64,000 bases of DNA from a virus, in IMG/VR virus record IMGVR_UViG_3300023235_000015, positions 38,343 through 102,342 of that record. One strand, 5' to 3'. Within the stretch, counting starts at the first letter, position 1; the number at the start of each line of letters is the position of its first letter. The notes under the pieces are model-generated. The model ran no database searches. It saw nothing but the letters and a program-made list of their open reading frames with translations, and was not told the origin of the DNA. A program made the position numbers and the translations under genes. Shown piece after piece: positions 1 to 64,000 of the stretch.

Positions 1-1
1 C

Positions 2-217
2 ACAATTGAGCCTGCTGACTTTGATGCTGGTAAGACACCGCTTAGCAAGGAAGATAAGAAGCTATCTGAAGGTAAGTACAACCTAGATAAGATTGCGCGT
101 CTAGATATGACTTATGAAGAAGTTACTGATCTAATTGACAAGCAGCTAGGAGCTAATGAGACTGAAGATGATTCAGACGTTAACGATTTCCTAGACGATG
201 ATCCGTTCAAAGAGTAG
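2..217 (+). CDS. 3' end of a probable ssDNA-binding protein (partial)
   Basis: Open frame entering from the left edge and ending TAG TAG. The 71 visible residues end in a very acidic tail, DDSDVNDFLDDDPFKE. Acidic tails with a terminal Pro-Phe are typical of single-stranded DNA-binding proteins, where they recruit replication partners. The next genes are a replicative polymerase and a RecA-like protein, which fits. The DNA-binding fold lies outside the window, so the assignment rests on the tail and the context. Any other acidic-tailed replication protein is possible. Confidence 0.5.
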   Translation, partial: TIEPADFDAGKTPLSKEDKKLSEGKYNLDKIARLDMTYEEVTDLIDKQLGANETEDDSDVNDFLDDDPFKE

Positions 218-233
218 TAGAAATTAATTAGAG

Positions 234-292
234 TGTAGGTAGTCTCTATAATGGTAGAGAACTAAGTCACGCAACCAAAGCGTAGCCTACAT
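234..292 (+). other. tRNA-like fold lacking an anticodon arm
   Basis: TGTAGGT at 234-240 pairs with GCCTACA at 285-291 (7 bp, one G-T). It is followed by AG and a canonical D-arm, TCTC/GAGA around TATAATGGTA (243-260). A second hairpin, ACGC-AACCAAA-GCGT (269-283), abuts the 3' acceptor strand where a T-arm would sit. Only 8 bases lie between the two arms, so there is no room for an anticodon arm. No CCA is encoded. It may be a degenerate tRNA, a tRNA mimic or a processing signal ahead of the polymerase gene. Confidence 0.45.
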
Positions 293-312
293 TATATAGA
301 AAGGTATTACAG

Positions 313-1677
313 ATGTGCGACTATTGTAATCTACACGCTCACAGCGATAACAGTTTGCTGGATGGGGCAGTCACAACTATGGAAAGAGCTAGGCTTACAC
401 AAGAGCTAGGTCAGACCTCATTAAGTATTTCCGATCATGGAACCCTTATGGGCGTACCAGATCATATTGAATCTTGTAAAGAATATGGGCTTAAGCCTCA
501 TGTTGGAATTGAAGCTTACTTTAAACCTGATCGTCTTAAGCAAGACAAGCATAATAAAAAGTCATTCCATCTGTTGCTAACCGCACAGAATGAAGATGGC
601 TGGAAAAATCTAATTAAGCTCTCTAGCGAAGCTTATCAATCTGGTTTCTACTACAAGCCTAACATGGATTACTCTCTGTTAAAAAAACACTCAGAGGGAG
701 TCATTGCTTCTTCTGGCTGTATTTCAGGATACCTGCCGCGCCTAATTTTGAATGGTGCGCCGCAACATGAAATTGATGAATGTATTCAAAAGCACCTAGA
801 AATTTTTGGCGACAATTACTACTTTGAAATTATGCCACATGATTTAAATGAGCAGCGAGTAGTCAATCAACATCTAGTAAAGTATTCATTAGACTACAAT
901 ATACCTTTAGTTGCTACTAATGATTCTCACTATGGCAATAACGATGATGCGTCTACTCAAGACGTTCTGCTAATGATTGCTACTGGTCAATCTAGAAATC
1001 AGCGTGAAACTAAAAAGGAAGCTGGCGAAGAAGTGTACGAAATGGGTGAGGCTGACACGCTTCATATGATGAGTATGGATCAAATGAAGGATAAGTTTGC
1101 CACATACCATTATGATATTCCAGAAAACGTTATACATAAATCTTTACTAGAGTCAGGTAAAATTTCTGAGAAGATTGAAGAATTTGAACTAAGTAAAAAG
1201 ATCAAGATACCTAAGCTTTACAACACTAAAGATAAAGCTAAGAAGCAGCTTGAAAAATGGTGCCGTGAAGGTATGGACAGAATTGGTAAGACAGGCGTAC
1301 AGGAGTATGAAGATCGCCTATCATACGAGCTACAAGTTATTTACGATATGGAGATTGAAGATTACTTTATCCTAGCCGCTAACACGGTGCGTTGGGCTAG
1401 AGATAGCGGCATTAGAATATCTAGTGGTCGTGGTTCTGCCGCAGCGTCTATTGTATGTTACTTAAGTAAAATTACGATGATTGATCCCATTACACATAAG
1501 TTCAAGTTTGCTAGATTCCTAAATAAGAACAGAAGTGGGAAGCCAGAATTACAATTTCCTACTATTGAGTCTGATAATTATAGCGGCTTGACGGAAACCG
1601 AGCTTTTTGATATTATTGAATACAATGGAAAAAGCAATGCCGGAATCCAAAATAACCAAAGTATGCCCAGTATGTAA
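313..1677 (+). CDS. DNA polymerase III alpha (DnaE-type), N-terminal part of a split gene
   Basis: 454 aa. It begins with a PHP domain (NLHAHSDNSLLDGAV near residue 6, ISDHGTLMG near 38, NDSHYG near 205) and runs into the first palm segment (SSGRGSAAASIVCYLSKIT, then FARFLNKNR). In intact DnaE this is followed directly by the catalytic PDxDxDF motif. Here the frame degenerates after about residue 435 (nt 1620) into an HNH gene, and the catalytic half continues at 2208 in another frame. RBS AAAGG lies about 9 nt before the ATG. Polymerase activity would need either splicing or assembly of two polypeptides. The last 15-20 residues are probably not original polymerase sequence. Confidence 0.85.
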   Translation: MCDYCNLHAHSDNSLLDGAVTTMERARLTQELGQTSLSISDHGTLMGVPDHIESCKEYGLKPHVGIEAYFKPDRLKQDKHNKKSFHLLLTAQNEDGWKNLIKLSSEAYQSGFYYKPNMDYSLLKKHSEGVIASSGCISGYLPRLILNGAPQHEIDECIQKHLEIFGDNYYFEIMPHDLNEQRVVNQHLVKYSLDYNIPLVATNDSHYGNNDDASTQDVLLMIATGQSRNQRETKKEAGEEVYEMGEADTLHMMSMDQMKDKFATYHYDIPENVIHKSLLESGKISEKIEEFELSKKIKIPKLYNTKDKAKKQLEKWCREGMDRIGKTGVQEYEDRLSYELQVIYDMEIEDYFILAANTVRWARDSGIRISSGRGSAAASIVCYLSKITMIDPITHKFKFARFLNKNRSGKPELQFPTIESDNYSGLTETELFDIIEYNGKSNAGIQNNQSMPSM

Positions 1678-2278
1678 TAAAGCATTTATTTCATATAAGT
1701 GTAAGAATCAGCATGTATGTTCTAAAAATTGTCGGCATAAAGCACATTCTACTAAAATGAAGCAATATGAAAATAAAAGTTGCGCCTTTTGTAAAAAAAA
1801 ATTTTATGCGAAGAATGGTAATCAAAGTCAAAGATTTTGTTCGTTAGAATGTTTTCATAATTCTACTAAAGTAAAATGTTTAGTGTGTAAAAAGCCAATA
1901 TTAAAGAAACTAAAAACTTGTTCTCGTAAATGTATGGCAATTCGCTACAAAGAATTGCTAAAGGGTGAGAACAATCCTAATTGGAAAGGCGGATTTTTTA
2001 GCAGAGAAAACTCATTAGTATCAGCTAAACTTAGAAAAGAAGTTTTAACCAGAGATAACAATAAATGTCAGGAATGCGGAGTAACAGATTGGAACGAAAA
2101 ACCCAGCCTATTACATACGCATCATATAATAGAATTTACAGATGGCGGCGCAACAGAATTATCTAATCTCATAATTCTTTGTTTTGTGTGTCATTGGGAA
2201 AGGAAGCATGGATATACGTTGGGTAAAAATATGCAAGAAATCGCATCCAGAACGGGTTGCGGAGATTACAGAAGATAA
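1637..2278 (+). CDS. HNH homing endonuclease inserted in the polymerase gene
   Basis: 213 aa from ATG 1637 (1625 is an alternative). It has several Cys-rich zinc-binding repeats (CPVCNKAF, CAFCKKKF, CLVCKKP, each followed by a second Cys pair) and a C-terminal HNH nuclease domain: CQECG, THHIIEF, NLIILCFVCHWERKH. This architecture is typical of phage homing endonucleases that cut an uninterrupted allele of the host gene. The reading frame fills almost the whole interruption, from about 1620 to 2230, leaving little room for a separate group I intron core. It overlaps the start of the downstream polymerase half by 71 nt. Confidence 0.8.
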   Translation: MPESKITKVCPVCNKAFISYKCKNQHVCSKNCRHKAHSTKMKQYENKSCAFCKKKFYAKNGNQSQRFCSLECFHNSTKVKCLVCKKPILKKLKTCSRKCMAIRYKELLKGENNPNWKGGFFSRENSLVSAKLRKEVLTRDNNKCQECGVTDWNEKPSLLHTHHIIEFTDGGATELSNLIILCFVCHWERKHGYTLGKNMQEIASRTGCGDYRR

Positions 2279-4361
2279 GCTAACCGAAGAAATAGTTAGT
2301 ATACCTGATAAGTATACTAAAAAGCTACAGCTTTGTTTGCTAAATAAAGAAAAGATAGATAACTTAACAAATAGCAGCTTACTGTATTGTTTAGGAATAA
2401 CTAATGACAAGCCAACTGGCGATATTAAACGTGTTGGTGGGTCTATGCCCGACATTGACCTTGACTTTGATCCTGAACGTATTCCAGAAGTTATTGCGTA
2501 TTTAGAAAAGCTTCTAGGTAAAGATCACGTATGTCACATTTCAGCGGTTGGTACTTACAAACCTAAGTCTGCTATTAAAGACGTAGCGCGAGTTCTAAAT
2601 GTACCTTTTGCTGAAGTCAACGCCGTAACTAAAATGATTCCTGATCCTCCCGATCAGCCGCCGCTAGATATTCTTTACAGAGACTATCAAGAGGTAGCAG
2701 ATTTCTTAGATGCTTGGCCCGAAGTAAAGAAACACGCATTCAAAATTGAGGGAATGAAAAAGCAATTATCTAGACACGCCGCTGGTATTCTAGTGTCGCC
2801 GTTCCCAATTACAGATGAAATGCCAATTATTAGAGGCAAGGAATCTATGGTAACAGGCTTTACTGATACCGCTGGTGCTGAGTGGGTAACTGGTCTAGGA
2901 TGGATGAAGCTTGATATTCTTTCTATTGACGGGCTAACTAAACAAGGCAAAGTAATTGAATCTGTTTACAGGCGCACAGGCAAAAAAATTAATCTTGATG
3001 AGCTTTCTGTAGCTACTGATCCAGATTCCGCCGATCCTAAAGTGCTAGAGATTTTATCATCTGGTAGGAATGAAGGCATTTGGCAGTTTCGGTCTAAGGG
3101 TGCGTCCAATTTCATTAAAGATATTGGGCCAACGTCATTCTACGATATCGCCGTAGCTAATGCTCTATACAGACCGGGTGCGCTAGATGGTGGTGACGCT
3201 TTTAAGTATGCTGCTTGTAAGCATGGCAAAGATGTTCCTACTTATTGGCATCCATCAGTAAAACCGTTCCTAGAATCAACTTATGGAATTGTAGCATTTC
3301 AGGAACAGCTAATGGAAATCGCTGAAGAACTTGGCGGATACACACCAGAAGATGCTGATGATTTACGTAAGATTGTATCTAAGTTATATAGGATTGGCAA
3401 GGCACAGGCATCTAAGATCATGAACGAGAACAAGCCTAAGTTCGTTAACGGCTGCAAGAGCAATGGGCTAACTGAGAGCGAAGCTGAGCTAGTTTGGGAA
3501 CGCTTTCTAGCATTTAGTGGTTACGGATTCAATTACATTCACGCGGCCTCATATGGATTTACCGCCTATCAAGATGCCTACTTAAAAGCTTACTACCCTA
3601 TGGATTTCTACGCTGCTGAATTAAGCGGCTCTGACGAGGTAGCCAGTATTGTAAGAGAGGCAAGATTCTCAGATATTATTGTTAGTCCTCCCGATATTAA
3701 CAGGTCAGAAAAAGAATTTACTATTGATGAAGAAGAACAAAAAATTCTCTATGGTTTGCGAGCAGTAAAGTATATTGGTAGCGAGGCAGTAAAAACAATT
3801 GTTAACACTCGTAAAAATGATCCTTACATTGACATACATAATTTTCGTAATAGAGTAGCCCCAAAGAAGGTAAACAAAAGAGGTCTAGACTATTTGGTAA
3901 AAGCTGGTGCATTTGATAGCGTTGGTGAAAGAGCGCAGCTTGATAAGCTACAGAAAAGAGCATTAGAAGCTGAGGCAATTGGAGTCGAGCTTACTGGATC
4001 ACAAGACGCTCTAAAATATTCCGGCATTCTAGAATCAAGAATAAAGACAGAAAAGCAAGTAGAGAGCGCCGCAGATGGTAGCGGTCTAACGGTTGGCGGT
4101 GAAATTACAGCAGTAAAGCAAATTGAAATTAAGCGAGGAAAGTTTAAGGGAAAGCCTATGGCATTCGTTGATATTTCTCACAAGGCAGATAGCTACTCAT
4201 GTACTGTATTTACTGACAAATTTTACAAGTATCAGGACTTGCTTTCTGAGGGCAATATTGTTATTGTTAGAGGTAGAAAGAGTGATCGAGGCGGATTACT
4301 ACTAGACACTATGGCTAGGCTTGAAGATTTAGCAAAAGCATTGGAGAAAAATAATGAATGA
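2208..4361 (+). CDS. DNA polymerase III alpha (DnaE-type), C-terminal catalytic part
   Basis: 717 aa from ATG 2208, which has its own RBS (GGGAAAGGAAGC just upstream); longer starts in the same frame lie inside the HNH gene. About residue 80 carries SMPDIDLDFD, the palm motif with two catalytic Asp residues, and LGWMKLDILSIDGL near 245 supplies the third. Fingers and tandem helix-hairpin-helix segments follow, and the C-terminus (GGEITAVKQIEIKRGKFKGK onward) is an OB-fold like that of DnaE. Residues 10-75 look like continuation of the polymerase after the insertion. A good RBS suggests that it is translated as a separate subunit. It overlaps the next gene (ATGAATGA). Confidence 0.85.
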   Translation: MDIRWVKICKKSHPERVAEITEDKLTEEIVSIPDKYTKKLQLCLLNKEKIDNLTNSSLLYCLGITNDKPTGDIKRVGGSMPDIDLDFDPERIPEVIAYLEKLLGKDHVCHISAVGTYKPKSAIKDVARVLNVPFAEVNAVTKMIPDPPDQPPLDILYRDYQEVADFLDAWPEVKKHAFKIEGMKKQLSRHAAGILVSPFPITDEMPIIRGKESMVTGFTDTAGAEWVTGLGWMKLDILSIDGLTKQGKVIESVYRRTGKKINLDELSVATDPDSADPKVLEILSSGRNEGIWQFRSKGASNFIKDIGPTSFYDIAVANALYRPGALDGGDAFKYAACKHGKDVPTYWHPSVKPFLESTYGIVAFQEQLMEIAEELGGYTPEDADDLRKIVSKLYRIGKAQASKIMNENKPKFVNGCKSNGLTESEAELVWERFLAFSGYGFNYIHAASYGFTAYQDAYLKAYYPMDFYAAELSGSDEVASIVREARFSDIIVSPPDINRSEKEFTIDEEEQKILYGLRAVKYIGSEAVKTIVNTRKNDPYIDIHNFRNRVAPKKVNKRGLDYLVKAGAFDSVGERAQLDKLQKRALEAEAIGVELTGSQDALKYSGILESRIKTEKQVESAADGSGLTVGGEITAVKQIEIKRGKFKGKPMAFVDISHKADSYSCTVFTDKFYKYQDLLSEGNIVIVRGRKSDRGGLLLDTMARLEDLAKALEKNNE

Positions 4362-4506
4362 AAAAGATAGTTTTAAACAAGACATTGAAGTAGTAGTACA
4401 AGAAGGTTTTGAACTAGGATTATCTCCAACTGAAATAGACAAAATGGTTCAAGAAGTTATTGCTTGGGCAACAATTCAATTTACAAAAGAAGATAGTTTT
4501 GAATGA
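4354..4506 (+). CDS. Small hypothetical protein
   Basis: 50 aa (MNEKDSFKQDIEV...KEDSFE), acidic and probably helical. The ATG overlaps the polymerase stop and the TGA overlaps the start of the next gene, so it looks translationally coupled. No recognised domain. Confidence 0.65.
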   Translation: MNEKDSFKQDIEVVVQEGFELGLSPTEIDKMVQEVIAWATIQFTKEDSFE

Positions 4507-4961
4507 AAGCATTTGATATACATAACACACCAGATACATTTGACGCTTTTATTATAAGTGTAAAAAAGCTAATAGAAGAAACTGAAGTAGAAGTAGACGA
4601 CTGGTATCCAGATGCTTTATTTACCGTAGATGAATATGATTTAGGAAGAATAATTGATATTGACGAAGAAGTAGCAGAACTAGAAATTCCTCATCAAGCA
4701 ATACTAGAAACTAAATGTGTACAGCACATTATGAAAGACAAAGTAAAATGGTACGCGCACGTATCAGTTGTAGGTGACGATGATGGAAAAAAATATTTAG
4801 TTTTAGTTATTGGCAGTTTTACCCAAACGGGAATGTGGATATCAGAAATTATTCAGCACGAAGGTTATGAATATGTAAAACAATGGGATGGGTTAGCACC
4901 ATCAGAACATTTTCCAAAAATAGTAATACCACTTAGACGAGCAATAGTTAATAGAGGATAA
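4503..4961 (+). CDS. Hypothetical protein
   Basis: 152 aa, acidic in the first half, with a beta-rich second half (VKWYAHVSVVGDDDGKKYLVLVIGSFTQTG). ATG overlaps the preceding stop (ATGA); the RecA-like gene starts 6 nt downstream. Not recognised; the position suggests a replication or recombination accessory. Confidence 0.7.
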   Translation: MKAFDIHNTPDTFDAFIISVKKLIEETEVEVDDWYPDALFTVDEYDLGRIIDIDEEVAELEIPHQAILETKCVQHIMKDKVKWYAHVSVVGDDDGKKYLVLVIGSFTQTGMWISEIIQHEGYEYVKQWDGLAPSEHFPKIVIPLRRAIVNRG

Positions 4962-4967
4962 AAAATA

Positions 4968-6077
4968 ATGGCAGTTGATACAAGCAAGATAGCAGAGATT
5001 GTAAAGGCAGTAGAAAAAGAATATGGTAAGAACGTAATTCACAAGAGTACAGATTTTGAGCGCATTATGCGTATCCCATTTGACTCTATTGAAATGAACG
5101 TGATTACTGGTGGCGGCGTACCTATTGGTCGCTGGTCTAGATTTTGGGGCGGCGAGAGTTCGGGCAAAACTACTCATGCTCTAAAGACTATTGCTAACGC
5201 TCAGAAGATTCATATTATTGGCGAACAGATGATGGACTGTAACTTTGAGCCTGTGCAACGTGAAGGTGAAAGACTAGTCAAGGCTTTCCCTAATGGAATG
5301 GAATGTGCCTACTACAACATCGAGCAATCATTTGATAGGATTCACGCCGAAGCATTAGGCGTAGATACTGAGAGACTATGGCTAGTTGACGGTAACGAGC
5401 TAGAGGCAGTAGGAGAAATTCTACACGCTGGTCTAGAAGGTTTTCATCTTCATGTAATTGACTCAGTAAACGAAGCTGTGCCAATGGATGCAGCAGCATC
5501 AGATATTTCTGATTGGCAGAGAGCTTTGAATTCAAGAGTATGGAGCAAGGTACTTGATAAGGCAGAAAGCGCAGTTGGAGAAGGTGAAAACGCCGTAATT
5601 TTGATTGACCAAGTTCGTCAAGATATGTTTACAGGCGGTGAGAAAATGTCAGGCGGAAGGCGCTTAGGACACGTATCATCAATGACTATTCATTTCAAAC
5701 ATGGCAGGGAACAATATTTTAATAATTCTGGTGCGCTAAAACCTGAAAAACCAAAAGTAGGAGATAACTTCTCAGGAGAGGCTGACGCTGACGCTTATCT
5801 ACTTCACGCGCACGTTCGTAAGAGCCGTGTAGGCACAGCGCAGCGCAAAGCTAACATCTTCTATGAGTATGAGAAACGTGGCGTAGACAGGCTACAGGAG
5901 CTAGCAAAGGCATCCTACTGGCTAGGGTTCACACAGAAGTCAGGCTCATGGTTTACGTTACCCGACGAATCAAGTGTACAAGGCATTGGTAAGCTAATGG
6001 AGTACATTGATTCAGATGTAAATATTCAAAAACAAATTCAAGATAAAATTTACCAATACTACTATGAGCATCCTTAG
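4968..6077 (+). CDS. RecA-like recombinase
   Basis: 369 aa. Walker A GGESSGKTT at residues 61-69 and Walker B-like LHVIDSVNEAVP near 165 define a RecA/RadA-fold ATPase. AVILIDQVRQDM and MSGGRRLGHVSSMTIHFKHG resemble the L1/L2 and strand-exchange region. It would load on ssDNA and drive strand exchange in phage recombination-dependent replication and repair. RBS GAGGATAAAAAATA precedes the ATG. It sits between the polymerase and a Cas4-like nuclease, a normal phage recombination cluster. UvsX-type and RecA-type cannot be separated by eye. Confidence 0.88.
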   Translation: MAVDTSKIAEIVKAVEKEYGKNVIHKSTDFERIMRIPFDSIEMNVITGGGVPIGRWSRFWGGESSGKTTHALKTIANAQKIHIIGEQMMDCNFEPVQREGERLVKAFPNGMECAYYNIEQSFDRIHAEALGVDTERLWLVDGNELEAVGEILHAGLEGFHLHVIDSVNEAVPMDAAASDISDWQRALNSRVWSKVLDKAESAVGEGENAVILIDQVRQDMFTGGEKMSGGRRLGHVSSMTIHFKHGREQYFNNSGALKPEKPKVGDNFSGEADADAYLLHAHVRKSRVGTAQRKANIFYEYEKRGVDRLQELAKASYWLGFTQKSGSWFTLPDESSVQGIGKLMEYIDSDVNIQKQIQDKIYQYYYEHP

Positions 6078-6085
6078 AAAGAACT

Positions 6086-6247
6086 ATGACTGTAGAAATA
6101 GAACTAAAAAACGATACAAAAAGTAGATATATTTATGATGTAAAACATGAGCAAAAGCACGACGGTTTTTACATAATTCAAAGTAAAAAAGATAAATATT
6201 TTTTTGCTATTGATCAAATAAAATCAGTTAGGATTATCAATGGCTGA
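6086..6247 (+). CDS. Small hypothetical protein
   Basis: 53 aa (MTVEIELKNDTKSRYIYDV...VRIING), charged and beta-rich. The stop codon overlaps the start of the Cas4-like gene by 8 nt. Not recognised. Confidence 0.6.
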   Translation: MTVEIELKNDTKSRYIYDVKHEQKHDGFYIIQSKKDKYFFAIDQIKSVRIING

Positions 6248-8108
6248 TAGACAACAAACAATGGCGGCATTAGGATTAGATGTAGATATCGTATCGCCAT
6301 TAATTGAAAAAGCGTATAAGAATGAAGCTAAGGCTATCTTCGAGAAAGACTTATTTAGTTCCCCTCATGGAGAACATTGGGCTACTTGCTTAGCTGGCGA
6401 AACTGAAATAGTAACAAGAGGCGGGATAAAACAAATTAAAGATTGTTTGGGTATTGAAGAAATTCTTATACCTAAAAGAGGTAAGGGTAAATTTAAGAAG
6501 TGTGAAATAAGGAATTTTGGACCCAACTATCTTTATAGAATTGAATTAGTTAAGGGTAAGAGTAAAAAAACTGTTTATGCTACACACGATCACAGGTGGT
6601 ATCTTAAGGATGATTCAGTTAGCTATACAGGGGTATTAAATATTGGAGATAAACTAAAATCTATAAAATCTCAGAGCGTTGTAAATAATCATAAACTAAT
6701 TAGATTTGCAGCGGCGCAAGGATTTGTTTTTGGCGACGGTACAACCGGGCTAAATTCTAGCCATCTTGACTTACATCATAATGGCAAAGATGAATGTATG
6801 CTTGACTATTTCATAGGTCACGATACTAGCTTATTAAGTAATCTTAGTGGAATGATTATAACAAGAATTTTGGATTTGCCTGCTAATTGGAAAAACTTAC
6901 CAGATATTTATGAATCTAGAAAATTTTTAATATCTTGGTTGGCTGGTTATTTTGCTGCTGATGGACACGTTTCTAAAACAGGTTCTATGAGATTAGTTTC
7001 TAGCGAATATGGAAATCTTGATTTCGTTAGAGCAGTCTTATCTATTTGTGGTATTTCATATGGAAAAATTACGCAAAGGGAATCTGGAAAATATAAATGG
7101 CATGAATTGTCAATTGAAAATAAAAATATTCCAGATTGGTTTTTTATATTAGATAAACATAAAGATAGATCAGATAATTCAAAACGGGACACAAGAAAAT
7201 TAGATTGGAAAGTATTAGATATACAACTAACAACTAGGTGTGAAGATGTTTATTGTGCTATTGTCCCTGAAGAAAATAGTTTTGCTTTATCTGGCGATCT
7301 ATTGACTGGAAATTCTTTTCACGCTTCACAATTTCCCGGCGACGAGGAAACAGCTTGTGCTAGAAAAGCTATGTATGGGTTTATGAATATACCTGATACT
7401 AGTCCTGCCTCTCGCAAGCTAGTTACATCAGCCGAATCTGGTTTAGATTTAGAGGATCGTATTGTGTGGAGATTACACCGCGCCGGTATTTTACTATCTA
7501 ATCCACCAGACGCAGATCATCAGACTAACTTTACTGATGAAAAGCATTGGCTTAGTGGTAACTCAGATGCAATCATAAAGATACCAAGATCAAACCGGCC
7601 CTATGCTTTGGAAATTAAGTCTAAGTATGGTAGGGTTATTGAAGAAATGCAAAGAGGGGATCGTGAACCTGATCCACAGCATGTAAATCAGCTAATGACG
7701 TATATTAGTCTAATTCATATGTATGGAAAAGAACACTGGCCCGATATGGATAAGTGTATGGGTGGTTCATTACTATATGTAAGCCGTGACGATCCTTCTC
7801 AGACGTTTGAATTTAAATTGAAGTACAACCAAAAATGGCTAGATGAAGGTCTAGCTCGCTTAGAAAAGTGGCAGGGATATTTCTTAGATGAAACTATACC
7901 AGAACGACAAGAACACTTCATGTGGAGTAAAGGCGCTTGTCAGTATTGCCCGATGAAACGCGAAGCCTGTAAAAAAGATTTCAAAGATGGTATTACAGAT
8001 ATGAATAAATCACATGGTATTGCTTATGCTAAAACAATACGTAAAAATTACGATTATAAGGAAACAAGAGAAGCCGTATTAGAACGGTGGATCAAGGACA
8101 GTAAATAA
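6240..8108 (+). CDS. Cas4-like PD-(D/E)XK exonuclease containing an intein
   Basis: 622 aa precursor. The host protein is residues 1-49 plus 359-622. It has a Cys near the splice site (ETACARKAMYGF), nuclease motifs SGNSDAIIKI and YALEIKSKYG (D and ExK), and a C-terminal Cys cluster, GACQYCPMKREACKKDF. This matches the four-Cys iron-sulfur RecB/Cas4 exonuclease family. The mature protein would have about 313 aa and would resect DNA ends alongside the RecA-like protein. Residues 50-358 are an intein inserted just before SFHASQFPGDE. The start overlaps the preceding gene. Confidence 0.85.
   Translation: MADRQQTMAALGLDVDIVSPLIEKAYKNEAKAIFEKDLFSSPHGEHWATCLAGETEIVTRGGIKQIKDCLGIEEILIPKRGKGKFKKCEIRNFGPNYLYRIELVKGKSKKTVYATHDHRWYLKDDSVSYTGVLNIGDKLKSIKSQSVVNNHKLIRFAAAQGFVFGDGTTGLNSSHLDLHHNGKDECMLDYFIGHDTSLLSNLSGMIITRILDLPANWKNLPDIYESRKFLISWLAGYFAADGHVSKTGSMRLVSSEYGNLDFVRAVLSICGISYGKITQRESGKYKWHELSIENKNIPDWFFILDKHKDRSDNSKRDTRKLDWKVLDIQLTTRCEDVYCAIVPEENSFALSGDLLTGNSFHASQFPGDEETACARKAMYGFMNIPDTSPASRKLVTSAESGLDLEDRIVWRLHRAGILLSNPPDADHQTNFTDEKHWLSGNSDAIIKIPRSNRPYALEIKSKYGRVIEEMQRGDREPDPQHVNQLMTYISLIHMYGKEHWPDMDKCMGGSLLYVSRDDPSQTFEFKLKYNQKWLDEGLARLEKWQGYFLDETIPERQEHFMWSKGACQYCPMKREACKKDFKDGITDMNKSHGIAYAKTIRKNYDYKETREAVLERWIKDSK
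6387..7313 (+). other. Intein with LAGLIDADG endonuclease (in the Cas4-like gene)
   Basis: Residues C50-N358 (309 aa). It starts CLAGETEIVTRGG (block A). ATHDHRW carries the block B TxxH motif. Two LAGLIDADG helices are visible (GFVFGDGT, WLAGYFAADGH). It ends FALSGDLLTGN followed by Ser (+1). The penultimate residue is Gly instead of the usual His, which can slow Asn cyclisation. The domains look intact, so splicing and homing are plausible. Confidence 0.9.
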
Positions 8109-8267
8109 ATGAAGCAATACGAGATAGAAATAACCGCCGTAATCGCGGCAGAGGACATTGACGAGGCCGCAGGACACGCCGACGAGCTTTGTGATATAAT
8201 GGTCGCTCAGGGGCAAGCCGTGTCCGACGCATACTGGAACGAGCTACTAGCCGCAGTGGGCGACTAA
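8109..8267 (+). CDS. Small hypothetical protein
   Basis: 52 aa (MKQYEIEITAVIAAEDIDEAAG...LLAAVGD). N-terminal strand followed by an EDIDEAA helix, the plan seen in several small proteins elsewhere in this window (33932, 24732). Clearly higher GC than its neighbours, suggesting separate origin. Function unknown. Confidence 0.7.
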   Translation: MKQYEIEITAVIAAEDIDEAAGHADELCDIMVAQGQAVSDAYWNELLAAVGD

Positions 8268-8279
8268 TAGAGAGGAAAA

Positions 8280-8456
8280 ATGGTGTATACTGAAGAACAT
8301 TTAAGAGACACTTTTTGGAACGGAGTAAATACAAATATTCCGCAAGATGTAAAAGACAAAGGGCCAATAGCAGTTATCCGTTTCACAGATAACGAGTACA
8401 GAATTTGGTTTGAAGGAAAATTTCAAACTGAAAGCGAACTTAATGCCTTTAACTAA
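8280..8456 (+). CDS. Small hypothetical protein
   Basis: 58 aa (MVYTEEHLRDTFWNGVNT...SELNAFN). RBS AGAGGAAAAA lies directly before the ATG. Its end overlaps the next start by 14 nt. Not recognised. Confidence 0.65.
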   Translation: MVYTEEHLRDTFWNGVNTNIPQDVKDKGPIAVIRFTDNEYRIWFEGKFQTESELNAFN

Positions 8457-8793
8457 CGAGCAAATGAATGAAATAAGAGAAAACTGTATTGACCCAATGT
8501 GTACAAGAACGGGATTTGTTGGTAAAGACAGCATATGTATAAATATGCATTGTACTTATTGTGGCGAACGCTGTAGCCCACAAGGACATTTTGAATGTCC
8601 TGTTAGGGAAAAAGAACAGGAGACTAAAATAATGACAACAGAGTTTGAAGAAGTAATAATTACAGTTGATAAAAAAGAACTAGATTATCTTCGTAAACGT
8701 GATGCTGACCTTACTGAGTTAGAAAAAGAAAAAAAGAACGTAGACATTTTTTTAATTGAAAATTCAGAAAGGACAGTAGAACTAAGTGAGTAA
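8443..8793 (+). CDS. Hypothetical Cys-rich protein
   Basis: 116 aa from ATG 8443. The first half holds a Cys cluster (ENCIDPMC, INMHCTYCGERC, HFECP) that could bind zinc; the second half is charged and probably coiled coil. A second in-frame ATG at 8632 with an AGGAG sequence could give a shorter product without the Cys domain. Function unknown. Confidence 0.6.
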   Translation: MPLTNEQMNEIRENCIDPMCTRTGFVGKDSICINMHCTYCGERCSPQGHFECPVREKEQETKIMTTEFEEVIITVDKKELDYLRKRDADLTELEKEKKNVDIFLIENSERTVELSE

Positions 8794-9487
8794 AAATAAA
8801 GTAAAAGCAGCCGCAGCAATTATCAATGAGTGTAAGTCTAGAGGCTACTACGATAAGCCTATGCCATCTAAGGATGGAGATATTATTACACTCGCTGAAC
8901 AGTTATTAGGGAGAGCAGAGTTAGCTTTAGAAAATGGCAGCACAAAGCCTGATGTTAAAGACATTGTATCAGTTGGCGCAGTATACAAACTATCAGATAC
9001 ATCTAGTGATGCTGATGAGTCACGATACGTAAGCCTTATTATGGAAGATGTAGATGGACTACCAAATCCATTTCAGCCAACAGAAGAAGAAATACTTCCT
9101 TACGATCTTAGTACGCTAACTGTAAAAGAAATTATGCGATATACTGGTATTTATAACTCTTGCTTTGGGTACGCTAATCATAAGTATTCACTAGAGGAAG
9201 CTGGTTCAGCGGCAGCCAAAATTATTGCTGATGAGGCATATGACGAGTGGCTTGTAGGAGCGCCTAAGAAAGACGAAGAAACTAAGAAACCTAAGACCGC
9301 TAGACAACTAGAGGCAGAGGCTAACGTACAGGACGCTAGAGTAAAGAAGTGGCGTACCAAACAGAAGGAACATCTGACTAGGGCTAAGAGGTACAAGCGC
9401 CTAAAGGATATTTATTTCGAAAACTGTGAACGCCTATCAAGAGCTTTCACAGCTATACAAGACGAACGCAAATACACAAGCGGATAA
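8786..9487 (+). CDS. Hypothetical protein with basic C-terminus
   Basis: 233 aa. The N-terminus is helical (KAAAAIINECKSRGYYDKPMP), the middle acidic, and residues 165-225 rich in Lys/Arg (TKKPKTARQLEAEANVQ onward), possibly coiled coil or nucleic-acid binding. It overlaps the upstream gene by 8 nt. Not recognised. Confidence 0.7.
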   Translation: MSKNKVKAAAAIINECKSRGYYDKPMPSKDGDIITLAEQLLGRAELALENGSTKPDVKDIVSVGAVYKLSDTSSDADESRYVSLIMEDVDGLPNPFQPTEEEILPYDLSTLTVKEIMRYTGIYNSCFGYANHKYSLEEAGSAAAKIIADEAYDEWLVGAPKKDEETKKPKTARQLEAEANVQDARVKKWRTKQKEHLTRAKRYKRLKDIYFENCERLSRAFTAIQDERKYTSG

Positions 9488-9499
9488 AGGAAATATACA

Positions 9500-9661
9500 A
9501 TGGCAAGTTACGGAGAAGGCAGTACAAACAAGGTTAAAGAAAATAAAGAAAAAAGTTTACTATACAGTTTTATGGGGTTATTTTTAACAATTCCTATTTT
9601 GACAGGTATGCTAGGCAGTATTGTATGGTTTAATATTTTTATCTGGTCACAGATTTTCTAA
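9500..9661 (+). CDS. Small membrane protein
   Basis: 53 aa. A Lys-rich N-terminus precedes one long hydrophobic segment (LLYSFMGLFLTIPILTG, then SIVWFNIFIW). RBS AAAGGAAATATACA precedes the ATG. Probably inner-membrane; role unknown. Confidence 0.65.
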   Translation: MASYGEGSTNKVKENKEKSLLYSFMGLFLTIPILTGMLGSIVWFNIFIWSQIF

Positions 9662-9665
9662 TTAG

Positions 9666-9980
9666 ATGAGTGTAAAACTAACACCCGAAAATTACAAAAG
9701 ATACTATGAGTGGGATACACTACCTTACGAAATAAGAACAGTTACTATAGAAAAATTAAGCGACAGATTAAAATTAGATGAGCTTTTAGTTACAGAGTTA
9801 GAAAAAGTTATTAAAGCTGATCAGAACTGGTGGTGCCACGTAAGCGAAGAATTTGAAAAAGAAACTAAACAGTTTCTAACACACAGAGTAGCTGCTAGAT
9901 CATGGGATGATTATTGGGCAGCAGCAATTGAAAAATCTATTGAAAAAATAGTAGAAAGCGCAGAATATGACAAGACTTGA
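9666..9980 (+). CDS. Hypothetical protein
   Basis: 104 aa (MSVKLTPENYKRYYEWDTLPYEIR...SIEKIVESAEYDKT), charged and helical. It overlaps the following gene by 14 nt. Not recognised. Confidence 0.65.
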   Translation: MSVKLTPENYKRYYEWDTLPYEIRTVTIEKLSDRLKLDELLVTELEKVIKADQNWWCHVSEEFEKETKQFLTHRVAARSWDDYWAAAIEKSIEKIVESAEYDKT

Positions 9981-10182
9981 ACTTAAAGTAGAAAATGTAG
10001 GAAGTATTATAGCAGACAAAGATGGCGAGCTTTGGACTGTACAGGTGTACAAAGATGGCATAGGAAATATGGGCGGCTGGACTGGCAGCGACTTACATAT
10101 AGCTTGGAATGAAGCTCTAGCTAATCTAGATATAGACTTATATTATGAACTTACTACTAAAAAAGAACAGGATTACAGATGA
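9967..10182 (+). CDS. Small hypothetical protein
   Basis: 71 aa (MTRLELKVENVGSIIADKDGELWTV...). Short beta-rich N-terminus and helical C-terminus. ATG overlaps the upstream end; its TGA overlaps the start of the small membrane gene at 10179. Not recognised. Confidence 0.65.
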   Translation: MTRLELKVENVGSIIADKDGELWTVQVYKDGIGNMGGWTGSDLHIAWNEALANLDIDLYYELTTKKEQDYR

Positions 10183-10295
10183 AATTAATTGGACTAGTAT
10201 TTATTGTATTTGGAATTTTAGCATTTTTTATTACAACACCAATTGCCGCAGTATTAACAGGAGCAGCATTGTTACTTTACGCTGAATTTGGATAA
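10179..10295 (+). CDS. Small two-helix membrane protein
   Basis: 38 aa, almost wholly hydrophobic (MKLIGLVFIVFGILAFFI, then IAAVLTGAALLLYAEFG). Overlaps the preceding stop (ATGA) and the thyX start (TAATG). Function unknown. Confidence 0.65.
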   Translation: MKLIGLVFIVFGILAFFITTPIAAVLTGAALLLYAEFG

Positions 10296-11011
10296 TGAAA
10301 ATTGATTATTTGAATGACGGAATTTCAGGTGTAGAGCTAGTAAACGTAACAGGTACAGAGCTTGATATTGTTAACGCCGCCAGAGTGTCATTACATAAAG
10401 AGTCAAATTGGGAGCATTCCGATTCTAGTAAAGCTGGTGGAATTCTTGACGATAAAGATAAAGGGCTAATCAATTTTCTTATGAAAAATAAGCATGGTAC
10501 TCCATTTGAAATGGGATTCCAAGCCACGTTTAGATTACGTATGCCTATCTTTGTTGCGCGTGAACACGTTAGACACAGGATTGGACATAGTATTAATGAA
10601 GAAAGCGGAAGGTATGTAGAAATGCGCCCTGATTTTTATACTCCCGAAACTGTAAGAACTCAACACGGTAAGCCGGGTGCTTATACATTTGTAGACACAA
10701 ACGATCTAGTACTACAAGAAGAATTTAAAGCAGAGCTAGAATATCGAAGTAAAGAAACTTACAAACTATACAAGTATTTTCTAGATGCTGGCGTAGCAAA
10801 AGAACAAGCAAGAATGTTTCTACCTCTGAATTTATATACAGAAATGTTGTGGACTTGTAACGCACGTTCACTAATGAATTACTTAGAGCTACGCGCTCAC
10901 AAAGACGCTCAATTAGAAATTAGGTATCTAGCTGAAACGCTAGAAGCAATTTTTTCTATATACATGCCTAACACTTGGGAAGCGTTTAACAAAGAAAGGA
11001 TATCACCTTAA
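10295..11011 (+). CDS. thyX: Flavin-dependent thymidylate synthase ThyX
   Basis: 238 aa. Carries the ThyX signature RHRIGHSINEESGRY (RHRxxSxNxxSxR) near residue 95, preceded by RMPIFVAREHV. Converts dUMP to dTMP using methylene-tetrahydrofolate and FAD, supplying thymidine for phage DNA synthesis. Length is normal for the family. It lies directly before two DNA methyltransferases and overlaps the next start by one base. Confidence 0.95.
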   Translation: MKIDYLNDGISGVELVNVTGTELDIVNAARVSLHKESNWEHSDSSKAGGILDDKDKGLINFLMKNKHGTPFEMGFQATFRLRMPIFVAREHVRHRIGHSINEESGRYVEMRPDFYTPETVRTQHGKPGAYTFVDTNDLVLQEEFKAELEYRSKETYKLYKYFLDAGVAKEQARMFLPLNLYTEMLWTCNARSLMNYLELRAHKDAQLEIRYLAETLEAIFSIYMPNTWEAFNKERISP

Positions 11012-12399
11012 TGAGTAGTCATATCAAGCTAGGAGATTGCGTAGAAAAAATGCGCCTTCTAGATGAAAATTCAGTTGACTCTGTAGTTTGTGATCCACCA
11101 TATGGCCTTAAATTTATGGGCAAAGAGTTTGATAATATAGGCGAGGCCGCTGCTCAGAGAGAGTGGCATAAGACTTGGGCTATTGAAGCCCTTAGAGTAC
11201 TAAAGCCGGGTGGTCATATGTTAGCCTTTGGCGGTTCAAGAACTTACCATCATCTAGCATCTGCTATTGAGGAAGCAGGCTTTGAAATTCGTGACCAAAT
11301 CATGTGGATTTACGGATCAGGATTTCCTAAGTCTACTAACATTACTAAGACCCTAGATAAAAATGGTATTGATGGTAGCGAGTACGAGGGTTATGGTACT
11401 GCATTAAAGCCTGCCCATGAACCTATCGTGCTAGCCCGTAAGCCTTTCAAGGGTGCTACATATAAGAATGTATTAGAACACGGGACCGGGGCGCTGAACA
11501 TTGACGGGTGCCGGGTTGCAGGCACAAAGCCCGTAATGGTACGAACGGAAACGGTTGTGGCGGCAAACGCAATGGCGGGAGAATCAACCGGGGCGACCTC
11601 AACCGGCGAGACTACTACCGAGGGAAGATGGCCCGCCAATCTTATTTTAGGACATAATGAAGATTGTGAACTTGTAGGTACAACAGAAGGTGAAGGGTAC
11701 TCTATCAATACATTTGATAATGGCGCAAAACCATTTGGTGATGCTGTAGGTGAAGATTATTCTACTAGCAAAAAAACAGAAGTAATTGAAGAATGGGAAT
11801 GTACAGAAGGTTGCGCTATAAAGATTCTAGATGATCAGACTGGCGTAAGTAAATCACCATCTACTTATGTTAGAAAAGAAGGGTCAAAACAAAATATTGG
11901 TCACACACCGGGTTCAGAAGGTGGTAATCAAACTGTCTCATTAAATTACGGAGATTCGGGCGGTGCCTCACGCTTCTTTTATTCAACTAAAGCCAATAAA
12001 AAAGAAAAAAATGCTGGCCTAACAAAAGAAGTAGAAAACGATAGGTTTCAGACTAGGGAATGTACCCAATGCGGCAAGAACGTTCCTTACGTTGGCTCCT
12101 GTGGCTGTCCTGACGCTGAGATTATAATGGTTGCCTCTAAGCCTACTAAGAACGTTCATCCTACGGTAAAGCCAATAGACCTCATGCGGTATCTAGTACG
12201 CTTAGTTACCCCTAGAGGCGGGACAACTCTTGACCCATTCTTAGGTAGCGGCTCAACAGGGATCGCAGCACACCTAGAAGGATTTAATTTTATAGGTATT
12301 GAAAAAGATGAAGAATATTTAGAGCTAGCTAAAGAACGTATTGATTGGTGGGCGCAGTTTGAAGGCGAAACAAAACAAATTCTAAAGGACAATAAATAG
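11011..12399 (+). CDS. DNA methyltransferase (N6-adenine/N4-cytosine type)
   Basis: 462 aa. Motif IV DPPYGLKFMGKEFD occurs near residue 29 and motif I FLGSGSTGIAAH near 412, the beta-class order (DPPY before FxGxG). A Cys-rich stretch (ECTQCGKNVPYVGSCGCP) lies near residue 350. It probably modifies phage DNA to block restriction. The segment 11480-11640 is distinctly GC-rich compared with both flanks, suggesting an imported piece of the target-recognition region. Confidence 0.88.
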   Translation: MSSHIKLGDCVEKMRLLDENSVDSVVCDPPYGLKFMGKEFDNIGEAAAQREWHKTWAIEALRVLKPGGHMLAFGGSRTYHHLASAIEEAGFEIRDQIMWIYGSGFPKSTNITKTLDKNGIDGSEYEGYGTALKPAHEPIVLARKPFKGATYKNVLEHGTGALNIDGCRVAGTKPVMVRTETVVAANAMAGESTGATSTGETTTEGRWPANLILGHNEDCELVGTTEGEGYSINTFDNGAKPFGDAVGEDYSTSKKTEVIEEWECTEGCAIKILDDQTGVSKSPSTYVRKEGSKQNIGHTPGSEGGNQTVSLNYGDSGGASRFFYSTKANKKEKNAGLTKEVENDRFQTRECTQCGKNVPYVGSCGCPDAEIIMVASKPTKNVHPTVKPIDLMRYLVRLVTPRGGTTLDPFLGSGSTGIAAHLEGFNFIGIEKDEEYLELAKERIDWWAQFEGETKQILKDNK

Positions 12400-13341
12400 A
12401 TGTATATGTTAGATTTATTTTCTGGAGTTGGTGGATGGGATGTTGCCGCTAATCAGATATCAGAGATTGACGATTTATTAGGTATAGAGCTAGAAAAGTA
12501 TATGTGCGATACGCGCCAAAAGAATAACCTGCCAACAGTACAAGCAGAGGTTTCTTTATTAGACCCTACTGATTACCCGTCAGATATTCTAGTGGCTAGT
12601 CCACCTTGTCAGGGCTTTTCTAAACAAGGGCATGGCAAGGGCAGACTAGATAAAAAAATAGTGTATCAGTACGCAGATGATATTAATTCTGGTCTTGACA
12701 CTAAGAATGAATTGTTCCCACAACTACAGGATAAGCGATCACTATTAGTTGTAGAGCCGCTAAGGTTTGTTTTAGAAGCTAAGCCTAAGTATGTAGCCTT
12801 TGAGCAAGTGCCATACGTTAAAGAGCTATGGGAGTACTTTGCTAAGATTATGAAGCAACATGGGTACTCAACATGGGTAGGTAATTTAGAAGCAGAAGAA
12901 TATGGATCGCCACAAACTCGTAAAAGAGCTATCTTAATGGCTAGCACAGAAAAAGATGTTGCGCCACCAACTAAGACTCATCAGCGTTTTCTAAAGTCAG
13001 AAATTAAGCGTGGCGACTTAGGTGTACTGCCTTGGGTATCATTAGAAGATAGATTCCCTGAGCGCAAAGGTTGGAGTTATCAAGCAGGCGCTAGGAAACG
13101 TTCAGCACTTAGAAAAAGTACGGAACCCGCACCCACTATAGCTTTTGGTTATGATTATAATAATCACGGTTGGAGAATAGACGAACAGTTTGAAAAACTA
13201 ACTGAAGCTGAAGGCTTAAAGTTTCAAGGCTTTCCAGATAATTTTCAGTTATGTGGATCAAAGCATTCTAGGTATACACAAATAGGTAACGCTATTCCTG
13301 TAGAATTAGCTAAGTCTATATTAGAAGAATTGATTTTATGA
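12400..13341 (+). CDS. DNA (cytosine-5) methyltransferase
   Basis: 313 aa. Motif I LDLFSGVGGWD at residues 4-14, motif IV ASPPCQGFSKQG with catalytic C70, motif VI-like FEQVPYV and C-terminal QIGNAIPVELAKSI (motif X) are all present. Length is normal for a solitary phage 5mC methylase. It follows the other methylase without a gap; together they probably give the phage genome a protective methylation pattern. No restriction gene is nearby. Confidence 0.93.
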   Translation: MYMLDLFSGVGGWDVAANQISEIDDLLGIELEKYMCDTRQKNNLPTVQAEVSLLDPTDYPSDILVASPPCQGFSKQGHGKGRLDKKIVYQYADDINSGLDTKNELFPQLQDKRSLLVVEPLRFVLEAKPKYVAFEQVPYVKELWEYFAKIMKQHGYSTWVGNLEAEEYGSPQTRKRAILMASTEKDVAPPTKTHQRFLKSEIKRGDLGVLPWVSLEDRFPERKGWSYQAGARKRSALRKSTEPAPTIAFGYDYNNHGWRIDEQFEKLTEAEGLKFQGFPDNFQLCGSKHSRYTQIGNAIPVELAKSILEELIL

Positions 13342-13347
13342 GCATAT

Positions 13348-13839
13348 ATGTCTATACTGTATATTATGACATTAGTGCTAGGGTTAGACACTTCATCATC
13401 AAAAGCAGGAATTGCTTTACTTGATGATAAGTACAAACTAAAAAAACTTGACCTTTGGAAAAAGGACAAAAAAAAAGACCACTACGCAAATCTACTTGAC
13501 TTCCACAATTACGTAGGGAAGTTTTTACCAGTAGATTTAGTAGTGGTTGAAAAAGTTTCAAAGAGCCGCAATCTTAATACTGTTAGACTATTAGCGTATT
13601 TTGAAGCGGCTTGTTTGCTTGCAGCACAAAAACATGGAATAGAAATTTTACACATTTCTCCTAAGACGGCCCGCAAAAATGGTTTTGGTAGTGGAAGTTT
13701 AAGTAAAGATGCTATTTATATGATGGCTAATAAAAAATACGGTCCATTATTAGAATATGAAAAAGGTGGAAACGATCAATCAGATTCTCTATGTTTAGCA
13801 AGGGCAGGCGTACATTACTTGAAGGACAAAAATGGCTGA
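13348..13839 (+). CDS. RuvC-like Holliday junction resolvase
   Basis: 163 aa from ATG 13348; an internal ATG at 13366 (MTLVLGLDTSSSKAG) is equally likely. Motifs LGLDTSS, DLVVVEKVSKSRN and NDQSDSLCLARAG give the acidic residues of an RNase H-fold RuvC nuclease. Would cut branched DNA before packaging. Overlaps the small terminase candidate by 8 nt. Confidence 0.8.
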   Translation: MSILYIMTLVLGLDTSSSKAGIALLDDKYKLKKLDLWKKDKKKDHYANLLDFHNYVGKFLPVDLVVVEKVSKSRNLNTVRLLAYFEAACLLAAQKHGIEILHISPKTARKNGFGSGSLSKDAIYMMANKKYGPLLEYEKGGNDQSDSLCLARAGVHYLKDKNG

Positions 13840-14284
13840 AGATAAAAAAAGTTTAGTTCTTTCTGATGAAGAAAGAAAACGAAGATCAGATAGGGCTAAG
13901 GCTTTAGTTAAATCTGGAAAAATTGGTGGGCCTAATCATGGTCAGGGCAGAAAAAAGAAAGTAAAAGCTAATGAAAAAGTAGCACAAGAAGCCGCTCGCC
14001 ATTCACAAAAAATTATTGATCGCTTACTAGATGTTATTGAAAATGGTAAAAATCTTGAAGCTCTAAACGCTATTTCTATGTGGCTAAAGATTGAAGCTGA
14101 TGAAACTCACCGTCAATCTCATCAAGAAGTTTCCGAACTTGAAGGTAAGTCTAAGGATGAGCTAATGAAATTTGTTATTGAAAAACTTATTGAGCAGCAA
14201 TCTAGCGGCGATATAAAGATTCCTTTTGTTGATGGTACTGCTGTAGAAGTTACAGATGCTAAGGTAATAGAAAGTGTCAATTAA
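13832..14284 (+). CDS. Probable terminase small subunit
   Basis: 150 aa. A basic N-terminus (KKSLVLSDEERKRRSDRAKA, GRKKKVKANEKV) precedes a helical core and an acidic C-terminus. The position directly before, and overlapping, the large terminase is the main evidence. Small terminases recognise the packaging site. Could instead be an unrelated DNA-binding protein. Confidence 0.6.
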   Translation: MAEDKKSLVLSDEERKRRSDRAKALVKSGKIGGPNHGQGRKKKVKANEKVAQEAARHSQKIIDRLLDVIENGKNLEALNAISMWLKIEADETHRQSHQEVSELEGKSKDELMKFVIEKLIEQQSSGDIKIPFVDGTAVEVTDAKVIESVN

Positions 14285-16064
14285 CGAAAAGCAATTATTA
14301 AAGAAGCTTTCTGAAATGGACGAGGACGAGCTTATGGAAATGGCGCTCAACCTAGAGAAGCTTTCAAGTGGCCCTGTAGCCTCTCAGGAACGGCCACAGA
14401 CGGACGATGAGCTACATGATTGGGTGCTTGCCGCTACTGGTGTTGACATTCCTAGAGTTGCTGCTACGCCAGACACAAACGCTCCTTTTGAATGGTTTAG
14501 CGATTTATTTTTTGAAAGAGAAAGGGCTGTATTAGTAGTAGCGTCTAGAGGTTCTGGTAAAAGTTTTCTTTCTGCTTTGTTTAACTTTACGATGTGTTAC
14601 TGGTTTAAAGAAGCACAATGCATGAGTGTAGGTGCTATTGAAGAACAGGCTAAAAATGTATATAATCATGTTCGTACTTTTCAAGACATAGCCGCTGACA
14701 GATTGAAAGTAGTATTAGTAAAACAAGGACAGTCTCAGCAGTCTTTCACAAAGTATTCAAACAACTCTAGATATAAGATTGTAACTGGTTCTAAGAAAGC
14801 CGTAAACGGACCACACGATCCTGTAGTACATCGTGACGAAATTGAACTTATGGATAAAGAAGTTTACTTAGAATCTCTAAACATTGAAAAAGCTAAAGTA
14901 AATTCTGAGGGAGAACTTATTAATACTAGGACTCTGCTTACTTCTACTCGTAAGACTTCTCAGGGGTTGATGCAAGAGATTATTGATAATTGCTTACTAG
15001 CTGAGAAAGAAGGTAGACAAGCTCCATTCAAAATTTATTGGACAAACGTTTATGATGTTTCTGAGAATAGACCAGATTGTAGAGTAGCTTTTCCTGACCT
15101 ACCAGAGAGCGAAAAATGTAACTGTAATGAAGTTACATCTGGTGAGTGGGAAAAGGGAAACCCTAGAACTTTTGAAGATGCTTGCGGAGGTAAGTTAGGT
15201 AAGGCGCAGGGCTTTTCACCTTTAGCTGACGCTCAAAGTATTTTTGAACGCTCTCCTAGATTCTTGTGGGAGGCGCAGCAGGAGAATAAACGACCTTACG
15301 TAGAGGATGTTTCTATACCAGAATTTTCTAAAGAAAGACACGGTATTAGAGATTACGCGCCACTACCTGAAAATGGTAGAATCTATAACGCAATTGACTT
15401 TGGTGGCCGACACCCATTTGGTATATCATACTTTCAAGTTTTAGATCATGATGTTTACGCTACAAATCATGCTGGCGTAGAAATTTTATTACTTGAAGGA
15501 ACTAAAGTAATGTTTAAAGAAATTTACAAAGGCGACATTGGTAATCAAGCCGCGTCAGAGCTAATAAAATCTTTTGAATCAGAAATGAAAGCAAAGTATG
15601 GAAACGATTGGAAAGTATGGCAAAGGTTTGGAGACAAGGCTGCTACAGCCGCTCGTAAAGACTTTGCTGAATGGGGATTGCCTACTCAATGGCCTGCTAT
15701 TACAAGAGAGCGTGAGGCACATTTAGAGAGACTTAGAACTGTTATTCAAAATGATGAGTTTATGTATGATATAAAAACTTGTAAGATTTTTGAAGAACAA
15801 TTATCTATATGGCATATTGATGGTAAAAAAACATTTGACGATATGGTTGATTCGGCTCTGTATAACAATACAAATATATATGCTATAGAAAAACAAGGGA
15901 AAGGTAAGAAAGGCCGTCCTGCTGTTAAGAAACGTGCTTATAACACTAGAAATGGCAATGCATTTCATGATACAATGCATGGAGTAGGAATAAGAACACA
16001 AAGGAATGAGATAGGCGGAATGACCGCTAAGGGATTTTTAGATCAGGTTAGGCGTAGTAGATGA
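14274..16064 (+). CDS. terL: Terminase large subunit
   Basis: 596 aa. Walker A VVASRGSGKSFLSALFN (residues 88-104), Walker B PVVHRDEIEL near 183, a coupling motif LLTSTRKTSQG, and a C-terminal RNase H-like nuclease starting NAIDFGGRHPFG near 371. It is the ATPase and nuclease that packages the genome into the prohead. A CNCNEVTSGEW to DACGG stretch suggests a small metal-binding insertion. Its stop overlaps a tiny HTH gene. Confidence 0.93.
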   Translation: MSINEKQLLKKLSEMDEDELMEMALNLEKLSSGPVASQERPQTDDELHDWVLAATGVDIPRVAATPDTNAPFEWFSDLFFERERAVLVVASRGSGKSFLSALFNFTMCYWFKEAQCMSVGAIEEQAKNVYNHVRTFQDIAADRLKVVLVKQGQSQQSFTKYSNNSRYKIVTGSKKAVNGPHDPVVHRDEIELMDKEVYLESLNIEKAKVNSEGELINTRTLLTSTRKTSQGLMQEIIDNCLLAEKEGRQAPFKIYWTNVYDVSENRPDCRVAFPDLPESEKCNCNEVTSGEWEKGNPRTFEDACGGKLGKAQGFSPLADAQSIFERSPRFLWEAQQENKRPYVEDVSIPEFSKERHGIRDYAPLPENGRIYNAIDFGGRHPFGISYFQVLDHDVYATNHAGVEILLLEGTKVMFKEIYKGDIGNQAASELIKSFESEMKAKYGNDWKVWQRFGDKAATAARKDFAEWGLPTQWPAITREREAHLERLRTVIQNDEFMYDIKTCKIFEEQLSIWHIDGKKTFDDMVDSALYNNTNIYAIEKQGKGKKGRPAVKKRAYNTRNGNAFHDTMHGVGIRTQRNEIGGMTAKGFLDQVRRSR

Positions 16065-16147
16065 ACTTAGAAGCTAAATTAGCAGAAATATTTGGAGTTA
16101 AGCAAAACACTATATCGTATATAATCAATGGGATTAATTGGAAATAA
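16061..16147 (+). CDS. Tiny helix-turn-helix peptide
   Basis: 28 aa, MNLEAKLAEIFGVKQNTISY then IINGINWK. This is the HTH tail found at the C-terminus of many phage homing endonucleases (FGVxQxTIS..I.xGxxWK). It overlaps the terL stop (ATGA) and the portal start (TAATG). It may be the remnant of a lost endonuclease or a functional mini-protein. Confidence 0.55.
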   Translation: MNLEAKLAEIFGVKQNTISYIINGINWK

Positions 16148-19100
16148 TGGGTTTATTTGATAGAAAGAAGAAAGACAATTTAGCAGAAGATGGAACCTTA
16201 GACGAATCAGAAAATAAAAAACTAGGGGATAAGATTCGTAAGTCTAGAGATTACGCGCCTTCTAGTAGAATTCAGACTGACAATTATAAGTATTTTCAAG
16301 AAGCTCAATCAGCAATGCTTGGCGCTCCTTATGATGTAAGTAAGATTCCGATTGATGTTCTTACTCAGATGAAGTTTGATCCTATGATTATGTTTGCTGA
16401 ACACTTTATTACGATGCCTTTACTTAGAGCGCGTTGGCATATTGAGTGTGTGGCGGAAGGTCAGCGCGTAATGATGCGTGATGGTACTCTTAAAAATATT
16501 GAATTTATCGAACCCGGTGACGAAGTTCTTTCTTCAAATGGTGAAATTGTTGATTATGACACTGTAATTGATAAATGGAATTCTGGCAAGAAAGATATTC
16601 TTAAAATTACTTTAGAAAATGGAAGAACTATGCGTGTCTCTGGCGACCATAAAATTTGGGTATGGGATGAATGGATAGAAGCTAGAGATCTTACAGTTGG
16701 CGACCCAATTGCCACACCAAGAACTGCTTTATATGATGAAACTTCTAGCGCAAATCTAGATGATGCTTTCTTGCTTGCTCTTTGGCTTGCTGAGGGTTCT
16801 AAGCATAAACCTACTTATGAAGTTTCAAATCTATTAGAAGAAAATCGCGCCCGAGCCAGAGAGATTGCTGAAAAACGAGGATGGGATTTTACATTTAGAG
16901 ATAGATACAAGTTTGCGATAACTAATGAGAGTAAGCGAAATGATAATACTCCCGTTAATTTCTTACGCAAACACGAAGTATTTGATTTAAAGACAAAAGA
17001 TATTTTTGTTCCAAATTTTATTAAGTCAGCTAGCAAAGAAGTTATTGCTGAATTCTTGGGCGAATATATCTCTTGTGATGGATGTGTTACACAGGATTCA
17101 GTTAGAGTAATCAGCACAAGCATTACAATGGCTAAAGATATTCAATTTCTGTTTAATAAACTAGGGATTAATTCTAGTATTCAAACTAAAGAAATCTTAA
17201 ACGAAAATCATAATACTCAATATGTGGTTAATTCTGGTGGTAAAGAAAATATATCTAAGATTAAATCTCAAATTTATATTTATGGAAAGCAGAATAAGTT
17301 ACTAGCTATTTCTGATGTTTCTAAAGAAACTGATAAATCTATTCCGGCTCAATATTATGACGAAAAAGAGTTTGCGCTACCAGCTTATAGAGCAGAAGGA
17401 TTTAACCCTAGAAAAAATAATTGGGGGTCTAGAAGAACTGCATTAGGCGTAGCCATTGTTGATAAAAACACAACACTAAGAAATAAAGTTGAAAGTTTAA
17501 ATTATTCAGCGATTAAGTCAATTGAATCTGATGGAGCAGATGAGTGCTATGATATCACTACTCTAAAACATCATGCCTTTTTCTTAGAAGGCGGTCTTAC
17601 TCATAACTGTGAAGATGCTCAAGTAGCAGCTTTTGTTGATGCTGCATTACGTAAAGTTTATGCGTCATACTTATTAGAACGTTCTCAATCTCATATCTAT
17701 GGTTTCAAGCCAATTGTAAAAAGATTCCAGTTAGAAAATCCAGATTGGAAATATCTTAACCCCTCTGTATCAGACACTACTATTCCTGTATGGGATTCTA
17801 AGAATGTTGAAGCTAAAATCTTTAAGCATTTTGTAGGGCTACCATCTGATCCAGAAATTTGTCAGCCTAGATTTAATGCTAAAGGTGAATTCAACGGCAT
17901 TGAGTATACTCCACAAGTAGCAGGAGTGTCTAGCTTTCCATTTCAAAAAAGCAATTCTAGTAATGAGGAAGGCTATAGAAAAATTCCGGCCCACCTTTCA
18001 CTTTGGGCTACTAACCAGCGCCACACAGTTGACGGGAGCCTTTGGGGATTTCCAAGAATCGGGTATGCGTATAGATATTGGTTCTCATACTGGCTTAGAT
18101 GGGCTATGTACGACAGATACTTTGAGCGTAAGAGTGATCCGCCCTACGTAGTTTATTATCCAACTGATCCCGGCGAAGGGACAGAGGATGAAGATGGCGC
18201 TTCAATGAAAGCACACGCCTTACGCATTGGCGATGCTGCTAAATCTGGTGGCACAATTGCTCTACCCGGCGACTTTGTAACAGACTATGAAGGTAGAGTA
18301 ACTGGTAACAGAGAGTGGGAAGTAAAAGAACTTGAAATTGCTGGCGACCTAACGCACTTTGTTGAATCATTTGAATACTTAGACAAAATGAAAGTAACAT
18401 CACTACTAGTACCTGATAAGGCTATTCGTGGTGGCGACGATTCATCTGACGCTGAACATACATTCAATATCTTCAAACAGTCAGAAGCCTCAGAAATGGA
18501 GCAGATTGATGATGAAATTAATCGCTTTATTATTCCTGACCTTATTGCTGCTAACTTCCCCGATAGGAATGTTACGGCACGAAAAGTAACTACCGGATTC
18601 GATGATGCCGACTTAGACACGATGATGGAAATTATCCGCGTTGTAGGTCAGACAGATCAGAACGCCTTAAAAGCAGTAGACTTTGATAGCATGTTAGATA
18701 CAATTGGCATTCCTTCCATCAGTCACGATGAAATTGTAAGACGAGAGCAGGCTGTAAAAGATGAAATTGAAAGCTTTAAGCCTGACCCTATCGTTCCTAT
18801 TCCCGGCGAACAAGCAGGAGTAGATGAAGAAGGGTTTTATATTCAGCCTAGAGAAAAGATTATACTGTCAGAAGATAGTTCGTTTATTTCTAAGCTGCCG
18901 CCCACAAGACATTATAACGACGAGGAAGTACTTCAAAGTGCTAGAGAAATTCGCGCCAAGTGGAATGTAGCTTACAAGGATATTTATGATGATGTTGCTA
19001 CGTTCTTATCTAGCGTAGAGTTATCAGAAGAACTTAAAGGAATTGATTTAGCAGACGATGATCAGGCTAGCAAGTTAGCTTTCAAAATAATTTCTAAGTG

Positions 19101-19806
19101 GAACTTTAGTAAGAATAAAACTAAGAAGCTTATTGAAGATACTAAAACTTCTGTAAGAAATATTATTGCGCGGGCAGGTTCAAGAGAGCTAAGGCGGATT
19201 CGTACCGAAGATGATTGGAAAGTTGATTCTGAATCAGTCGCTACTTACTTAGAAGATCGCGGCCTTGAATATGTAAAGGCTATAGAAGATACTATAAGGG
19301 ACGAAGTAGCTTCTTACTTAGCTCAACAGATTAGGGACGGCAAGAGCAATACTGAAATTGCTGACGGAGTAAGGGAACACTTCTCAGATAGTTTTCCTGA
19401 TTGGAAGGCTACGCGCCTTGTAAGATCAGAAGTAAGAAATGCTTACAACTTTGCTACATTAGAAGCAGGACAGCAAGCAGGAATAAAAGTAGTACAAGCA
19501 AAAGACGCTCAGTTACCACAAGAAACGGATCAAGACTGTATAGATCGAAATGGCAATTTTTACTCAATACCACAAGCTTTAACAGAAAACCTAAAAGAAC
19601 ATCCTAACGGAACTTTAGAGTGGAAACTAATTCCAGACGTAAGTTCTGTATCAGAGGTTACTGTAGAAGCATCTGAAATTGAAGATGGCGGCATTGGCTA
19701 CTTTGATAATATAACAAACACTATCTATCTAAATGAGGATGCAACTAAAGAGGAAGCTGAACAATTCAGAATTCTTCTAGGAGAAATCCTTAGCAATGAT
19801 TCATAA
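16147..19806 (+). CDS. Portal protein fused to a MuF-like domain, with an intein
   Basis: 1219 aa from ATG 16147, which overlaps the preceding stop. Residues 101-487 are an intein; the mature protein would be about 832 aa. The extein has the portal core (SLWGFPRIGYAYRYWFSYW, EVKELEIAGDLTHFVESFEY, LVPDKAIRGGDDSSDAEHTF). Its C-terminal third is a MuF/head-morphogenesis domain (ATRLVRSEVRNAYNFATLEA, DQDCIDRNGNFYS, HPNGTLEWKLIPDV). The portal forms the dodecameric vertex ring for DNA passage; MuF domains are head-associated. The fusion is known in some actinophages. Confidence 0.88.
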   Translation: MGLFDRKKKDNLAEDGTLDESENKKLGDKIRKSRDYAPSSRIQTDNYKYFQEAQSAMLGAPYDVSKIPIDVLTQMKFDPMIMFAEHFITMPLLRARWHIECVAEGQRVMMRDGTLKNIEFIEPGDEVLSSNGEIVDYDTVIDKWNSGKKDILKITLENGRTMRVSGDHKIWVWDEWIEARDLTVGDPIATPRTALYDETSSANLDDAFLLALWLAEGSKHKPTYEVSNLLEENRARAREIAEKRGWDFTFRDRYKFAITNESKRNDNTPVNFLRKHEVFDLKTKDIFVPNFIKSASKEVIAEFLGEYISCDGCVTQDSVRVISTSITMAKDIQFLFNKLGINSSIQTKEILNENHNTQYVVNSGGKENISKIKSQIYIYGKQNKLLAISDVSKETDKSIPAQYYDEKEFALPAYRAEGFNPRKNNWGSRRTALGVAIVDKNTTLRNKVESLNYSAIKSIESDGADECYDITTLKHHAFFLEGGLTHNCEDAQVAAFVDAALRKVYASYLLERSQSHIYGFKPIVKRFQLENPDWKYLNPSVSDTTIPVWDSKNVEAKIFKHFVGLPSDPEICQPRFNAKGEFNGIEYTPQVAGVSSFPFQKSNSSNEEGYRKIPAHLSLWATNQRHTVDGSLWGFPRIGYAYRYWFSYWLRWAMYDRYFERKSDPPYVVYYPTDPGEGTEDEDGASMKAHALRIGDAAKSGGTIALPGDFVTDYEGRVTGNREWEVKELEIAGDLTHFVESFEYLDKMKVTSLLVPDKAIRGGDDSSDAEHTFNIFKQSEASEMEQIDDEINRFIIPDLIAANFPDRNVTARKVTTGFDDADLDTMMEIIRVVGQTDQNALKAVDFDSMLDTIGIPSISHDEIVRREQAVKDEIESFKPDPIVPIPGEQAGVDEEGFYIQPREKIILSEDSSFISKLPPTRHYNDEEVLQSAREIRAKWNVAYKDIYDDVATFLSSVELSEELKGIDLADDDQASKLAFKIISKWNFSKNKTKKLIEDTKTSVRNIIARAGSRELRRIRTEDDWKVDSESVATYLEDRGLEYVKAIEDTIRDEVASYLAQQIRDGKSNTEIADGVREHFSDSFPDWKATRLVRSEVRNAYNFATLEAGQQAGIKVVQAKDAQLPQETDQDCIDRNGNFYSIPQALTENLKEHPNGTLEWKLIPDVSSVSEVTVEASEIEDGGIGYFDNITNTIYLNEDATKEEAEQFRILLGEILSNDS
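16447..17607 (+). other. Intein with LAGLIDADG-type endonuclease (in the portal gene)
   Basis: 387 aa, C101 to N487. Starts CVAEGQRVMMRDGTLKNIEF; block B is VSGDHKIWVW; endonuclease helices are LLALWLAEGSK and FLGEYISCDGC; it ends HHAFFLEGGLTHN followed by Cys (+1). All splicing residues are canonical. The insertion lies between HIE and CEDAQVAAF, in a conserved portal region, as expected for homing. Confidence 0.92.
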
Positions 19807-19824
19807 TGGAAACAAAACCTAAAC

Positions 19825-19986
19825 ATGCAGTTCAAACCCACAAGGGACGGAGCCTTATTTATAATAGGGCTATTAGGGATAATAAACGAAGCAGTATTAC
19901 AGCAAGTACCCGATCCACAACTTCTAGTCCTGTTCGCAGCGATGGTTGGACTACCAGCGTTTCTGGCAAAGGATCGTCAAGATTAA
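19825..19986 (+). CDS. Small two-helix membrane protein
   Basis: 53 aa: MQFKPTRDGALFIIGLLGII followed by LLVLFAAMVGLPAFLAKDRQD. Two hydrophobic segments around a short loop, like the small head-region membrane proteins of many actinophages. A longer open frame that starts at 19806 in another phase gives a low-complexity product and is probably not the real gene. Confidence 0.7.
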   Translation: MQFKPTRDGALFIIGLLGIINEAVLQQVPDPQLLVLFAAMVGLPAFLAKDRQD

Positions 19987-19994
19987 TTACTGCT

Positions 19995-20090
19995 ATGATA
20001 ATCAAAAATTATTTAGAACAAAACTACAAATGGACTACACCTTATATAACGCTTGTTGCGACGATAATAATTACAATAGGAATTTTTTAA
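19995..20090 (+). CDS. Small single-helix membrane protein
   Basis: 31 aa, MIIKNYLEQNYKWTTPYITL then VATIIITIGIF. One transmembrane segment at the C-terminus. Ends one base before the next gene. Function unknown. Confidence 0.55.
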   Translation: MIIKNYLEQNYKWTTPYITLVATIIITIGIF

Positions 20091-20091
20091 A

Positions 20092-20409
20092 ATGAATAAA
20101 CTTATACACAAAAATAATTTTTGGCCCATAGTTTCTTATGTATTTTTAGTCGCTGTACTTTTGTTTGCTTTGAATGTTGCTAGAAATGACACAACAAACC
20201 TTTTATTAGAAAATCAATTAAGCTCATGCGAAAGAGGAAATGTAATTAGAGAAGTATTATTTGCTACCATTGTACAGGCCGCAGAGTCTAACCCTACAGA
20301 AGCATACGCTGAACAAGTAAGGATTATGCAATCAACTTTGCACACTAATCAAGAAACAGGAGTGGTAGATTGTCGTAAAACAATAAAGGGGTTTGATTCA
20401 AGTGAATAA
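20092..20409 (+). CDS. Membrane-anchored protein, paralog 1 of 3
   Basis: 105 aa. One N-terminal membrane segment (IVSYVFLVAVLLFALNVARN), then a soluble part with two conserved Cys (SSCERGNVIR and VVDCRKTI). The same plan occurs in the next two genes, so this is a tandem paralog array. The Cys pair may form a disulfide outside the membrane. A lysis or superinfection role is only a guess. Confidence 0.7.
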   Translation: MNKLIHKNNFWPIVSYVFLVAVLLFALNVARNDTTNLLLENQLSSCERGNVIREVLFATIVQAAESNPTEAYAEQVRIMQSTLHTNQETGVVDCRKTIKGFDSSE

Positions 20410-20724
20410 AACTATAAAAGATATTTATAATAAAGCTATTAAAAATCATTATTTATTAGTTTATATTTTTTCATAGTAATAGTTTTGCTTTCTTTGAACT
20501 ATGTACAAACTCAAAACATTACTCAGATTCAGGCACAAACAGATGAAAATGTAGCTGCTCTTTATCAAAGTCAAATAGCTGAATGTCAAAGAGGCAACGA
20601 TGTTTTGAGAGCGACTTTAACGCAACTAGATTTAAATATAAAAGACAGTAATTTTATAGTTCATTGTAGAAAAACTGTAATAAAACCTAAGAGCTTACAA
20701 GATTTAATAAATGATGCCAAATAA
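20402..20724 (+). pseudogene. Membrane-anchored protein, paralog 2 of 3, apparently frameshifted
   Basis: A GTG start at 20402 opens MNKTIKDIYNKAIKNHYLLV then YIFS, and stops at TAG 20474. The sequence continues in another frame as FFIVIVLLSLNYVQTQ, IAECQRGN and FIVHCRKTV, matching its two neighbours. One more T in the T6 run at 20466-20471 would restore one frame. It could be a real mutation, programmed slippage or a homopolymer base-call error. Confidence 0.6.
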
Positions 20725-21052
20725 AATAAGTAGTTATTTAAAAGCTTCATCAACACGACTACATACTATTGTTTATATATTTTTTGTTATTGTAGTTCTC
20801 TTTACTTTGCATACAGTTCAGAGCAATACTATTAAAAAAATAGAAAGAGCCGACTCTCAGGTTGCTAGCGCAATTTATAAAGGTCAAATAAATGAATGTA
20901 ATAGGGCAAATGCTATTCTTATAAGTAGCATAAAACAACAAAAAGAATTTGGCATTACATTAAATTACGATAGTTTTATTGTAAATTGTAATAAAGTTAT
21001 TGATAAACCCACAACAGTAGAAGATATTAACAAAGGAAGATATATACCATGA
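20711..21052 (+). CDS. Membrane-anchored protein, paralog 3 of 3
   Basis: 113 aa from 20711 or 20714. One membrane segment (TIVYIFFVIVVLFTLHTVQ) and the same conserved pair INECNRAN and FIVNCNKVI as its neighbours. It overlaps the preceding gene and the next start. Function unknown. Confidence 0.7.
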   Translation: MMPNKISSYLKASSTRLHTIVYIFFVIVVLFTLHTVQSNTIKKIERADSQVASAIYKGQINECNRANAILISSIKQQKEFGITLNYDSFIVNCNKVIDKPTTVEDINKGRYIP

Positions 21053-21867
21053 ATAAAGTTTTTTCTCTAAACAGAAAAGACCTCAATACTTTAAATTTAG
21101 CTAACGTCAAAATTGATGTAGAATCTGGTAACCCTTACCGTAATGCTGGTACAGGTAAGTTTGGGTTTGAGTTACCCGGCGTTTCTATTCTTATGGGAAA
21201 AAGTTTTTTAAAGGGAATGAACACAGAAGCTAAGAATGCTTTAGCTAATAGAGTAAAGATAACTAACGCTAGACAAATGGGTATTAGGCAGGACGAATCA
21301 ACTGGAGAGCTTATAGTCGTCCTAGCCAACGATGGGCGAATCATAGACTCCTTCACCTTGCCCCCTCCCGACCCCGTAGAGGGCAATTCACCAGATACAG
21401 GACCAGAGACACAGGGAGAGCGTGGAAAGCCTTACGAGGCCGCATTTGACCAGTCCGATGAGATACTTAGGGACGCAATTTTAGATGCGGCACGAAACTT
21501 AAATCTTGGGGAAGAACAAGTAATAGCCGCAGTAGAAGCTCGTATTGGCCGTGAGCTAACTGACGCTGAGAAATTTCAGCTAGGAGAAGAAATTACGCGC
21601 CAACGTATTGAAGATTTGGTTCAATACCTGTACTCTAACAGTACGGACGAAAATACTGATGGCATAGTACGCATTAGAACGCCTAGAGGTTACCTTAGAC
21701 GAACGTTCGCAGGACTTGACAAGGTACAGGCTGAAAAGGTTCTAAACCGCCTAAAGGCTATGGGCCTAGACGATGAGACTATTGACAATAAAATAATTTC
21801 AGGTATGTCTAAGAAGCTAAAAAAAGAATTAGGCTATGTAAAGGAAGAACAAAAAAATGAAGGATGA
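21049..21867 (+). CDS. Hypothetical protein
   Basis: 272 aa. A beta-rich N-terminus (ESGNPYRNAGTGKFGFELPG), a Pro/Gly-rich linker (PPPDPVEGNSPDTGPETQGE) and a helical C-terminus. The linker DNA at about 21.33-21.48 kb is GC-rich compared with its flanks. Lies downstream of the portal-MuF gene, so possibly head-associated. Not recognised. Confidence 0.7.
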   Translation: MNKVFSLNRKDLNTLNLANVKIDVESGNPYRNAGTGKFGFELPGVSILMGKSFLKGMNTEAKNALANRVKITNARQMGIRQDESTGELIVVLANDGRIIDSFTLPPPDPVEGNSPDTGPETQGERGKPYEAAFDQSDEILRDAILDAARNLNLGEEQVIAAVEARIGRELTDAEKFQLGEEITRQRIEDLVQYLYSNSTDENTDGIVRIRTPRGYLRRTFAGLDKVQAEKVLNRLKAMGLDDETIDNKIISGMSKKLKKELGYVKEEQKNEG

Positions 21868-22286
21868 TATTAGTGGAAGCTAAGTTAACTCCACAACAAG
21901 AGGGAGTAGAGTTTGAAAAAAGATTTGCTGCTAAATTTAAAGGCGCATTAGTCCCTAGAAGTGGCGCGGGAATTTATCACAAACTTGATGTTAGGGACAG
22001 CAAATTTCTTTGGAGCTTAAAGTATACATCTAAGAAATCGTTTAGCATTACACAAAAAATTTGGGATGAAGTACACGATGAGGTTTATGGGCCGGGAGGA
22101 TTAGGGCTTGACTTCATGCCGGGATTAGCCATTGAGCTAGAGGGGGAGACATACGCCTTTCTAAAGATGGATGATCTTGTAGACCTACTAGAGAGTGACG
22201 TAAAGGTATTCAAAGCAGATAAGAAAACTGAGAAACGCGCTCTAGCGGCAGTTCCTAGATTACTTAGAACTCAACAAGAAGATTAG
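21864..22286 (+). CDS. Probable PD-(D/E)XK nuclease
   Basis: 140 aa. VPRSGAGIYHKLDVRDSKFL followed by WSLKYTSKKSFSI has the SGA..K.DV...K.T.KSF layout of small phage resolvase-like nucleases, with D and a later K as candidate active-site residues. It overlaps the previous gene (ATGA) and is the last plus-strand gene before the terminator. The nuclease call is inferred from motif spacing. Confidence 0.5.
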   Translation: MILVEAKLTPQQEGVEFEKRFAAKFKGALVPRSGAGIYHKLDVRDSKFLWSLKYTSKKSFSITQKIWDEVHDEVYGPGGLGLDFMPGLAIELEGETYAFLKMDDLVDLLESDVKVFKADKKTEKRALAAVPRLLRTQQED

Positions 22287-22298
22287 AAACACAAACTT

Positions 22299-22418
22299 GA
22301 GCGACCTAATCTATTCCGCCCGACAAGGGATTAGATAACGCTCTTGCATCAACTGCTTATAACATAATAATAGACTAGGATTCCTTCTCCTGACTATTAG
22401 CAAAGCAGACAGATGCAA
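22299..22418 (+). ncRNA. Structured RNA: two hairpins ahead of a terminator
   Basis: Hairpin 1 (22299-22343): GAGCG/CGCTC plus CTAATC/GATTAG. Hairpin 2 (22344-22418): four stacked helices, TTGCATC/GATGCAA, CTGCTT/AAGCAG, TAATAG/CTATTA and AGGA/TCCT, about 23 bp closing the loop TTCCTTC. The terminator follows after 5 nt. On the plus strand the apical TTCCTTCTCC is complementary to purine-rich ribosome-binding sites. It may be a small RNA or a protective 3' UTR structure. Confidence 0.55.
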
Positions 22419-22423
22419 TAAAA

Positions 22424-22460
22424 AAGCCCCGGTTCACTATGCCTAAAGTGACCGGGGCTT
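22424..22460. terminator. Bidirectional rho-independent terminator
   Basis: A 14-15 bp inverted repeat, AAGCCCCGGTTCACT and AGTGACCGGGGCTT, closing a 7-8 nt loop and flanked by T runs on either strand. It separates the plus-strand block from the convergent minus-strand block. Confidence 0.95.
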
Positions 22461-22479
22461 TTCCTTTCTATGTCAAATA

Positions 22480-22950
22480 TTACTTTACTTTCTGCTGCTT
22501 TTTTAGGTAAGCGATACCTTCATCAAATGCTCTGAGAGTTTCCTTGTGAGCTTTGTTACGTGATCCTTGATCATTGATTTCCTGAATATTATCTAATTCA
22601 AAAGGCCATTCAAATTGTTCCTCGCCCCAATAATCATCATCATCTGGCGGCGCGTTTTCATATGCGTCGTCATTGATATGCCCTAGAGAACGATTTAGGG
22701 AGTTAATAGCAATTGATCCATCAATGATGGTATCCGCCGCCAGATAAATAGCTCCTTCCGCACACACTCTACATACCTTATCTTCTAGTGAACACGCAAA
22801 CCGTTCTTCAATCACTTTTAGCTCATTATAATCACTTGGATTATCAGAGTAGTCTAGTCCTTCTGTAATGCTCTTTTCCTTTACTGTACCACCATCAAAC
22901 CAACTACCCTGTACCCAATACTGCTTGTCAGAGATAATGTCACGCGCCAC
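22480..22950 (-). CDS. Hypothetical protein, last gene of the minus-strand block
   Basis: 156 aa from GTG 22950 (MARDIISDKQYWVQGSW). Contains CRVCAEGAIYLAA and an acidic stretch PPDDDDYWGEEQF. The same frame stays open upstream to about 23061 without an ATG. An ATG at 23066 with a good RBS (AAGAAAGGTATT) starts the neighbouring frame, so the gene may originally begin at 23066 and carry a one-base deletion near 23030. Function unknown. Confidence 0.65.
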   Translation of the reverse strand: MARDIISDKQYWVQGSWFDGGTVKEKSITEGLDYSDNPSDYNELKVIEERFACSLEDKVCRVCAEGAIYLAADTIIDGSIAINSLNRSLGHINDDAYENAPPDDDDYWGEEQFEWPFELDNIQEINDQGSRNKAHKETLRAFDEGIAYLKKQQKVK

Positions 22951-23112
22951 TTCAAGTGTAGCTAGAACCCGAGTCTGTTCTTTACGCTTACCCTTAATAA
23001 ATGAACGTCCCTTAGAGACTAGACCAGCTAGCTTCTTGCTGCTTGTGCTTTTGTCTGCTTAATCATAATACCTTTCTTAGTTATCGTATCTGTCTATTAG
23101 TTCTAACAATTT

Positions 23113-23202
23113 TTATGACGGCCAAAACAATCCTGAAATAAATCCTGAAATAAACACAATCAGGAACAGCGTAAAATAATAAGTATCTACTTTATTAAGC
23201 AT
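23113..23202 (-). CDS. Small membrane protein
   Basis: 29 aa, MLNKVDTYYFTLFLIVFISG then FISGLFWPS; one transmembrane segment. A strong RBS (GGAGGTAATTA) and TAATG overlap with the upstream gene support it. Confidence 0.65.
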   Translation of the reverse strand: MLNKVDTYYFTLFLIVFISGFISGLFWPS

Positions 23203-23465
23203 TAATTACCTCCATTTTTTTGTGTTGGATAAATAATAAAATCGTGGCCCATATTATCCCAACCAATAGTCATATCAGTCGCTCTAATACCAACTTGAAT
23301 ATCCTCTACCACAATAGACGGCCCGCTGTAAAACCATCTACCATTGTAATGAATAGGCTCGTATCCATTAGACTTTACATCACTAATAAATCGCTTGTAG
23401 TTTTCATCTTCATAGTCGTCAACATTTACAATTTTATCGCCATCTTCATTTAACTCATCAGTCAT
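23202..23465 (-). CDS. Hypothetical protein
   Basis: 87 aa, acidic N-terminus (MTDELNEDGDKIVNVDDYED) and a beta-rich C-terminus. Coupled on both sides by overlaps. Not recognised. Confidence 0.65.
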   Translation of the reverse strand: MTDELNEDGDKIVNVDDYEDENYKRFISDVKSNGYEPIHYNGRWFYSGPSIVVEDIQVGIRATDMTIGWDNMGHDFIIYPTQKNGGN

Positions 23466-23847
23466 TATATTCCTTTAGAAAGTTGCCCTCAATCATATCA
23501 GCAATATCATTAAAGCTTGCTTGCTGTCCATCATTCCAATTAGAAGCAGAATGAGCTTCCTCGCCATTTTCGCTTACTAGCATGGGATCATGTTGATTAG
23601 CTTTTAGCCCTAGCCAATCAACAACTACACTAGGCAAAGCTGTAGAATAAAAATCCTCCTCTGTACCAAATCTGTCAGATGTTTCCCATCTATAATCGTC
23701 TGTTAGGTCGCCTGACTTTAGAGCAATATCACAAGCAACTCCTAGACAACAGTATTTTTCATTAATTCTAAGAGCGCCGTCAATCTGCTCATAGTCACCA
23801 GACCTTAGAGCTTTTACCCATTCTTGAATGTTGTTTTTGTTAACCAT
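23458..23847 (-). CDS. Hypothetical protein
   Basis: 129 aa from ATG 23847, chosen because AAGGAGAATA lies directly upstream. Contains KYCCLGVACDIA and a WNDGQQASFNDIADMIE helix, features of a small protein family common in large phages (RI.e.YCCLGvac.ia). Function unknown. Confidence 0.7.
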   Translation of the reverse strand: MVNKNNIQEWVKALRSGDYEQIDGALRINEKYCCLGVACDIALKSGDLTDDYRWETSDRFGTEEDFYSTALPSVVVDWLGLKANQHDPMLVSENGEEAHSASNWNDGQQASFNDIADMIEGNFLKEYND

Positions 23848-24136
23848 TATTCTCCTTATCCAACCAGCTAGCGTTTGTAATATTTTCATTATCACTAATA
23901 AAGAATTGTAGGGTTCCCTTAACTGAAGCGGCGGGCGCAATACCTAGAGTAATTTCAGGCCCATAGTTTATTCTAATTTCTCTAAGAGAAGTAAGTATAA
24001 TACTTGTTGGCCTACAGTTATCAATCAGTTCTCTAGCAATATCAGCAGTTAATCTTTTTTCATCAGTATCTAATTCGTAAGTTACTTCTGAATGTTGTTT
24101 TGGTTTAGACTTTACGTACGTTGTTTCAAAAGGCAT
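23840..24136 (-). CDS. Hypothetical protein
   Basis: 98 aa from ATG 24136 (MPFETTYVKSKPKQHSEVTY); 24151 is an alternative. Mixed alpha/beta composition, C-terminus FFISDNENITNASWLDKENN. Overlaps the next gene by 8 nt. Confidence 0.6.
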   Translation of the reverse strand: MPFETTYVKSKPKQHSEVTYELDTDEKRLTADIARELIDNCRPTSIILTSLREIRINYGPEITLGIAPAASVKGTLQFFISDNENITNASWLDKENNG

Positions 24137-24164
24137 TATTTTTTCTTTCATTTTTTTTATAAAT

Positions 24165-24368
24165 TTAGTTTGAATTAGAATCACGTTGCTTCATACCCAA
24201 GCCACCAGCAGTACCTAATTCAACTTTAGAATATATTTTCATACCCGAGTAGTAACGAACAGACTTCTTGTTACACTTAGGGCAAGTTACCTCACTAGGT
24301 ATCTTATCATGACTGCAAGCAATTTCCGTTATGTGATTATTGATACATAAAAAATCATAACGCGGCAT
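24165..24368 (-). CDS. FmdB-like zinc-ribbon protein
   Basis: 67 aa. MPRYDFLCINNHITEIACSH and TCPKCNKKSVRYYSG match the short FmdB-type zinc ribbon, with Cys/His ligands in the first half, although the first CxxC is reduced to a single Cys. Role in phages unknown. Confidence 0.65.
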   Translation of the reverse strand: MPRYDFLCINNHITEIACSHDKIPSEVTCPKCNKKSVRYYSGMKIYSKVELGTAGGLGMKQRDSNSN

Positions 24369-24732
24369 ACAGATTCACAAATTCCTCATAGGTATGTTCC
24401 GCGCCATCTGGTGTTTCTACTCTCTGCTTATCGCCAGAGTAACCAGCGTACAGTTCAATGTCAGTAGCGGTACTGCTATCCTGATAGTTCCTAGAAATAC
24501 CAATACCAGTCTCACCCTCAATATCGCCCTTTACGAACTCGCTGATGATGATTCTGATTAGATAAGACGGATCACTCCATCTACTCTTACCGCGCTTTAG
24601 AGCGTTGGCTAGAGTATTTTCAATATTGTATCCACCCCAATGAGTGTATAGGTGGATTGGCTTATCAAAATAACTAAGCTCTCCATTTTCATAATACTCT
24701 TCAAAAATAAGTACCTGTGCTCTGTCTCCCAT
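24355..24732 (-). CDS. Conserved phage hypothetical protein
   Basis: 125 aa from ATG 24732, starting MGDRAQVLIFEEYYENGELS and containing IHLYTHWGGYNIENTLANAL. I recognise this motif from hypothetical proteins of many phages; function unknown. Start overlaps the upstream stop (TGATGG). Confidence 0.7.
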   Translation of the reverse strand: MGDRAQVLIFEEYYENGELSYFDKPIHLYTHWGGYNIENTLANALKRGKSRWSDPSYLIRIIISEFVKGDIEGETGIGISRNYQDSSTATDIELYAGYSGDKQRVETPDGAEHTYEEFVNLYAAL

Positions 24733-25007
24733 CACTGCTCCTTATCTACGTATACTGTTTCTATTTGAATATGGGTATCTACATCTTCATCTAGCACCCT
24801 GTACGGGCCGAAGATTTTAATTACTTCTTCTGCTTTTGTATTCCAATTAGTATCAATGTAGCCAACCATTAAAGTACGAGGTTTATCGCCACTATACGTT
24901 TTTACAGCTTCCTGTGGTGAGTCAGCTTCAATATGTTCACCATCCCAATGATTAAAAAGTTTTTCTCCAAAATCTTCCTGAAGGGAAAATAGCATATACT
25001 TACTCAT
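24732..25007 (-). CDS. Hypothetical protein, EADSPxEA type
   Basis: 91 aa. Contains HIEADSPQEAVKTY and IFGPYRVLDED. The EADSP..A and GPY segments recur in the protein at 27254, so the two are probably paralogs. Function unknown. Confidence 0.65.
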   Translation of the reverse strand: MSKYMLFSLQEDFGEKLFNHWDGEHIEADSPQEAVKTYSGDKPRTLMVGYIDTNWNTKAEEVIKIFGPYRVLDEDVDTHIQIETVYVDKEQ

Positions 25008-25018
25008 AAACTTCCTTT

Positions 25019-25420
25019 CTAACTATAACTTGATGATATAAGCCAAGTGGGATTTTCCCACTTAACAATTTCTTTTTCTTTAGCCCATCTATTACAAATT
25101 TGTATTTCTTGTGGTGTAGGGCCAAGAATACTATTTGTAAAACTAGAAGTACCTTTTTCTAGTTTTTCTGCTACCTGATAATTACTCCAATAATAACCTT
25201 TTACAGCTAGTCCATAGTAAAACCATCCATCCCCACCCTGAGAAACTAGCTGAAACGGACAATCTTGTTCTAATTCTAAATTATAAGCATAATCGCTAAA
25301 GCTGCCATATTTTTCTTCCATAGCTTCAAATTCTTCATATGGTTTTTCTCCAAACCAACTATCCCACCAGTCATCGCCAGCTATTCCATAAAATAAAATA
25401 CCACTAGCACTACTACCCAT
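25019..25420 (-). CDS. Hypothetical protein
   Basis: 133 aa from ATG 25420 (MGSSASGILFYGIAGDDWWD). Aromatic-rich, with GDGWFYYGLAVKGYYWSNYQ near the middle. Similar 'GILFYG' proteins occur in actinophages; function unknown. Overlaps the RNA ligase end by 8 nt. Confidence 0.7.
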   Translation of the reverse strand: MGSSASGILFYGIAGDDWWDSWFGEKPYEEFEAMEEKYGSFSDYAYNLELEQDCPFQLVSQGGDGWFYYGLAVKGYYWSNYQVAEKLEKGTSSFTNSILGPTPQEIQICNRWAKEKEIVKWENPTWLISSSYS

Positions 25421-26177
25421 TATATTCAACTCCAAACCATTCTGAAATATCGTTTTGAAAATTCTCGCTAATGTATCGCACATCGTCTAAGATAATCTTT
25501 GTCATTACTCTATTGCCACGATGATCATATAGAGGGTAGGCTGTACGTAGAACGTAGCCCTCAATCTCTTTATTGCCAACGTGGTCATGTAGTATAGCAG
25601 GTTCTCCCTCGTCTGCTAGGTCAATGGCAAGTAGCATATCTGAGATTACGTTAGGGATCGTTTGAGTACCCTCTAGGCTGTTGACAATGGGTATACCAAG
25701 ATCGCTTAGGATCGCTCTAGTATCGTCTGCTGATACGTAATGGCCTTCAACACGAACATCAAAGCCAACAAACTCATTTTTGCCCTCATTAGACTCAGGG
25801 AAATATTCGCCGCCATTTTGAATCTTGTGACCATAACCTTCACCATAAATAGTGATAGGAGTATCACCAAACTTTTGTTCAATGATTTGTTCAAATTCAG
25901 GTGTGCCATAGTTTTCTTCAAGAAAGACACGTAGCTTACCCTGTAGATTAGATGTATCTAAAGTATTCTTAGAACCAAATGTAACACGGTTCCCATCCCA
26001 AATAATGCGAGTGTTAGTTCCATCAATTTTTTCTTGAACAATCCACTGAGCATTTAGTAGAAACTCAATTGCCTCATTGCCAAATAAGTAAGGCGCAATA
26101 CCATGAGTTTCAGGCGAACGCTTAAATAAGTTTTGAATCTTATTATATTTTGGTGCTGCGATTTCAACATCAGTCAT
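25413..26177 (-). CDS. RNA ligase (Rnl2-like)
   Basis: 254 aa from ATG 26177. Motif I EKIDGTNTR near residue 49 carries the lysine that is adenylated; ITIYGEGYGHKIQ resembles motif III and EGYVLRTAYP motif IV. It would seal nicked RNA, for example tRNAs cut by host anticodon nucleases. It lies in an operon of small unknown genes. Start overlaps the upstream stop. Confidence 0.82.
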   Translation of the reverse strand: MTDVEIAAPKYNKIQNLFKRSPETHGIAPYLFGNEAIEFLLNAQWIVQEKIDGTNTRIIWDGNRVTFGSKNTLDTSNLQGKLRVFLEENYGTPEFEQIIEQKFGDTPITIYGEGYGHKIQNGGEYFPESNEGKNEFVGFDVRVEGHYVSADDTRAILSDLGIPIVNSLEGTQTIPNVISDMLLAIDLADEGEPAILHDHVGNKEIEGYVLRTAYPLYDHRGNRVMTKIILDDVRYISENFQNDISEWFGVEYNG

Positions 26178-26532
26178 ATGGAGTTTCCTCGCCGTCAATA
26201 AATTCAATCGTCATAGACTTGACGCGCCTACCCCAACTATTAGTTTCAGATTCTTCAGCATACTCAACGTATACAGGATAAGAACCATCACCATAACCCG
26301 TAGCACAAACTACAGCGGCTCCATAATCGCCTAGTACGCCTGCGTTATCCTTACTCATAGACGCATTACAAGCGCCCTCATAATTAAGGGGATATGGACC
26401 TTCTCTATTCTCCCCAATATCAAGCCCATTGCTCCTATCATCAGTAAAACTATCATCAGTAACATAACACGGATCAGAAAGCATCATCTGGCCGCTATCT
26501 ACACCAATATGTCCAATTAGTTTTCTACTCAT
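26170..26532 (-). CDS. DUF4241-like hypothetical protein
   Basis: 120 aa. VDSGQMMLSDPCYV and ATGYGDGSYPVYVEY match a family in which the DPCY and GDGxYPVY segments are conserved. Function not known. Preceded by the AGGAATT RBS. Confidence 0.65.
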   Translation of the reverse strand: MSRKLIGHIGVDSGQMMLSDPCYVTDDSFTDDRSNGLDIGENREGPYPLNYEGACNASMSKDNAGVLGDYGAAVVCATGYGDGSYPVYVEYAEESETNSWGRRVKSMTIEFIDGEETPYD

Positions 26533-26542
26533 AATTCCTTTC

Positions 26543-26698
26543 TTACTGCCAAGGGTAATTGTTTACAATACCAACCCAAGCTAGAACCGTCCAGCCTGCG
26601 AATGTTACAACTGCTAGGTAAAATGCTAGGTAAATAATATAAAACAAACAACCTAGACAACCTATACCCGTTACTACTCCATTTTCTAAATCAGACAT
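26543..26698 (-). CDS. Small membrane protein
   Basis: 51 aa (MSDLENGVVTGIGCLGCLFY, then IIYLAFYLAVVTFAGWTVLA). One or two membrane helices with a GCLGC motif. RBS AAAGGATAAT precedes the ATG. Confidence 0.65.
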   Translation of the reverse strand: MSDLENGVVTGIGCLGCLFYIIYLAFYLAVVTFAGWTVLAWVGIVNNYPWQ

Positions 26699-26731
26699 TA
26701 TTATCCTTTCTGATAAACATAATTAGTATAG

Positions 26732-26866
26732 TCATTTCTTTGCTGCTCTTTTCTTTGCGTTCTTACGAATAGCCTTATCAATAGCCAAAGCACTAAGCTT
26801 GCTAAAGGTTTGAATATCCATAATATCCCACTTTGTATTAGACCTAATATAACTTCTATTGCTCAT
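26732..26866 (-). CDS. Small basic protein
   Basis: 44 aa, MSNRSYIRSNTKWDIMDIQT to a Lys/Arg-rich tail AIRKNAKKRAAKK. Possibly nucleic-acid binding. RBS AAAAGGAATT. Confidence 0.55.
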   Translation of the reverse strand: MSNRSYIRSNTKWDIMDIQTFSKLSALAIDKAIRKNAKKRAAKK

Positions 26867-26876
26867 AATTCCTTTT

Positions 26877-26972
26877 TTATGGTTTGTCGCTTATTATAAT
26901 TGCTATAGTTATTAAAAGAATCCAAATGTTTAATAACATTGCTTTGATAAAAAATAATTCGTTATTGTACAT
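26877..26972 (-). CDS. Small membrane protein
   Basis: 31 aa, MYNNELFFIKAMLLNIWILL then ITIAIIISDKP; one membrane helix. Begins one base after the upstream gene ends. Confidence 0.5.
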   Translation of the reverse strand: MYNNELFFIKAMLLNIWILLITIAIIISDKP

Positions 26973-26973
26973 A

Positions 26974-27261
26974 TTACCAATCTTGTTCTAGATCGCTTGC
27001 ACAATAATTTAGTTCATCTTCTAGAACAGTTACGATTTCTTCTATGTTCTCATGAATACCATTTAGATCATCTTTTGTAATTCCATCAAGCTCATACAAA
27101 AGATCAGCAGCGTCCATTACAATATTTGCCGCTTTACCAACACCCTTAGCAACTTCCCTAATCTCGTAAGGAGAATTGTCTGGTGGATTAAAGTACGGAT
27201 CGTTGTCACTAACACCGGGAGGCAGATTGCCGTTATTTGGGATACCAATACTGTTAGGCAT
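26974..27261 (-). CDS. Hypothetical protein
   Basis: 95 aa from ATG 27261 (MPNSIGIPNNGNLPPGVSDN). Pro/Asn-rich N-terminus, acidic helical C-terminus. Overlaps the upstream gene by 8 nt. Confidence 0.65.
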   Translation of the reverse strand: MPNSIGIPNNGNLPPGVSDNDPYFNPPDNSPYEIREVAKGVGKAANIVMDAADLLYELDGITKDDLNGIHENIEEIVTVLEDELNYCASDLEQDW

Positions 27262-27499
27262 ATACTTTCTCCCATTCTCCACTACAATCAGGCTCTACGA
27301 ACTTGTAAGGGCCATGTAGCTCTACAAGCAAACCTTCATCGTAACCAGTACCATACTCAGCAACAGTCCATTCATAGGTTTCTTTTTTAATAGCATAATG
27401 TTCTTTTATTGCGCCAATAGGACTGTCAGCTTCATAAATTTCATCAGTTTCTTTAATAACATTGTCATTAATATTTACAAACAACTTATATCTGTTCAT
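27254..27499 (-). CDS. Hypothetical protein, EADSPxEA type
   Basis: 81 aa (MNRYKLFVNINDNVIKETDE, then IYEADSPIGAIKEHYAI and LHGPYKFVEPD). Similar in plan to the protein at 24732. Start overlaps the upstream stop (TAATG). Confidence 0.65.
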   Translation of the reverse strand: MNRYKLFVNINDNVIKETDEIYEADSPIGAIKEHYAIKKETYEWTVAEYGTGYDEGLLVELHGPYKFVEPDCSGEWEKVYA

Positions 27500-27675
27500 T
27501 AGATTACTTTCTGTAGTAGCTCAATTACCCCATAAATACCCCAACCTAGAGCATTGATAAGGATTAGTATATAAATAAGCATTGCCATCCAAACATTCAA
27601 AGAATAGTCAGCAATAAATCCATCGCCTCTAGGGTTAGTTACATATACTGGTAGACTGTAATTCCATTTACTCAT
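27499..27675 (-). CDS. Small membrane protein
   Basis: 58 aa, MSKWNYSLPVYVTNPRGDGF followed by a hydrophobic segment MAMLIYILILINALGWGIYG. RBS AAAGGAAAAT precedes the start. Confidence 0.65.
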   Translation of the reverse strand: MSKWNYSLPVYVTNPRGDGFIADYSLNVWMAMLIYILILINALGWGIYGVIELLQKVI

Positions 27676-27685
27676 ATTTTCCTTT

Positions 27686-27778
27686 CTACATCTTTTCCAT
27701 AATAGTTTGTAGCTGCTCGCTAATTAAAAATAACATAACATAAACAGAAATCATAAAGCATATTTTTACAAAATTCAT
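27686..27778 (-). CDS. Small membrane protein
   Basis: 30 aa, MNFVKICFMISVYVMLFLIS then EQLQTIMEKM. One membrane helix; start overlaps the upstream stop by one base (TAATG). Confidence 0.5.
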   Translation of the reverse strand: MNFVKICFMISVYVMLFLISEQLQTIMEKM

Positions 27779-28041
27779 TACTTCACAACCCAATCATTTA
27801 GATTTAGTACATCCCAAATTACTTCTCTTACAGCGGTGTCCATTACTTCTCCAACTTCATCATTATAATTAGTTGTAAGGAAACTCGTTACACGTTCAAC
27901 AGCTTCCCAATCAACTTTGCCCCCTGTATATACTAACAGAGAACCTACAATCATGCCAATCGTCTTATTCCCTTCCTCGCTAAACATTTCAAAGCTTTCA
28001 GGAATCTTTTCTTTTACTTTTGTGCTTCCCCAATCATTCAT
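27778..28041 (-). CDS. Hypothetical protein
   Basis: 87 aa (MNDWGSTKVKEKIPESFEMF...LNLNDWVVK), helical. Overlaps the upstream gene by one base. Not recognised. Confidence 0.65.
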   Translation of the reverse strand: MNDWGSTKVKEKIPESFEMFSEEGNKTIGMIVGSLLVYTGGKVDWEAVERVTSFLTTNYNDEVGEVMDTAVREVIWDVLNLNDWVVK

Positions 28042-28538
28042 TAGTTCCTTTCAAGAATGGGCCTACATTCCCACTCAACAATTTCTTTTTCTTCGGTTTT
28101 TGTAGGCACATTACTGTAGTCAGGTACTTCGACTGTTTCTGTGCCAACAACTTTCTTTACACAAACTGTTTCTCTATATGTTGACAGACTATACTTCAAA
28201 GTATTCGATAGCGGCTTATGCGCCTTGAAATACTCATCCTTATAATCTTTATCAAAACTACCTAGCTTACTTACCGCGCTACTAAATTTCTCATCTGAGT
28301 ATAGCCAAACATTTGAGCTAATACTAGGGAAAGGTAGATCAGGATTATCTTGGAGAAAGTCGGCCAACAGTCTAAGATCACGAACAGTAGTAATCTTATT
28401 GTTTAGTTCATAAGCTTCCTCTAACTCAGTATAACTAGCCCCAACTTTAGAGCGTGTATCTTCCTTTGGGCTAGTAAGCTCTGTCTTTTCCCAATCAGCA
28501 GTAACTTCTTCAATATCAGATGTTTCAACGTCAGTCAT
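28041..28538 (-). CDS. Hypothetical protein
   Basis: 165 aa. TTVRDLRLLADFLQDNPDLP followed by FPSISSNVWLY is a pattern known from hypothetical actinophage proteins; the C-terminus is a VGTETVEVPDY/EIVEWECRP beta region. Function unknown. Confidence 0.7.
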   Translation of the reverse strand: MTDVETSDIEEVTADWEKTELTSPKEDTRSKVGASYTELEEAYELNNKITTVRDLRLLADFLQDNPDLPFPSISSNVWLYSDEKFSSAVSKLGSFDKDYKDEYFKAHKPLSNTLKYSLSTYRETVCVKKVVGTETVEVPDYSNVPTKTEEKEIVEWECRPILERN

Positions 28539-28843
28539 TAGTATGAATTCCCGTCTTTATCTATGCGACTAAATCCGCCGCAAAGTTTATTGATAGTATA
28601 AAAACCATAATTAGTTAGGCTCCAATTACCAAATGCATCTTCTCTAGTATAACCGCGCCTCTGTAGAATCTGAAGCTTACGAAATACTAGCGGTCTAGGA
28701 TAAACCTTATTGAAGTATTCGTGCATCCCTTTAACATCAACTTTGTTATCGTAACCAACTTTGAAGATATAAGCAAGTACAAGTTCATCTGGAATATCAG
28801 CACACTTCATTGGCAGATAAGGATGAGTGATTTTGTTACTCAT
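28538..28843 (-). CDS. Hypothetical protein, possible winged helix
   Basis: 101 aa. LVFRKLQILQRRGYTREDAF then GNWSLTNYGFYTINK looks like a winged-helix fold, suggesting DNA binding. Coupled to both neighbours. Tentative. Confidence 0.6.
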   Translation of the reverse strand: MSNKITHPYLPMKCADIPDELVLAYIFKVGYDNKVDVKGMHEYFNKVYPRPLVFRKLQILQRRGYTREDAFGNWSLTNYGFYTINKLCGGFSRIDKDGNSY

Positions 28844-29037
28844 TATTGCTCCGAATCCTCATTAAGAATTTCCTCTAAAGAAATAATTACATTCTCCAAT
28901 GCTGCAAGTCCACCTTGAAAATGCGCAATTTCATAAGCACTTTTGCCATTAAGTAATTCTTCATATTGTAGCTGATCTGTACCCCATTCAACATTTGTGA
29001 TTAGTTCTTCTAGTAACTGCTCTACTGTATAAGTCAT
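28843..29037 (-). CDS. Small hypothetical protein
   Basis: 64 aa (MTYTVEQLLEELITNVEWGT...EEILNEDSEQ), acidic and helical. Overlaps both neighbours. Confidence 0.6.
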   Translation of the reverse strand: MTYTVEQLLEELITNVEWGTDQLQYEELLNGKSAYEIAHFQGGLAALENVIISLEEILNEDSEQ

Positions 29038-29255
29038 TTGTTATCTCTTTCTTTTTTAGGTAGTACTGTAGCTAAAGCAGCGTAAGCATTAGCTCTACAA
29101 GCATCAACTATTAGATAGCCCGCAGCATTGCCTGACCCTGTAAAGCCAGCGTCAGCTACACTTTTATACTGATTCCAACTAGACCTTCTGCCGTCTAAAT
29201 ACATTTGAGCCATTTCAATTGCTTCTTCTTTAGTTTCACATTTTTCTTCATCCAT
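29034..29255 (-). CDS. Small hypothetical protein
   Basis: 73 aa (MDEEKCETKEEAIEMAQMYL...), with a Gly-rich middle (FTGSGNAAGYLIVDACRANA). Overlaps the following gene (ATGA). Not recognised. Confidence 0.6.
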   Translation of the reverse strand: MDEEKCETKEEAIEMAQMYLDGRRSSWNQYKSVADAGFTGSGNAAGYLIVDACRANAYAALATVLPKKERDNK

Positions 29256-29267
29256 AACAATCCTTTC

Positions 29268-29720
29268 TTAGAACGACCGTCCGATTAGTATAGCAGGCGT
29301 GGTGCGGTTTAGGCACCACACACCGCTGTTATCCCTCTCGATGTAGTAAACGCGGCTTAGGTTGGCTCTCACCAGCCTCTCAGCGCATCCCTGACAGGGC
29401 CGACTCGATCCCACGTGACCAGTCATGTTCGCATTGAGAGTATATACCAAAATGCTAAGATTAGATTTATCATTAAAATGTCTGATTTTATCTAAAGCAT
29501 CATCCTCAGCATGTATTGAACGTTTCGCGTGGTCAGAATCATCATAGCGAAAATTTAGTGGAATATGAGAAGTACCAGTACTTTCAACGCTTTTAGTTTT
29601 TTCATTAAATATAACAGCGCCAGTTTTAAATGTAAGAATAGTGCTGCGCTTAGCATTTGTGTCAGCATATCTCCATACATAATGATCTAGATACTTAGTA
29701 ATGAGTTCTTCAGGATTCAT
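29268..29720 (-). CDS. CMP/dCMP deaminase-like protein
   Basis: 150 aa from ATG 29720. Zinc site HAEDDAL and SSRPCQGCAERLV give the HAE...PCxxC signature of cytidine/deoxycytidylate deaminases. Would feed dUMP to ThyX. The last 50 codons are GC-rich relative to the rest, suggesting a recombined C-terminus. Confidence 0.8.
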   Translation of the reverse strand: MNPEELITKYLDHYVWRYADTNAKRSTILTFKTGAVIFNEKTKSVESTGTSHIPLNFRYDDSDHAKRSIHAEDDALDKIRHFNDKSNLSILVYTLNANMTGHVGSSRPCQGCAERLVRANLSRVYYIERDNSGVWCLNRTTPAILIGRSF

Positions 29721-29964
29721 AATCTTCTTCAAAATCACTTTCAATGTCAAAGTCAAAGCTTACAGAAATTATGTTAGAAATTTCAGAGCAACTTTGAATT
29801 GTAGCTTCTGCCTCTCGCTTAAGAGGTGCAATTAAATCATCATTGTCTTTGAGAGTTTTTAACGCCTCTTCTTTAAGCATCTGTACAGCATCATACAATA
29901 CGATTGCTTTCTCATAGCTGATAGTTAGTTCTTTTATATCATTTGATTCCATTTTTATTTCCAT
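29710..29964 (-). CDS. Hypothetical protein
   Basis: 84 aa, two helices then an acidic tail (FDFDIESDFEEDYES). Overlaps the deaminase start and the GNAT gene. Start at 29964 or 29952. Confidence 0.6.
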   Translation of the reverse strand: MEIKMESNDIKELTISYEKAIVLYDAVQMLKEEALKTLKDNDDLIAPLKREAEATIQSCSEISNIISVSFDFDIESDFEEDYES

Positions 29965-30326
29965 TCCTTTTTGAAATTAGTACCATCATAAAATGATTCT
30001 GATATATTGTCGTGCATGCTAGCTGTGAGTACACTTACGTCATGTTCTTTAGATATAGCTTTTAATAGTTGTTTGCCATATCCTTTACGCCTTTCGCTTT
30101 TACGAGTGTAGAAATTTACTTTATCTCTTGTAACAATAGCCCAAGCCAAAAGCTTTTCATCATTGTCTTTTAGCATGTAAACACGGCCCTTGTTAGAGTA
30201 AGGATAATTTCTAGCTATCACTAATTCATCTAGCATCATACCAGTAGTTCTAAAATTCAGACTTTTACATTTTGTGTAATCATTATAACTTAAATTTTCT
30301 ACGTTTAGCTTCTGTACTTTAGGCAT
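29955..30326 (-). CDS. GNAT-family acetyltransferase
   Basis: 123 aa. FYTRKSERRKGYGKQLLKAI contains the acetyl-CoA-binding RxxGxG/A motif, and ISESFYDGTNFKKEWK is a typical C-terminal GNAT segment. Substrate unknown; phage GNATs can modify host proteins or small molecules. Confidence 0.75.
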   Translation of the reverse strand: MPKVQKLNVENLSYNDYTKCKSLNFRTTGMMLDELVIARNYPYSNKGRVYMLKDNDEKLLAWAIVTRDKVNFYTRKSERRKGYGKQLLKAISKEHDVSVLTASMHDNISESFYDGTNFKKEWK

Positions 30327-30334
30327 TCACTCTC

Positions 30335-30592
30335 CTAATTGTCATTAGGGTTATGTTTTTTACCATTAGGGCTATATGAACTTTCATGGAGAGAATATTT
30401 ACTTTTATTTATCCAATCCATCCTGCGCTCATAATCTCCTACAATACTTTCAACAACGTCCCAAATAGCCTCCATGTATACTTTAGAGTATTCTGATTGA
30501 GTGGAATCGCTGGTGAACCTTTGTACGGCACGTTTCGCGCCCTCAATCTTTATTTCTGTATCACATTCTGATAATGCTTTATTAAGTGTCAT
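30335..30592 (-). CDS. Hypothetical protein
   Basis: 85 aa (MTLNKALSECDTEIKIEGAK...), helical with a polar C-terminus. Overlaps the upstream gene (TAATG). Confidence 0.6.
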   Translation of the reverse strand: MTLNKALSECDTEIKIEGAKRAVQRFTSDSTQSEYSKVYMEAIWDVVESIVGDYERRMDWINKSKYSLHESSYSPNGKKHNPNDN

Positions 30593-30759
30593 TATTTAAA
30601 TCCTTTTATCCACTGTCGCATTTTTGTGATTTTTAAGCCGGATATTTGAGCGCAAACCTCGCCCGTAGAAGTATTGACAAATTTTGCGTAGTAAGTCCAA
30701 TCTTTAGAATTTTCAGGATCATTTTCTACGCCTGTTTCTATATGATGGCCTTCTTTCAT
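30592..30759 (-). CDS. Small hypothetical protein
   Basis: 55 aa, MKEGHHIETGVENDPENSKD with a beta-rich WTYYAKFVNTSTGEVCAQIS and a basic tail MRQWIKGFK. Its stop overlaps the next start. Confidence 0.6.
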   Translation of the reverse strand: MKEGHHIETGVENDPENSKDWTYYAKFVNTSTGEVCAQISGLKITKMRQWIKGFK

Positions 30760-30766
30760 GAGACTA

Positions 30767-31099
30767 CTAAGCTACTTCCTTCTTGGCTCTATCGTTATTG
30801 TGATAAGTTTCTAGCGTGTAAGTACCCTTAAAGCCATCAAAGGACAATACACTGCGCCCCCAACGAAACTTCATATGAGGCGCAACATTATCACCTTCAT
30901 ATTCCTCATGGTATCCATCTACGAAGCCCCACTTTGACATAGCAAGAATCGCCGCGCCAATATTCTTATCAGGATCACTACCATTGAATACGAAACCATT
31001 ACCATTTAGGAATGAATGGTACATATCTAGGTTTGCGTCAATAGCACAACCAATGCATTCATTTCTTTCTCTTACAGTAAGCTCTTTAATTGAACTCAT
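30767..31099 (-). CDS. Hypothetical protein
   Basis: 110 aa (MSSIKELTVRERNECIGCAI...). Mixed fold with NGNGFVFNGSDPDKNIGAAI. Function unknown. Confidence 0.65.
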   Translation of the reverse strand: MSSIKELTVRERNECIGCAIDANLDMYHSFLNGNGFVFNGSDPDKNIGAAILAMSKWGFVDGYHEEYEGDNVAPHMKFRWGRSVLSFDGFKGTYTLETYHNNDRAKKEVA

Positions 31100-31100
31100 A

Positions 31101-31391
31101 TTATACCTTTAGTGTAACGTTGGGGGTGTTATTGACTGCAAATTCATAGATTTGAAAATCATGACGATCAACTAGCATATATCTATTACTAGGTACGTGC
31201 TGCTTATGCTTAATACGGTTTTCAATAATAACAATAGAAACATCTACAGCCTCTTGTACTGTATCGGCTTCAATCCATCCTGCGCCTCCAACAATTGAAA
31301 CAGGGTGATCGTTATAATTCTTGTCATATTCATAATGATCGTTACAAGCATTGTCAAACAACTGGAATCTATTATTAATTAATTCTCTCAT
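31101..31391 (-). CDS. Hypothetical protein, EADxxxEA type
   Basis: 96 aa. GWIEADTVQEAVDVSIVI resembles the EADSP..A motif of 24732 and 27254. Lies 2 bp after the ArdC-like gene. Function unknown. Confidence 0.65.
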   Translation of the reverse strand: MRELINNRFQLFDNACNDHYEYDKNYNDHPVSIVGGAGWIEADTVQEAVDVSIVIIENRIKHKQHVPSNRYMLVDRHDFQIYEFAVNNTPNVTLKV

Positions 31392-31393
31392 AT

Positions 31394-32389
31394 CTAATCT
31401 TTTTTCTTGTATGTATCTTCAGGGGTGTATTCAAAACAAAGGACAGAATCCACAGCTTTTTGAGCCTTACCACTAGCCTGAACAATAAGCTTCTTGTCGT
31501 CCTCTAGCTTACTAATCCATCCATTAATGTAAGCAGTAGAATTAGTCGTCATTTCTTCAGTTTCAATCTCACAAATATTAGTCAAGAAATTGGCTCCAAT
31601 TTCAGCTACCAATTCTTCTTTGCTGTATTTCTCATCGCCAAAGCTATCACCCTTGATTCTATTCAGGCGCGACTCATGACCAGTAGCGTGAATTGACTCA
31701 TGGAAAAGAGTTTTGTAATACTCTTCTTCGCTATGGAATGATTCCTGACTAGGCATTGTAATAGAATCAGTAGACGGACGATAAAAAGCTCTATCGCCAA
31801 GATGCTTAATTTCAGGCTTATCATCCCAATCTACAATAATTTCTTCAGCCCTTTCAATAGGGTTAAATTCAATACCTTCAGGCTTATCAATCTCGATTCC
31901 AAGATTGGTCTGATCAATGTTAAACACGTAAATATACTTCAAGTATGGAATCATAACTTTTTCAGGATCACCATTTTCATCTACTTTGTCTCTACTGTCA
32001 CCCTTAAACATATTCCAATAGGTGATAAGCGTACTCTTTTCGTTCTCAGAAATACCAGTATAAGCATCAGAGTCTTTAACTCGACAAGCCTGCTTATACT
32101 TTTTGTAGCCGTCATTATCGTTTGCGATATTATTACTCTTGCACCAAGCTTTACAAGACAAGCTATCAGCTTGCTTATAAGTAAGCCAAAACGGACTTTC
32201 AAATTCTTTATTAGTTGCTGCAATGTCAAGCAACAGCGGGTTTAGACCCCTGTATGCTTTCTTACTAATGAAATTTCTGTGTGCGCCCAAAGGATTCCAA
32301 GGTTTCTTCCAAGGGATTTTTCCAGATTTGAGCGAATCCACGAAAGCATTAGTGACGCTATCGTATACATCTAGTTTATTCTTAGCCAT
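31394..32389 (-). CDS. ArdC-like antirestriction protein
   Basis: 331 aa. The N-terminus (FVDSLKSGKIPWKKPWNPLG, then HRNFISKKAYRGLNPLLL) matches the ssDNA-binding domain of ArdC. The C-terminus has a zincin site, TLFHESIHATGH, with a further acidic KEELVAEIGANFL motif. ArdC proteins protect incoming DNA from type I restriction. First gene of the 22.5-32.4 kb block; a candidate promoter lies upstream. Confidence 0.85.
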   Translation of the reverse strand: MAKNKLDVYDSVTNAFVDSLKSGKIPWKKPWNPLGAHRNFISKKAYRGLNPLLLDIAATNKEFESPFWLTYKQADSLSCKAWCKSNNIANDNDGYKKYKQACRVKDSDAYTGISENEKSTLITYWNMFKGDSRDKVDENGDPEKVMIPYLKYIYVFNIDQTNLGIEIDKPEGIEFNPIERAEEIIVDWDDKPEIKHLGDRAFYRPSTDSITMPSQESFHSEEEYYKTLFHESIHATGHESRLNRIKGDSFGDEKYSKEELVAEIGANFLTNICEIETEEMTTNSTAYINGWISKLEDDKKLIVQASGKAQKAVDSVLCFEYTPEDTYKKKD

Positions 32390-32533
32390 CTTTTATTCAA
32401 ACCTTTCGAGTCAATGGCATTTATAGGATACGGGAAGTATAGCACACTCACCCGCTACAACGTAATGAGGCCGCAAACCTACTCTCAGAGCCAAAATAGC
32501 TCCAAGAGTAAATCTGCGCCACACTATAATATT
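32390..32533 (-). promoter_or_regulatory. Noncoding leader with candidate extended -10 promoter
   Basis: On the minus strand TGCTATACT (TATACT at 32436-32441) is an extended -10; the best -35 (TTACGT, 18 nt upstream) is poor. Upstream, ACTCT-TG-GAGC/GCTC-TG-AGAGT forms a hairpin over TATTTTG. Probably drives the ArdC operon. Confidence 0.4.
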
Positions 32534-32611
32534 CTAAATAGAGGACAAAAGACCTCCTACAAACATAATAGCAATAAATAGTGACAGTATTCCGTTATCA
32601 ACCATAGTCAT
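32534..32611 (-). CDS. Very small membrane peptide
   Basis: 25 aa, MTMVDNGILSLFIAIMFVGG LLSSI in one piece of hydrophobic sequence. RBS AAGGAACAAT precedes it. Short, so uncertain. Confidence 0.4.
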   Translation of the reverse strand: MTMVDNGILSLFIAIMFVGGLLSSI

Positions 32612-32619
32612 ATTGTTCC

Positions 32620-32838
32620 TTACGCTGCGATAGTTTCTTTACTTCCTTCTACTACTATTATAATTTCATCATGACTAATCATGAATGGGGAATCTTCAAT
32701 AATGCCTGCAATATGAACATGGTTCCCGTTATGTTTATCTACACTAAGAACTTCTCTAGTGTAAACCTCACCATGCGGCAAATATGAAAACTCTATAAAT
32801 TGCCCTTTTTTAATTGTTTTGACGCTTTCCTTGTTCAT
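32620..32838 (-). CDS. Hypothetical protein
   Basis: 72 aa (MNKESVKTIKKGQFIEFSYL...), beta-rich, possibly a small barrel. Preceded by leader element A. Confidence 0.65.
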   Translation of the reverse strand: MNKESVKTIKKGQFIEFSYLPHGEVYTREVLSVDKHNGNHVHIAGIIEDSPFMISHDEIIIVVEGSKETIAA

Positions 32839-32863
32839 GGTTCCTCTCTATTGTATTTTTTAT

Positions 32864-32915
32864 GCCAGAGGCATAATCAAGTGCAGCTTTTACACTACAC
32901 TTAATATGCGCCTAA
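32864..32915 (-). promoter_or_regulatory. Leader hairpin element A
   Basis: Minus strand: TAGGCG, basal pair GCAT/ATGC, core AAGTGTAG/CTGCACTT, then the A-rich GAGAGGAA ribosome-binding segment. Basal C-G replaces the T-A of other copies. Confidence 0.75.
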
Positions 32916-33235
32916 ACAGTAACTACATCGCGCTCAGCCCAATAACGAACTTTATTTTTCTCATCATCAATCTTTTTATTGTTGTTATCAATAGATTTCT
33001 TAGCTTCATCTAGCATATGAGGGAAATTAACGTCGCCGTAATACCCCCAACATGAATCAATGAAATTTCCACACTTATCTTCTACAACCCAACCATATAC
33101 TTCGCCTTTAGCCCAAGAGCTAACTTCACCCTTAGAATAGTTATCAAACTCTACGCTAGGGTCGCCAGCATCTTGATCATAGTGAAAGTAGATTGTATGG
33201 TTATTGTATTCTTCACCACTTATTGAGTCAATCAT
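32912..33235 (-). CDS. Hypothetical protein
   Basis: 107 aa from ATG 33235 (MIDSISGEEYNNHTIYFHYD), directly after the conserved ribosome-binding segment; longer starts run into the leader hairpin. GWVVEDKCGNFIDSCWGYYG is a segment I recognise from hypothetical phage proteins. The stop TAG is the first codon of element A. Confidence 0.7.
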   Translation of the reverse strand: MIDSISGEEYNNHTIYFHYDQDAGDPSVEFDNYSKGEVSSWAKGEVYGWVVEDKCGNFIDSCWGYYGDVNFPHMLDEAKKSIDNNNKKIDDEKNKVRYWAERDVVTV

Positions 33236-33260
33236 TGTTTTTCTCTCTTTTGTTTTTATA

Positions 33261-33313
33261 TTAGAAGTATAATCAAGTAGTGGATTTCCGCCCACTACTT
33301 AATATACACCTAA
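33261..33313 (-). promoter_or_regulatory. Leader hairpin element B
   Basis: Core AAGTAGTGG/CCACTACTT over GCGGAAAT, basal GTAT/ATAC, constant flanks TAGGTG and TTCTAA. Core identical to elements I and L. Confidence 0.8.
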
Positions 33314-33844
33314 CTAAACAGGCACACTCTCATTATCCTGTCTTAGAACATCAAACTGCTCTAGTTCAACATCAGCCCAAGTATCAAACGCTTGTGCCAC
33401 AAGAGCAATGTTTTCAGGCAGTTCTACACCAACTACGCCATCATAGTCATCTTCTATAATATCCAAGCCAAGATCATCACAGATATTATGGATGACACTC
33501 TTATCATGAATCATCATTCCCCACGTGCCATAATCATCACTTACGGTTGAATCAAAATTCAGAGCGTTAGCAATAATGCAAGCTTGAGCTTCTTGTGGTG
33601 TACTCATTAGAAGCTCATCAATAACTTCACCCTTACCAGCAACACGAACTTCATTAGCAAACTTTAGAAGCTCATTAATAGAAGCCCTGTTACGGATAGC
33701 ATGTAGATTTTGATAACAACCTTGATTACTTCTAAAGTAAATTTCAAGACTATTACTAACCTCAAACTTTTCTTTGTCTACATAAACTTCGCGGCCACTA
33801 ACAGGATCAACAACAATATGGGTAGGAAAATTACTTTTTAGCAT
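33314..33844 (-). CDS. Hypothetical protein, paralog of 37360
   Basis: 176 aa. VVDPVSGREVYVD, IRNRASINELLKFANEVR, ELLMSTPQEAQACIIANALN and a DYG..W.M segment all recur in the protein at 37360, so the two are paralogs. Function unknown. Confidence 0.7.
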   Translation of the reverse strand: MLKSNFPTHIVVDPVSGREVYVDKEKFEVSNSLEIYFRSNQGCYQNLHAIRNRASINELLKFANEVRVAGKGEVIDELLMSTPQEAQACIIANALNFDSTVSDDYGTWGMMIHDKSVIHNICDDLGLDIIEDDYDGVVGVELPENIALVAQAFDTWADVELEQFDVLRQDNESVPV

Positions 33845-33877
33845 TGTTTCTCTTTCTATTTGTTTTATACATTCTAT

Positions 33878-33930
33878 TTAGAAGTATAATCAGACACTAC
33901 ACTTTCATGCAGTGTCTAATATACACCTAA
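33878..33930 (-). promoter_or_regulatory. Leader hairpin element C
   Basis: Core AGACACT/AGTGTCT over GCATGAAAGTGT, basal GTAT/ATAC; flanks conserved. Confidence 0.8.
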
Positions 33931-33931
33931 C

Positions 33932-34099
33932 TTAATACATTACGCTAGCTATATATCCCCGTACTTTTTCTTCCTCTACAAAATCAGCGCCCAAAAAGAA
34001 ATCGTAGTCAGTCCAACCATCTACAAATTCCTGAGCATCTTCCAATGTATCAGCTTCAACTTCAATTGTAGTATCTACACCTACAGTAAAGATAGCCAT
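33932..34099 (-). CDS. Small hypothetical protein
   Basis: 55 aa, MAIFTVGVDTTIEVEADTLE DAQEF...RGYIASVMY (shown in two parts). Strand plus EADTLEDA helix plan as in 24732. Stop lies 1 nt before element C. Confidence 0.65.
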   Translation of the reverse strand: MAIFTVGVDTTIEVEADTLEDAQEFVDGWTDYDFFLGADFVEEEKVRGYIASVMY

Positions 34100-34135
34100 T
34101 GTTTCTTCTCTCTGTTGTATTTATATAAACATCAC

Positions 34136-34186
34136 TTAGAAGCTTAATCATGCTCACTTTTTCAAGTGAACATAATAAACGCCTAA
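34136..34186 (-). promoter_or_regulatory. Leader hairpin element D
   Basis: Core ATGTTCACTT/AAGTGAGCAT closed by GAAA, basal GTTT/AAGC. The upstream gene's TAG stop is part of the TAGGCG flank. Confidence 0.8.
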
Positions 34187-34950
34187 TAAAGGCTTGAATC
34201 GAAGCAGAAGTGGCCGTCACCGTCAGGACAAATAAACTTCTTAGCTTCATCATCCCACTTGGACTTTCCTTCATAACACCAAAAATCAGTCCAATCTTCA
34301 CAATTAATTTCAGTACCAGTGAATGTTTCACGCGGCCAAGCATTTTCATACTCAACATGCATAAGTTCACCAGCACGATAATCAATAGTTACACGTTCAC
34401 CCTTACGATCATCACAAGTAGCAATAGTAAAAGCATCAGCATCCCATCCAAAACCTTCTTCAAGGACACGAAATACTCTAGGCTTAGTATAACCACCACG
34501 AACATCACAACCACCATGAATTTGTAGAAGGATATACTGCTCACCATCTTCAATACCCTCAAAGTGAGTGTACTGAATTACCTGACTAAGCAGGTTTTCA
34601 CTATTATAAGAGTTTACAGTTCCACCAAGCCAACTTTCAGCATGTTCACCAGCAAACTCTTCCATTTCTACACGCCAAGGCGAATTTTCATCACCTTTAG
34701 CATCAACCCACTCATTGAATTTGGTGTCAAGTTCAGCATCAAACTCTAGCCAACTATCACAGTAATGAAAGATAGAAATTGTTGGACCAAATTCACTAGT
34801 CTCAACTTTAGGTGAGTCAATAAAGGATTGAACTGTTTTATCACGGTTCATTTCCCAATTTCTACCATAAGCACCACCACTATCACAAATATTTCTGCCG
34901 GTCGGTTCGATTAACATACCAGCCAATACTTTTTGAGTTTCTGTAGCCAT
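34183..34950 (-). CDS. Conserved phage hypothetical protein
   Basis: 255 aa from ATG 34950 (MATETQKVLAGMLIEPTGRN), after the conserved ribosome-binding segment. YILLQIHGGCDVRGGYTKPR is a motif I recognise from hypothetical actinophage proteins. Function unknown. Stop TAG is shared with element D. Confidence 0.75.
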   Translation of the reverse strand: MATETQKVLAGMLIEPTGRNICDSGGAYGRNWEMNRDKTVQSFIDSPKVETSEFGPTISIFHYCDSWLEFDAELDTKFNEWVDAKGDENSPWRVEMEEFAGEHAESWLGGTVNSYNSENLLSQVIQYTHFEGIEDGEQYILLQIHGGCDVRGGYTKPRVFRVLEEGFGWDADAFTIATCDDRKGERVTIDYRAGELMHVEYENAWPRETFTGTEINCEDWTDFWCYEGKSKWDDEAKKFICPDGDGHFCFDSSLY

Positions 34951-34978
34951 TTGTTTCTCTCTCTTTTTGTTTATACGA

Positions 34979-35048
34979 TTAGAAGTATAGCCATATACTA
35001 CGAAATGTATCATAATTGATCTATTCCGCAGTATATGAAATACGCCTA
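34979..35048 (-). promoter_or_regulatory. Leader hairpin element E (long loop)
   Basis: Core CATATACTGCG/CGTAGTATATG with a 24-nt loop, basal GTAT/ATAC. The most divergent copy apart from J and R. Confidence 0.65.
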
Positions 35049-35234
35049 GTATAATTCAAATACTTCACAATCATTATAGTCTCTTAGACCAAGACCTAGA
35101 TCATCTATAAGGATATCCAATGCCTGATCCATAGCGCGACTATCACTCTCTGCTTCAACAATAACGTTAATCGAGTAGTAATCATATATGTATACTACAT
35201 TGTAAAATTGTACCGTATCATGAAGTTTCATCAT
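35046..35234 (-). CDS. Small hypothetical protein
   Basis: 62 aa (MMKLHDTVQFYNVVYIYDYY...DYNDCEVFELY), containing VIVEAESDSRAMDQALDILI, again a strand plus EAES helix. Overlaps the upstream gene by 17 nt; stop TAG is shared with element E. Confidence 0.65.
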   Translation of the reverse strand: MMKLHDTVQFYNVVYIYDYYSINVIVEAESDSRAMDQALDILIDDLGLGLRDYNDCEVFELY

Positions 35235-35496
35235 TAATATCCAGCTTTCTAATAATAGCCTTAGTTACAGTTTCATTAGTAACCCTGTAAATTCTATCGT
35301 TATCGTAGCCATTTGTATAATCCCAAATGTCAGCTTCATTATAAAGGCCAGCTTCAAGTATCGCTACTACAAACTCTTCAGCAGACTTTATACCTTCAAA
35401 CAAAATGAGTGGACCAAATTGATCACTTCCATCATACCTGCCAGTTACATAAAACCTTACACGGATAGGCCATGACTCTTCTGAATCTAGATTCAT
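35218..35496 (-). CDS. Hypothetical protein
   Basis: 92 aa (MNLDSEESWPIRVRFYVTGR...). Preceded by element F and TAGAGAGATAAA. Not recognised. Confidence 0.65.
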   Translation of the reverse strand: MNLDSEESWPIRVRFYVTGRYDGSDQFGPLILFEGIKSAEEFVVAILEAGLYNEADIWDYTNGYDNDRIYRVTNETVTKAIIRKLDINDETS

Positions 35497-35534
35497 TTTA
35501 TCTCTCTATTTTTTTGTTTATTTATAATTAACAA

Positions 35535-35588
35535 TTAGAAGTATAATCAAGTGTTACTCAATTAAGAGCAACACTTAATATACACCTA
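35535..35588 (-). promoter_or_regulatory. Leader hairpin element F
   Basis: Core AAGTGTTGCTC/GAGTAACACTT, basal GTAT/ATAC. Forty-five further noncoding bases separate it from the upstream gene, unlike most copies. Confidence 0.75.
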
Positions 35589-35633
35589 GTCTCGCATGGT
35601 CAATCCATTATAGCAGGTCTGACGATTGCGCGT

Positions 35634-35954
35634 TTACTCACCAGATAGGTTCACAAGTATTCCAAACATGTTTTCCATATACTGATGAGCTTCCAGTCTA
35701 GAGTTATGTTCTAGAACATCAACAAAGCCCTGAGAGTCTGTAGATAGAGTCCAATTAGCAACTCTAAAAACATGCAGGCCATCTTCTGTAACACTACCTA
35801 TTTCAGAATCATGCATATTATCTAACCAAATAGAACACATAGCTTCTTCAATAGCTATAAGCCGTTCCTGTATATCATTAACCTGTCTTTTAGGCCATTC
35901 AATTGCAGGATTATTTGCTATTTTAATTATTTCTTCCGGCTTTAGATTATTCAT
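35634..35954 (-). CDS. Hypothetical protein
   Basis: 106 aa (MNNLKPEEIIKIANNPAIEW...), helical N-terminus; coupled to the upstream gene by a one-base overlap. Not recognised. Confidence 0.65.
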   Translation of the reverse strand: MNNLKPEEIIKIANNPAIEWPKRQVNDIQERLIAIEEAMCSIWLDNMHDSEIGSVTEDGLHVFRVANWTLSTDSQGFVDVLEHNSRLEAHQYMENMFGILVNLSGE

Positions 35955-36265
35955 TAGTGAATCACATCGTATTCAACTTTTGGCTCTTTAAAAAGATGCC
36001 ATTTATCATCTTCAATAACATGGGCAGATTTTTCAAGATACTCGCCTTGATAATAGTCAATACAAATTGAACCATCAGGATAACTATACCAATTATCTAA
36101 AAGCTCAAGACCTTCGCCTTCAATAAAATCATGAAACTCTTTTTCAGTTTCAAAAATTTCAGGCGTTTGAGTAATAATATGAAATTTTCTTTGCCCATCT
36201 TCAGACAAAATATCATTTTCATCATCATTATACCAATAACTATCAATAATATTTACCTTAATCAT
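35954..36265 (-). CDS. Hypothetical protein
   Basis: 103 aa (MIKVNIIDSYWYNDDENDIL...), acidic; preceded by element G. Not recognised. Confidence 0.65.
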   Translation of the reverse strand: MIKVNIIDSYWYNDDENDILSEDGQRKFHIITQTPEIFETEKEFHDFIEGEGLELLDNWYSYPDGSICIDYYQGEYLEKSAHVIEDDKWHLFKEPKVEYDVIH

Positions 36266-36293
36266 TTCTTCTCTCTTTTCTTTTGTTTATTAA

Positions 36294-36346
36294 TTAGAAG
36301 CTTAGATATCTGCTACCTAAAAGATAGCAGATACACTAAACACCTA
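36294..36346 (-). promoter_or_regulatory. Leader hairpin element G
   Basis: Core TATCTGCTA/TAGCAGATA with six-base basal stem GTTTAG/CTAAGC. TAG of the flank is the upstream stop codon. Confidence 0.78.
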
Positions 36347-36577
36347 GTTAGAGTAAGAGTCAGTAAGTGAAAAGCTAATTGAGCCTCCAACAGTTTCTTG
36401 GTTATATGAACCAGTACTATCAAGTGCGTCAATAACATTGATAGCATTGCAACCATCAGTAACTTCACCAATAAAAGCTCCAACCATAATCAGATCAGAC
36501 TTATCTTCACTAAACAGGTTCATATCATCAATAAGTTCGTCATTGATATTCTTAATTACAACATTCATGCTTGGCAT
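36344..36577 (-). CDS. Hypothetical protein
   Basis: 77 aa from ATG 36577 (MPSMNVVIKNINDELIDDMN); ATG 36568 is possible. Contains GGSISFSLTDSYSN at the C-terminus. Stop shared with element G. Confidence 0.6.
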   Translation of the reverse strand: MPSMNVVIKNINDELIDDMNLFSEDKSDLIMVGAFIGEVTDGCNAINVIDALDSTGSYNQETVGGSISFSLTDSYSN

Positions 36578-36613
36578 TTGTTTTTCTCTCTTTTTGTTTT
36601 GTATTTATATCAG

Positions 36614-36666
36614 TTAGAGGATTAATCAAGCGCCGCTATTTCTAACGACGCTTAATAATTACCTAA
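36614..36666 (-). promoter_or_regulatory. Leader hairpin element H
   Basis: Core AAGCGTCGTTA/TAGCGGCGCTT closed by GAAA, basal ATTATT/GATTAAT. TAG is the upstream stop. Confidence 0.78.
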
Positions 36667-37277
36667 CTAGCTTGAAAACTCTCAAGCCACTCAATCAACG
36701 CATCTCCCATATCTTCACTAGCATGGAAAAAATATTGATCAATATTAGTATAGCCTTGTGGGCCTTCTTCAACTTCAACATTGAGTTCTACAGGGCCATC
36801 TTCATCATCTATGTCACACTCAGACCAAAAATCATAAACATCTTCATTAGTGATGCTTACACCTTCAGGAATAGCTTGTGCGAACATAAGCGGCCAATTT
36901 TGAGAGTATTCATTACTTACTCTACACTCATCACCCTCAAAGATAATCTCAGCAATGTAAATCAAGTTATCGCAAAGATTAAACTCATCAGAAAGCATTT
37001 CTCTAAGAAGCTTAGGCGAAAGTTTAACAGACCAAAACTTGCGACCATCTTCTTCATGAACCTTAAGAGCTTTATCAATCAATCCGCCCTGCTTCTTAAT
37101 GCCTTTAATTGTAGACTCAGTAGCAAGACAACTAATAGCACAAGCTTTCCAACTCTCAACTTCAGTCTTACCATTAGTTGAGTAGTTGATTTTACCATAA
37201 TTACGACGAGCAACATGATCCAATTCCTTATGCTCAGTAGCACGACGAACTAGAACATCTTTATTCTTGATAATCAT
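36663..37277 (-). CDS. Hypothetical protein
   Basis: 204 aa (MIIKNKDVLVRRATEHKELD...EWLESFQAS). Acidic overall; no motif recognised. Preceded by element I; stop shared with element H. Confidence 0.68.
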   Translation of the reverse strand: MIIKNKDVLVRRATEHKELDHVARRNYGKINYSTNGKTEVESWKACAISCLATESTIKGIKKQGGLIDKALKVHEEDGRKFWSVKLSPKLLREMLSDEFNLCDNLIYIAEIIFEGDECRVSNEYSQNWPLMFAQAIPEGVSITNEDVYDFWSECDIDDEDGPVELNVEVEEGPQGYTNIDQYFFHASEDMGDALIEWLESFQAS

Positions 37278-37303
37278 TTGTTTCTCTCTCTTTTGTTTTT
37301 ATA

Positions 37304-37356
37304 TTAGAAGTATAATCAAGTAGTGGATTTCCGCCCACTACTTAATATACGCCTAA
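37304..37356 (-). promoter_or_regulatory. Leader hairpin element I
   Basis: Core identical to element B (AAGTAGTGG/CCACTACTT over GCGGAAAT); basal GTAT/ATAC. Confidence 0.8.
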
Positions 37357-37359
37357 CTT

Positions 37360-37962
37360 TTATACAGCGTTAGCATTGAACTTTTCAAGTTCATAATCAC
37401 AAAATGAATCAAACGCGCTTGCTGCATGACCAATTGGCAGAGGCAGAATGATTGAAGAATTATAATAAACTTCAACTTCAGTCTCATCAAGAAACTCGCC
37501 ATCATCATCATAAAGTTCTTCTGAATCTGTATTATAGTTATGAAAAACTTGAAGATTAAGATCAGAGACTTCAATTGCGTTAGCAACTGCCTCATTCTCA
37601 ATAGTCATTTCCCAAAGATTTTCACCAACTTGATCGCCATAATCGCTACCTTGAATCTGAGATTGAAAATTCAAAGCATTAGCAATAAGGCAAGCACTAG
37701 AATCTGTAGGTGTACTAGGAATAAGTTCATGCAGCATATCATTAGAACCACCAACTCTACGAATATCATTCGCAAAAGCAAGAAGCTCATCAACACTAGC
37801 GCGTTCTCTAATAGCATTAAGATCATCATGTTCTACATACTCTTCAATATGCCATTCAACATCTTCCGCACTCATGTTGTCAAACTTAATTGTGTTTGTA
37901 GTAGTAATAATAATCTTACGGCTACTAACAGGATCAACTACGACATACTTATTTTTATTCAT
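37360..37962 (-). CDS. Hypothetical protein, paralog of 33314
   Basis: 200 aa. VVDPVSSRKIIIT, IRERASVDELLAFANDIR, ELIPSTPTDSSACLIANALN and GHAASAFDSFCDYELEKFN align with the 33314 product. It carries an extra acidic insert EELYDDDGEFLDETEVEV. Function unknown. Confidence 0.7.
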   Translation of the reverse strand: MNKNKYVVVDPVSSRKIIITTTNTIKFDNMSAEDVEWHIEEYVEHDDLNAIRERASVDELLAFANDIRRVGGSNDMLHELIPSTPTDSSACLIANALNFQSQIQGSDYGDQVGENLWEMTIENEAVANAIEVSDLNLQVFHNYNTDSEELYDDDGEFLDETEVEVYYNSSIILPLPIGHAASAFDSFCDYELEKFNANAV

Positions 37963-37992
37963 TGTTTTCTCTCTCTATTTGTTTTTATTTTA

Positions 37993-38045
37993 TTAGAAGA
38001 ATAAACATACACTACTATTTCTAGCAGTGCATGGTAGTCGCCTAA
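37993..38045 (-). promoter_or_regulatory. Leader hairpin element J
   Basis: Core ATGCACTGCTA/TAGTAGTGTAT closed by GAAA; the basal stem is weaker than in the other copies. Confidence 0.7.
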
Positions 38046-38046
38046 T

Positions 38047-38217
38047 TTATTCAATTCCGCAAGCTGAAAAGAACGTATCTCTATTAAAATATTCATTATC
38101 AGATTCCAGAATTATTGCTAAGTTGTAAGCGAAGATAACTTTATCTTCTCTGTCATTGAACAAATGAGACTGTTCTACAAACAATCTAGCAAGCGCCCTA
38201 TAATGTTTTTTACTCAT
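38047..38217 (-). CDS. Small hypothetical protein
   Basis: 56 aa, MSKKHYRALARLFVEQSHLF then NDREDKVIFAYNLAIILESD. Overlaps the upstream gene (ATGA). No leader element of its own. Confidence 0.62.
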   Translation of the reverse strand: MSKKHYRALARLFVEQSHLFNDREDKVIFAYNLAIILESDNEYFNRDTFFSACGIE

Positions 38218-38492
38218 TTTAGATATCCTTCTCCAAAACAGTCTACTACTAGACTATTTTCGTGGTCAAATACTTCTTGAAGTGGCATATCATTGTATGC
38301 CGGACCACTTTTAGCATCTGGCAGAGCAACAATAAGCAGACCTTCATTAGCCATACAGACAGCAGTTTCTACATTCAAACACCTATCATAAGGCTCGTCA
38401 TATTTACCATGCTCAAAAGCAATAGCAACAATTTCGCACCCTTCATAAGGCTCAGTCCATTCAGGCTTAATCTGAATATCACTTATGTTCAT
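38214..38492 (-). CDS. Hypothetical protein
   Basis: 92 aa (MNISDIQIKPEWTEPYEGCE...). Preceded by element K. Not recognised. Confidence 0.65.
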   Translation of the reverse strand: MNISDIQIKPEWTEPYEGCEIVAIAFEHGKYDEPYDRCLNVETAVCMANEGLLIVALPDAKSGPAYNDMPLQEVFDHENSLVVDCFGEGYLK

Positions 38493-38522
38493 TATTCTTC
38501 TCTCTCTATTGTTTTTATATTA

Positions 38523-38575
38523 TCAGAGGATTAATCAAGTGCTGGTTTTTGCGCCAGCACTTAATAATCACCTAA
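38523..38575 (-). promoter_or_regulatory. Leader hairpin element K
   Basis: Core AAGTGCTGG/CCAGCACTT, basal GATT/AATC (covarying with GTAT/ATAC elsewhere). Upstream gene stop is shared. Confidence 0.8.
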
Positions 38576-38673
38576 CTCTTTTTATTTACTATTACTATCA
38601 AACTAGGTATAACTACAGTTACAAATATAACCGCACCTGTAATATCTAAAATGTTGATAATTTTTTCGTCCAT
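38572..38673 (-). CDS. Very small membrane protein
   Basis: 33 aa, MDEKIINILDITGAVIFVTV then VIPSLIVIVNKKS. One membrane helix; its TAG stop opens element K. Confidence 0.5.
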   Translation of the reverse strand: MDEKIINILDITGAVIFVTVVIPSLIVIVNKKS

Positions 38674-38686
38674 AGTATATCAACAC

Positions 38687-38947
38687 TTACATATAAACGA
38701 TATAGTTTTCAATGTAATCCATTGCGGATTCATTAATCCATTCCTCACAAAGTTTATTGAACTCTTTGTAAGTAACTTTTGTAGGCTCGCCTTTAGCATA
38801 GTCATAGAAATTGATACAATCAAATATAATAGCTTTACTAAGACCAATATTGATATAAACTCCACCATCATAGTAAAACTTGAAATTATAACCTTCATAG
38901 ACAATAGACTTTTCACGCCAATCTACTATCTCATCTTCTTTAGACAT
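38687..38947 (-). CDS. Hypothetical protein
   Basis: 86 aa (MSKEDEIVDWREKSIVYEGY...). Preceded by element L. Not recognised. Confidence 0.65.
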   Translation of the reverse strand: MSKEDEIVDWREKSIVYEGYNFKFYYDGGVYINIGLSKAIIFDCINFYDYAKGEPTKVTYKEFNKLCEEWINESAMDYIENYIVYM

Positions 38948-38971
38948 TTTCTTCTCTCTATTGTGTTTTTA

Positions 38972-39023
38972 TTAGAAGCTTAATCAAGTAGTGGATTTCC
39001 GCCCACTACTTAATAAACGCCTA
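38972..39023 (-). promoter_or_regulatory. Leader hairpin element L
   Basis: Core identical to B and I, but basal GTTT/AAGC instead of GTAT/ATAC. TAG is the upstream stop. Confidence 0.8.
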
Positions 39024-39287
39024 TTCGTAATACGGTTGTTCTTTTAGTTCATGGTCGCCAAGAGATTCTTCTGAATAGAAAACAGTATCATCACTACCAG
39101 CCATAGAATATCTATCAGGCTTTGTAATGTTTTCAGCAGAATTAAGCGCCCTAGCAATCTTAGAAGCATATTCTTGATTATCAGCTATTGCCAACAGTCT
39201 AACATGCATAGGATTATCATACCACCATCCACCTTCTTCTGGACCGCCATATTCACGAGACACGGAATATTCACTAATGTATATCAT
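39021..39287 (-). CDS. Conserved phage hypothetical protein
   Basis: 88 aa from ATG 39287 (MIYISEYSVSREYGGPEEGG), chosen because it overlaps the upstream stop (ATGA). The YGGPEEGGWWY motif is familiar from actinophage hypothetical proteins. Stop shared with element L. Confidence 0.7.
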   Translation of the reverse strand: MIYISEYSVSREYGGPEEGGWWYDNPMHVRLLAIADNQEYASKIARALNSAENITKPDRYSMAGSDDTVFYSEESLGDHELKEQPYYE

Positions 39288-39412
39288 GCGATATTTTCTG
39301 ACCACTTTGGAACATTCCACATTACATCACTAATAGCAAACTGTGGAACATTACTAATACTATCGTAATCTTTAGCGTTCATACGAATTACAAAAAGAAT
39401 GTATTCGTTCAT
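39284..39412 (-). CDS. Small hypothetical protein
   Basis: 42 aa, MNEYILFVIRMNAKDYDSIS then NVPQFAISDVMWNVPKW. Preceded by element M and the conserved ribosome-binding segment. Confidence 0.62.
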   Translation of the reverse strand: MNEYILFVIRMNAKDYDSISNVPQFAISDVMWNVPKWSENIA

Positions 39413-39440
39413 TTATTTCTTCTCTCTATTGTTTACATAA

Positions 39441-39491
39441 TCAGAGGCTTATACATACGCTATTTTCATAGCGCATGTTATAAACACCTAA
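39441..39491 (-). promoter_or_regulatory. Leader hairpin element M
   Basis: Core ACATGCGCTA/TAGCGTATGT over TGAAAA, basal GTTTATA/TATAAGC. TAG is the upstream stop. Confidence 0.78.
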
Positions 39492-39655
39492 TCTTCTCTA
39501 ATAGCGCCAGTAATCATTAGCACAATTCCTACAGATACTTGAACAGTACCTATTGCTATATACCATGAAATACTATCAGGTTCAGCACTAGGAATATTAC
39601 TAAGCATGTAAGCGCCCCATAATATATTGAACAGTCCTATTAGTTTATTAGCCAT
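39488..39655 (-). CDS. Small membrane protein
   Basis: 55 aa from ATG 39655 (MANKLIGLFNILWGAYMLSN), two hydrophobic stretches (second: WYIAIGTVQVSVGIVLMITG). Overlaps the upstream gene end; stop shared with element M. Confidence 0.65.
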   Translation of the reverse strand: MANKLIGLFNILWGAYMLSNIPSAEPDSISWYIAIGTVQVSVGIVLMITGAIRED

Positions 39656-40004
39656 ATACAAGCTCATCAAATATACTTACTTGAAGAATAGCGTCAGCAT
39701 CCCAAGCATCAATGTTGCCAGCATTATTTTCTTTACTAGCATTGTTGATATTTTGTGCCATTGTTCCATTAATTTTCATATCGCGGCTGTTGATCTTTCC
39801 AAGACCCACAACTACAGTATCCAAATTAATATGGAATACTTCACCAACAGGGTTATCTTCCCATTCATCCCAAACTACAATTGTAGCTGTGGAAGAATCA
39901 AGATCATAACTTTCTAGTCGTCGCCAAGTATTAGAACCAAAATCTTCAACTATACAAGTGAAAACATCAGTCAAAAACTTATGACGAATATCGAATTCAG
40001 ACAT
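39648..40004 (-). CDS. Hypothetical protein
   Basis: 118 aa (MSEFDIRHKFLTDVFTCIVE...). Preceded by element N. Not recognised. Confidence 0.65.
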   Translation of the reverse strand: MSEFDIRHKFLTDVFTCIVEDFGSNTWRRLESYDLDSSTATIVVWDEWEDNPVGEVFHINLDTVVVGLGKINSRDMKINGTMAQNINNASKENNAGNIDAWDADAILQVSIFDELVYG

Positions 40005-40030
40005 ATTTCCTCTCTCTATTGTTTTTTTAC

Positions 40031-40083
40031 TTAGAAGCTTATAGATACTCTACTTTTCAGCAGAGCATCTTATAAACACCTAA
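40031..40083 (-). promoter_or_regulatory. Leader hairpin element N
   Basis: Core AGATGCTCTGCT/AGTAGAGTATCT closed by GAAA, basal GTTTATA/TATAAGC. Confidence 0.8.
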
Positions 40084-40323
40084 CTAAAACGCTGTGATTG
40101 TGTATCTCATATTATTATTTGTTACAGCTTCACCATCAGCTAACACTTCAACAATGTCTCTGACAATGTTTTCAGACCATTCAGCATAATCAATGGCATG
40201 AGTTTCCAAAGACTTTTTAATCTCTGGCGAATAAAAACTGTTAAGAGTCAAACTTTCGACTTTTTCACTAGTAACGAAAACCCTAGTGTCATGGTCAATT
40301 AAACAGTATTCCATATCGGGCAT
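40084..40323 (-). CDS. Hypothetical protein
   Basis: 79 aa from ATG 40323 (MPDMEYCLIDHDTRVFVTSE), the first start after the conserved ribosome-binding segment. Not recognised. Confidence 0.65.
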   Translation of the reverse strand: MPDMEYCLIDHDTRVFVTSEKVESLTLNSFYSPEIKKSLETHAIDYAEWSENIVRDIVEVLADGEAVTNNNMRYTITAF

Positions 40324-40349
40324 AATTTTCTTCTCTCTATTGTTTTTTA

Positions 40350-40398
40350 TCAGAAGTATAATCAAGTACCCGTAAACGGATACTTAATATACGCCTAA
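40350..40398 (-). promoter_or_regulatory. Leader hairpin element O
   Basis: Core AAGTATCCG/CGGGTACTT over TTTA, basal GTAT/ATAC. The shortest copy. Confidence 0.78.
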
Positions 40399-40402
40399 GA
40401 AC

Positions 40403-40588
40403 TTATGGAGTCCAGCGTTTACTGCTTTCCAAATTGTTAACTTTCTGAAGAAGTCTTTCTATCGTAGAATCTTTGATATTTATGATATCTTCCAGCATTT
40501 CAGTCTGCTTAATCAAACAATCAATTGTGTCGCTTTTTATATCAATTGTTTCACGCTGAATATTTATGATCTGTTCTTGTTCACTCAT
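40403..40588 (-). CDS. Small coiled-coil protein
   Basis: 61 aa from ATG 40588 (MSEQEQIINIQRETIDIKSD). Heptad-like I/L spacing throughout predicts a coiled coil. Function unknown. Confidence 0.62.
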   Translation of the reverse strand: MSEQEQIINIQRETIDIKSDTIDCLIKQTEMLEDIINIKDSTIERLLQKVNNLESSKRWTP

Positions 40589-40614
40589 TTTATCTTCTCT
40601 CTTTTGTTTTTTAT

Positions 40615-40667
40615 TCAGAAGCTTAATCAAGTAGTAGTTTTTGCGCCACTACTTAATAAACACCTAA
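40615..40667 (-). promoter_or_regulatory. Leader hairpin element P
   Basis: Core AAGTAGT/ACTACTT over GGCGCAAAAACT, basal GTTT/AAGC. TAG is the upstream stop. Confidence 0.75.
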
Positions 40668-40816
40668 TCCCAAAGGTTTACAATCCACAACATGTTCATA
40701 ACTCCAACTCCAAAACAAACACCAGACAACCAATCAAATCCATAGAAAAGCAAAATCCAACTACAGATAAGAATGATTAGATTGGCTATCGTTGCAATAC
40801 CGCACTTACTATTCAT
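40664..40816 (-). CDS. Small membrane protein
   Basis: 50 aa from ATG 40816 (MNSKCGIATIANLIILICSW then ILLFYGFDWLSGVCFGVGVM). Two hydrophobic segments. Stop shared with element P. Confidence 0.62.
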   Translation of the reverse strand: MNSKCGIATIANLIILICSWILLFYGFDWLSGVCFGVGVMNMLWIVNLWD

Positions 40817-40839
40817 TATCTTCTCTCTTTTGTTTTTAT

Positions 40840-40892
40840 TCAGAAGTTTATACATACGCTACATAATAGCAGCGCATGTTATAAACACCTAA
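40840..40892 (-). promoter_or_regulatory. Leader hairpin element Q
   Basis: Core ACATGCGCT/AGCGTATGT, basal GTTTATA/TATAAAC (perfect pairs where M and N have a G-T). Confidence 0.78.
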
Positions 40893-40893
40893 A

Positions 40894-41046
40894 TCAGCGT
40901 TCAATCATTCGCCAAATTAGACTTCTTTTTGTATTTTCCTTGTTTTTCAGAGCAGATTCTGCACTTTCAACATCAGAGTAAACTTCAACATCATCCCAAA
41001 TTGCTTGAGGATGATTAGGCTTACTTTGAACAACGAATTCACTCAT
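40894..41046 (-). CDS. Small hypothetical protein
   Basis: 50 aa from ATG 41046 (MSEFVVQSKPNHPQAIWDDV EVYSDVESAESALKNKEN in two parts). Strand plus DVESAESA helix plan again. TGA stop just before element Q. Confidence 0.62.
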   Translation of the reverse strand: MSEFVVQSKPNHPQAIWDDVEVYSDVESAESALKNKENTKRSLIWRMIER

Positions 41047-41072
41047 TTTATCTTCTCTCTTTTTGTTTTTAT

Positions 41073-41158
41073 TCAGAAGTTTAATCAAGTAGTAACACTA
41101 ACGGGAACCGACATTGCCGGTCGCTATTATTTCGCGCCACTACTTAATAAACGCCTAA
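41073..41158 (-). promoter_or_regulatory. Leader hairpin element R (with insertion)
   Basis: Same arms as P (AAGTAGT/ACTACTT, basal GTTT/AAAC) but the loop holds about 30 extra bases with their own small hairpin, ACCG/CGGT. Confidence 0.72.
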
Positions 41159-41475
41159 AAGTCTGCTTTTACAGAAGTAAATCCTACAGTAACTTCTTGA
41201 CCAGCATAACGCCTAGCCTTAAAGGTATCATCAATGATGATAACAGCCTTACCTTTTTCAACTTTTACAAAATCGGCGGTGCAGCCGCTAAGATACTTGG
41301 GGCGAATGTTTTGAATCATTACTTTATCGCCATTTTCAAGCGACGAAATACTGACCCTAGAATAAGCCTTTTTTCTATCATTGATAACATCAATGATTTC
41401 TTCTAGATGGTTGTCATACTGACCATGAAAAACATCTTCCAAAAGTTCAGCAAGTTCACCATTTGTCTTTGTCAT
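41155..41475 (-). CDS. Hypothetical protein
   Basis: 106 aa. ENGDKVMIQNIRPKYLSGCT then ADFVKVEKGKAVIIID resembles a small SH3/KOW-like barrel. Preceded by element S; stop shared with element R. Confidence 0.65.
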   Translation of the reverse strand: MTKTNGELAELLEDVFHGQYDNHLEEIIDVINDRKKAYSRVSISSLENGDKVMIQNIRPKYLSGCTADFVKVEKGKAVIIIDDTFKARRYAGQEVTVGFTSVKADF

Positions 41476-41508
41476 TTTTTCTTCTCTCTTTTGTGATTCA
41501 TTGAACTA

Positions 41509-41559
41509 TTAGAAGCTTAGATATACCCTACATGGTGCAGGGTATACGCTAAACGCCTA
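41509..41559 (-). promoter_or_regulatory. Leader hairpin element S
   Basis: Core TATACCCT/AGGGTATA over GCACCATGT, basal GTTTAG/CTAAGC as in G. TAG is the upstream stop. Confidence 0.78.
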
Positions 41560-41697
41560 GATCATACCTAGATCAATAAGCGGAGAATTATTACCACAAG
41601 GACAAGTACCATCAGGTTCAACAATACAACCACAGTCTAAAGTAGCAATACCATCAGACATAATGGCTTCCAATTCAGCTAATTGTTCATCAGTCAT
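41557..41697 (-). CDS. Small zinc-ribbon-like protein
   Basis: 46 aa, MTDEQLAELEAIMSDGIATL then DCGCIVEPDGTCPCGNNSPL. CxC...CxC spacing suggests a small metal site. Stop shared with element S. Confidence 0.62.
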   Translation of the reverse strand: MTDEQLAELEAIMSDGIATLDCGCIVEPDGTCPCGNNSPLIDLGMI

Positions 41698-41723
41698 TTT
41701 TCTTCTCTCTTTTGTTTACATTA

Positions 41724-41776
41724 TCAGAAGCTTAATCATGCTCACATATTTCTATGTGAACATAATAAGCACCTAA
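41724..41776 (-). promoter_or_regulatory. Leader hairpin element T
   Basis: Core ATGTTCACATA/TATGTGAGCAT closed by GAAA, basal GCTT/AAGC. Upstream-most copy on the minus strand. Confidence 0.8.
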
Positions 41777-41782
41777 ATCAGT

Positions 41783-41842
41783 TCAGAATGACCACAGAAT
41801 TGCTACCAGAGCTTTTCTGTTCCAAATCCTAAACCAATTCAT
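41783..41842 (-). CDS. Possible tiny peptide
   Basis: 19 aa, MNWFRIWNRKALVAILWSF. Overlaps the upstream stop (ATGA). Too short to be sure; hydrophobic end suggests membrane contact. Confidence 0.3.
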   Translation of the reverse strand: MNWFRIWNRKALVAILWSF

Positions 41843-41943
41843 TTTGTTACAATAGTGAGGTCTTTCAGCTTTTTGTCATTCATGAGTTGCTGAAAGTCAA
41901 ACAGCGACATAATCGCTGCATGCTGCTTATTACTTCTAACCAT
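41839..41943 (-). CDS. Small hypothetical protein
   Basis: 34 aa, MVRSNKQHAAIMSLFDFQQL then MNDKKLKDLTIVTK. Good RBS (AGAGAGAAGGAAACA). First gene whose leader belongs to the TCACCAT family. Confidence 0.5.
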   Translation of the reverse strand: MVRSNKQHAAIMSLFDFQQLMNDKKLKDLTIVTK

Positions 41944-41954
41944 TGTTTCCTTCT

Positions 41955-42039
41955 CTCTATTGTTTGTTTCTATGGTGAGCCTTTTCATAAGGACTCAAAG
42001 TAATTCACCATTTGCATAGTGAACTAATTTGAATACTTA
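41955..42039 (-). promoter_or_regulatory. Leader with TCACCAT motif
   Basis: Minus strand: GAGTCCTT-ATGA-AAAGGCTC hairpin followed by CTCACCATAGAAACA and the ribosome-binding segment. Related to the leaders at 42318 and 42771. Confidence 0.5.
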
Positions 42040-42201
42040 CTAAATCTTCTCAATGGTGAAGGTATTGTTCAGAGTAGTGTTTTCCGCCTTGAACAAAATA
42101 TCCTTCAACACTTTTGCAGCCAATTCACTTTCACAACCAAACTTCAATTGATCCGTTGAATCTTTTTCACTCACAATTACATGGTAAGCATATCCAAGCA
42201 T
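42040..42201 (-). CDS. Small hypothetical protein
   Basis: 53 aa, MLGYAYHVIVSEKDSTDQLK FGCESELAAKVLKDILF (two parts). Strand then helix. Two bases after the upstream gene. Confidence 0.58.
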   Translation of the reverse strand: MLGYAYHVIVSEKDSTDQLKFGCESELAAKVLKDILFKAENTTLNNTFTIEKI

Positions 42202-42203
42202 TG

Positions 42204-42317
42204 TTACCATGCTCCCATATTATATCCAACAACAATCACTATAGAAGCAATAGTTATCAGTATGGTGAGAACTCCAAAGAACTTACACTCAAAAATGAAT
42301 GTATCTTTTTCGCTCAT
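42204..42317 (-). CDS. Small membrane protein
   Basis: 37 aa from ATG 42317, MSEKDTFIFECKFFGVLTIL then ITIASIVIVVGYNMGAW. One membrane helix. RBS AGAGAGGAAAAC. Confidence 0.58.
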   Translation of the reverse strand: MSEKDTFIFECKFFGVLTILITIASIVIVVGYNMGAW

Positions 42318-42550
42318 GTTTTCCTCTCTATGGTGAATCATTTTCAATGGTGAGTATTTGTTACATGGTAAATAATTCGACCGCGTGTTTAGCAATAAGT
42401 AATACTAAATATTATTCAGCGTTAACATTATTGATTAGACCTAAACAATTAGGTATGATAAGTCATTTTAAGTGACTTTCCTACTTTTAAACTGGCAGTT
42501 CTAATTTTACTGTATCCAGTCGTGGTCTAAACTTTTCTCTCGTTTACAAA
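42318..42550 (-). promoter_or_regulatory. Noncoding leader with several hairpins
   Basis: Directly upstream of the gene: ACTCACCATTGAAAATGATT then CACCATAGAGAGG, shared with the leader at 42771. Further up: ACCTAA-TTG-TTTAGGT, AAGTCA/TGACTT and CTGGATACAGT/ACTGCCAG hairpins. No convincing gene. May hold a processed RNA between the tRNA-like element at 42551 and this gene. Confidence 0.45.
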
Positions 42551-42628
42551 ATTGCCCACGTAGGAATCGAACCTACTTTAACCTTTATGGGCGAGACATT
42601 CAGCCGAATATTTTACTTTCGGCAATGT
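42551..42628 (-). other. Degenerate tRNA-like sequence with intact T-arm
   Basis: Minus strand: T-arm GTAGG-TTCGATT-CCTAC (42560-42576), identical to that of the element at 42948. A possible acceptor is ATTGCC (42623-42628) with GGCAAT, or a minihelix CGCCCAT/GTGGGCA (42553-42593). D and anticodon arms do not fold. The 5' part overlaps the end of the gene at 42600. Confidence 0.35.
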
Positions 42629-42770
42629 TGCGAAGTGCTGATATTACACCATCAACATCTTCGTTCTTGACATTCTTTTCAATGGCATCTGCCATATCAA
42701 AGACTGAATCAGAACTAAGTTTTGTTAGTCCATCTTCTAGATCATCTAGATCATCTATGTATATCTGCAT
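42600..42770 (-). CDS. Small acidic protein
   Basis: 56 aa, MQIYIDDLDDLEDGLTKLSS DSVFDMADAIEKN (two parts). RBS AGAGAGGAACC. The 3' end overlaps the tRNA-like sequence. Confidence 0.6.
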   Translation of the reverse strand: MQIYIDDLDDLEDGLTKLSSDSVFDMADAIEKNVKNEDVDGVISALRNIAESKIFG

Positions 42771-42856
42771 GGTTCCTCTCTATGGTGAATTGTTTTCAAT
42801 GGTGAGTGTTTAAAAGTGAATCAAAAGTCTTGGATTCTTTTGATCCACTTTTAAAC
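42771..42856 (-). promoter_or_regulatory. Leader with 20-bp hairpin and TCACCAT motif
   Basis: Hairpin 42808-42856: 20 paired bases (GTTTAAAAGTGGATCAAAAG with its near-perfect complement, one G-T) closing a 9-nt loop. It is followed by ACTCACCATTGAAAACAATT then CACCATAGAGAGG. Confidence 0.6.
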
Positions 42857-42881
42857 CTTCACTATTTGTTGCATGGTCAGC

Positions 42882-42902
42882 CCTGGCCGCAAGTGCCAGT
42901 AA
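42882..42902 (-). repeat. ACTGG hairpin, copy a
   Basis: Minus strand ATTACTGG-9 nt-CCAGGGC, preceded by an A/T run. Family described under findings. Confidence 0.55.
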
Positions 42903-42947
42903 TTTTTACTGCATGGTGAGTGTTTTTCGCACCGATAATAATTCTAG

Positions 42948-43019
42948 TAGCAGTAGTAGGAATCGAACCTACTTAGTTAATTTGTGAGAGCAAATTATTA
43001 TTCCTAAACCATTACCGCT
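42948..43019 (-). tRNA. tRNA-like gene, identity unclear
   Basis: 72 nt. Acceptor AGCGGTA/TACTGCT (7 bp, one G-T), T-arm GTAGG-TTCGATT-CCTAC, D-loop-like TTTAGGAAT, and an anticodon stem AATTT/AAATT closing an 8-nt loop GCTCTCAC (6 nt if G-C pairs). No CCA encoded; a D-stem is hard to form. The odd anticodon loop prevents assignment of an amino acid. Lies directly downstream of the zincin gene. Confidence 0.5.
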
Positions 43020-43027
43020 ATGTACCC

Positions 43028-43510
43028 TTAGATATTCATATCTATAGGGTATGCAGCCCGACCATACTTGCCGGGGATAACAATGTCCATGAAGTCTGGG
43101 AACCTACGTTCTGCTAAACGCGCTTCAATCTCAAACGGTTGACTCCAATACTTCCCAACAAAACCTTTATGGTCATTCCACTTACTAAGTAGTTCGTTGT
43201 ATGAATCACAATCGTTTCCGACTGTTTCTAGCTGGTAAGCGTGACGTAATTCGTGCAGTATCAGTCTCACTGCACCTTCATGATCCAGATACTTATTGAT
43301 GCAGATGTAGTGGACATACTTACCGTTTATGTTTCTAACGCTTGCATGTCCACCACGGCCCTCTCTTGAAGTGCGCGTTATCTTCACATTCCAGTAGATA
43401 CCTAGTTTGTTAAGTGCGCGTTCTAGACCTTCAGGGTTTATCGCCCATAGGTCACCATTACTAAGTCCGACCGATATTCTCGGCTTGACCTTTTTCGTGA
43501 CTTTTGCCAT
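43028..43510 (-). CDS. Zincin-type metallopeptidase-like protein
   Basis: 160 aa. RLILHELRHAYQLETVG contains HExxHxxQ, a zinc protease motif, with a downstream EIEARLAERRF that could provide a third ligand (SprT-like plan). N-terminus MAKVTKKVKPRISVG resembles that of the 44140 product. Its leader carries ACTGG hairpin copy b right before the RBS (GACGGAGAAGTA). Substrate unknown. Confidence 0.65.
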   Translation of the reverse strand: MAKVTKKVKPRISVGLSNGDLWAINPEGLERALNKLGIYWNVKITRTSREGRGGHASVRNINGKYVHYICINKYLDHEGAVRLILHELRHAYQLETVGNDCDSYNELLSKWNDHKGFVGKYWSQPFEIEARLAERRFPDFMDIVIPGKYGRAAYPIDMNI

Positions 43511-43521
43511 TACTTCTCCGT

Positions 43522-43541
43522 CCTGGGATCAATTGCCAGTA
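43522..43541 (-). repeat. ACTGG hairpin, copy b
   Basis: Minus strand TACTGG-CAATTGATC-CCAGGACGG, 6-7 nt before the RBS of the gene at 43028. Upstream lie GTGA-TTAT-TCAC and the palindrome CTACATGCTGCATGTAG. Confidence 0.6.
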
Positions 43542-43675
43542 GTATTTTTGCGCCTAGAATATAGTCACAATCAACTACCTTCAATCTACATGCAGCATGT
43601 AGTGAATAATCACTCAATTAGCATATAGACCCATTCTCTCATTGATAACTACAGATAAAGAGTCTAAAGGAAGAA

Positions 43676-43727
43676 TCAGTCCATCCTGGTATCAATTGCC
43701 AGTAGATTGATTCTTCACTTAGAATCT
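43676..43727 (-). terminator. Extended hairpin with ACTGG copy c
   Basis: Minus strand: GAAGAATCA/TGATTCTTC (9 bp) encloses TACTGG-CAATTGATA-CCAGGA and is followed by CTTTAG. Could end transcription of the gene at 43728, although the T run is weak. Confidence 0.4.
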
Positions 43728-43943
43728 TCAATCTTGATCTATTCGGAATACATGTCCGAACTTCTTGCAGTGGAATATCTCACCACAATCTGCCTTTTCA
43801 AGATCGCGGATAACTTCCCGTAATTCAGTATTCAGATACGAAGAAAAGTAACAATATCCGTTTACTCTTGCAGTAGTAATTACATGCTGGGAATACTTGA
43901 ATTTTTTCCCATCATTCTTATCCCGCGCAGTAATTCTCGCCAT
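43728..43943 (-). CDS. Hypothetical protein
   Basis: 71 aa, MARITARDKNDGKKFKYSQH then CGEIFHCKKFGHVFRIDQD. RBS AGGAAGGATAAAGAAT. Its leader contains three tandem 34-bp repeats. Not recognised. Confidence 0.65.
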   Translation of the reverse strand: MARITARDKNDGKKFKYSQHVITTARVNGYCYFSSYLNTELREVIRDLEKADCGEIFHCKKFGHVFRIDQD

Positions 43944-43966
43944 ATTCTTTATCCTTCCTATAAAAA

Positions 43967-44068
43967 TTTTTTCCTGCGCCCTGGGGAGCGGCGCCAGTAA
44001 TTTTTTCCTGCGCCCTGGGGAGCGGCGCCAGTAATTTTTTCCTGCGCCCTGGGGAGCGGCGCCAGTAA
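43967..44068 (-). repeat. Three tandem 34-bp repeats with ACTGG hairpins (copy d)
   Basis: Three perfect 34-bp units at 43967-44000, 44001-44034 and 44035-44068. Each minus-strand unit reads TTACTGGCGCCGCTCCCCAG GGCGCAGG followed by an A run (shown in two parts). They lie in the leader of the gene at 43728. Confidence 0.9.
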
Positions 44069-44088
44069 TTTTTTCCCTTACCTAGTGC

Positions 44089-44127
44089 AAAAAAAAAACC
44101 CCGCAACCTATGAAAGCGTTGCAGGGT
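44089..44127 (-). terminator. Rho-independent terminator
   Basis: Minus strand CCCTGCAAC/GTTGCGGGG stem with an 8-10 nt loop followed by ten T. Ends transcription of the 44140 gene just before the tandem repeats. Confidence 0.9.
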
Positions 44128-44139
44128 AATTTTCTCTTT

Positions 44140-44703
44140 TTATGCAGTCTCTTCAATCGCCTTCTGGCGCTTCGCTGCATCCTTCTCGATTTTGGCAACC
44201 TTTGCCTTTTCCTGCTGGGCAGCCTTTGCCTTTTCCTTACGCTCTGTGACTTGAACGTGAGTGAGACTCGACCTCTCCAACCCGTTGATCTTGATCGGCT
44301 GAGACTTGCGCGGGACTGACTTCCCGTTTTCATCGACTACCTGTTTACCTTCGGCATCCTTCACAGAACGTTTAGTCCGGTCTGTGAATGAGACGCTATC
44401 GGCCGCATTCTCTACAACCTTCCAGACATTGCTGGGGTCGGCCGCAGTCGCTGCCTTTGCAGCTTCATGCGCGGGCTGCATTGTGATAGCAGTCACTCCG
44501 GCATCGGACTTTCCGTCCTTGATCGCCTTCAGGATCTTGCAGTCATCTGCATCGAATGCGATAACAGCGCCCACAGGATGATCCTGCACCCCGGATACTC
44601 CCAGACCTTCAACGATCTGTGACTGCACGAATGCAGCAGCAGCAACATTGATCTCAGTCGAGCGAGCGTTTTCCGAACGTACTTTACTTGTTACTTTTGC
44701 CAT
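44140..44703 (-). CDS. Hypothetical protein, possibly structural or abundant
   Basis: 187 aa, MAKVTSKVRSENARSTEINV with Ala-rich middle (HEAAKAATAADPSNVWKVVE) and a Lys/Glu/Ala-rich coiled-coil C-terminus. Higher GC and more strongly preferred codons than its neighbours, its own terminator and a large leader hairpin suggest high, separate expression. No function recognised. Confidence 0.7.
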   Translation of the reverse strand: MAKVTSKVRSENARSTEINVAAAAFVQSQIVEGLGVSGVQDHPVGAVIAFDADDCKILKAIKDGKSDAGVTAITMQPAHEAAKAATAADPSNVWKVVENAADSVSFTDRTKRSVKDAEGKQVVDENGKSVPRKSQPIKINGLERSSLTHVQVTERKEKAKAAQQEKAKVAKIEKDAAKRQKAIEETA

Positions 44704-44756
44704 TTTAATATTCTTTCTCTTTTACAGTAGTCGGACTGTTAACCGTTTCCCTAACA

Positions 44757-44829
44757 GGGAACTAAGACATAGGTTGTCGCGTCCTGGAGAGCCTCCCCAG
44801 TAAAAATCTGCGCCCATATCTTAGTTCCC
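44757..44829 (-). promoter_or_regulatory. Leader hairpin enclosing ACTGG copy e
   Basis: GGGAACTAAGA/TCTTAGTTCCC (11 bp) encloses GCGCAGATTTTTACTGG-9 nt-CCAGGACGCG (inner element at 44783-44803). It lies 54 nt before the start of the 44140 gene. A competing TTCCCT-AAC-AGGGAA hairpin uses one arm. Confidence 0.65.
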
Positions 44830-45466
44830 AATTAGTGAATAATCACTAATCAGGAAAAGAGAAGAGAAGAAAGTGCAGTCCGGTCTAGACCTATCTTTCA
44901 CTTAGGCTCAATTAGCTAATTCTGTATCGAAAAGTCGCCTGTATCACGATCTTCCTCAAGTTCACTAATCACGTTCTAATGACCATCACCTTAAGAGTCT
45001 GTAGTCCTATTGACTTTCGCACGGATAGGTAAGTCTCACCCATCTAATTGAGCACTGCATTCTTCATCCCTCATCTACCTAATCACTATTCCTAGTGAGT
45101 CTCCACGCCATATGACTTTCGGCGGCCCGGTAAAGGGAAGAAGGTTCCGGCGGATATTTGGCCGAAACAAAGAGGCCGGAACTCCCATCTCTGGGGCGAC
45201 ACCTCTTTTTGAATCAATCTCCACCCTATACCATACGCCACCTGGATGCAACCGCCAGTAAAAAATTGGCTCTGTGTGCAGGATTCTCAGACCGTGCCAT
45301 TGAAGAAACAGAATGTTCACTACTGGCAAGCACCAGCCGGCAAGTCAATTTTTTGGCTTTGCTACTGGTAATCGCCGCCAGGGCTGATGCTATCCCTGCA
45401 CAGGGACGTTCAGCCATCCCCTAGCGGATAACCCTCGCGGCGGGAAAACATGCCTGTGCAGCGCTC
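44830..45466 (-). other. Noncoding, structured, GC-richer region
   Basis: No convincing gene on either strand. Contains ATTAGTGA-TTAT-TCACTAAT (near 44845), TCACTA-GGAA-TAGTGA (near 45090), GTTCCGGC/GCCGGAAC (about 45146-45184), ACTGG copy f (45241-45260) and GGCTGA/TCAGCC enclosing TCCCT-GCAC-AGGGA (about 45382-45415). It may be a long structured leader or RNA gene. Confidence 0.45.
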
Positions 45467-45574
45467 TCAGATGCCTTTACTGGCAATTGAGGTCGGCAGA
45501 AAGTGACCACAAATGCATGGACGATACCCCTTTGTGCGAATTGTCACAAGCGGCCTCGATGTACCTATGCTCAT
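45467..45574 (-). CDS. Small hypothetical protein
   Basis: 35 aa, MSIGTSRPLVTIRTKGYRPC then ICGHFLPTSIASKGI. Strongest RBS in the area (GGGGAGGAATT) and a promoter-like region upstream. CxCGH could bind metal. May act as a leader peptide for the structured RNA behind it. Confidence 0.5.
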   Translation of the reverse strand: MSIGTSRPLVTIRTKGYRPCICGHFLPTSIASKGI

Positions 45575-45595
45575 AATTCCTCCCCATAGTTTAAG

Positions 45596-45690
45596 TTTCA
45601 TAATAGTAGTATAGTACGTTACTATCATTCCTACGACTTTCCCCAAGTGCCACAAAGTTGAAAAAGCGCCACAAGATTTGAATGCCAGAG
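45596..45690 (-). promoter_or_regulatory. Candidate promoter and operator
   Basis: Minus strand: TATACT and TATTAT -10-like boxes, overlapped by the palindrome ATAGTA-ACG-TACTAT (45611-45625), with direct repeats CTTGTGGCGCTT and TTTGTGGCACTT upstream. Suggests regulated transcription of the 45574-44140 unit. Confidence 0.45.
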
Positions 45691-45701
45691 CCAAAAGACA
45701 C

Positions 45702-45742
45702 AAAATGCCCCTAGGGTTTTATAAGGTTATTAGGCGCATTTT
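45702..45742. terminator. Candidate terminator
   Basis: AAAATGCCCC/GGCGCATTTT inverted repeat just after the stop of the 45779 gene, with T-rich flanks on both strands. Likely ends the operon that begins near 49 kb. Confidence 0.5.
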
Positions 45743-45778
45743 CAAATCTACGTAGTACAATTCTGAGAATTACACAAG

Positions 45779-46177
45779 CTAATAGATACAAAACCGGAGT
45801 AACGAGTAAGATTTTATATCTAATTGTTCTGTAGTCATACCTACATCGTAATTTTTTTTAGGTGATGGATCAAAAACGACTTTATCATCAAACATAACAA
45901 TACAATGATTTTTGCCTATTAGATTCAGAGAGGGTACTGAGGCGATCCAATATCCTGCTGTGAAAAACCATACACCCTCTAAGATAGCGTTCTCCGCAAT
46001 CTCAATAATTGTGATTCCAAACTTTTCTAATAAATCAGCGTTCCATTGTCGGAACCACTCATCACCATAATTACCATATGAATGTAGACAGGGTATTTCA
46101 TCTGAATGAACTTCTAAGATAGAAGCTATACATGCCGCGAAACAATTTCTGTCTGTTGTTTGTTTAATTCCTATCAT
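45779..46177 (-). CDS. C39-like cysteine peptidase domain protein
   Basis: 132 aa. KQTTDRNCFAACIASILEV near the N-terminus gives a candidate catalytic Cys, and KNHCIVMFDDKVVFDPSP the His and Asp of a papain/C39-like fold. Role unknown; similar domains occur as accessory proteins in phages. Confidence 0.6.
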   Translation of the reverse strand: MIGIKQTTDRNCFAACIASILEVHSDEIPCLHSYGNYGDEWFRQWNADLLEKFGITIIEIAENAILEGVWFFTAGYWIASVPSLNLIGKNHCIVMFDDKVVFDPSPKKNYDVGMTTEQLDIKSYSLLRFCIY

Positions 46178-46316
46178 CTAAATCTAACATTCTTTGTAAG
46201 TGGTAAGATGCCTTTATTGATTCATTTTTACGTTCTACAGCATCATACGTAGTGTATATACTTTGTAAGTGGTAAGCTCTCCACTTCTTATGCCAAGCGT
46301 ATTTAAGTTTATTCAT
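46164..46316 (-). CDS. Small protein with internal repeat
   Basis: 50 aa, MNKLKYAWHKKWRAYHLQSI then KASYHLQRMLDLDDRN. The YHLQ segments come from a direct DNA repeat (CTTACCACTTACAAAG). Overlaps both neighbours. Confidence 0.6.
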   Translation of the reverse strand: MNKLKYAWHKKWRAYHLQSIYTTYDAVERKNESIKASYHLQRMLDLDDRN

Positions 46317-46461
46317 TATTGTTTTTTGTAAACTCGGCGGCAATTTTCTTAATCTTATTCAATACAGGCGGCACTCTATCTTCCCAAACTTCAGGAGCAA
46401 CATATCCTAGTTGGTTAATTAAAGTTTCAATTTGTTGAAATGCTTCTGTTTCTTTACCCAT
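46309..46461 (-). CDS. Small hypothetical protein
   Basis: 50 aa, MGKETEAFQQIETLINQLGY then VAPEVWEDRVPPVLNKI. Helical; coupled to neighbours by 8-nt overlaps. Confidence 0.6.
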   Translation of the reverse strand: MGKETEAFQQIETLINQLGYVAPEVWEDRVPPVLNKIKKIAAEFTKNNNE

Positions 46462-46606
46462 TATATTTCCTTTCAGCAGTATTAGCTTCTGTTCCTTCGA
46501 ACCTTAGAATATGACCAGCGCCAGCACAAAGCATACAGACCTTGCTGCCTTGTTTACCAACGCCTTTACATCTAGGGCAAATTTTTCTATTAGTTTTCTT
46601 ATTCAT
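46454..46606 (-). CDS. DnaJ-type zinc-finger protein
   Basis: 50 aa. CPRCKGVGKQGSKVCMLCAG AGH (two parts) holds two CxxCxGxG repeats as in the DnaJ zinc domain. Such mini-proteins are common in phages; partner unknown. Confidence 0.68.
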   Translation of the reverse strand: MNKKTNRKICPRCKGVGKQGSKVCMLCAGAGHILRFEGTEANTAERKYNG

Positions 46607-46691
46607 AAAATATTAATTCGTTACCGCAATTAGGACAAGCATCCCAATCTTCATCATCATAAATATTATGACAAGACATACACTCAACCAT
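46599..46691 (-). CDS. Tiny zinc-ribbon protein
   Basis: 30 aa, MVECMSCHNIYDDEDWDACP then NCGNELIFYE. CxxC...CxxC zinc ribbon. Overlaps the next gene and the upstream stop. Confidence 0.6.
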   Translation of the reverse strand: MVECMSCHNIYDDEDWDACPNCGNELIFYE

Positions 46692-46935
46692 GTTCCAGTT
46701 CATTATCTAACTTTCTTTCTAGTTCTGTAATTTGTTTTGTTAAGCTTAGAATTTTTATTTCTGATTGTGTTATTCGTGTCCAAGCCGGACCAAGTGCTGC
46801 ACCAGCCTCCATTCTAAAAGTACTCTTTTGGGATTCGTCAAATTGCTCCCAAAAATCAGAAGTAGAAATACCTTCCATATTTTGTAAATCAGCTAAATGT
46901 AATGCTCCTAATTCTGTTAGCTCTTTAAATGTCAT
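46684..46935 (-). CDS. Hypothetical protein
   Basis: 83 aa (MTFKELTELGALHLADLQNM...), C-terminal coiled coil (LTKQITELERKLDNELEHG). Not recognised. Confidence 0.62.
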   Translation of the reverse strand: MTFKELTELGALHLADLQNMEGISTSDFWEQFDESQKSTFRMEAGAALGPAWTRITQSEIKILSLTKQITELERKLDNELEHG

Positions 46936-47105
46936 ATAGCTATCACTTTTACAGCAGAACCTAAAGATATATCAAGCTTTACTTTAATTCTTTGTGAGGC
47001 GCTTCCTCTATTATTGAGATAAGCGCGGTTTTTATCATTAGCCATAATTGCTCTAAGCTCTGATATTTCTTTATCTGTTAATTGTATTTGTACTTTATTC
47101 ATCAT
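46932..47105 (-). CDS. Small hypothetical protein
   Basis: 57 aa from ATG 47105 (MMNKVQIQLTDKEISELRAI). Helical N-terminus, then a basic strand region. Longer starts fall in the GC-rich gene upstream. Confidence 0.6.
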   Translation of the reverse strand: MMNKVQIQLTDKEISELRAIMANDKNRAYLNNRGSASQRIKVKLDISLGSAVKVIAI

Positions 47106-47274
47106 TGCTTTCTTGGTTGGGTTGGGTGTGCCACTGCTGCAAGGCACGAGTCGCCGCTGCCTTCGCTTCCGCGCTGATCGGTGGGCAGTCGGGGTTTGGT
47201 GTGATCTTGGCGGGCTTGGCTTCGCCGGACCTCACCCTGAATGCCCCGGCTGTGTTGATCTCTATGCCGCTCAT
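47095..47274 (-). CDS. Small hypothetical protein in GC-rich patch
   Basis: 59 aa, MSGIEINTAGAFRVRSGEAK PAKITPNPDCPPISAEAKAA (two parts). GC content is far above neighbouring genes, indicating recent import. Coupled to both neighbours. Confidence 0.62.
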   Translation of the reverse strand: MSGIEINTAGAFRVRSGEAKPAKITPNPDCPPISAEAKAAATRALQQWHTQPNQESNDE

Positions 47275-47678
47275 GCGTCTACCTCCTGGTTGGGTTGCCC
47301 GGCCTCCCGAAACGCATCGGCGGCGAAGAGGAGATCCTCGCCATCGGGTCGGCCCGTGAAGTAGTCGGTTACCTGTTCGGCTAGAGCTTCGGCGGCTTGG
47401 AGTCGGGCTTTCAGCTTGACCTCACGGGCACGGGCTAGGGACAGGTGGTGCTGCCACGCGTTTGACCCCGCTTCCAGTTCCTTGATCCGGGCTTCGGCCC
47501 TTTCCGCGTCGGCAAAGTTGGCGTCGGACTCTGCCTGTAGGGAGTCGGCGATTTCCCTCCACTCCCGGTCGTTCTCGGCTAGGGCTGCTTCGGCTTCTAC
47601 CGCCTTGGCCCATTTGCCGCCTATGTCCTGAACATGGTCAGACTGATCCCATACCGCGTACCGCGTCAGTTCATTCAT
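47271..47678 (-). CDS. Coiled-coil protein in GC-rich patch
   Basis: 135 aa. Almost all helical and Ala/Glu-rich (WAKAVEAEAALAENDREWRE, LARAREVKLKARLQAAEALA). Highest GC in the window. Function unknown. Confidence 0.65.
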   Translation of the reverse strand: MNELTRYAVWDQSDHVQDIGGKWAKAVEAEAALAENDREWREIADSLQAESDANFADAERAEARIKELEAGSNAWQHHLSLARAREVKLKARLQAAEALAEQVTDYFTGRPDGEDLLFAADAFREAGQPNQEVDA

Positions 47679-47893
47679 CGTCTACCTCTCATCATTTCAG
47701 TCATATTGTCTTTCAAATAGTTTATTACTTGTACAGGAGAAAGAGAACCGCTCCCGCTGCCGTGTGTCGCGCAAGGGCAAGTAACAGGTATCATATCATA
47801 ATCGTCAGGGGAAGCGTTACAGCCGGGACAGTAGTAATGCGGTTCGCCCCTTAAATTTTGTACCTTATTAAACTTCGTCGCTAAATACTTCAT
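47675..47893 (-). CDS. Small zinc-binding protein
   Basis: 72 aa. HYYCPGCNASPDDYDMIPVT CPCATHG (two parts) provides CxxC...CxC ligands. Function unknown. Confidence 0.62.
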   Translation of the reverse strand: MKYLATKFNKVQNLRGEPHYYCPGCNASPDDYDMIPVTCPCATHGSGSGSLSPVQVINYLKDNMTEMMRGRR

Positions 47894-48137
47894 TTATTTT
47901 TTGTCCCCGCTTCCATTCTCTTAGAGTTGCATCTCTTACAGTTATTACTCCTGAAGTAGACCTAAAACTATATGAATGAACTTTATCACCTACTAAAATA
48001 TCTACAGTAGCTTCATAACTAGGAGCAACTGATTTGTAGGGTAAGTATTCATGCCCAAAAAAATCTTCATCAGGGAATACAGCTTTAAATTCTACGCTAA
48101 CTGGTATGTGCGGATTGTCTTTATTTGTATTTATCAT
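47868..48137 (-). CDS. Hypothetical protein
   Basis: 89 aa (MINTNKDNPHIPVSVEFKAV...), beta-rich with SFRSTSGVITVRDATLREW. Overlaps the next gene by 26 nt. Confidence 0.6.
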   Translation of the reverse strand: MINTNKDNPHIPVSVEFKAVFPDEDFFGHEYLPYKSVAPSYEATVDILVGDKVHSYSFRSTSGVITVRDATLREWKRGQKINEVFSDEV

Positions 48138-48177
48138 AGTACAATGTGTATATATCGAAAAATTGCACAGCTATTCA

Positions 48178-48573
48178 TTAGGGCCAACTTCTGTGGCATT
48201 CATGAATTGACTCTAATCCGTCATATTCATGAATTTCATATTCAATTCCATCAGGAATTTCTAAAACTTCTAATTCAGCATATTCACCAGATGCTTTTTC
48301 TGTGCCTAGTTCTTCTACTACAGCGATTAGGTCAAGATCATCACGCTTAACATTTCTATCATTTATAAATACTTCATTAGTTAAAGTATAATCGCCATTT
48401 GCTTCATCTGCCGCGTGTATTTTCTTATATTCTTCATAAGGTACAGTTGTATAAGCATCTAAAATAGCATCGCGTATTTTGTAAATCTTAATGCCTCTTT
48501 TTTCATAAAGTTTATATAGAGCTTCTTCTGATAAAGAAAACCCTCCCCAAGATGCGTTAATTACTAGTTTCAT
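48178..48573 (-). CDS. Conserved phage hypothetical protein
   Basis: 131 aa. MKLVINASWGGFSLSEEALY is the N-terminal signature of a widespread hypothetical family in phages and plasmids (K.vINa.yGGF.LS). Function unknown. Confidence 0.72.
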   Translation of the reverse strand: MKLVINASWGGFSLSEEALYKLYEKRGIKIYKIRDAILDAYTTVPYEEYKKIHAADEANGDYTLTNEVFINDRNVKRDDLDLIAVVEELGTEKASGEYAELEVLEIPDGIEYEIHEYDGLESIHECHRSWP

Positions 48574-48769
48574 TATTCTCCTGTCTAATTAGGTCTTTAA
48601 TTACAGCTTCTACAATATCTAAGACGGCGCGAGGAATATTTTCACCATACTGGCCCAAATCAGTGTCTTTAAGCACATCAGCACCAGCAAAAACTGCATC
48701 GCCACGATTTTCTACTAGTTTGCCATCTAAAATTGATTGTAATGCTTCAATGTAATTTTTGTTAGTCAT
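48557..48769 (-). CDS. Small hypothetical protein
   Basis: 70 aa (MTNKNYIEALQSILDGKLVE...), helical. Overlaps the next gene. Confidence 0.6.
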   Translation of the reverse strand: MTNKNYIEALQSILDGKLVENRGDAVFAGADVLKDTDLGQYGENIPRAVLDIVEAVIKDLIRQENNETSN

Positions 48770-49035
48770 TATTTATTTAGTTCTTTCAATTTAGGTAGCC
48801 AATTCTTATAGGCCCAACCTTTACCATAAAATTCAATATCGGCGGCCAATTGATTTAGCTCTTTTTCTTTCAGAGGACTAGTATTAGGTGTGTGCTTTTT
48901 AGCTAAAGACTCGTTAGCAAGCTTCATAGCTCTGTTAGGAGTGTAAAGTTCATTGGTATTAGCGTCAATAGTTCCAAGATTACGTTTATACATCTTGTCT
49001 TTATATGCTAGTTGTTCTCTTATACTCATGTTCAT
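48769..49035 (-). CDS. Hypothetical protein
   Basis: 88 aa (MNMSIREQLAYKDKMYKRNL...), charged. Start at 49035 or 49029. Confidence 0.6.
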   Translation of the reverse strand: MNMSIREQLAYKDKMYKRNLGTIDANTNELYTPNRAMKLANESLAKKHTPNTSPLKEKELNQLAADIEFYGKGWAYKNWLPKLKELNK

Positions 49036-49211
49036 GTTATTTTTTTATTTTTATTGTATCTTTTTGCTAAACGCTTTGCTCCCCAACTTGTTCTACATAC
49101 TTTATGAACTTGTTGACCGTATATTAGAAATTGGCCGAAATTTCTCCATTTATATTCACCATTACTCCAACCTATACCTTCAAACTTTGGTCTGTCGTCA
49201 TATATTGTCAT
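49032..49211 (-). CDS. Small basic protein
   Basis: 59 aa, MTIYDDRPKFEGIGWSNGEY ... GAKRLAKRYNKNKKIT. Basic C-terminus suggests nucleic-acid contact. Overlaps the next gene start (ATGA region). Confidence 0.6.
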   Translation of the reverse strand: MTIYDDRPKFEGIGWSNGEYKWRNFGQFLIYGQQVHKVCRTSWGAKRLAKRYNKNKKIT

Positions 49212-49387
49212 ATAATAGAACCCATGTTATCACTCAGCTAGTTGCTTGTATTGTGCTTAAACACTAAAATATTTATTGGTTAGTGATCACTTACGAGCGA
49301 TATAGACAGCTTTAACAAGAGTTATGCTAATTTAGCTTCGTATTAGTATGACTTATGCGAATTAGCATCACTTTAGCGCCTCTTTCT
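49212..49387 (-). other. Noncoding gap
   Basis: Contains GCTAATT/AATTAGC inverted repeat near 49330-49370 and the palindrome GTGATCAC near 49281. No gene or clear terminator seen. Confidence 0.4.
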
Positions 49388-50080
49388 TTATAGTTGTATA
49401 TTTACTATGTCGTTTACTGGCTGATAATCGCAATCCATATGGGAAACATTATATAACTTACTTCCCCATTGTTCTGTATACCCATATCCTTCATGAATAT
49501 GACCGTGAATGTTAATTGGGATTGGATTGCCTATACGCTCTCTAGCTTGAAACTTTAAAGCTAGTTCTTCGCATCCAACATGTTCTCCATAAGTTTTTCC
49601 AGCTAGTGCGTCATTTACGCCCATAGGAGGTCCATGAGATACTAGGATATCTACATCATTTTTTATGAGGTTGAACTGATTAATTAGTTTTTCTTCATCC
49701 CCATAAAATGCCCAATTTCTTAGGCGCGGAACCCACGGAGTTCCGTGAATGTTTAGACCTTTGTAAGTCATACTCTCATCTTGAAGATAATCACAAAACA
49801 AGTTTTCATTGGCCCAAAATTTAAAATCTTTATGCTGCATTACAAAGTCGTGATTTCCAGCAATTAGAATAACTTTATGCGCTTTAGTCTTTACGCCGTT
49901 TATCCAAGGTACAAATACTTGCTTTAGCCAATTTGACTGAGTAATAATATCATGGCTAGTTTGCCAAGGACAACTATCGCCAGCGATAATAAATACATCG
50001 CATTCTGGAATACGATGATGTTCTGGCAAGTCACCATGTAAATCGCTTGTAGCATAAACTGTTAGATTTTTATTCATCAT
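49388..50080 (-). CDS. Calcineurin-like metallophosphoesterase
   Basis: 230 aa. All motifs are present: TSDLHGDLPE, FIIAGD, ILIAGNHDFVM, LVSHGPPMG and INIHGHIHEG. Two-metal phosphoesterase acting on nucleotides or nucleic-acid ends. The leader carries a 12-bp hairpin whose loop can pair with this gene's RBS. Confidence 0.88.
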   Translation of the reverse strand: MMNKNLTVYATSDLHGDLPEHHRIPECDVFIIAGDSCPWQTSHDIITQSNWLKQVFVPWINGVKTKAHKVILIAGNHDFVMQHKDFKFWANENLFCDYLQDESMTYKGLNIHGTPWVPRLRNWAFYGDEEKLINQFNLIKNDVDILVSHGPPMGVNDALAGKTYGEHVGCEELALKFQARERIGNPIPINIHGHIHEGYGYTEQWGSKLYNVSHMDCDYQPVNDIVNIQL

Positions 50081-50098
50081 TCCTTTCTATAAGATTGT

Positions 50099-50158
50099 GG
50101 TCACTAGAGGTTTTCAGGAGAGAGAGAAAGGAAAGTACCCTACTAGCCTCTAGTGACC
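50099..50158 (-). promoter_or_regulatory. Leader hairpin with anti-RBS loop
   Basis: Perfect 12-bp stem GGTCACTAGAGG/CCTCTAGTGACC; 36-nt loop with ACTTTCCTTTCTCTCTCTCC. TTCCTTTCT in the loop (50125-50133) is complementary to the RBS AGAAAGGAA (50080-50088) of the next gene. Confidence 0.7.
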
Positions 50159-50193
50159 GGAGTGGCTTACTCACACCCGCTAAGCGGAGTATA

Positions 50194-51618
50194 TCACAGA
50201 TGGGCCGGGGGCGCGTCGTGGGCCTGAGCTAGCTCTAGGAGGGTGTCCCGCTCGTTCAGGATCGGCTTGTCTAGTACGACCTCCACTAGCTCGTTTAGAA
50301 CCTCTCCTATTTTTGGACCTTTTTCAATACCAATCCCAATTAGGTCATTTCCATCAATAGCTAAATGACTAACACTAGTTGGTTGTTCGGCTTGCCTTAC
50401 ATGATCTATCAGAGAGATTTCGTTTTCAAGATCATATACTTTTTCCAACCTTGAAGGGTATTCAGTCTTACCACCCTGATCCGCCCATCTGATATTTATT
50501 AGATCATCAGCGTTGTCTCCTACTTTATGGATAAACTTACGAGCGCCTTTAGCAGTCGTAAATGGAGGATACATATGAAATTTAACTAGATCAGTAACGC
50601 GCTTAATTCTTTCATTTGAATAAGTTAGACGTTTCATTAAAGCTTTAGTCATTTCAGCACCTAATTCCTCATGTTGTTGTCCTACAAAAGAACCATCATC
50701 ATATACTTTCTTGTAAAAGTGACTTCCACCAGTTTCAGGGTCAGTCCATTGTGAACCCGGCTTACCTATATCATGTAGCAGAGCAGCTAGTCTAACATCA
50801 GGATCATCTGTCTTTACACTAACGTACTCTAGTACAGATACAAGATGCTGCCCTAGTTGCTGCTGGTGATGTTTATTATTTTGATTATATCCAACACAAT
50901 CATTAACTTCCGGCAGAATATATTTAAGTACGTCACATTCAATTGCTAGTCTAATACCAGCAGCGGGATTTTTAGATTCCATTAGCTTATCTAGCTCATA
51001 TCGAATTCTTTCTGCTGATTCTCCAACTATATTAGCGCCATTGTTTTTCATAATTTCCTTAGTCTGAACAGTTGGGATAAGTCCAAACCTAGCGTAAGCT
51101 ACAAGCGCCCTTAGAATACGAATTGGATCTTCATTCAGAGAGTCAGGATTAACTTGCACTAGCGTACTAGTATTTATATCGTTTAGTCCACCATGTGGAT
51201 CAATTAGCTCATCTGTATCTAAATCAATAGCCATAGCGTTTACAGTAAAGTCTCTTCTAAATAAATCATCCTCTACAGTAGTACCAACGCTAAGTTCTAC
51301 ATCAAACTGTTTATGACCTACACCAGTAGATATTTCTATGCGAGGCATAGAAATCTCCACTTCACTTCCGTCTTTACTAGTGTAGCGGAATACGCCAAAA
51401 CTAATTCCCGTATAATTTACATAACCGTCTAAAACTAAAAGTGTCTTATCTATTTCTTTATCTGTTAGGTCTGTAACCATGAGGTCTACATCATTAGGCT
51501 CTACGCCCATGTATGCGTCACGGACATAGCCACCAACTACATAAACTTTGCCGCCAGCTTTCTGTAGTGCCTCTGTAGCCTCACAAGATGCCTTATCAAA
51601 TCTATCTTGTGTTTTCAT
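50194..51618 (-). CDS. CCA-adding enzyme / poly(A) polymerase family with HD domain
   Basis: 474 aa. Nucleotidyltransferase motif VYVVGGYVRDAYMGVEPNDV DLMV (GG...DxD, two parts, residues 26-46), RRDFTVNAMAIDL, and an HD domain LAALLHDIGKPGSQW near 277. Class II tRNA nucleotidyltransferases add CCA to tRNA 3' ends. None of the tRNA-like elements here encodes CCA. The last 25 codons are GC-rich. Confidence 0.88.
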   Translation of the reverse strand: MKTQDRFDKASCEATEALQKAGGKVYVVGGYVRDAYMGVEPNDVDLMVTDLTDKEIDKTLLVLDGYVNYTGISFGVFRYTSKDGSEVEISMPRIEISTGVGHKQFDVELSVGTTVEDDLFRRDFTVNAMAIDLDTDELIDPHGGLNDINTSTLVQVNPDSLNEDPIRILRALVAYARFGLIPTVQTKEIMKNNGANIVGESAERIRYELDKLMESKNPAAGIRLAIECDVLKYILPEVNDCVGYNQNNKHHQQQLGQHLVSVLEYVSVKTDDPDVRLAALLHDIGKPGSQWTDPETGGSHFYKKVYDDGSFVGQQHEELGAEMTKALMKRLTYSNERIKRVTDLVKFHMYPPFTTAKGARKFIHKVGDNADDLINIRWADQGGKTEYPSRLEKVYDLENEISLIDHVRQAEQPTSVSHLAIDGNDLIGIGIEKGPKIGEVLNELVEVVLDKPILNERDTLLELAQAHDAPPAHL

Positions 51619-51631
51619 ATTATCTTTCTTG

Positions 51632-51868
51632 TTAGAACTTATGAGTGTAAGTCTTAGTTGTAGTTGAAATTACTCTGTAAAAAAACAAATCGTCATTATT
51701 TACCCAAATTCTGACACCATCTAAGTTAAATGAAAACAAATCACTAAGATGTTCAATTGCATCTTCTATATATATATATCTAGTTAATTCAGCCCAACTA
51801 GAGTCTTTAGAAATATTTTGATTATAATTACATCTTTGAACTTTGTGTATACCCTTAAAATCATCCAT
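51632..51868 (-). CDS. Hypothetical protein
   Basis: 78 aa from ATG 51868 (MDDFKGIHKVQRCNYNQNIS), overlapping the upstream stop by one base. Not recognised. Confidence 0.6.
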   Translation of the reverse strand: MDDFKGIHKVQRCNYNQNISKDSSWAELTRYIYIEDAIEHLSDLFSFNLDGVRIWVNNDDLFFYRVISTTTKTYTHKF

Positions 51869-52092
51869 TATCTTGCCAATCTTCTTGTACGGTTGCCAAC
51901 CTTTTTTACGGCACGACGCTTGCGTGTACGAGCGCCCAACGAGGGCTTTGTAAAGCACCCTACGGCACGTTTCATCATTCTACCATATCTGCGTATCTCT
52001 TGCCTATTCATGTTCGTAGTCGGGTCTAGGCGCTTTAGATCAATCTTATTTGGTTGTGTGTGTTCTGATGTATCTGTTTCTTTTGGATTCAT
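51868..52092 (-). CDS. Small basic protein
   Basis: 74 aa, MNPKETDTSEHTQPNKIDLK ... RTRKRRAVKKVGNRTRRLAR. Strongly basic C-terminus; possibly DNA or RNA binding. Confidence 0.62.
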   Translation of the reverse strand: MNPKETDTSEHTQPNKIDLKRLDPTTNMNRQEIRRYGRMMKRAVGCFTKPSLGARTRKRRAVKKVGNRTRRLAR

Positions 52093-52102
52093 AATTCTTT
52101 CC

Positions 52103-52651
52103 TTATAGGTTTTTTGCGCGTCTTATAGAATAGCCTGATCTTGTTGAGCCTTTAGCACTTTGCCATCTAGAGGGATTCGCTCCGCTAGTATCAAACTTTA
52201 CTCCACCTTTGAAAATCATAAACGTGTGGCCGGAATTAGCATAAACAGTTAGCCAGTTGCCTTTACCTGCTTTTCCCCATCCTGCAAGACCACCGCTTGT
52301 AAGAGGGCTAGACAATAGATTACCACCCCTAAGAGCATAAGATAACGAACCTGAACAATCATAGCCTGAATCTTTCCAAGCTCCGTGACCGCCTCCCCAT
52401 TTGTAAGGGGTGTGGCTGATTCTATTAGCTGCGCGGATAATTCTTTTAATTCGTACAGGTGCATTAGTTGGAGCGATTGCTTTTCCATTTTTTAGTTTTA
52501 CTTTCTTTGAAAGATTTTTTTCTACAACAGTAATGCCGCCGCTAAATCTTTTTGCGTTAGCTGTATCTGAAAACCAAAATCCAAAAACTAAACATAAAGA
52601 TAAAAATAACCAGACATAAAAAGCTGTTAACTTAGTTCTTTCGTGTCTCAT
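52103..52651 (-). CDS. NlpC/P60-type peptidoglycan hydrolase
   Basis: 182 aa from ATG 52651. N-terminal membrane or signal segment (AFYVWLFLSLCLVFGFWF, then SDTANA). Catalytic Cys in PYKWGGGHG/SGYDCSGSLSY and His in NSGHTFMIF are spaced as in NlpC/P60 endopeptidases that cut stem peptides. Paired with the transglycosylase gene upstream (overlap TAATG). Confidence 0.82.
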   Translation of the reverse strand: MRHERTKLTAFYVWLFLSLCLVFGFWFSDTANAKRFSGGITVVEKNLSKKVKLKNGKAIAPTNAPVRIKRIIRAANRISHTPYKWGGGHGAWKDSGYDCSGSLSYALRGGNLLSSPLTSGGLAGWGKAGKGNWLTVYANSGHTFMIFKGGVKFDTSGANPSRWQSAKGSTRSGYSIRRAKNL

Positions 52652-53259
52652 TATAGTCCACACTCCCAACCAGTAGTAGGGCCGTGACCTGATACTGCTC
52701 TTTGTCCTACTCGTATGGCTGCGTATCCATGATACGGACTAGGATAACTAGGTAGCTTTCCAGCCTTAGTAATATGAACTTTTTGTTTTACCGTCTTTCT
52801 AGGTTTTTTAATCCAGCCTCTAAGATGGCTCCATTTACGGTAGCGTACAATCTTTTTATTGACAGTCTTAGTATTTTTCAGTACAACTTTTCTAGGAGTA
52901 CCCGGCCACATTGAATCCCAAATAGGGCCGAACTGTAATAGTCCTTGATACTGTCCATTACCTGCTGACCAATTGAATGTTGATTCGCAACGAATTCTAT
53001 TGATTAGAGTAGGACCGCCCCACTTAGCTTGTTCAGAAGCAGCAATTTCATATACTTCACTTACTGATGGAGTACCAGTAGGTACAAACTTTACATTTTT
53101 CTTTACATTCTTAGGCGGCTTGTGCCATTTTTCTTTTACTACGTATGCTTTTTTACTTTTGGCTTCACTTTCTGATGTACTTGATAAATAAATTCCTAAT
53201 GACGCTGCGATTATAATTAATAGTGCAACAGCAAATTTGTGTGTTTTTGTAAAACTCAT
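52651..53259 (-). CDS. Membrane-anchored transglycosylase-like protein
   Basis: 202 aa. N-terminal helix FAVALLIIIAASLGIYLSS, a basic linker, then INRIRCESTFNWSAGNGQYQ followed by GLLQFGPIWDSMWPG, the catalytic Glu region of lysozyme-like/Rpf-type transglycosylases. Probably cuts glycan strands together with the NlpC/P60 partner. Its RBS lies partly inside a long leader hairpin. Confidence 0.78.
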   Translation of the reverse strand: MSFTKTHKFAVALLIIIAASLGIYLSSTSESEAKSKKAYVVKEKWHKPPKNVKKNVKFVPTGTPSVSEVYEIAASEQAKWGGPTLINRIRCESTFNWSAGNGQYQGLLQFGPIWDSMWPGTPRKVVLKNTKTVNKKIVRYRKWSHLRGWIKKPRKTVKQKVHITKAGKLPSYPSPYHGYAAIRVGQRAVSGHGPTTGWECGL

Positions 53260-53265
53260 AATTTT

Positions 53266-53345
53266 CCTTGTCTAGCAAACCCGCTTGATACATTGACTTC
53301 TCTATTCTGTTATAAGACACAGAAAGGGCTAGTTGTTAGACAGGG
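53266..53345 (-). promoter_or_regulatory. Leader hairpin covering the RBS
   Basis: Minus strand CCTGTCTAACAA (53333-53344) pairs with TTGCTAGACAAGG (53266-53278), 12-13 bp with two G-T, around a 54-nt loop. The 3' arm contains AAGG of the RBS (AAGGAAAATTATG) of the transglycosylase gene. Confidence 0.55.
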
Positions 53346-53380
53346 GAACCTCCTTATTAGTGTTTGTTAATAGTCTTTAT

Positions 53381-53421
53381 ACAGTCTATCAGACTGTCAG
53401 TGGAATTTGTATGGTACAAAT
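53381..53421. repeat. Two adjacent inverted repeats
   Basis: ACAGTCT-ATC-AGACTGT (53381-53397) and ATTTGTA-TGG-TACAAAT (53405-53421), both 7-bp arms with 3-nt spacers, 7 bp apart. Possible operator pair upstream of the lysis genes. Confidence 0.6.
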
Positions 53422-53428
53422 ATTACGG

Positions 53429-53752
53429 TCAAACAGGCATTAAAACTTTATCGCCTGTCTCTACTTGCGTACCAATTGCCTCAGTAATTTCCTCTGAGTT
53501 GGCATTGTCAATCTCGTTGGCGCAGACGATCCTAAAGCGCCCGGTGCTTATTGTATCAGATGGCTCGACGGGAAGCCCCTTGATGGTATCCCAATCCAGC
53601 CGCTCAACCTCAAATGGGTTCATGAGTACCTTTACAGCCGGAAACTCACAGTTGTTGTTATGAGCATCTATACCCTCTGAAATAACTTTTAGATTTTTAG
53701 CTTCAGACTTTGAACTCAATTGTCTCACTCCATCCTGTTTTTTTATGTTCAT
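53429..53752 (-). CDS. Hypothetical protein
   Basis: 107 aa if started at ATG 53752; a GTG or TTG nearer 53730 is equally possible because the first part overlaps the upstream gene. Contains FPAVKVLMNPFEVERLDWDT. The middle is GC-rich. Not recognised. Confidence 0.6.
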   Translation of the reverse strand: MNIKKQDGVRQLSSKSEAKNLKVISEGIDAHNNNCEFPAVKVLMNPFEVERLDWDTIKGLPVEPSDTISTGRFRIVCANEIDNANSEEITEAIGTQVETGDKVLMPV

Positions 53753-53984
53753 TCCAATCTTTAAGTTCAATTTTTAAAAGTTCTTTAATTTTTTTCACTT
53801 TTTTCCTTGCAGCATCTATATTTTTTACTCTATACATTTGTTCGCTTGTGTGTCTTGTATAATCAAGTGCTGAATCTACAGCCCAAAAATTTGTATCTGG
53901 AATATCTCTGCCTCTCATAATAAATATTTTATATTTACCGTCAGGACTAGCGATAACTTTAATTGTTACTGTATTAGCTTTCAT
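53703..53984 (-). CDS. Hypothetical protein
   Basis: 93 aa (MKANTVTIKVIASPDGKYKI...), beta-rich start, Lys-rich helix ARKKVKKIKELLKIELKDW. Not recognised. Confidence 0.6.
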   Translation of the reverse strand: MKANTVTIKVIASPDGKYKIFIMRGRDIPDTNFWAVDSALDYTRHTSEQMYRVKNIDAARKKVKKIKELLKIELKDWNEHKKTGWSETIEFKV

Positions 53985-54441
53985 TTATATCCTCAGTGTA
54001 AATTTTATAACCTTTTGCCTTTCCATCTTTCCAAATCCAAGCGTAGAAAACATCCCAATAGCGTAAGTCCATCCACGCTATCTCAATTTCGTCAGCTTCG
54101 TGTGCTTCTGGCAGAGATTTTACGTGTTCTAAAATCTTTTCTTCTACCTCTCTGCGTTCAGCTTGTTCTTTTTCTTTAGCCTTTGAAGCTGCTCTACTAG
54201 CAGAACGTTTCTCGCCAGCACTCATTGTATTTTCTTCTTGCGGGAATTCAGCATCTTCTAGCCTAGAGATATATCCGCCGCGACCTCTATAGCTCTGGAT
54301 AAGCTCATTATCTTTCATCCATTTTTTAGCTTCTTTAATTTTGCCAATATTTAAGTCAGTAAGTTTTTTTAAGTCTTTTTCAGACCACTTACTGCCATCT
54401 TCAGGCAGAACATCCCAAATTTCTTTAGCCTCTTTGCGCAT
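53974..54441 (-). CDS. Hypothetical protein, possible winged helix
   Basis: 155 aa. KWSEKDLKKLTDLNIGKIKE then AKKWMKDNELIQSYRGRGGY resembles a winged-helix domain; a charged coiled coil follows. Possible DNA-binding regulator; tentative. Confidence 0.62.
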   Translation of the reverse strand: MRKEAKEIWDVLPEDGSKWSEKDLKKLTDLNIGKIKEAKKWMKDNELIQSYRGRGGYISRLEDAEFPQEENTMSAGEKRSASRAASKAKEKEQAERREVEEKILEHVKSLPEAHEADEIEIAWMDLRYWDVFYAWIWKDGKAKGYKIYTEDINES

Positions 54442-54664
54442 TAAACACCTTTCTTACAACATCTTGCGCCTCTTTAAATGATCTTGCCGCTCCATCAGCA
54501 AACGCTTGATCTTCATGTGTTTCGGCAGAAGCAAATCCACCTTCAATAGCGCCTTGCTCTTTCCTAAATAATTCTTCTATAATAGCAAGTTTTATTTCAT
54601 AAAGAACATTAGCTGTGCGTCGTTCTTCTTCTGTTGGTGTATAAAAATTTACTTCCATACTCAT
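54425..54664 (-). CDS. Hypothetical protein
   Basis: 79 aa (MSMEVNFYTPTEEERRTANV...), helical. Overlaps neighbours on both sides. Not recognised. Confidence 0.6.
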   Translation of the reverse strand: MSMEVNFYTPTEEERRTANVLYEIKLAIIEELFRKEQGAIEGGFASAETHEDQAFADGAARSFKEAQDVVRKVFNAQRG

Positions 54665-54819
54665 AATAACCCTTCTATAACGTATTCTTTCTCTAAGTCA
54701 TTTATAAGCCATCTTAGATCGCGCACTAGCCGCCATGTATCTTCGGGCGCATGTTCCACACACTGATCACCATACTCAGCTAGTTCATTTAGTCTCTGTA
54801 GTAATTCTTCTTTATCCAT
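54661..54819 (-). CDS. Small hypothetical protein
   Basis: 52 aa, MDKEELLQRLNELAEYGDQC then VEHAPEDTWRLVRDLRWLIN. RBS AAAGGCTATA; ATGA overlap with the next gene. Confidence 0.6.
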   Translation of the reverse strand: MDKEELLQRLNELAEYGDQCVEHAPEDTWRLVRDLRWLINDLEKEYVIEGLL

Positions 54820-54842
54820 TATAGCCTTTCATAATGTTATAT

Positions 54843-55475
54843 TTACTCATTAATTATAAGTCCTTTTCTTTTAAGGTAGTAATCAATGCCAAACCAATTT
54901 GGCGCTAAATATACATTTTTAATATCTGTTAGTGCCTGATTATACGGAAACCAAAGACCAAACGCTTTGCGCTGTCTATCAGGGTCAGTAATCCCACTCC
55001 AACGCTTCCAAGTAGAATCTGTCACAAAGTCTACCACAGTTTCGGGACGATCATCAATCAGGTATTTACAGTCTCTAACATGAGGAATCTTTGACCCCTG
55101 TACGCACAATAAATTATTACTTTGAGGAAATCCCCAAAAATAAAGCCATTTACTAGTAGCTTCATAATACTTTTCTAGTCTGCTAGTAATGTATAAAATT
55201 TCATGGCCTGATTTATGTAGCTCTGTAATTGTGTTGGCCGAACCCTTAAAAGGAGTTTGTTCATCAGCTTTATCATGCACCCTAAGAATAGCTTCGTAAA
55301 TAATATCTCCTTCTAGAGCGTCCGTAAGTGACCGCCATTCTGTAAAAGGAGCATACGCGGCTTTTAGAATACTTTTATCATTTTTCTCAACAGACATACG
55401 AAAAAATTCTTCTCTTACAGCGTCACCAAATGCGTATAAGGTGTCATCCAAATCTACTCCAAATTTTGCACACAT
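54843..55475 (-). CDS. HAD-family 5'(3')-deoxyribonucleotidase-like protein
   Basis: 210 aa. FGVDLDDTLYAFGDA (nucleophile DxDDT), ILYITSRLEKYYEAT and DCKYLIDDRPETV match HAD phosphatases of the deoxyribonucleotidase type. May balance nucleotide pools with ThyX, deaminase and the kinase at 56123. Confidence 0.78.
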   Translation of the reverse strand: MCAKFGVDLDDTLYAFGDAVREEFFRMSVEKNDKSILKAAYAPFTEWRSLTDALEGDIIYEAILRVHDKADEQTPFKGSANTITELHKSGHEILYITSRLEKYYEATSKWLYFWGFPQSNNLLCVQGSKIPHVRDCKYLIDDRPETVVDFVTDSTWKRWSGITDPDRQRKAFGLWFPYNQALTDIKNVYLAPNWFGIDYYLKRKGLIINE

Positions 55476-55476
55476 A

Positions 55477-56100
55477 TTAGCCTTTCAAATAGTTTAGTAT
55501 TTTTGTAAAAGATTCTTCATTGTCACCTAAACAACCTATAAGGTGATTACACCTATAACATAACAAGCCTCTTACTCTGCCAGTATCGTGACAATGATCT
55601 ACAGATAGAACTTTGATTCTTTTAGTTTTAGAATCAATTACTTTTTCTGGCTTATCACAAATTGCACACACATCATTTTGGTCAGACAGCAATTTGTAAT
55701 AATTGTCTAAAGATATTCCATATGTTCTTAAAAGATATCCGTTTCTAGCTTTTATAGCTTTATCGTCAGTATAGTGTTTTCTTCTTTTAGCATTTATTGT
55801 GATTTTATTTTTATCATACCATTGATTAACTCTGTCGTTATCACAACTATTACATATAGAAGCTAATCCGTCTGATCTAGCTGAATTGCCAGCGAATCTT
55901 TCTCTTAGTAATTCTCTGGAACAATCTGGACAATACTTGTAATTTTTTTTAGATTTATCATAGATGTGGCGCTTTTTTATAGGAACATTCTCTTGCGGAT
56001 CGCCATATTTGCTCTCCCTAATGTAATGAGGTCGGCATAAGCCTTTGCAATATTTAGGTTCGTCGCAGGATTCTAAATAACATTTTTCTTTCATAGACAT
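55477..56100 (-). CDS. Endonuclease VII-like HNH protein
   Basis: 207 aa. Zinc-binding Cys motifs near the N-terminus (CYLESCDEPKYCKGLC, CPDCSRELL), then YGISLDNYYKLLSDQNDVCA ICDKP and LSVDHCHDTGRVRGLLCYRC, the recombination endonuclease VII signature. Similar proteins act as junction resolvases or homing endonucleases. Confidence 0.82.
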   Translation of the reverse strand: MSMKEKCYLESCDEPKYCKGLCRPHYIRESKYGDPQENVPIKKRHIYDKSKKNYKYCPDCSRELLRERFAGNSARSDGLASICNSCDNDRVNQWYDKNKITINAKRRKHYTDDKAIKARNGYLLRTYGISLDNYYKLLSDQNDVCAICDKPEKVIDSKTKRIKVLSVDHCHDTGRVRGLLCYRCNHLIGCLGDNEESFTKILNYLKG

Positions 56101-56122
56101 AAAGTATGCTGATACGTGTCAT

Positions 56123-56704
56123 TTATGTCAATAGTGACGTTACGAACACTTCTGCTTGTTCTTGAAGATTTTCTATAGTTGAGTGATTCATAATAACTAC
56201 ATCTACATTTTCCATTTCAATACCTTGTTCAGAAGCATGTTCGTCATTGTTATCAATGCGATCATTTTCTATCTTAACAAGAATACCTCCATGTTCTTTT
56301 ACAGAACGAACCTCATTTGAGAATCTACAATCCGTAATAAATACAATGTCACTTGACTGAAATGTATTAGAGTCCCAAAAAGCATTTACCCAAAAATCAT
56401 CATCAAAAATATCTCTGTGTGCTTCAGTTCCATAATTCTGTAGAAATTCACGGCCAGAAATACTATGAACAGTTTTTCCATTGTCAGTTAGTAAAACATC
56501 ATAGTTATTTTTAAAGCTATCAGCCCACTCGCTAGCTTTATTTGTATGAACTCCTAGAGTAGCTGCCGCACTTTCCTTTAGCAAGCTAGCCCAACTCATT
56601 TCATATCCCACGCGCCCGTATTCAGAACTCAAAAACTCGATACATTTTGTAGCAAACGTGTTCTTGCCACTTCCTTTGTTTCCAGCTACACCTACTAAGA
56701 TCAT
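56123..56704 (-). CDS. Deoxynucleoside monophosphate kinase-like protein
   Basis: 193 aa. P-loop GVAGNKGSGKNTFATKCIEF at residues 5-24, SGREFLQNYGTEAHR and VFITDCRFSNEVRSVKEHGG match the dNMP kinase family typified by T4 gene 1. Supplies dNDPs. First gene of the minus block at the divergent intergenic region. Confidence 0.82.
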   Translation of the reverse strand: MILVGVAGNKGSGKNTFATKCIEFLSSEYGRVGYEMSWASLLKESAAATLGVHTNKASEWADSFKNNYDVLLTDNGKTVHSISGREFLQNYGTEAHRDIFDDDFWVNAFWDSNTFQSSDIVFITDCRFSNEVRSVKEHGGILVKIENDRIDNNDEHASEQGIEMENVDVVIMNHSTIENLQEQAEVFVTSLLT

Positions 56705-56917
56705 AAATCGTCCCTCTTGGTTAGGCCCATTCGTGGGCGTGTCTAGGCATCATATCACAGATCGCCCCGTCGTGGTAGTTTGGCACCAGACGGATTATTT
56801 GGTTTTGCGGGGGTTTTGCTGTAAGATGGTCTAACAACACTAGTGAAGTCTGAAACAAAGGCTACATAGGTAGCTCCTGTGTATATAAATTTTGTTTCAA
56901 TAAAGGAGAATCAATTA
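56705..56917. promoter_or_regulatory. Divergent intergenic region with promoters
   Basis: Plus strand: TTGGTT-17 nt-TAAGAT (56799-56827) is a sigma70-like candidate; downstream GAAACAAA/TTTGTTTC encloses GCTAC-ATAG-GTAGC. Minus strand: GTGATATGAT near 56750 as a -10 and a GCCCA-CGAA-TGGGC hairpin in the leader. Confidence 0.5.
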
Positions 56918-58204
56918 ATGGCAGTTAGCAAAATTGATAAAGAATTAAAAGGTCGTGAAAAAGAAGTAGGAGCAAAAGTAAAGTCAGAGGGTCAAATTCA
57001 GGCCGCTTTTCATTTTGGATATCCAAGAACTACATTTGCGGATTTCCTAAGACGCAATAAGCTACCTACTAAAGCCGACCAGACAATTATCAATGAGGCT
57101 ACTAATAAAGTAGCAGACATTGATGATCCATACCGCTTAAAAGCTGACAAGCTGGAAATTTCTCTAGCAGCAGTAAAGAAAGATAATAAGCAGTATGCGA
57201 AAAGATTCGCTTCAGAAAGTATATTCTTAGATGAAATTAAGGATATTGTAAAGCTCCCTGTAAAAACCAACGACTATGACGTATTTCATCAGCCATCAGG
57301 TAGGCCCGAAGAATCATGTATCGCGCCTATTTTTGATCAGCAATATGGACAGCAGGTAGTTAAGTCAGATACGCCCGGTAACAAGGGTGAATACAATACA
57401 GCTATTTTCGATACTCGTCTAGAGCGTTGGGTAGATGCTGTAACAGGCATCATAGCCAAGAGAGCAGAAGGCTATAACATTACAGAGTTAATTATTCCTC
57501 TTGGCGGTGATCAGATTGAAGGTGATGAAATCTTTGCTGGTCAGGCTTGGCAATTAGAGATTAGTCCTACTGAACAAGTGTGGCAATTGTCAGTAAAAAT
57601 GACTGTAGCTCTAAAAAAGGTTATCAAGTTTGCTAAGGAAGAAATTGGCATTGAAAGAATCGCTATCTACGGCGTAGACGATAATCATGGTAAAGTTGGC
57701 GGCAAGAAGTCTGGTGCGCGTCCTGCTAAGTATTCTTGGAACTGGCTATTTCAGCAGATTCTATTTGAGAATCTATCAGGCGAGCCTATTGACGAAATGG
57801 CTGCTGAGCCGGGTGGAGCTTTGTTCTTCTATTGTCAGGGTCATGAGTTTCAGTTAATTCATGGACACCAGATTAGAGGTTGGGGCGGAATTCCATTCTA
57901 CGGCTTACAGAAGTTTGAGGCTAAGAGTATTCGTCTACATAATAGACTGTACCAATTTCTACTAATGGGGCATATTCATCAGCCTGCCGAAATCTCAAAC
58001 GGTGCTGCTGAGACTATTGTTTCTGGCGATTGGGTTGGGCCTAACAATCTATCAGGTCTAATTGTTGCGGGTTCACGCCCACAACAGAAAGTTATCTTTG
58101 TTTCTCAACGTTGGGGAATTGATGCTACTGAAAGAATTTATTTTGAGGAAGCTGATATTGCATTCCAGCCTACAGAAATTTATGGTGAACTTCCTGTAAG
58201 ATAA
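56918..58204 (+). CDS. Metallophosphoesterase-like protein
   Basis: 428 aa from ATG 56918 (RBS AAAGGAGAATC). N-terminal HTH-like segment (GQIQAAFHFGYPRTTFADFL). The core has PLGGDQIEGDEIF, YGVDDNHGK, FQLIHGHQIRGWGG and LMGHIHQPAE, the metal ligands of calcineurin-like phosphoesterases. Probable nuclease acting on DNA. A terminator follows. Confidence 0.75.
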   Translation: MAVSKIDKELKGREKEVGAKVKSEGQIQAAFHFGYPRTTFADFLRRNKLPTKADQTIINEATNKVADIDDPYRLKADKLEISLAAVKKDNKQYAKRFASESIFLDEIKDIVKLPVKTNDYDVFHQPSGRPEESCIAPIFDQQYGQQVVKSDTPGNKGEYNTAIFDTRLERWVDAVTGIIAKRAEGYNITELIIPLGGDQIEGDEIFAGQAWQLEISPTEQVWQLSVKMTVALKKVIKFAKEEIGIERIAIYGVDDNHGKVGGKKSGARPAKYSWNWLFQQILFENLSGEPIDEMAAEPGGALFFYCQGHEFQLIHGHQIRGWGGIPFYGLQKFEAKSIRLHNRLYQFLLMGHIHQPAEISNGAAETIVSGDWVGPNNLSGLIVAGSRPQQKVIFVSQRWGIDATERIYFEEADIAFQPTEIYGELPVR

Positions 58205-58229
58205 GAACTAAAACATAGTTGTTCTAAAA

Positions 58230-58267
58230 GTCTCTAGGTGCTATCATATGACCTAGAGATTTTTTAT
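58230..58267 (+). terminator. Rho-independent terminator
   Basis: TCTCTAGGT/ACCTAGAGA (9 bp) followed by TTTTTTATT, directly after the phosphoesterase gene. Confidence 0.9.
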
Positions 58268-58283
58268 TGCAAAAAGGAACTTA

Positions 58284-58871
58284 ATGTCAAAAGTAGACAG
58301 ACTTGAAAATAGAATTGGCGGTCGCAGAAAGAAACGTGACCGCGCTCGAAAGGGCAGAGCTAGACAGCTTAAGCTTTTTAAAAAGACTAAAAAAACTGGA
58401 CACAAAAAGCAAGCCGCTAAATGGGGTCGTGAAGCTGTGCGCCACGATAAGGCTATTGAAAAGCTAGAGAAAGCTATCAATAAACAAAAGGCAAAGCGCG
58501 GCCCTAAATCTGGAACAGGAGTTTGGGGTGGTTCTAAGTCAATTATAGTAAATGAATCTGATCCTGTAGCTAAGAAACAGGGCATACCTAAGACTTCATC
58601 TAAGAGGGGAATAAGCCATTGGGCTACTCTTCTTAACCCTGATTCAGACCACAGCGTTTTAGCACTATCAGCTTTCGCTAGAGATTATGGCACTACTGAT
58701 GGTTCTGGTTTAGCACGTTCTATTGCTAACTCATTAGGAATTTCAAACTATTCAACTGGAAATTACAATAGCTACTACATTAAAAGAAATGTCTGGACTT
58801 ACAGAGTACAAATTCTGTGGGCTGTTTCAGGTCATTTTGATCATGTACACGTAGGAATTAGGAGAGTATAA
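58284..58871 (+). CDS. Lysin-like peptidase with basic N-terminus
   Basis: 195 aa. Residues 1-85 are extremely basic and helical; the C-terminus ends SGHFDHVHVGIRRV, where H.DHVH.G resembles metal-binding motifs of M15-type peptidoglycan peptidases of phages. Overlaps the amidase gene by one base. The enzymatic assignment is tentative. Confidence 0.6.
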   Translation: MSKVDRLENRIGGRRKKRDRARKGRARQLKLFKKTKKTGHKKQAAKWGREAVRHDKAIEKLEKAINKQKAKRGPKSGTGVWGGSKSIIVNESDPVAKKQGIPKTSSKRGISHWATLLNPDSDHSVLALSAFARDYGTTDGSGLARSIANSLGISNYSTGNYNSYYIKRNVWTYRVQILWAVSGHFDHVHVGIRRV

Positions 58872-59653
58872 TGAATCTTAAAAAAACAAAGCGATCATTA
58901 AAAAAACAAGAAATGGAACTAGTAAATAAAATTGCTAAAAAAAATGCTGAACTGGAAGATTTTTACAACGATAAAAGAAAAGTAAAAAAAGATATAAATA
59001 AAGAACATGAATCAGAAGTAAGAAAAGAGCTTAGACAAGAACGTAAAGACTTAAACGTGCGCATTCGTGAAATTAGAAAGGCGCAGGCCGCTAGACAAAA
59101 TGTTTTACAAAAACTAAAAAACAGAATTAGTAAAACAATTAATAAAATTAGGCAGCGTAAAAATCCTAGAATTATTAATTTAAATTTAGATTTTAGAGCA
59201 ATGTCTACTCAAGGAGGTATTGACAAAGTAATTGGTCATTATACCGCAGGTCCAAGAGACAAGGACACAAAAGACGCTATTAGATTGTGTAAAGTTTATC
59301 ATCAGATGCACCTAAATAATGGTTGGTCTGGTGAGGGATATATGCTTTGTTTCACAGTAGATGGAAATATTTTAGTCTTGCGCCCTGCTAAATACGTGGG
59401 TGCGCATACGCTAGGCTATAATACTGGTAGTTATGGAATTATGATGCATGGAACAACTGGTGATAAGCCTAGTGATGCCCAACTAGAAGCAATTAAATGG
59501 TGGGCTAAAAATGGAAACAAAACAATCATGGGGGAAGGTAAGACAATCGTTAGACCAAAAAATCTAAAGTGGTACGGCCATAATGATTTCAACGCTACTA
59601 GTTGTCCCGGTGAGTTTAAGAACGCATATGTAAGTAAGGGTAATAAAAAATAA
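58871..59653 (+). CDS. N-acetylmuramoyl-L-alanine amidase (Amidase_2) with coiled-coil N-terminus
   Basis: 260 aa. The first 100 residues are a charged coiled coil similar in style to the upstream protein. Then VIGHYTAGPRDKD, GYMLCFTVDGNI, GAHTLGYNTGSYGIMMHG and GHNDFNATSCPGEF give the zinc ligands and fold of Amidase_2/PGRP amidases. Cuts the glycan-peptide bond. Confidence 0.88.
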   Translation: MNLKKTKRSLKKQEMELVNKIAKKNAELEDFYNDKRKVKKDINKEHESEVRKELRQERKDLNVRIREIRKAQAARQNVLQKLKNRISKTINKIRQRKNPRIINLNLDFRAMSTQGGIDKVIGHYTAGPRDKDTKDAIRLCKVYHQMHLNNGWSGEGYMLCFTVDGNILVLRPAKYVGAHTLGYNTGSYGIMMHGTTGDKPSDAQLEAIKWWAKNGNKTIMGEGKTIVRPKNLKWYGHNDFNATSCPGEFKNAYVSKGNKK

Positions 59654-59665
59654 GGAAGTGATTCA

Positions 59666-59860
59666 ATGTCTAAATCTAAATCTGTAAATCCGGTATCACC
59701 AAAAGTAAGTGTTCCCTTCATTCTTGGTATTGTTGCTTTAGCGGCTGAAACAGCCACAACACTAACATGGGATGAAACTAACTGGATTGGTTCAGCAATT
59801 ATTGTGCTTTACGCTCTGTCAGGATATCTAGTAAATGACCCTGATAGAAATACTGCTTAA
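59666..59860 (+). CDS. Holin-like membrane protein
   Basis: 64 aa, with two hydrophobic segments (VPFILGIVALAAETATTLTW and IGSAIIVLYALSGYLV) and a charged C-terminus. Position directly after two lysin genes suggests holin. Confidence 0.62.
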   Translation: MSKSKSVNPVSPKVSVPFILGIVALAAETATTLTWDETNWIGSAIIVLYALSGYLVNDPDRNTA

Positions 59861-59891
59861 CACGTAGCGCATTTCACATAGCATAATAATT

Positions 59892-59926
59892 AAGGCCGTC
59901 ACATTAATTTGTGGCGGTCTTTTTTA
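59892..59926 (+). terminator. Rho-independent terminator
   Basis: GGCCGTCACA/TGTGGCGGTC (10 bp, two G-T) followed by TTTTTT, after the lysis cassette. Confidence 0.9.
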
Positions 59927-59942
59927 TTGGTACAATACAATT

Positions 59943-60206
59943 ATGCCTGTACAAATACCATGCCCTCAATGTAACGTAGCTAATAATTTTGGTGAAAGAA
60001 TTAGAAAGTTAGATGATGGCACTAGCGAAATCTATATCATGTGTCCAACTTGTTATTATGAGAGAGTTGTATTTAAAGCTCACTCTAGTATAATTAGACA
60101 GTATAGAAAACTATATCGGCTAAAGGCTCGTTATAAAAACAACCCTAAGCAGATAAAACTTGTAGAACAACAAATAAAGAAGTTGAATGCAAAAGCCAAC
60201 AAATAG
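59943..60206 (+). CDS. Zinc-ribbon protein
   Basis: 87 aa. PCPQCNVANNFG and MCPTCYYERVV give CxxC...CxxC; the C-terminus is a basic helix (QIKLVEQQIKKLNAKANK). Possible nucleic-acid binding. Overlaps the HTH gene by 20 nt. Confidence 0.65.
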   Translation: MPVQIPCPQCNVANNFGERIRKLDDGTSEIYIMCPTCYYERVVFKAHSSIIRQYRKLYRLKARYKNNPKQIKLVEQQIKKLNAKANK

Positions 60207-60432
60207 ACAGCTAGAATTTTTAAGTTTAATTGCTAGCGGTATGGACACATATGAGGTAGCTAAAGAACTTAGCGTTTCTCAAAATACCGTTCGTAATACT
60301 ATCGTAGCTGCAAAAGCAAAAACAGAAGTTCCAAGTACAGCTAACCTAATTGCTTACGCAGTTTATAGAGGTTGGATTTGGCCTGTTGATGATGGTGTAC
60401 CTGCTGAATTCGCAGTTATATCAGAAGCATAA
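60187..60432 (+). CDS. LuxR-type HTH protein
   Basis: 81 aa. TNRQLEFLSLIASGMDTYEV then AKELSVSQNTVRNTIVAAKA is the GerE/LuxR DNA-binding domain without a receiver. Likely transcription regulator, perhaps of the head operon whose promoter lies 200 bp downstream. Confidence 0.82.
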   Translation: MQKPTNRQLEFLSLIASGMDTYEVAKELSVSQNTVRNTIVAAKAKTEVPSTANLIAYAVYRGWIWPVDDGVPAEFAVISEA

Positions 60433-60434
60433 TT

Positions 60435-60626
60435 ATGAGTAAGGCAGTAATTAGCAAAGAAGGCAAAATGATTTGCCCTAGATGTGAATTAGCGCAAGAT
60501 ATTCTTTCGTATAAAGCATTAAAAACATACAATGATTATAATTGCGCAGCAATATATAAATGCGCTAACTGTAGAGCTATATTTGCGCCATTGCCTGACT
60601 TATTTGACGTAGTATCGAATCAGTAA
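60435..60626 (+). CDS. Zinc-ribbon protein
   Basis: 63 aa. ICPRCELAQDILS and YKCANCRAIFAPL give two CxxC knuckles. Function unknown. Confidence 0.65.
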   Translation: MSKAVISKEGKMICPRCELAQDILSYKALKTYNDYNCAAIYKCANCRAIFAPLPDLFDVVSNQ

Positions 60627-60672
60627 TTGACAAATAACTGTATTAGTTGATATACTAATTAACAGTTGTCAA
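60627..60672 (+). promoter_or_regulatory. Sigma70-type promoter with inverted repeat
   Basis: TTGACA (60627-60632), 18-nt spacer, TATACT (60651-60656) preceded by TGA (extended -10). An interrupted inverted repeat, TTGACAA-ATA-ACTGT with ACAGTTGTCAA, spans the promoter and may be an operator. Drives the head genes. Confidence 0.85.
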
Positions 60673-60687
60673 ACTATATTAGGTTAA

Positions 60688-62055
60688 ATGAATACTAAAA
60701 CAGACGTAACAACTGAAGAAGTCGCCGCATTAGAGATTTATCTGTCTACAGATACTTCTACTACTATTGACGATGATGGGCTTGTATGGAAAGAGGTTCT
60801 TAGAGAAGGTACTTGGGCTTATCGTCCGGGTGCTGGTCAAGTACCCGAAAGCAAGCCGCTAAAGGTCGTAGTTGGAAATTCCGCCGATTCCAGTGAGATT
60901 GGTTTTGCCGATCTTATTGAATCATTTGAAGCAAGAGCTATTGACCACGTTACTATTCCTACCTCACATGAGGACAAACCTGAACAAAATACTGGCTTTG
61001 TAGAAAAGTTAGAAATTCGTAATGTTGATGGAAGTAACAGACTTTATGCTGGTTTAAAATTTACGGAGCCAGACATTAAAGAAAAAGCTTTGAGAGGTAC
61101 AATTGCTAACACAAGTGTTGGTGTTGTATATGATTATATTAAGAAATCAACTGGTGATATTTATAAACAAGTACTAGGGCATATTGCTCTTACAAACAAG
61201 CCTTGGATTAATAACATGGCACCATTTGGTTTATCAGAAGAAGGCATTGAAGGCGAAGAAGTAGCTTATGTAGATGCTGAACCTGATAATGAAGTTTTAG
61301 AAGCACTTAAGATTTCAGATATAGCAGATTTTGATGCCGCTAAGGATTTAATTATCCAAAAGGCAAAAGAACTAGGTAATCTTGATTGGTTACCTACTGA
61401 TTGGCAGGAAACTGTTGATGATGATGAAAGCGTCAGTCTAGACGCACCTGAAAATAACAACGGAGATAAGGAGACTAAAACAATGTCTAAGACTCCCGAA
61501 GAAGTAGCTCAGGAAGAAAAGGACCGTCTAGCAGCCGAAAATGTTGCCAACGAAACTGGACTTTCTGAAGAAGCTGTTGCTAAGATGATTGAGGAAGCAC
61601 AGGAAGCTGGTAAGGCGGAAGCTGAAGCCAAGTTTTCTGAACTAGAGGCCCGTAACAAGGCGCTAGAAGCTGACCTACATGATAAGGCAGTAGCAGAAAA
61701 GATTACAAGTCTTAAGGACGAGGGATTCTCAGAATACCCCGGCCTACTAAAGACTATTGAAGAACTATTGCTAGCCGATGAAGGCTCAGACGTTACTACT
61801 ATTTCTCTATCAGAGGAAGTAGATGGTAAGACTGTAACTTCAGAAGTCAAGCTATCAGTTTCAGATATTGTATCAAGAATTACAGACAGTATGCCAAAGG
61901 AAGATGATAAGTTGAACTTTGGCGATCAGGCAAACGATTTCCAAAATTTTGGAGAGCGTCCGTCACGCGGGAATGAAGAAGTTGACCCTGTGAAGGCTGC
62001 TGATGAGCTTAATGCTCGTCTAGGCCGTACTGTTCCAACAGCGGGAGGTAACTAA
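60688..62055 (+). CDS. Prohead protease with C-terminal scaffold region
   Basis: 455 aa. Residues 70-180 (HVTIPTSHEDKPEQNTGFVE, ALRGTIANTSVGVVYDY, QVLGHIALTNKPWI) resemble phage prohead protease/Mu GpI-like proteins. The C-terminal half is acidic and coiled-coil-rich, as in fused scaffolds. An internal ATG at 61482 (MSKTPEEVAQEEKDRLAAEN) could give the scaffold alone. Confidence 0.78.
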   Translation: MNTKTDVTTEEVAALEIYLSTDTSTTIDDDGLVWKEVLREGTWAYRPGAGQVPESKPLKVVVGNSADSSEIGFADLIESFEARAIDHVTIPTSHEDKPEQNTGFVEKLEIRNVDGSNRLYAGLKFTEPDIKEKALRGTIANTSVGVVYDYIKKSTGDIYKQVLGHIALTNKPWINNMAPFGLSEEGIEGEEVAYVDAEPDNEVLEALKISDIADFDAAKDLIIQKAKELGNLDWLPTDWQETVDDDESVSLDAPENNNGDKETKTMSKTPEEVAQEEKDRLAAENVANETGLSEEAVAKMIEEAQEAGKAEAEAKFSELEARNKALEADLHDKAVAEKITSLKDEGFSEYPGLLKTIEELLLADEGSDVTTISLSEEVDGKTVTSEVKLSVSDIVSRITDSMPKEDDKLNFGDQANDFQNFGERPSRGNEEVDPVKAADELNARLGRTVPTAGGN

Positions 62056-62462
62056 TGCCGCAGAATGAAACACAAAGCCAGCACTCTGCCGATAGAGAAA
62101 TCCTAGTATTTCCTGCCGGACAAGATGCTATTAAATCAGTAGTAGTGGCTGCTTCTGGTATTCCTACGCTTGCTTCTGCCGTATTTGGCAAAACAGACGT
62201 TAAGGGACTCCTAGCTGGTACTGCACTGGAAGAAATTCCGGGTGATGCGCAGGGTCGTGTACGTAAGTTCACTTCCGGCACAATCATTGGAATTCTAGGA
62301 ACTACGCTTATTTTTAATAATGTTGATTCAGTAGACGCTAATTATGATGTTTCTGCTGACGCACTATTTCACAGTTGCGTATTCCGTCAAGACAGAATCG
62401 TGGACTATAGTGCCGACGAAACTGATCTAAAGGCCGACCTACCGACATGCAGTTGGCTATAG
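62055..62462 (+). CDS. Probable head decoration protein
   Basis: 135 aa between protease and capsid. Beta-rich with KFTSGTIIGILGTTLIFNNV; size and position match trimeric decoration proteins. Overlaps the protease stop by one base. Confidence 0.65.
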   Translation: MPQNETQSQHSADREILVFPAGQDAIKSVVVAASGIPTLASAVFGKTDVKGLLAGTALEEIPGDAQGRVRKFTSGTIIGILGTTLIFNNVDSVDANYDVSADALFHSCVFRQDRIVDYSADETDLKADLPTCSWL

Positions 62463-62478
62463 GAGATAACGAATAAAT

Positions 62479-63585
62479 ATGTCATATTCAAATAAAGATA
62501 AGGGACTAAGCTTCGATCCTTGGGATGGAGCTACCCTAACACAGAGTATTCGTCGTCCACTAGAAACAAAGTACGAAGGTGTAACAACTGTTGGTCAGGC
62601 CATTGCGCCACTATTCCCGGTTCAAACTAGAGAAGTTTCTATTGAAGCGAGAGAAGTGTCAGCATTCGGAGCCGGACAGTTCCGCGCACCAGACGCTACT
62701 CCACCACTAGTAGAGTTCGACGCAAGCATTTCAAGAGCCAAGATGGAACTAGTTCTACTTGACGAAATGCGCAGAATTAAGGAAGAAGATTGGCTAAACC
62801 TAACTTCTCCCGATCCAAGAATCAAAGAAAAGGTAGTAGCTGACCTGCTTACACAGGGCGAAATGCTAGCTATTCGTAACCGTCGTCTAACCGAAAATCT
62901 ACGTTGGGAAGCCTTTACTGGTGAAGCAACTATTACTTACGGTCTAGGCACAGTTGCAGAATCACAGTACATTGTTGACTATAACATTCCCGCAACTAAC
63001 TTTGTTGCGGCCACTGATTCAGGTGGCTTTGCTTGGGATGATTATGCTAACTCAACACCTATCGAAGATATCAAGAAATGGACTAAGATTCATACCAAGA
63101 CTGTTGGATTCGAAGGTACTAAGGTTCACCTTTCATCTGAGGCGCGTGACCACATGCTTCAGTCAGAGTCACTAAAGTCTTACCTAACTGGCAACGACCG
63201 CGCCCTATGGGTTGCTACTGTTGTTGACGTTCAGAATCTCCTACCGGGAATTGAATTCATCATCGTTGATGAAGGATACCGTGAGGCTGGTACTGAGGGT
63301 CGTGGTAAGTCAGATATTAAGCGTTACCTACCTGTCAACAAGGCTATGATCACAACTGACTATAGCATTGACGGAGAAAGTATTGCCGATATGCCGGACG
63401 GACTAGTAACTGTAGCGAATAGCTACAACACTACTACAAACGTTCAAGGTGAAGCAGCCGAAGTCAAGCTAGATAACATGAGTCTAACTCATTACCTACG
63501 TTATGCTTCTGCTCGTATCACTAGACTAAATCATCCGGGTGCGTTCGTATGGGCGACACTAGGAACATTCACTTCTGACTTCTAA
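62479..63585 (+). CDS. Major capsid protein
   Basis: 368 aa. VSAFGAGQFRAPDATPPLVE, LTENLRWEAFTGEATITYG and FIIVDEGYREAG fit HK97-fold capsid proteins of the phage E-like type. RBS AGGAGATAAC. Followed by a strong terminator, as expected for the most abundant virion protein. Confidence 0.88.
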   Translation: MSYSNKDKGLSFDPWDGATLTQSIRRPLETKYEGVTTVGQAIAPLFPVQTREVSIEAREVSAFGAGQFRAPDATPPLVEFDASISRAKMELVLLDEMRRIKEEDWLNLTSPDPRIKEKVVADLLTQGEMLAIRNRRLTENLRWEAFTGEATITYGLGTVAESQYIVDYNIPATNFVAATDSGGFAWDDYANSTPIEDIKKWTKIHTKTVGFEGTKVHLSSEARDHMLQSESLKSYLTGNDRALWVATVVDVQNLLPGIEFIIVDEGYREAGTEGRGKSDIKRYLPVNKAMITTDYSIDGESIADMPDGLVTVANSYNTTTNVQGEAAEVKLDNMSLTHYLRYASARITRLNHPGAFVWATLGTFTSDF

Positions 63586-63606
63586 AAGTTGGAAGTAAAT
63601 TGAATA

Positions 63607-63653
63607 TAAGCCGCTTACTAAACGTAAAAATTTAGTAGGCGGCTATATTTTTA
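63607..63653 (+). terminator. Rho-independent terminator
   Basis: AGCCGCTTACTAAA/TTTAGTAGGCGGCT (14 bp, one wobble) then ATATTTTT, directly after the capsid gene. Confidence 0.9.
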
Positions 63654-63679
63654 CAAACTTATAATATAAGGATATTACA

Positions 63680-64000
63680 TTGTCTTACAAGGAAACAATA
63701 CAAAATCTTTCACCAAGTATTTTTCTTGGTTTAGATTCTGTTAATGGGCTAATTAATATTCCTAGTACTAGCGCCACACCTTCTAATCACGGTGCTAGTG
63801 GTCAGAGCGGTATTGCTATAGGTAGCGAAATAACAGGTCCGTTAAGTAAATCAATTAATTCTGGATCAACCGACTTCGACGGCACCGACGACCGGATCAC
63901 TACCGACTACGGGACGCGGCGGAACCTATGTACGAACCCCGGTTTTGAGATTGACAAGAGCGGCTGGCGCGATGTAGAGCAGGCCGGCTATTGCCAGAAC
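63680..64000 (+). CDS. Start of a structural (tail or appendage) protein, partial
   Basis: At least 107 aa from TTG 63680 (RBS AAGGA 8 nt upstream), running off the window. SYKETIQNLSPSIFLGLDSV, then STDFDGTDDRITTDYGTRRN and NPGFEIDKSGWR. The FDGTDD part is common in phage structural proteins with LamG/jelly-roll repeats. From about 63860 the GC content jumps, suggesting a module junction. Confidence 0.65.
   Translation, partial: MSYKETIQNLSPSIFLGLDSVNGLINIPSTSATPSNHGASGQSGIAIGSEITGPLSKSINSGSTDFDGTDDRITTDYGTRRNLCTNPGFEIDKSGWRDVEQAGYCQN

Follow-up and report, generated by a model that had tools for sequence, protein, structure and literature searches.

Within the 64,000-nucleotide stretch of viral DNA analysed here (the window), the minus strand between positions 41775 and 32836 carries exactly 20 hairpin elements, each ahead of a small accessory gene, and selection acts on the fold that they form in the transcript. 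We propose, with a probability of about 0.58, that each element marks the mRNA for RNase III-type processing, as the R sites do in phage T7.

The initial annotation had counted 20 copies between consecutive minus-strand genes and had proposed building a covariance model. Such a model, made from 12 copies, recovered 8/8 held-out copies (E = 3e-11 to 1e-3) and found no further element in the 102-kb virus record (next best E = 3.7), confirming the count. All 20 elements lie between same-strand genes (Table 1), and nearly all genes of the array are of unknown function.

Table 1. Coordinates in the window of the hairpin elements and of the gene array that they accompany
Feature	Position	Strand	Description	Next ATG
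Element 1	41725..41775	-	hairpin, 3' bulged U, GAAA loop	41697
Element 2	41510..41559	-	hairpin, 5' bulged C; UAG is the stop codon of the preceding gene	41475
Element 3	41074..41157	-	common lower half, longer upper stem/loop insertion; UAG is upstream stop	41046
Element 4	40841..40891	-	hairpin, 5' bulged A	40816
Element 5	40616..40666	-	hairpin, 3' bulged U; UAG is upstream stop	40588
Element 6	40351..40397	-	hairpin, 3' bulged U	40323
Element 7	40032..40082	-	hairpin, 5' bulged A, GAAA loop	40004
Element 8	39442..39490	-	hairpin, 5' bulged A, GAAA loop; UAG is upstream stop	39412
Element 9	38973..39023	-	hairpin, 3' bulged U; UAG is upstream stop	38947
Element 10	38524..38574	-	hairpin, 3' bulged U; UAG is upstream stop	38492
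Element 11	37994..38044	-	irregular hairpin with additional lower-half mismatches, GAAA loop	37962
Element 12	37305..37355	-	hairpin, 3' bulged U	37277
Element 13	36615..36665	-	3' bulged U, first G-C replaced, GAAA loop; UAG is upstream stop	36577
Element 14	36295..36346	-	hairpin, 5' bulged U; UAG is upstream stop	36265
Element 15	35536..35588	-	hairpin, 3' bulged U; no long upstream ORF ending nearby	35496
Element 16	34980..35048	-	hairpin, longer upper stem; UAG is upstream stop	34950
Element 17	34137..34185	-	3' bulged U, GAAA loop; UAG is upstream stop	34099
Element 18	33879..33929	-	hairpin, 3' bulged U, GAAA loop	33844
Element 19	33262..33312	-	hairpin, 3' bulged U	33235
Element 20	32866..32914	-	hairpin, 3' bulged U; UAG is upstream stop	32838
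Accessory-gene array	32620..41697	-	20 leader-bearing genes, 42-255 aa; some with a second, element-less gene	

The copies share one layout. A base of 4 bp (UAGG/YCUR) is followed by a pyrimidine-pyrimidine mismatch and, in most copies, by 5-7 bp; above a single bulge at the centre come 10-16 bp and the loop. Predicted stem stabilities are about -18 to -32 kcal/mol. TAGG and TTCTR, described in the initial annotation as separate segments, belong together: TAGG pairs with YTCTR to form the lowest 4 bp, below the Y.Y mismatch. The stem spans 21-24 positions in 18 of the 20 copies, with the bulge at mid-stem (10-12 positions beneath it, 10-13 pairs over it); in the two longer copies the extension lies in the upper stem and the lower half is kept. 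The bulged T noted earlier holds as a 3' U for 13 copies, the 12 that we call type I and the one at 41157, but five others (40891, 40082, 39490, 41559 and 36346) carry the bulge on the 5' side, as A, C or U, and shifted up the stem by one or two pairs, and two (38044 and 35048) are irregular. The Y.Y mismatch is kept in 20/20 copies (in 36665 within a 2x2), as is a G.U at pair 4, and the U.G pair together with the bulged U is found in 12/12 type I copies. These stem defects are preserved by evolution instead of being repaired. The loop is not conserved: a GAAA tetraloop closes 7 copies and CGGAAA 3, GAAA forms an internal bulge in 1, and it is absent from the remaining 9 of the 20, so that GAAA/GNRA loops do not define the element.

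The elements are tightly placed with respect to the flanking genes. About half of them start inside a UAG stop codon, and nearly all the others no more than 8 nt past a stop; the hairpin end is separated from the next ATG by 24-39 nt. This leader was described initially as nearly constant; its length varies, and the part common to the copies is an A-rich stretch followed by AGAGAG(A/AG). In nearly every copy, the hairpin is predicted to fold without pairing the Shine-Dalgarno region. We also considered a switch in which the YTCT of the hairpin pairs with the AGAG of the leader; this pairing is possible in every copy, yet it shows no covariation, and the predicted folds keep the Shine-Dalgarno free.

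The compensatory changes between the two arms reported initially are borne out. In the 12-copy alignment, 99.6% of cells are paired, compared with 33-45% in slid registers used as a control, and 41 cells are changed on both sides (0/500 shuffles). Against a phylogeny-aware null covering the full set of 20, each of the 11 column pairs that rank highest among 861 is a predicted base pair, five of them at E = 0.003. In the variable part, G.U outnumbers A.C by 51 to 1, and the mean minimum free energy is -22.6 kcal/mol for the sense strand and -12.2 kcal/mol for the antisense strand, the sense fold being the more stable in 20/20 copies. The stability of the sense strand and the excess of G.U over A.C identify the transcript as the selected form. 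Overall, these data support the earlier suggestion of a structured RNA, and selection acts on the fold of the transcript.

We then compared the elements with the T7 sites, folded with the same program. T7 R1 gives 4 bp, 1x1, 5 bp, 2x3, 9 bp and a 4-nt loop, with its hairpin starting 1 nt past the gene 0.7 stop, and R0.3 gives 3 bp, 1x1, 5 bp, 1x1, 1 bp, 2x3 and 9 bp; the lower half of R1 (4 bp, 1x1, 5 bp) is the same as that of the elements. Both the R sites of T7 and T3 and the present elements form a hairpin at or just past the upstream stop, tens of nt from the next start codon (PMC4858673), have two half-stems with an asymmetric interruption mid-stem, and are repeated between genes within one transcript. 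A T7-type site is expected to be intergenic within one transcription unit and near the upstream stop, to fold into a hairpin of some two helical turns that is interrupted asymmetrically at its centre, and to show evolutionary selection for the transcript fold; the elements show each of these, with an interruption smaller than that of T7. Note that T7 has five sites in its early transcript, with internal loops of 2x3 to 4x5 (PMC6121014), whereas the array has 20 sites in 9 kb, a 1-nt bulge and a conserved UAGG/YCUR base. Our covariance model of the elements (model R1, as distinct from the T7 site R1) had no match in phage T7; the likeness is one of layout, with no detectable sequence homology.

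We infer a cut, its enzyme and exact site, and its effects on stability and translation as follows. The accessory genes would be transcribed as one long minus-strand RNA, to be cut at each hairpin by a double-strand-specific nuclease, most likely host RNase III; Pfam recognised no RNase III or dsRBD protein in the phage record, and the host enzyme is therefore assumed. The stem of ~22 positions, two RNA helix turns, would set the enzyme over the central bulge, where the bulge would make one nick, in the 3' arm, the preferred outcome. T7 sites, however, have internal loops of 2x3 to 4x5 in place of this 1-nt bulge, and cutting of both arms is just as possible. The upper half-hairpin would stay on the upstream message, past the stop codon, and cap its 3' end against exonucleases, and the downstream message would begin with a short, unpaired, A-rich leader and the AGAGAG ribosome site. 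This free leader on each cut message would allow one- or two-gene messages to be translated independently.

The conserved UAGG, U.G pair and YUCUR go beyond the known requirements of RNase III alone. They could instead serve a phage- or host-encoded RNA-binding protein that switches translation or stability of all 20 leaders, a post-transcriptional regulon across an operon with control of the kind known for MS2 coat protein and T4 RegA. The strictly kept UAGG/YCUR, the Y.Y mismatch, the U.G pair and the bulge do resemble recognition determinants, and the elements mark one functional accessory-gene block only. However, a sequence-specific binding site would not usually vary in the strand and base of its bulge or have an unconserved loop, a Shine-Dalgarno that is free and 24-39 nt away would not be covered by binding alone, and no candidate protein was identified; we consider such a regulon rather unlikely. 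The hairpins might also act uncut, as barriers to 3' decay past each stop and as insulators shielding the next leader from upstream RNA for independent translation. Their position immediately past stop codons, their stable stems and the free leader would all suit this role, which we nevertheless regard as unlikely, since a plain barrier needs neither the fixed length of 21-24 positions nor the mismatch, the central bulge and the conserved G.U pairs; REP-like barriers vary freely. It is possible, if doubtful, that the elements represent a new class of repeated phage RNA, one hairpin per accessory gene, through which a dedicated factor (a phage protein or a modified host nuclease) would release, stabilise or silence the genes jointly after transcription.

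Explanations at the level of DNA fare less well. Elements 12 and 19 have hairpins that differ by one base, yet they follow paralogues with a protein identity of only 34% and precede genes unrelated to each other; the core of element 9 is the same as theirs, with a compensated basal stem. An element with one or two genes acts as a cassette, as if the elements were recombination seams, short shared blocks that make gene cassettes mobile; the fold would then be either incidental or an attC-like single-stranded DNA site for recombination. An attC site has RYYYAAC...GTTRRRY outer boxes, an unpaired spacer and an integron integrase nearby, but here the outer boxes TAGG/YCTR are in reversed order with only one position unpaired, 20/20 copies fold specifically on the transcript strand, in gene orientation, and no tyrosine recombinase (PF00589) was matched in the record. 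Recombination as the function is thus very unlikely, and cassette exchange may be a side effect. A promoter, operator or terminator with an inverted repeat, suggested by the position before genes, by the inverted-repeat shape and by the comparison with cluster K SAS/ESAS in the initial annotation, is highly improbable: the arms vary freely with pairing kept, the 51 to 1 ratio of G.U to A.C argues against it, and promoter-like sites number 35, versus 44.1 in shuffles. Nor do the elements resemble intrinsic terminators, i.e. a GC-rich stem followed by a U run: there is no U tract, and terminator-like sites are at chance (4 versus 4.0 expected), only one touching an element. The likeness to SAS/ESAS holds for position, both being repeated inverted repeats just upstream of non-structural gene starts that sometimes overlap the upstream stop (PMC3203893), and fails for arm pairing and promoter content. 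According to its authors, ESAS gains no support for RNA pairing from the changes in its two arms (PMC3203893), and it has since been read as a SigA promoter with an inverted repeat and the -35/-10 hexamers inside (PMC11373665); our elements differ in that their arms covary, with no promoter excess, and they do not follow the ESAS pattern of conserved 17-bp inverted repeats combined with SigA hexamers and no compensatory change. The cluster K SAS, 5'-GGGATAGGAGCCC at the start codon, is absent from the leaders, AGAGAG(A)AG in an A-rich stretch taking its place. Finally, template switching at quasi-palindromes can copy arm onto arm and imitate covariation without selection. Recent duplicates are present among the copies, and template switching can yield perfect inverted repeats, but such correction erases mismatches and G.U pairs, and the Y.Y mismatch and the pair-4 G.U kept in 20/20 copies, with the bulge and U.G retained in all type I copies, make this artefact barely credible.

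A further known system is the Mimivirus 'hairpin rule', in which intergenic hairpins conserved in shape but not in sequence are cut by an RNase III-like enzyme (PMC4402537). The elements are similarly intergenic and conserved in shape; viruses of the Mimivirus type, however, infect eukaryotes, encode the nuclease and add poly(A), whereas no RNase III gene was found by Pfam in the present record.

The present virus, which has a DnaE-type polymerase and a capsid protein closest to those of Gordonia and Mycobacterium phages, is an uncultured virus of bacteria, unrelated to T7 and probably an actinobacterial phage. A sister contig, 99.99% identical, is the only relative found outside the virus record. 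Degenerate element patterns searched in viral_contigs returned this contig only, and a looser pattern gave 86 stretches, about the number expected by a hand estimate of chance, with no element-like fold among the best-scoring candidates apart from the sister contig. An element pattern was not found in genome_contigs, and protein searches (capsid, DnaE, the paralogue pair and the phrog_11344 proteins) retrieved no other viral contig. As a clue to the host, an ArdC-like protein had only mixed distant matches. Among phage records, the array was absent by megablast and nearly absent by blastn. The R1 model had no match in Gordonia phage Abscondus or Mycobacterium phage Stephig9 either, these and T7 including no positive control genome; stem scans of sampled ends of Abscondus and Stephig9, in the strict version because one with free internal loops was too lax, gave at most one long stem, inside a gene. 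At the gathering score, Rfam had 0 matches in the window, and the array gave only sub-threshold chance matches.

Gene-by-gene cutting of RNA at T7-like hairpins is a textbook case from a few coliphages. If our reading is true, 20 covarying copies in an unrelated phage would mean that this strategy arose or spread well beyond the T7 group. The copies would then constitute a natural mutational series for one nuclease, in which the free and the fixed positions (the UAGG base, the Y.Y mismatch, the U.G pair and the central bulge) would reveal the needs of the hairpin's reader, and processing hairpins would provide a concrete, non-promoter route for expressing long rows of tiny accessory genes.

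All 20 copies of the element, the hairpin repeated on the minus strand, share one fold. At the base, UAGG is paired with YCUR over 4 bp, the last of which (pair 4) is G.U, followed by a pyrimidine-pyrimidine mismatch that lies within a 2x2 in copy 36665 (copies are named by their 5' end in the window). Above it come a variable basal stem, whose first pair is nearly always G-C, one bulge, an upper stem of 10-16 pairs and a 3-8 nt loop; the stem spans 21-24 positions in 18 of the 20 copies. In 13 copies the bulge is a 3' U, separated from the mismatch by five pairs, and in all 12 of these that were aligned an invariant U.G pair flanks it. In 5 others the bulged base (A, C or U) lies on the 5' side and sits higher by one or two pairs. 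Copies 38044 and 35048 fold irregularly; 41157 and 35048 carry an additional stem at the top, with the lower half unchanged.

The initial annotation had proposed that both arms of the hairpin change together, and the alignment of 12 copies bears this out: 99.6% of cells are paired, 10 of 20 pairs vary on both sides, with 41 double-change cells, and none of 500 shuffles equals the observed double-change count or covariation score. When the partner was slid by 1-3 columns, pairing was only 33-45%. In a purpose-written G-test with a tree-based null, applied to all 20 copies, the top 11 of 861 column pairs were all predicted base pairs and five base pairs reached E = 0.003, the resolution limit, with the caveat that the upper-helix register in the alignment was taken from each copy's own fold. 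The covariance model that had been suggested, built from 12 copies, recovered all 8 held-out ones (E 3e-11 to 1e-3), and its search of the 102-kb record found no further elements beyond the 20. The elements occur in just one other contig, a sister contig whose identity over 15.8 kb is 99.99%, so every statistic here is based on copies from a single virus. Copies 39023, 37355 and 33312 have one core in common, yet their basal stem reads GTTTA/TAAGC in 39023 and GTATA/TATAC in 37355 and 33312, so that near-identical copies differ by a compensated change.

On the coding strand, the variable part of the helix contains 51 G.T pairs and a single A.C (binomial p ~2e-14), and the sense strand is the more stable in every element, with a mean folding energy of -22.6 versus -12.2 kcal/mol for the reverse complement. 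Such asymmetries would not be expected of duplex DNA signals. Promoter-like sites are below the shuffled level, terminator-like sites are at chance level, and the element lacks a U tract. It also lacks attC boxes, and Pfam found no tyrosine recombinase in the record. That the mismatch, the G.U pairs and the bulge persist argues against template-switching palindrome correction. Rfam gave no match for the element. The ESAS of cluster K mycobacteriophages differ from the elements in covariation, and the cluster K SAS is absent from them (PMC3203893, PMC11373665). Gordonia phage Abscondus, a distant relative, has promoter-like sequences at places where the window virus has hairpins; at 960-2360 in that phage, repeated TTGACT-N17-TAGACT-like boxes precede small genes.

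In roughly half of the copies, the gene before the element terminates at the element's own UAG, and in nearly all remaining ones a stop codon lies at most 8 nt upstream; no long ORF terminates near copy 35588, and the first copy (41775) has upstream only a short ORF, 10 nt away. The leader, from the hairpin end to the next ATG, measures 24-39 nt and is A-rich with AGAGAG(A)AG at its end; in nearly all copies the predicted fold leaves it unpaired. Ribosome sites of genes elsewhere in the window are more often AAAGGA- or AGGAG-like. The second gene of a unit has no element, and the element therefore marks one- or two-gene units. Immediately upstream of the array, the block of 20 leader-bearing genes, lies a second repeated leader with two CACCAT boxes (AAATACTCACCATTGAAAATGATTCACCATAGAGAGGAA) and a terminal AGAGAG-type ribosome site as in the array.

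The array belongs to a long minus-strand gene block, and its products (42-255 aa) are in the majority without a known family. The whole IMG/VR virus record, 102,342 bases of which the window is one part, carries DNA polymerase III alpha-type genes and also encodes a UvsX/RecA-like recombinase, a major head protein, an endolysin, an RNA ligase and a CCA-adding enzyme (see table). The nearest matches of the head protein are in Gordonia and Mycobacterium phages (~28% identity), and the hits of the array gene phrog_11344 are almost confined to such phages, which points to a likely actinobacterial host. The array genes 37962-37360 and 33844-33314 are paralogues with 34% identity, yet the hairpins of the elements after them differ by a single base; copying or homogenisation has thus affected elements more often than genes, which is consistent with strong constraint, with gene conversion or with an exchange of cassettes via the elements.

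Features of the window outside the element family
Feature	Window position	Strand	Remarks
DNA polymerase III alpha, two ORFs	313-1677 and 2184-4361	plus	The two match neighbouring segments of a single PHROG (405) and flank a third ORF; may be an intein, an intron or a split gene
ORF with Cas4/exonuclease-like match	6240-8108	plus	Internal LAGLIDADG_3 domain; candidate intein
RNA ligase	25413-26177		
22-bp hairpin	32472-32518	minus	Defect-free (G.U allowed), downstream of last array gene; may mark where the array ends
Second repeated leader, 39-nt copies	42321-42359 and 42773-42811	minus	92% identical; fragments again at 41954-42059
tRNA T-arm-like sequence, 19 nt	42560-42578 and 42956-42974		Two identical copies, GTAGGAATCGAACCTACTT
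tRNA	42947-43019		The only tRNA called by ARAGORN; unusual
G+C-richer stretch	44001-46000		G+C up to 0.47 versus ~0.37 for the genome
CCA-adding enzyme	50194-51618		

We folded the early intergenic regions of phage T7 with the program used for the elements, taking gene coordinates from the T7 record and locating the R sites by what we take to be the T7 cut positions. R1 begins 1 nt past the stop of gene 0.7 and folds as 4 bp, a 1x1 mismatch, 5 bp, a 2x3 loop, 9 bp and a 4-nt loop. R0.3 has nearly the same fold, R0.5 overlaps the gene 0.4 stop, R1.3 is looser, and only the upper half of R1.1 folded in the short stretch used. The element layout (4 bp, 1x1, 5 bp, 0x1, 11-13 bp) thus begins as R1 does and differs from it above the 5 bp. 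RNase III cuts the T7 early transcript at the R sites into mono- and dicistronic mRNAs (PMC4858673); R1.1 RNA, which has a 4/5 internal loop (PMC6121014), is cleaved at a single bond (PMC4858673). By this analogy in layout, length and place, RNase III-type processing is the most likely function of the elements. Since Pfam found no RNase III or dsRBD gene in the virus, the cutting enzyme is assumed to be host RNase III. The predicted cleavage is a nick close to the central bulge, by which the upstream message would keep a half-hairpin and the downstream one would gain an open leader.
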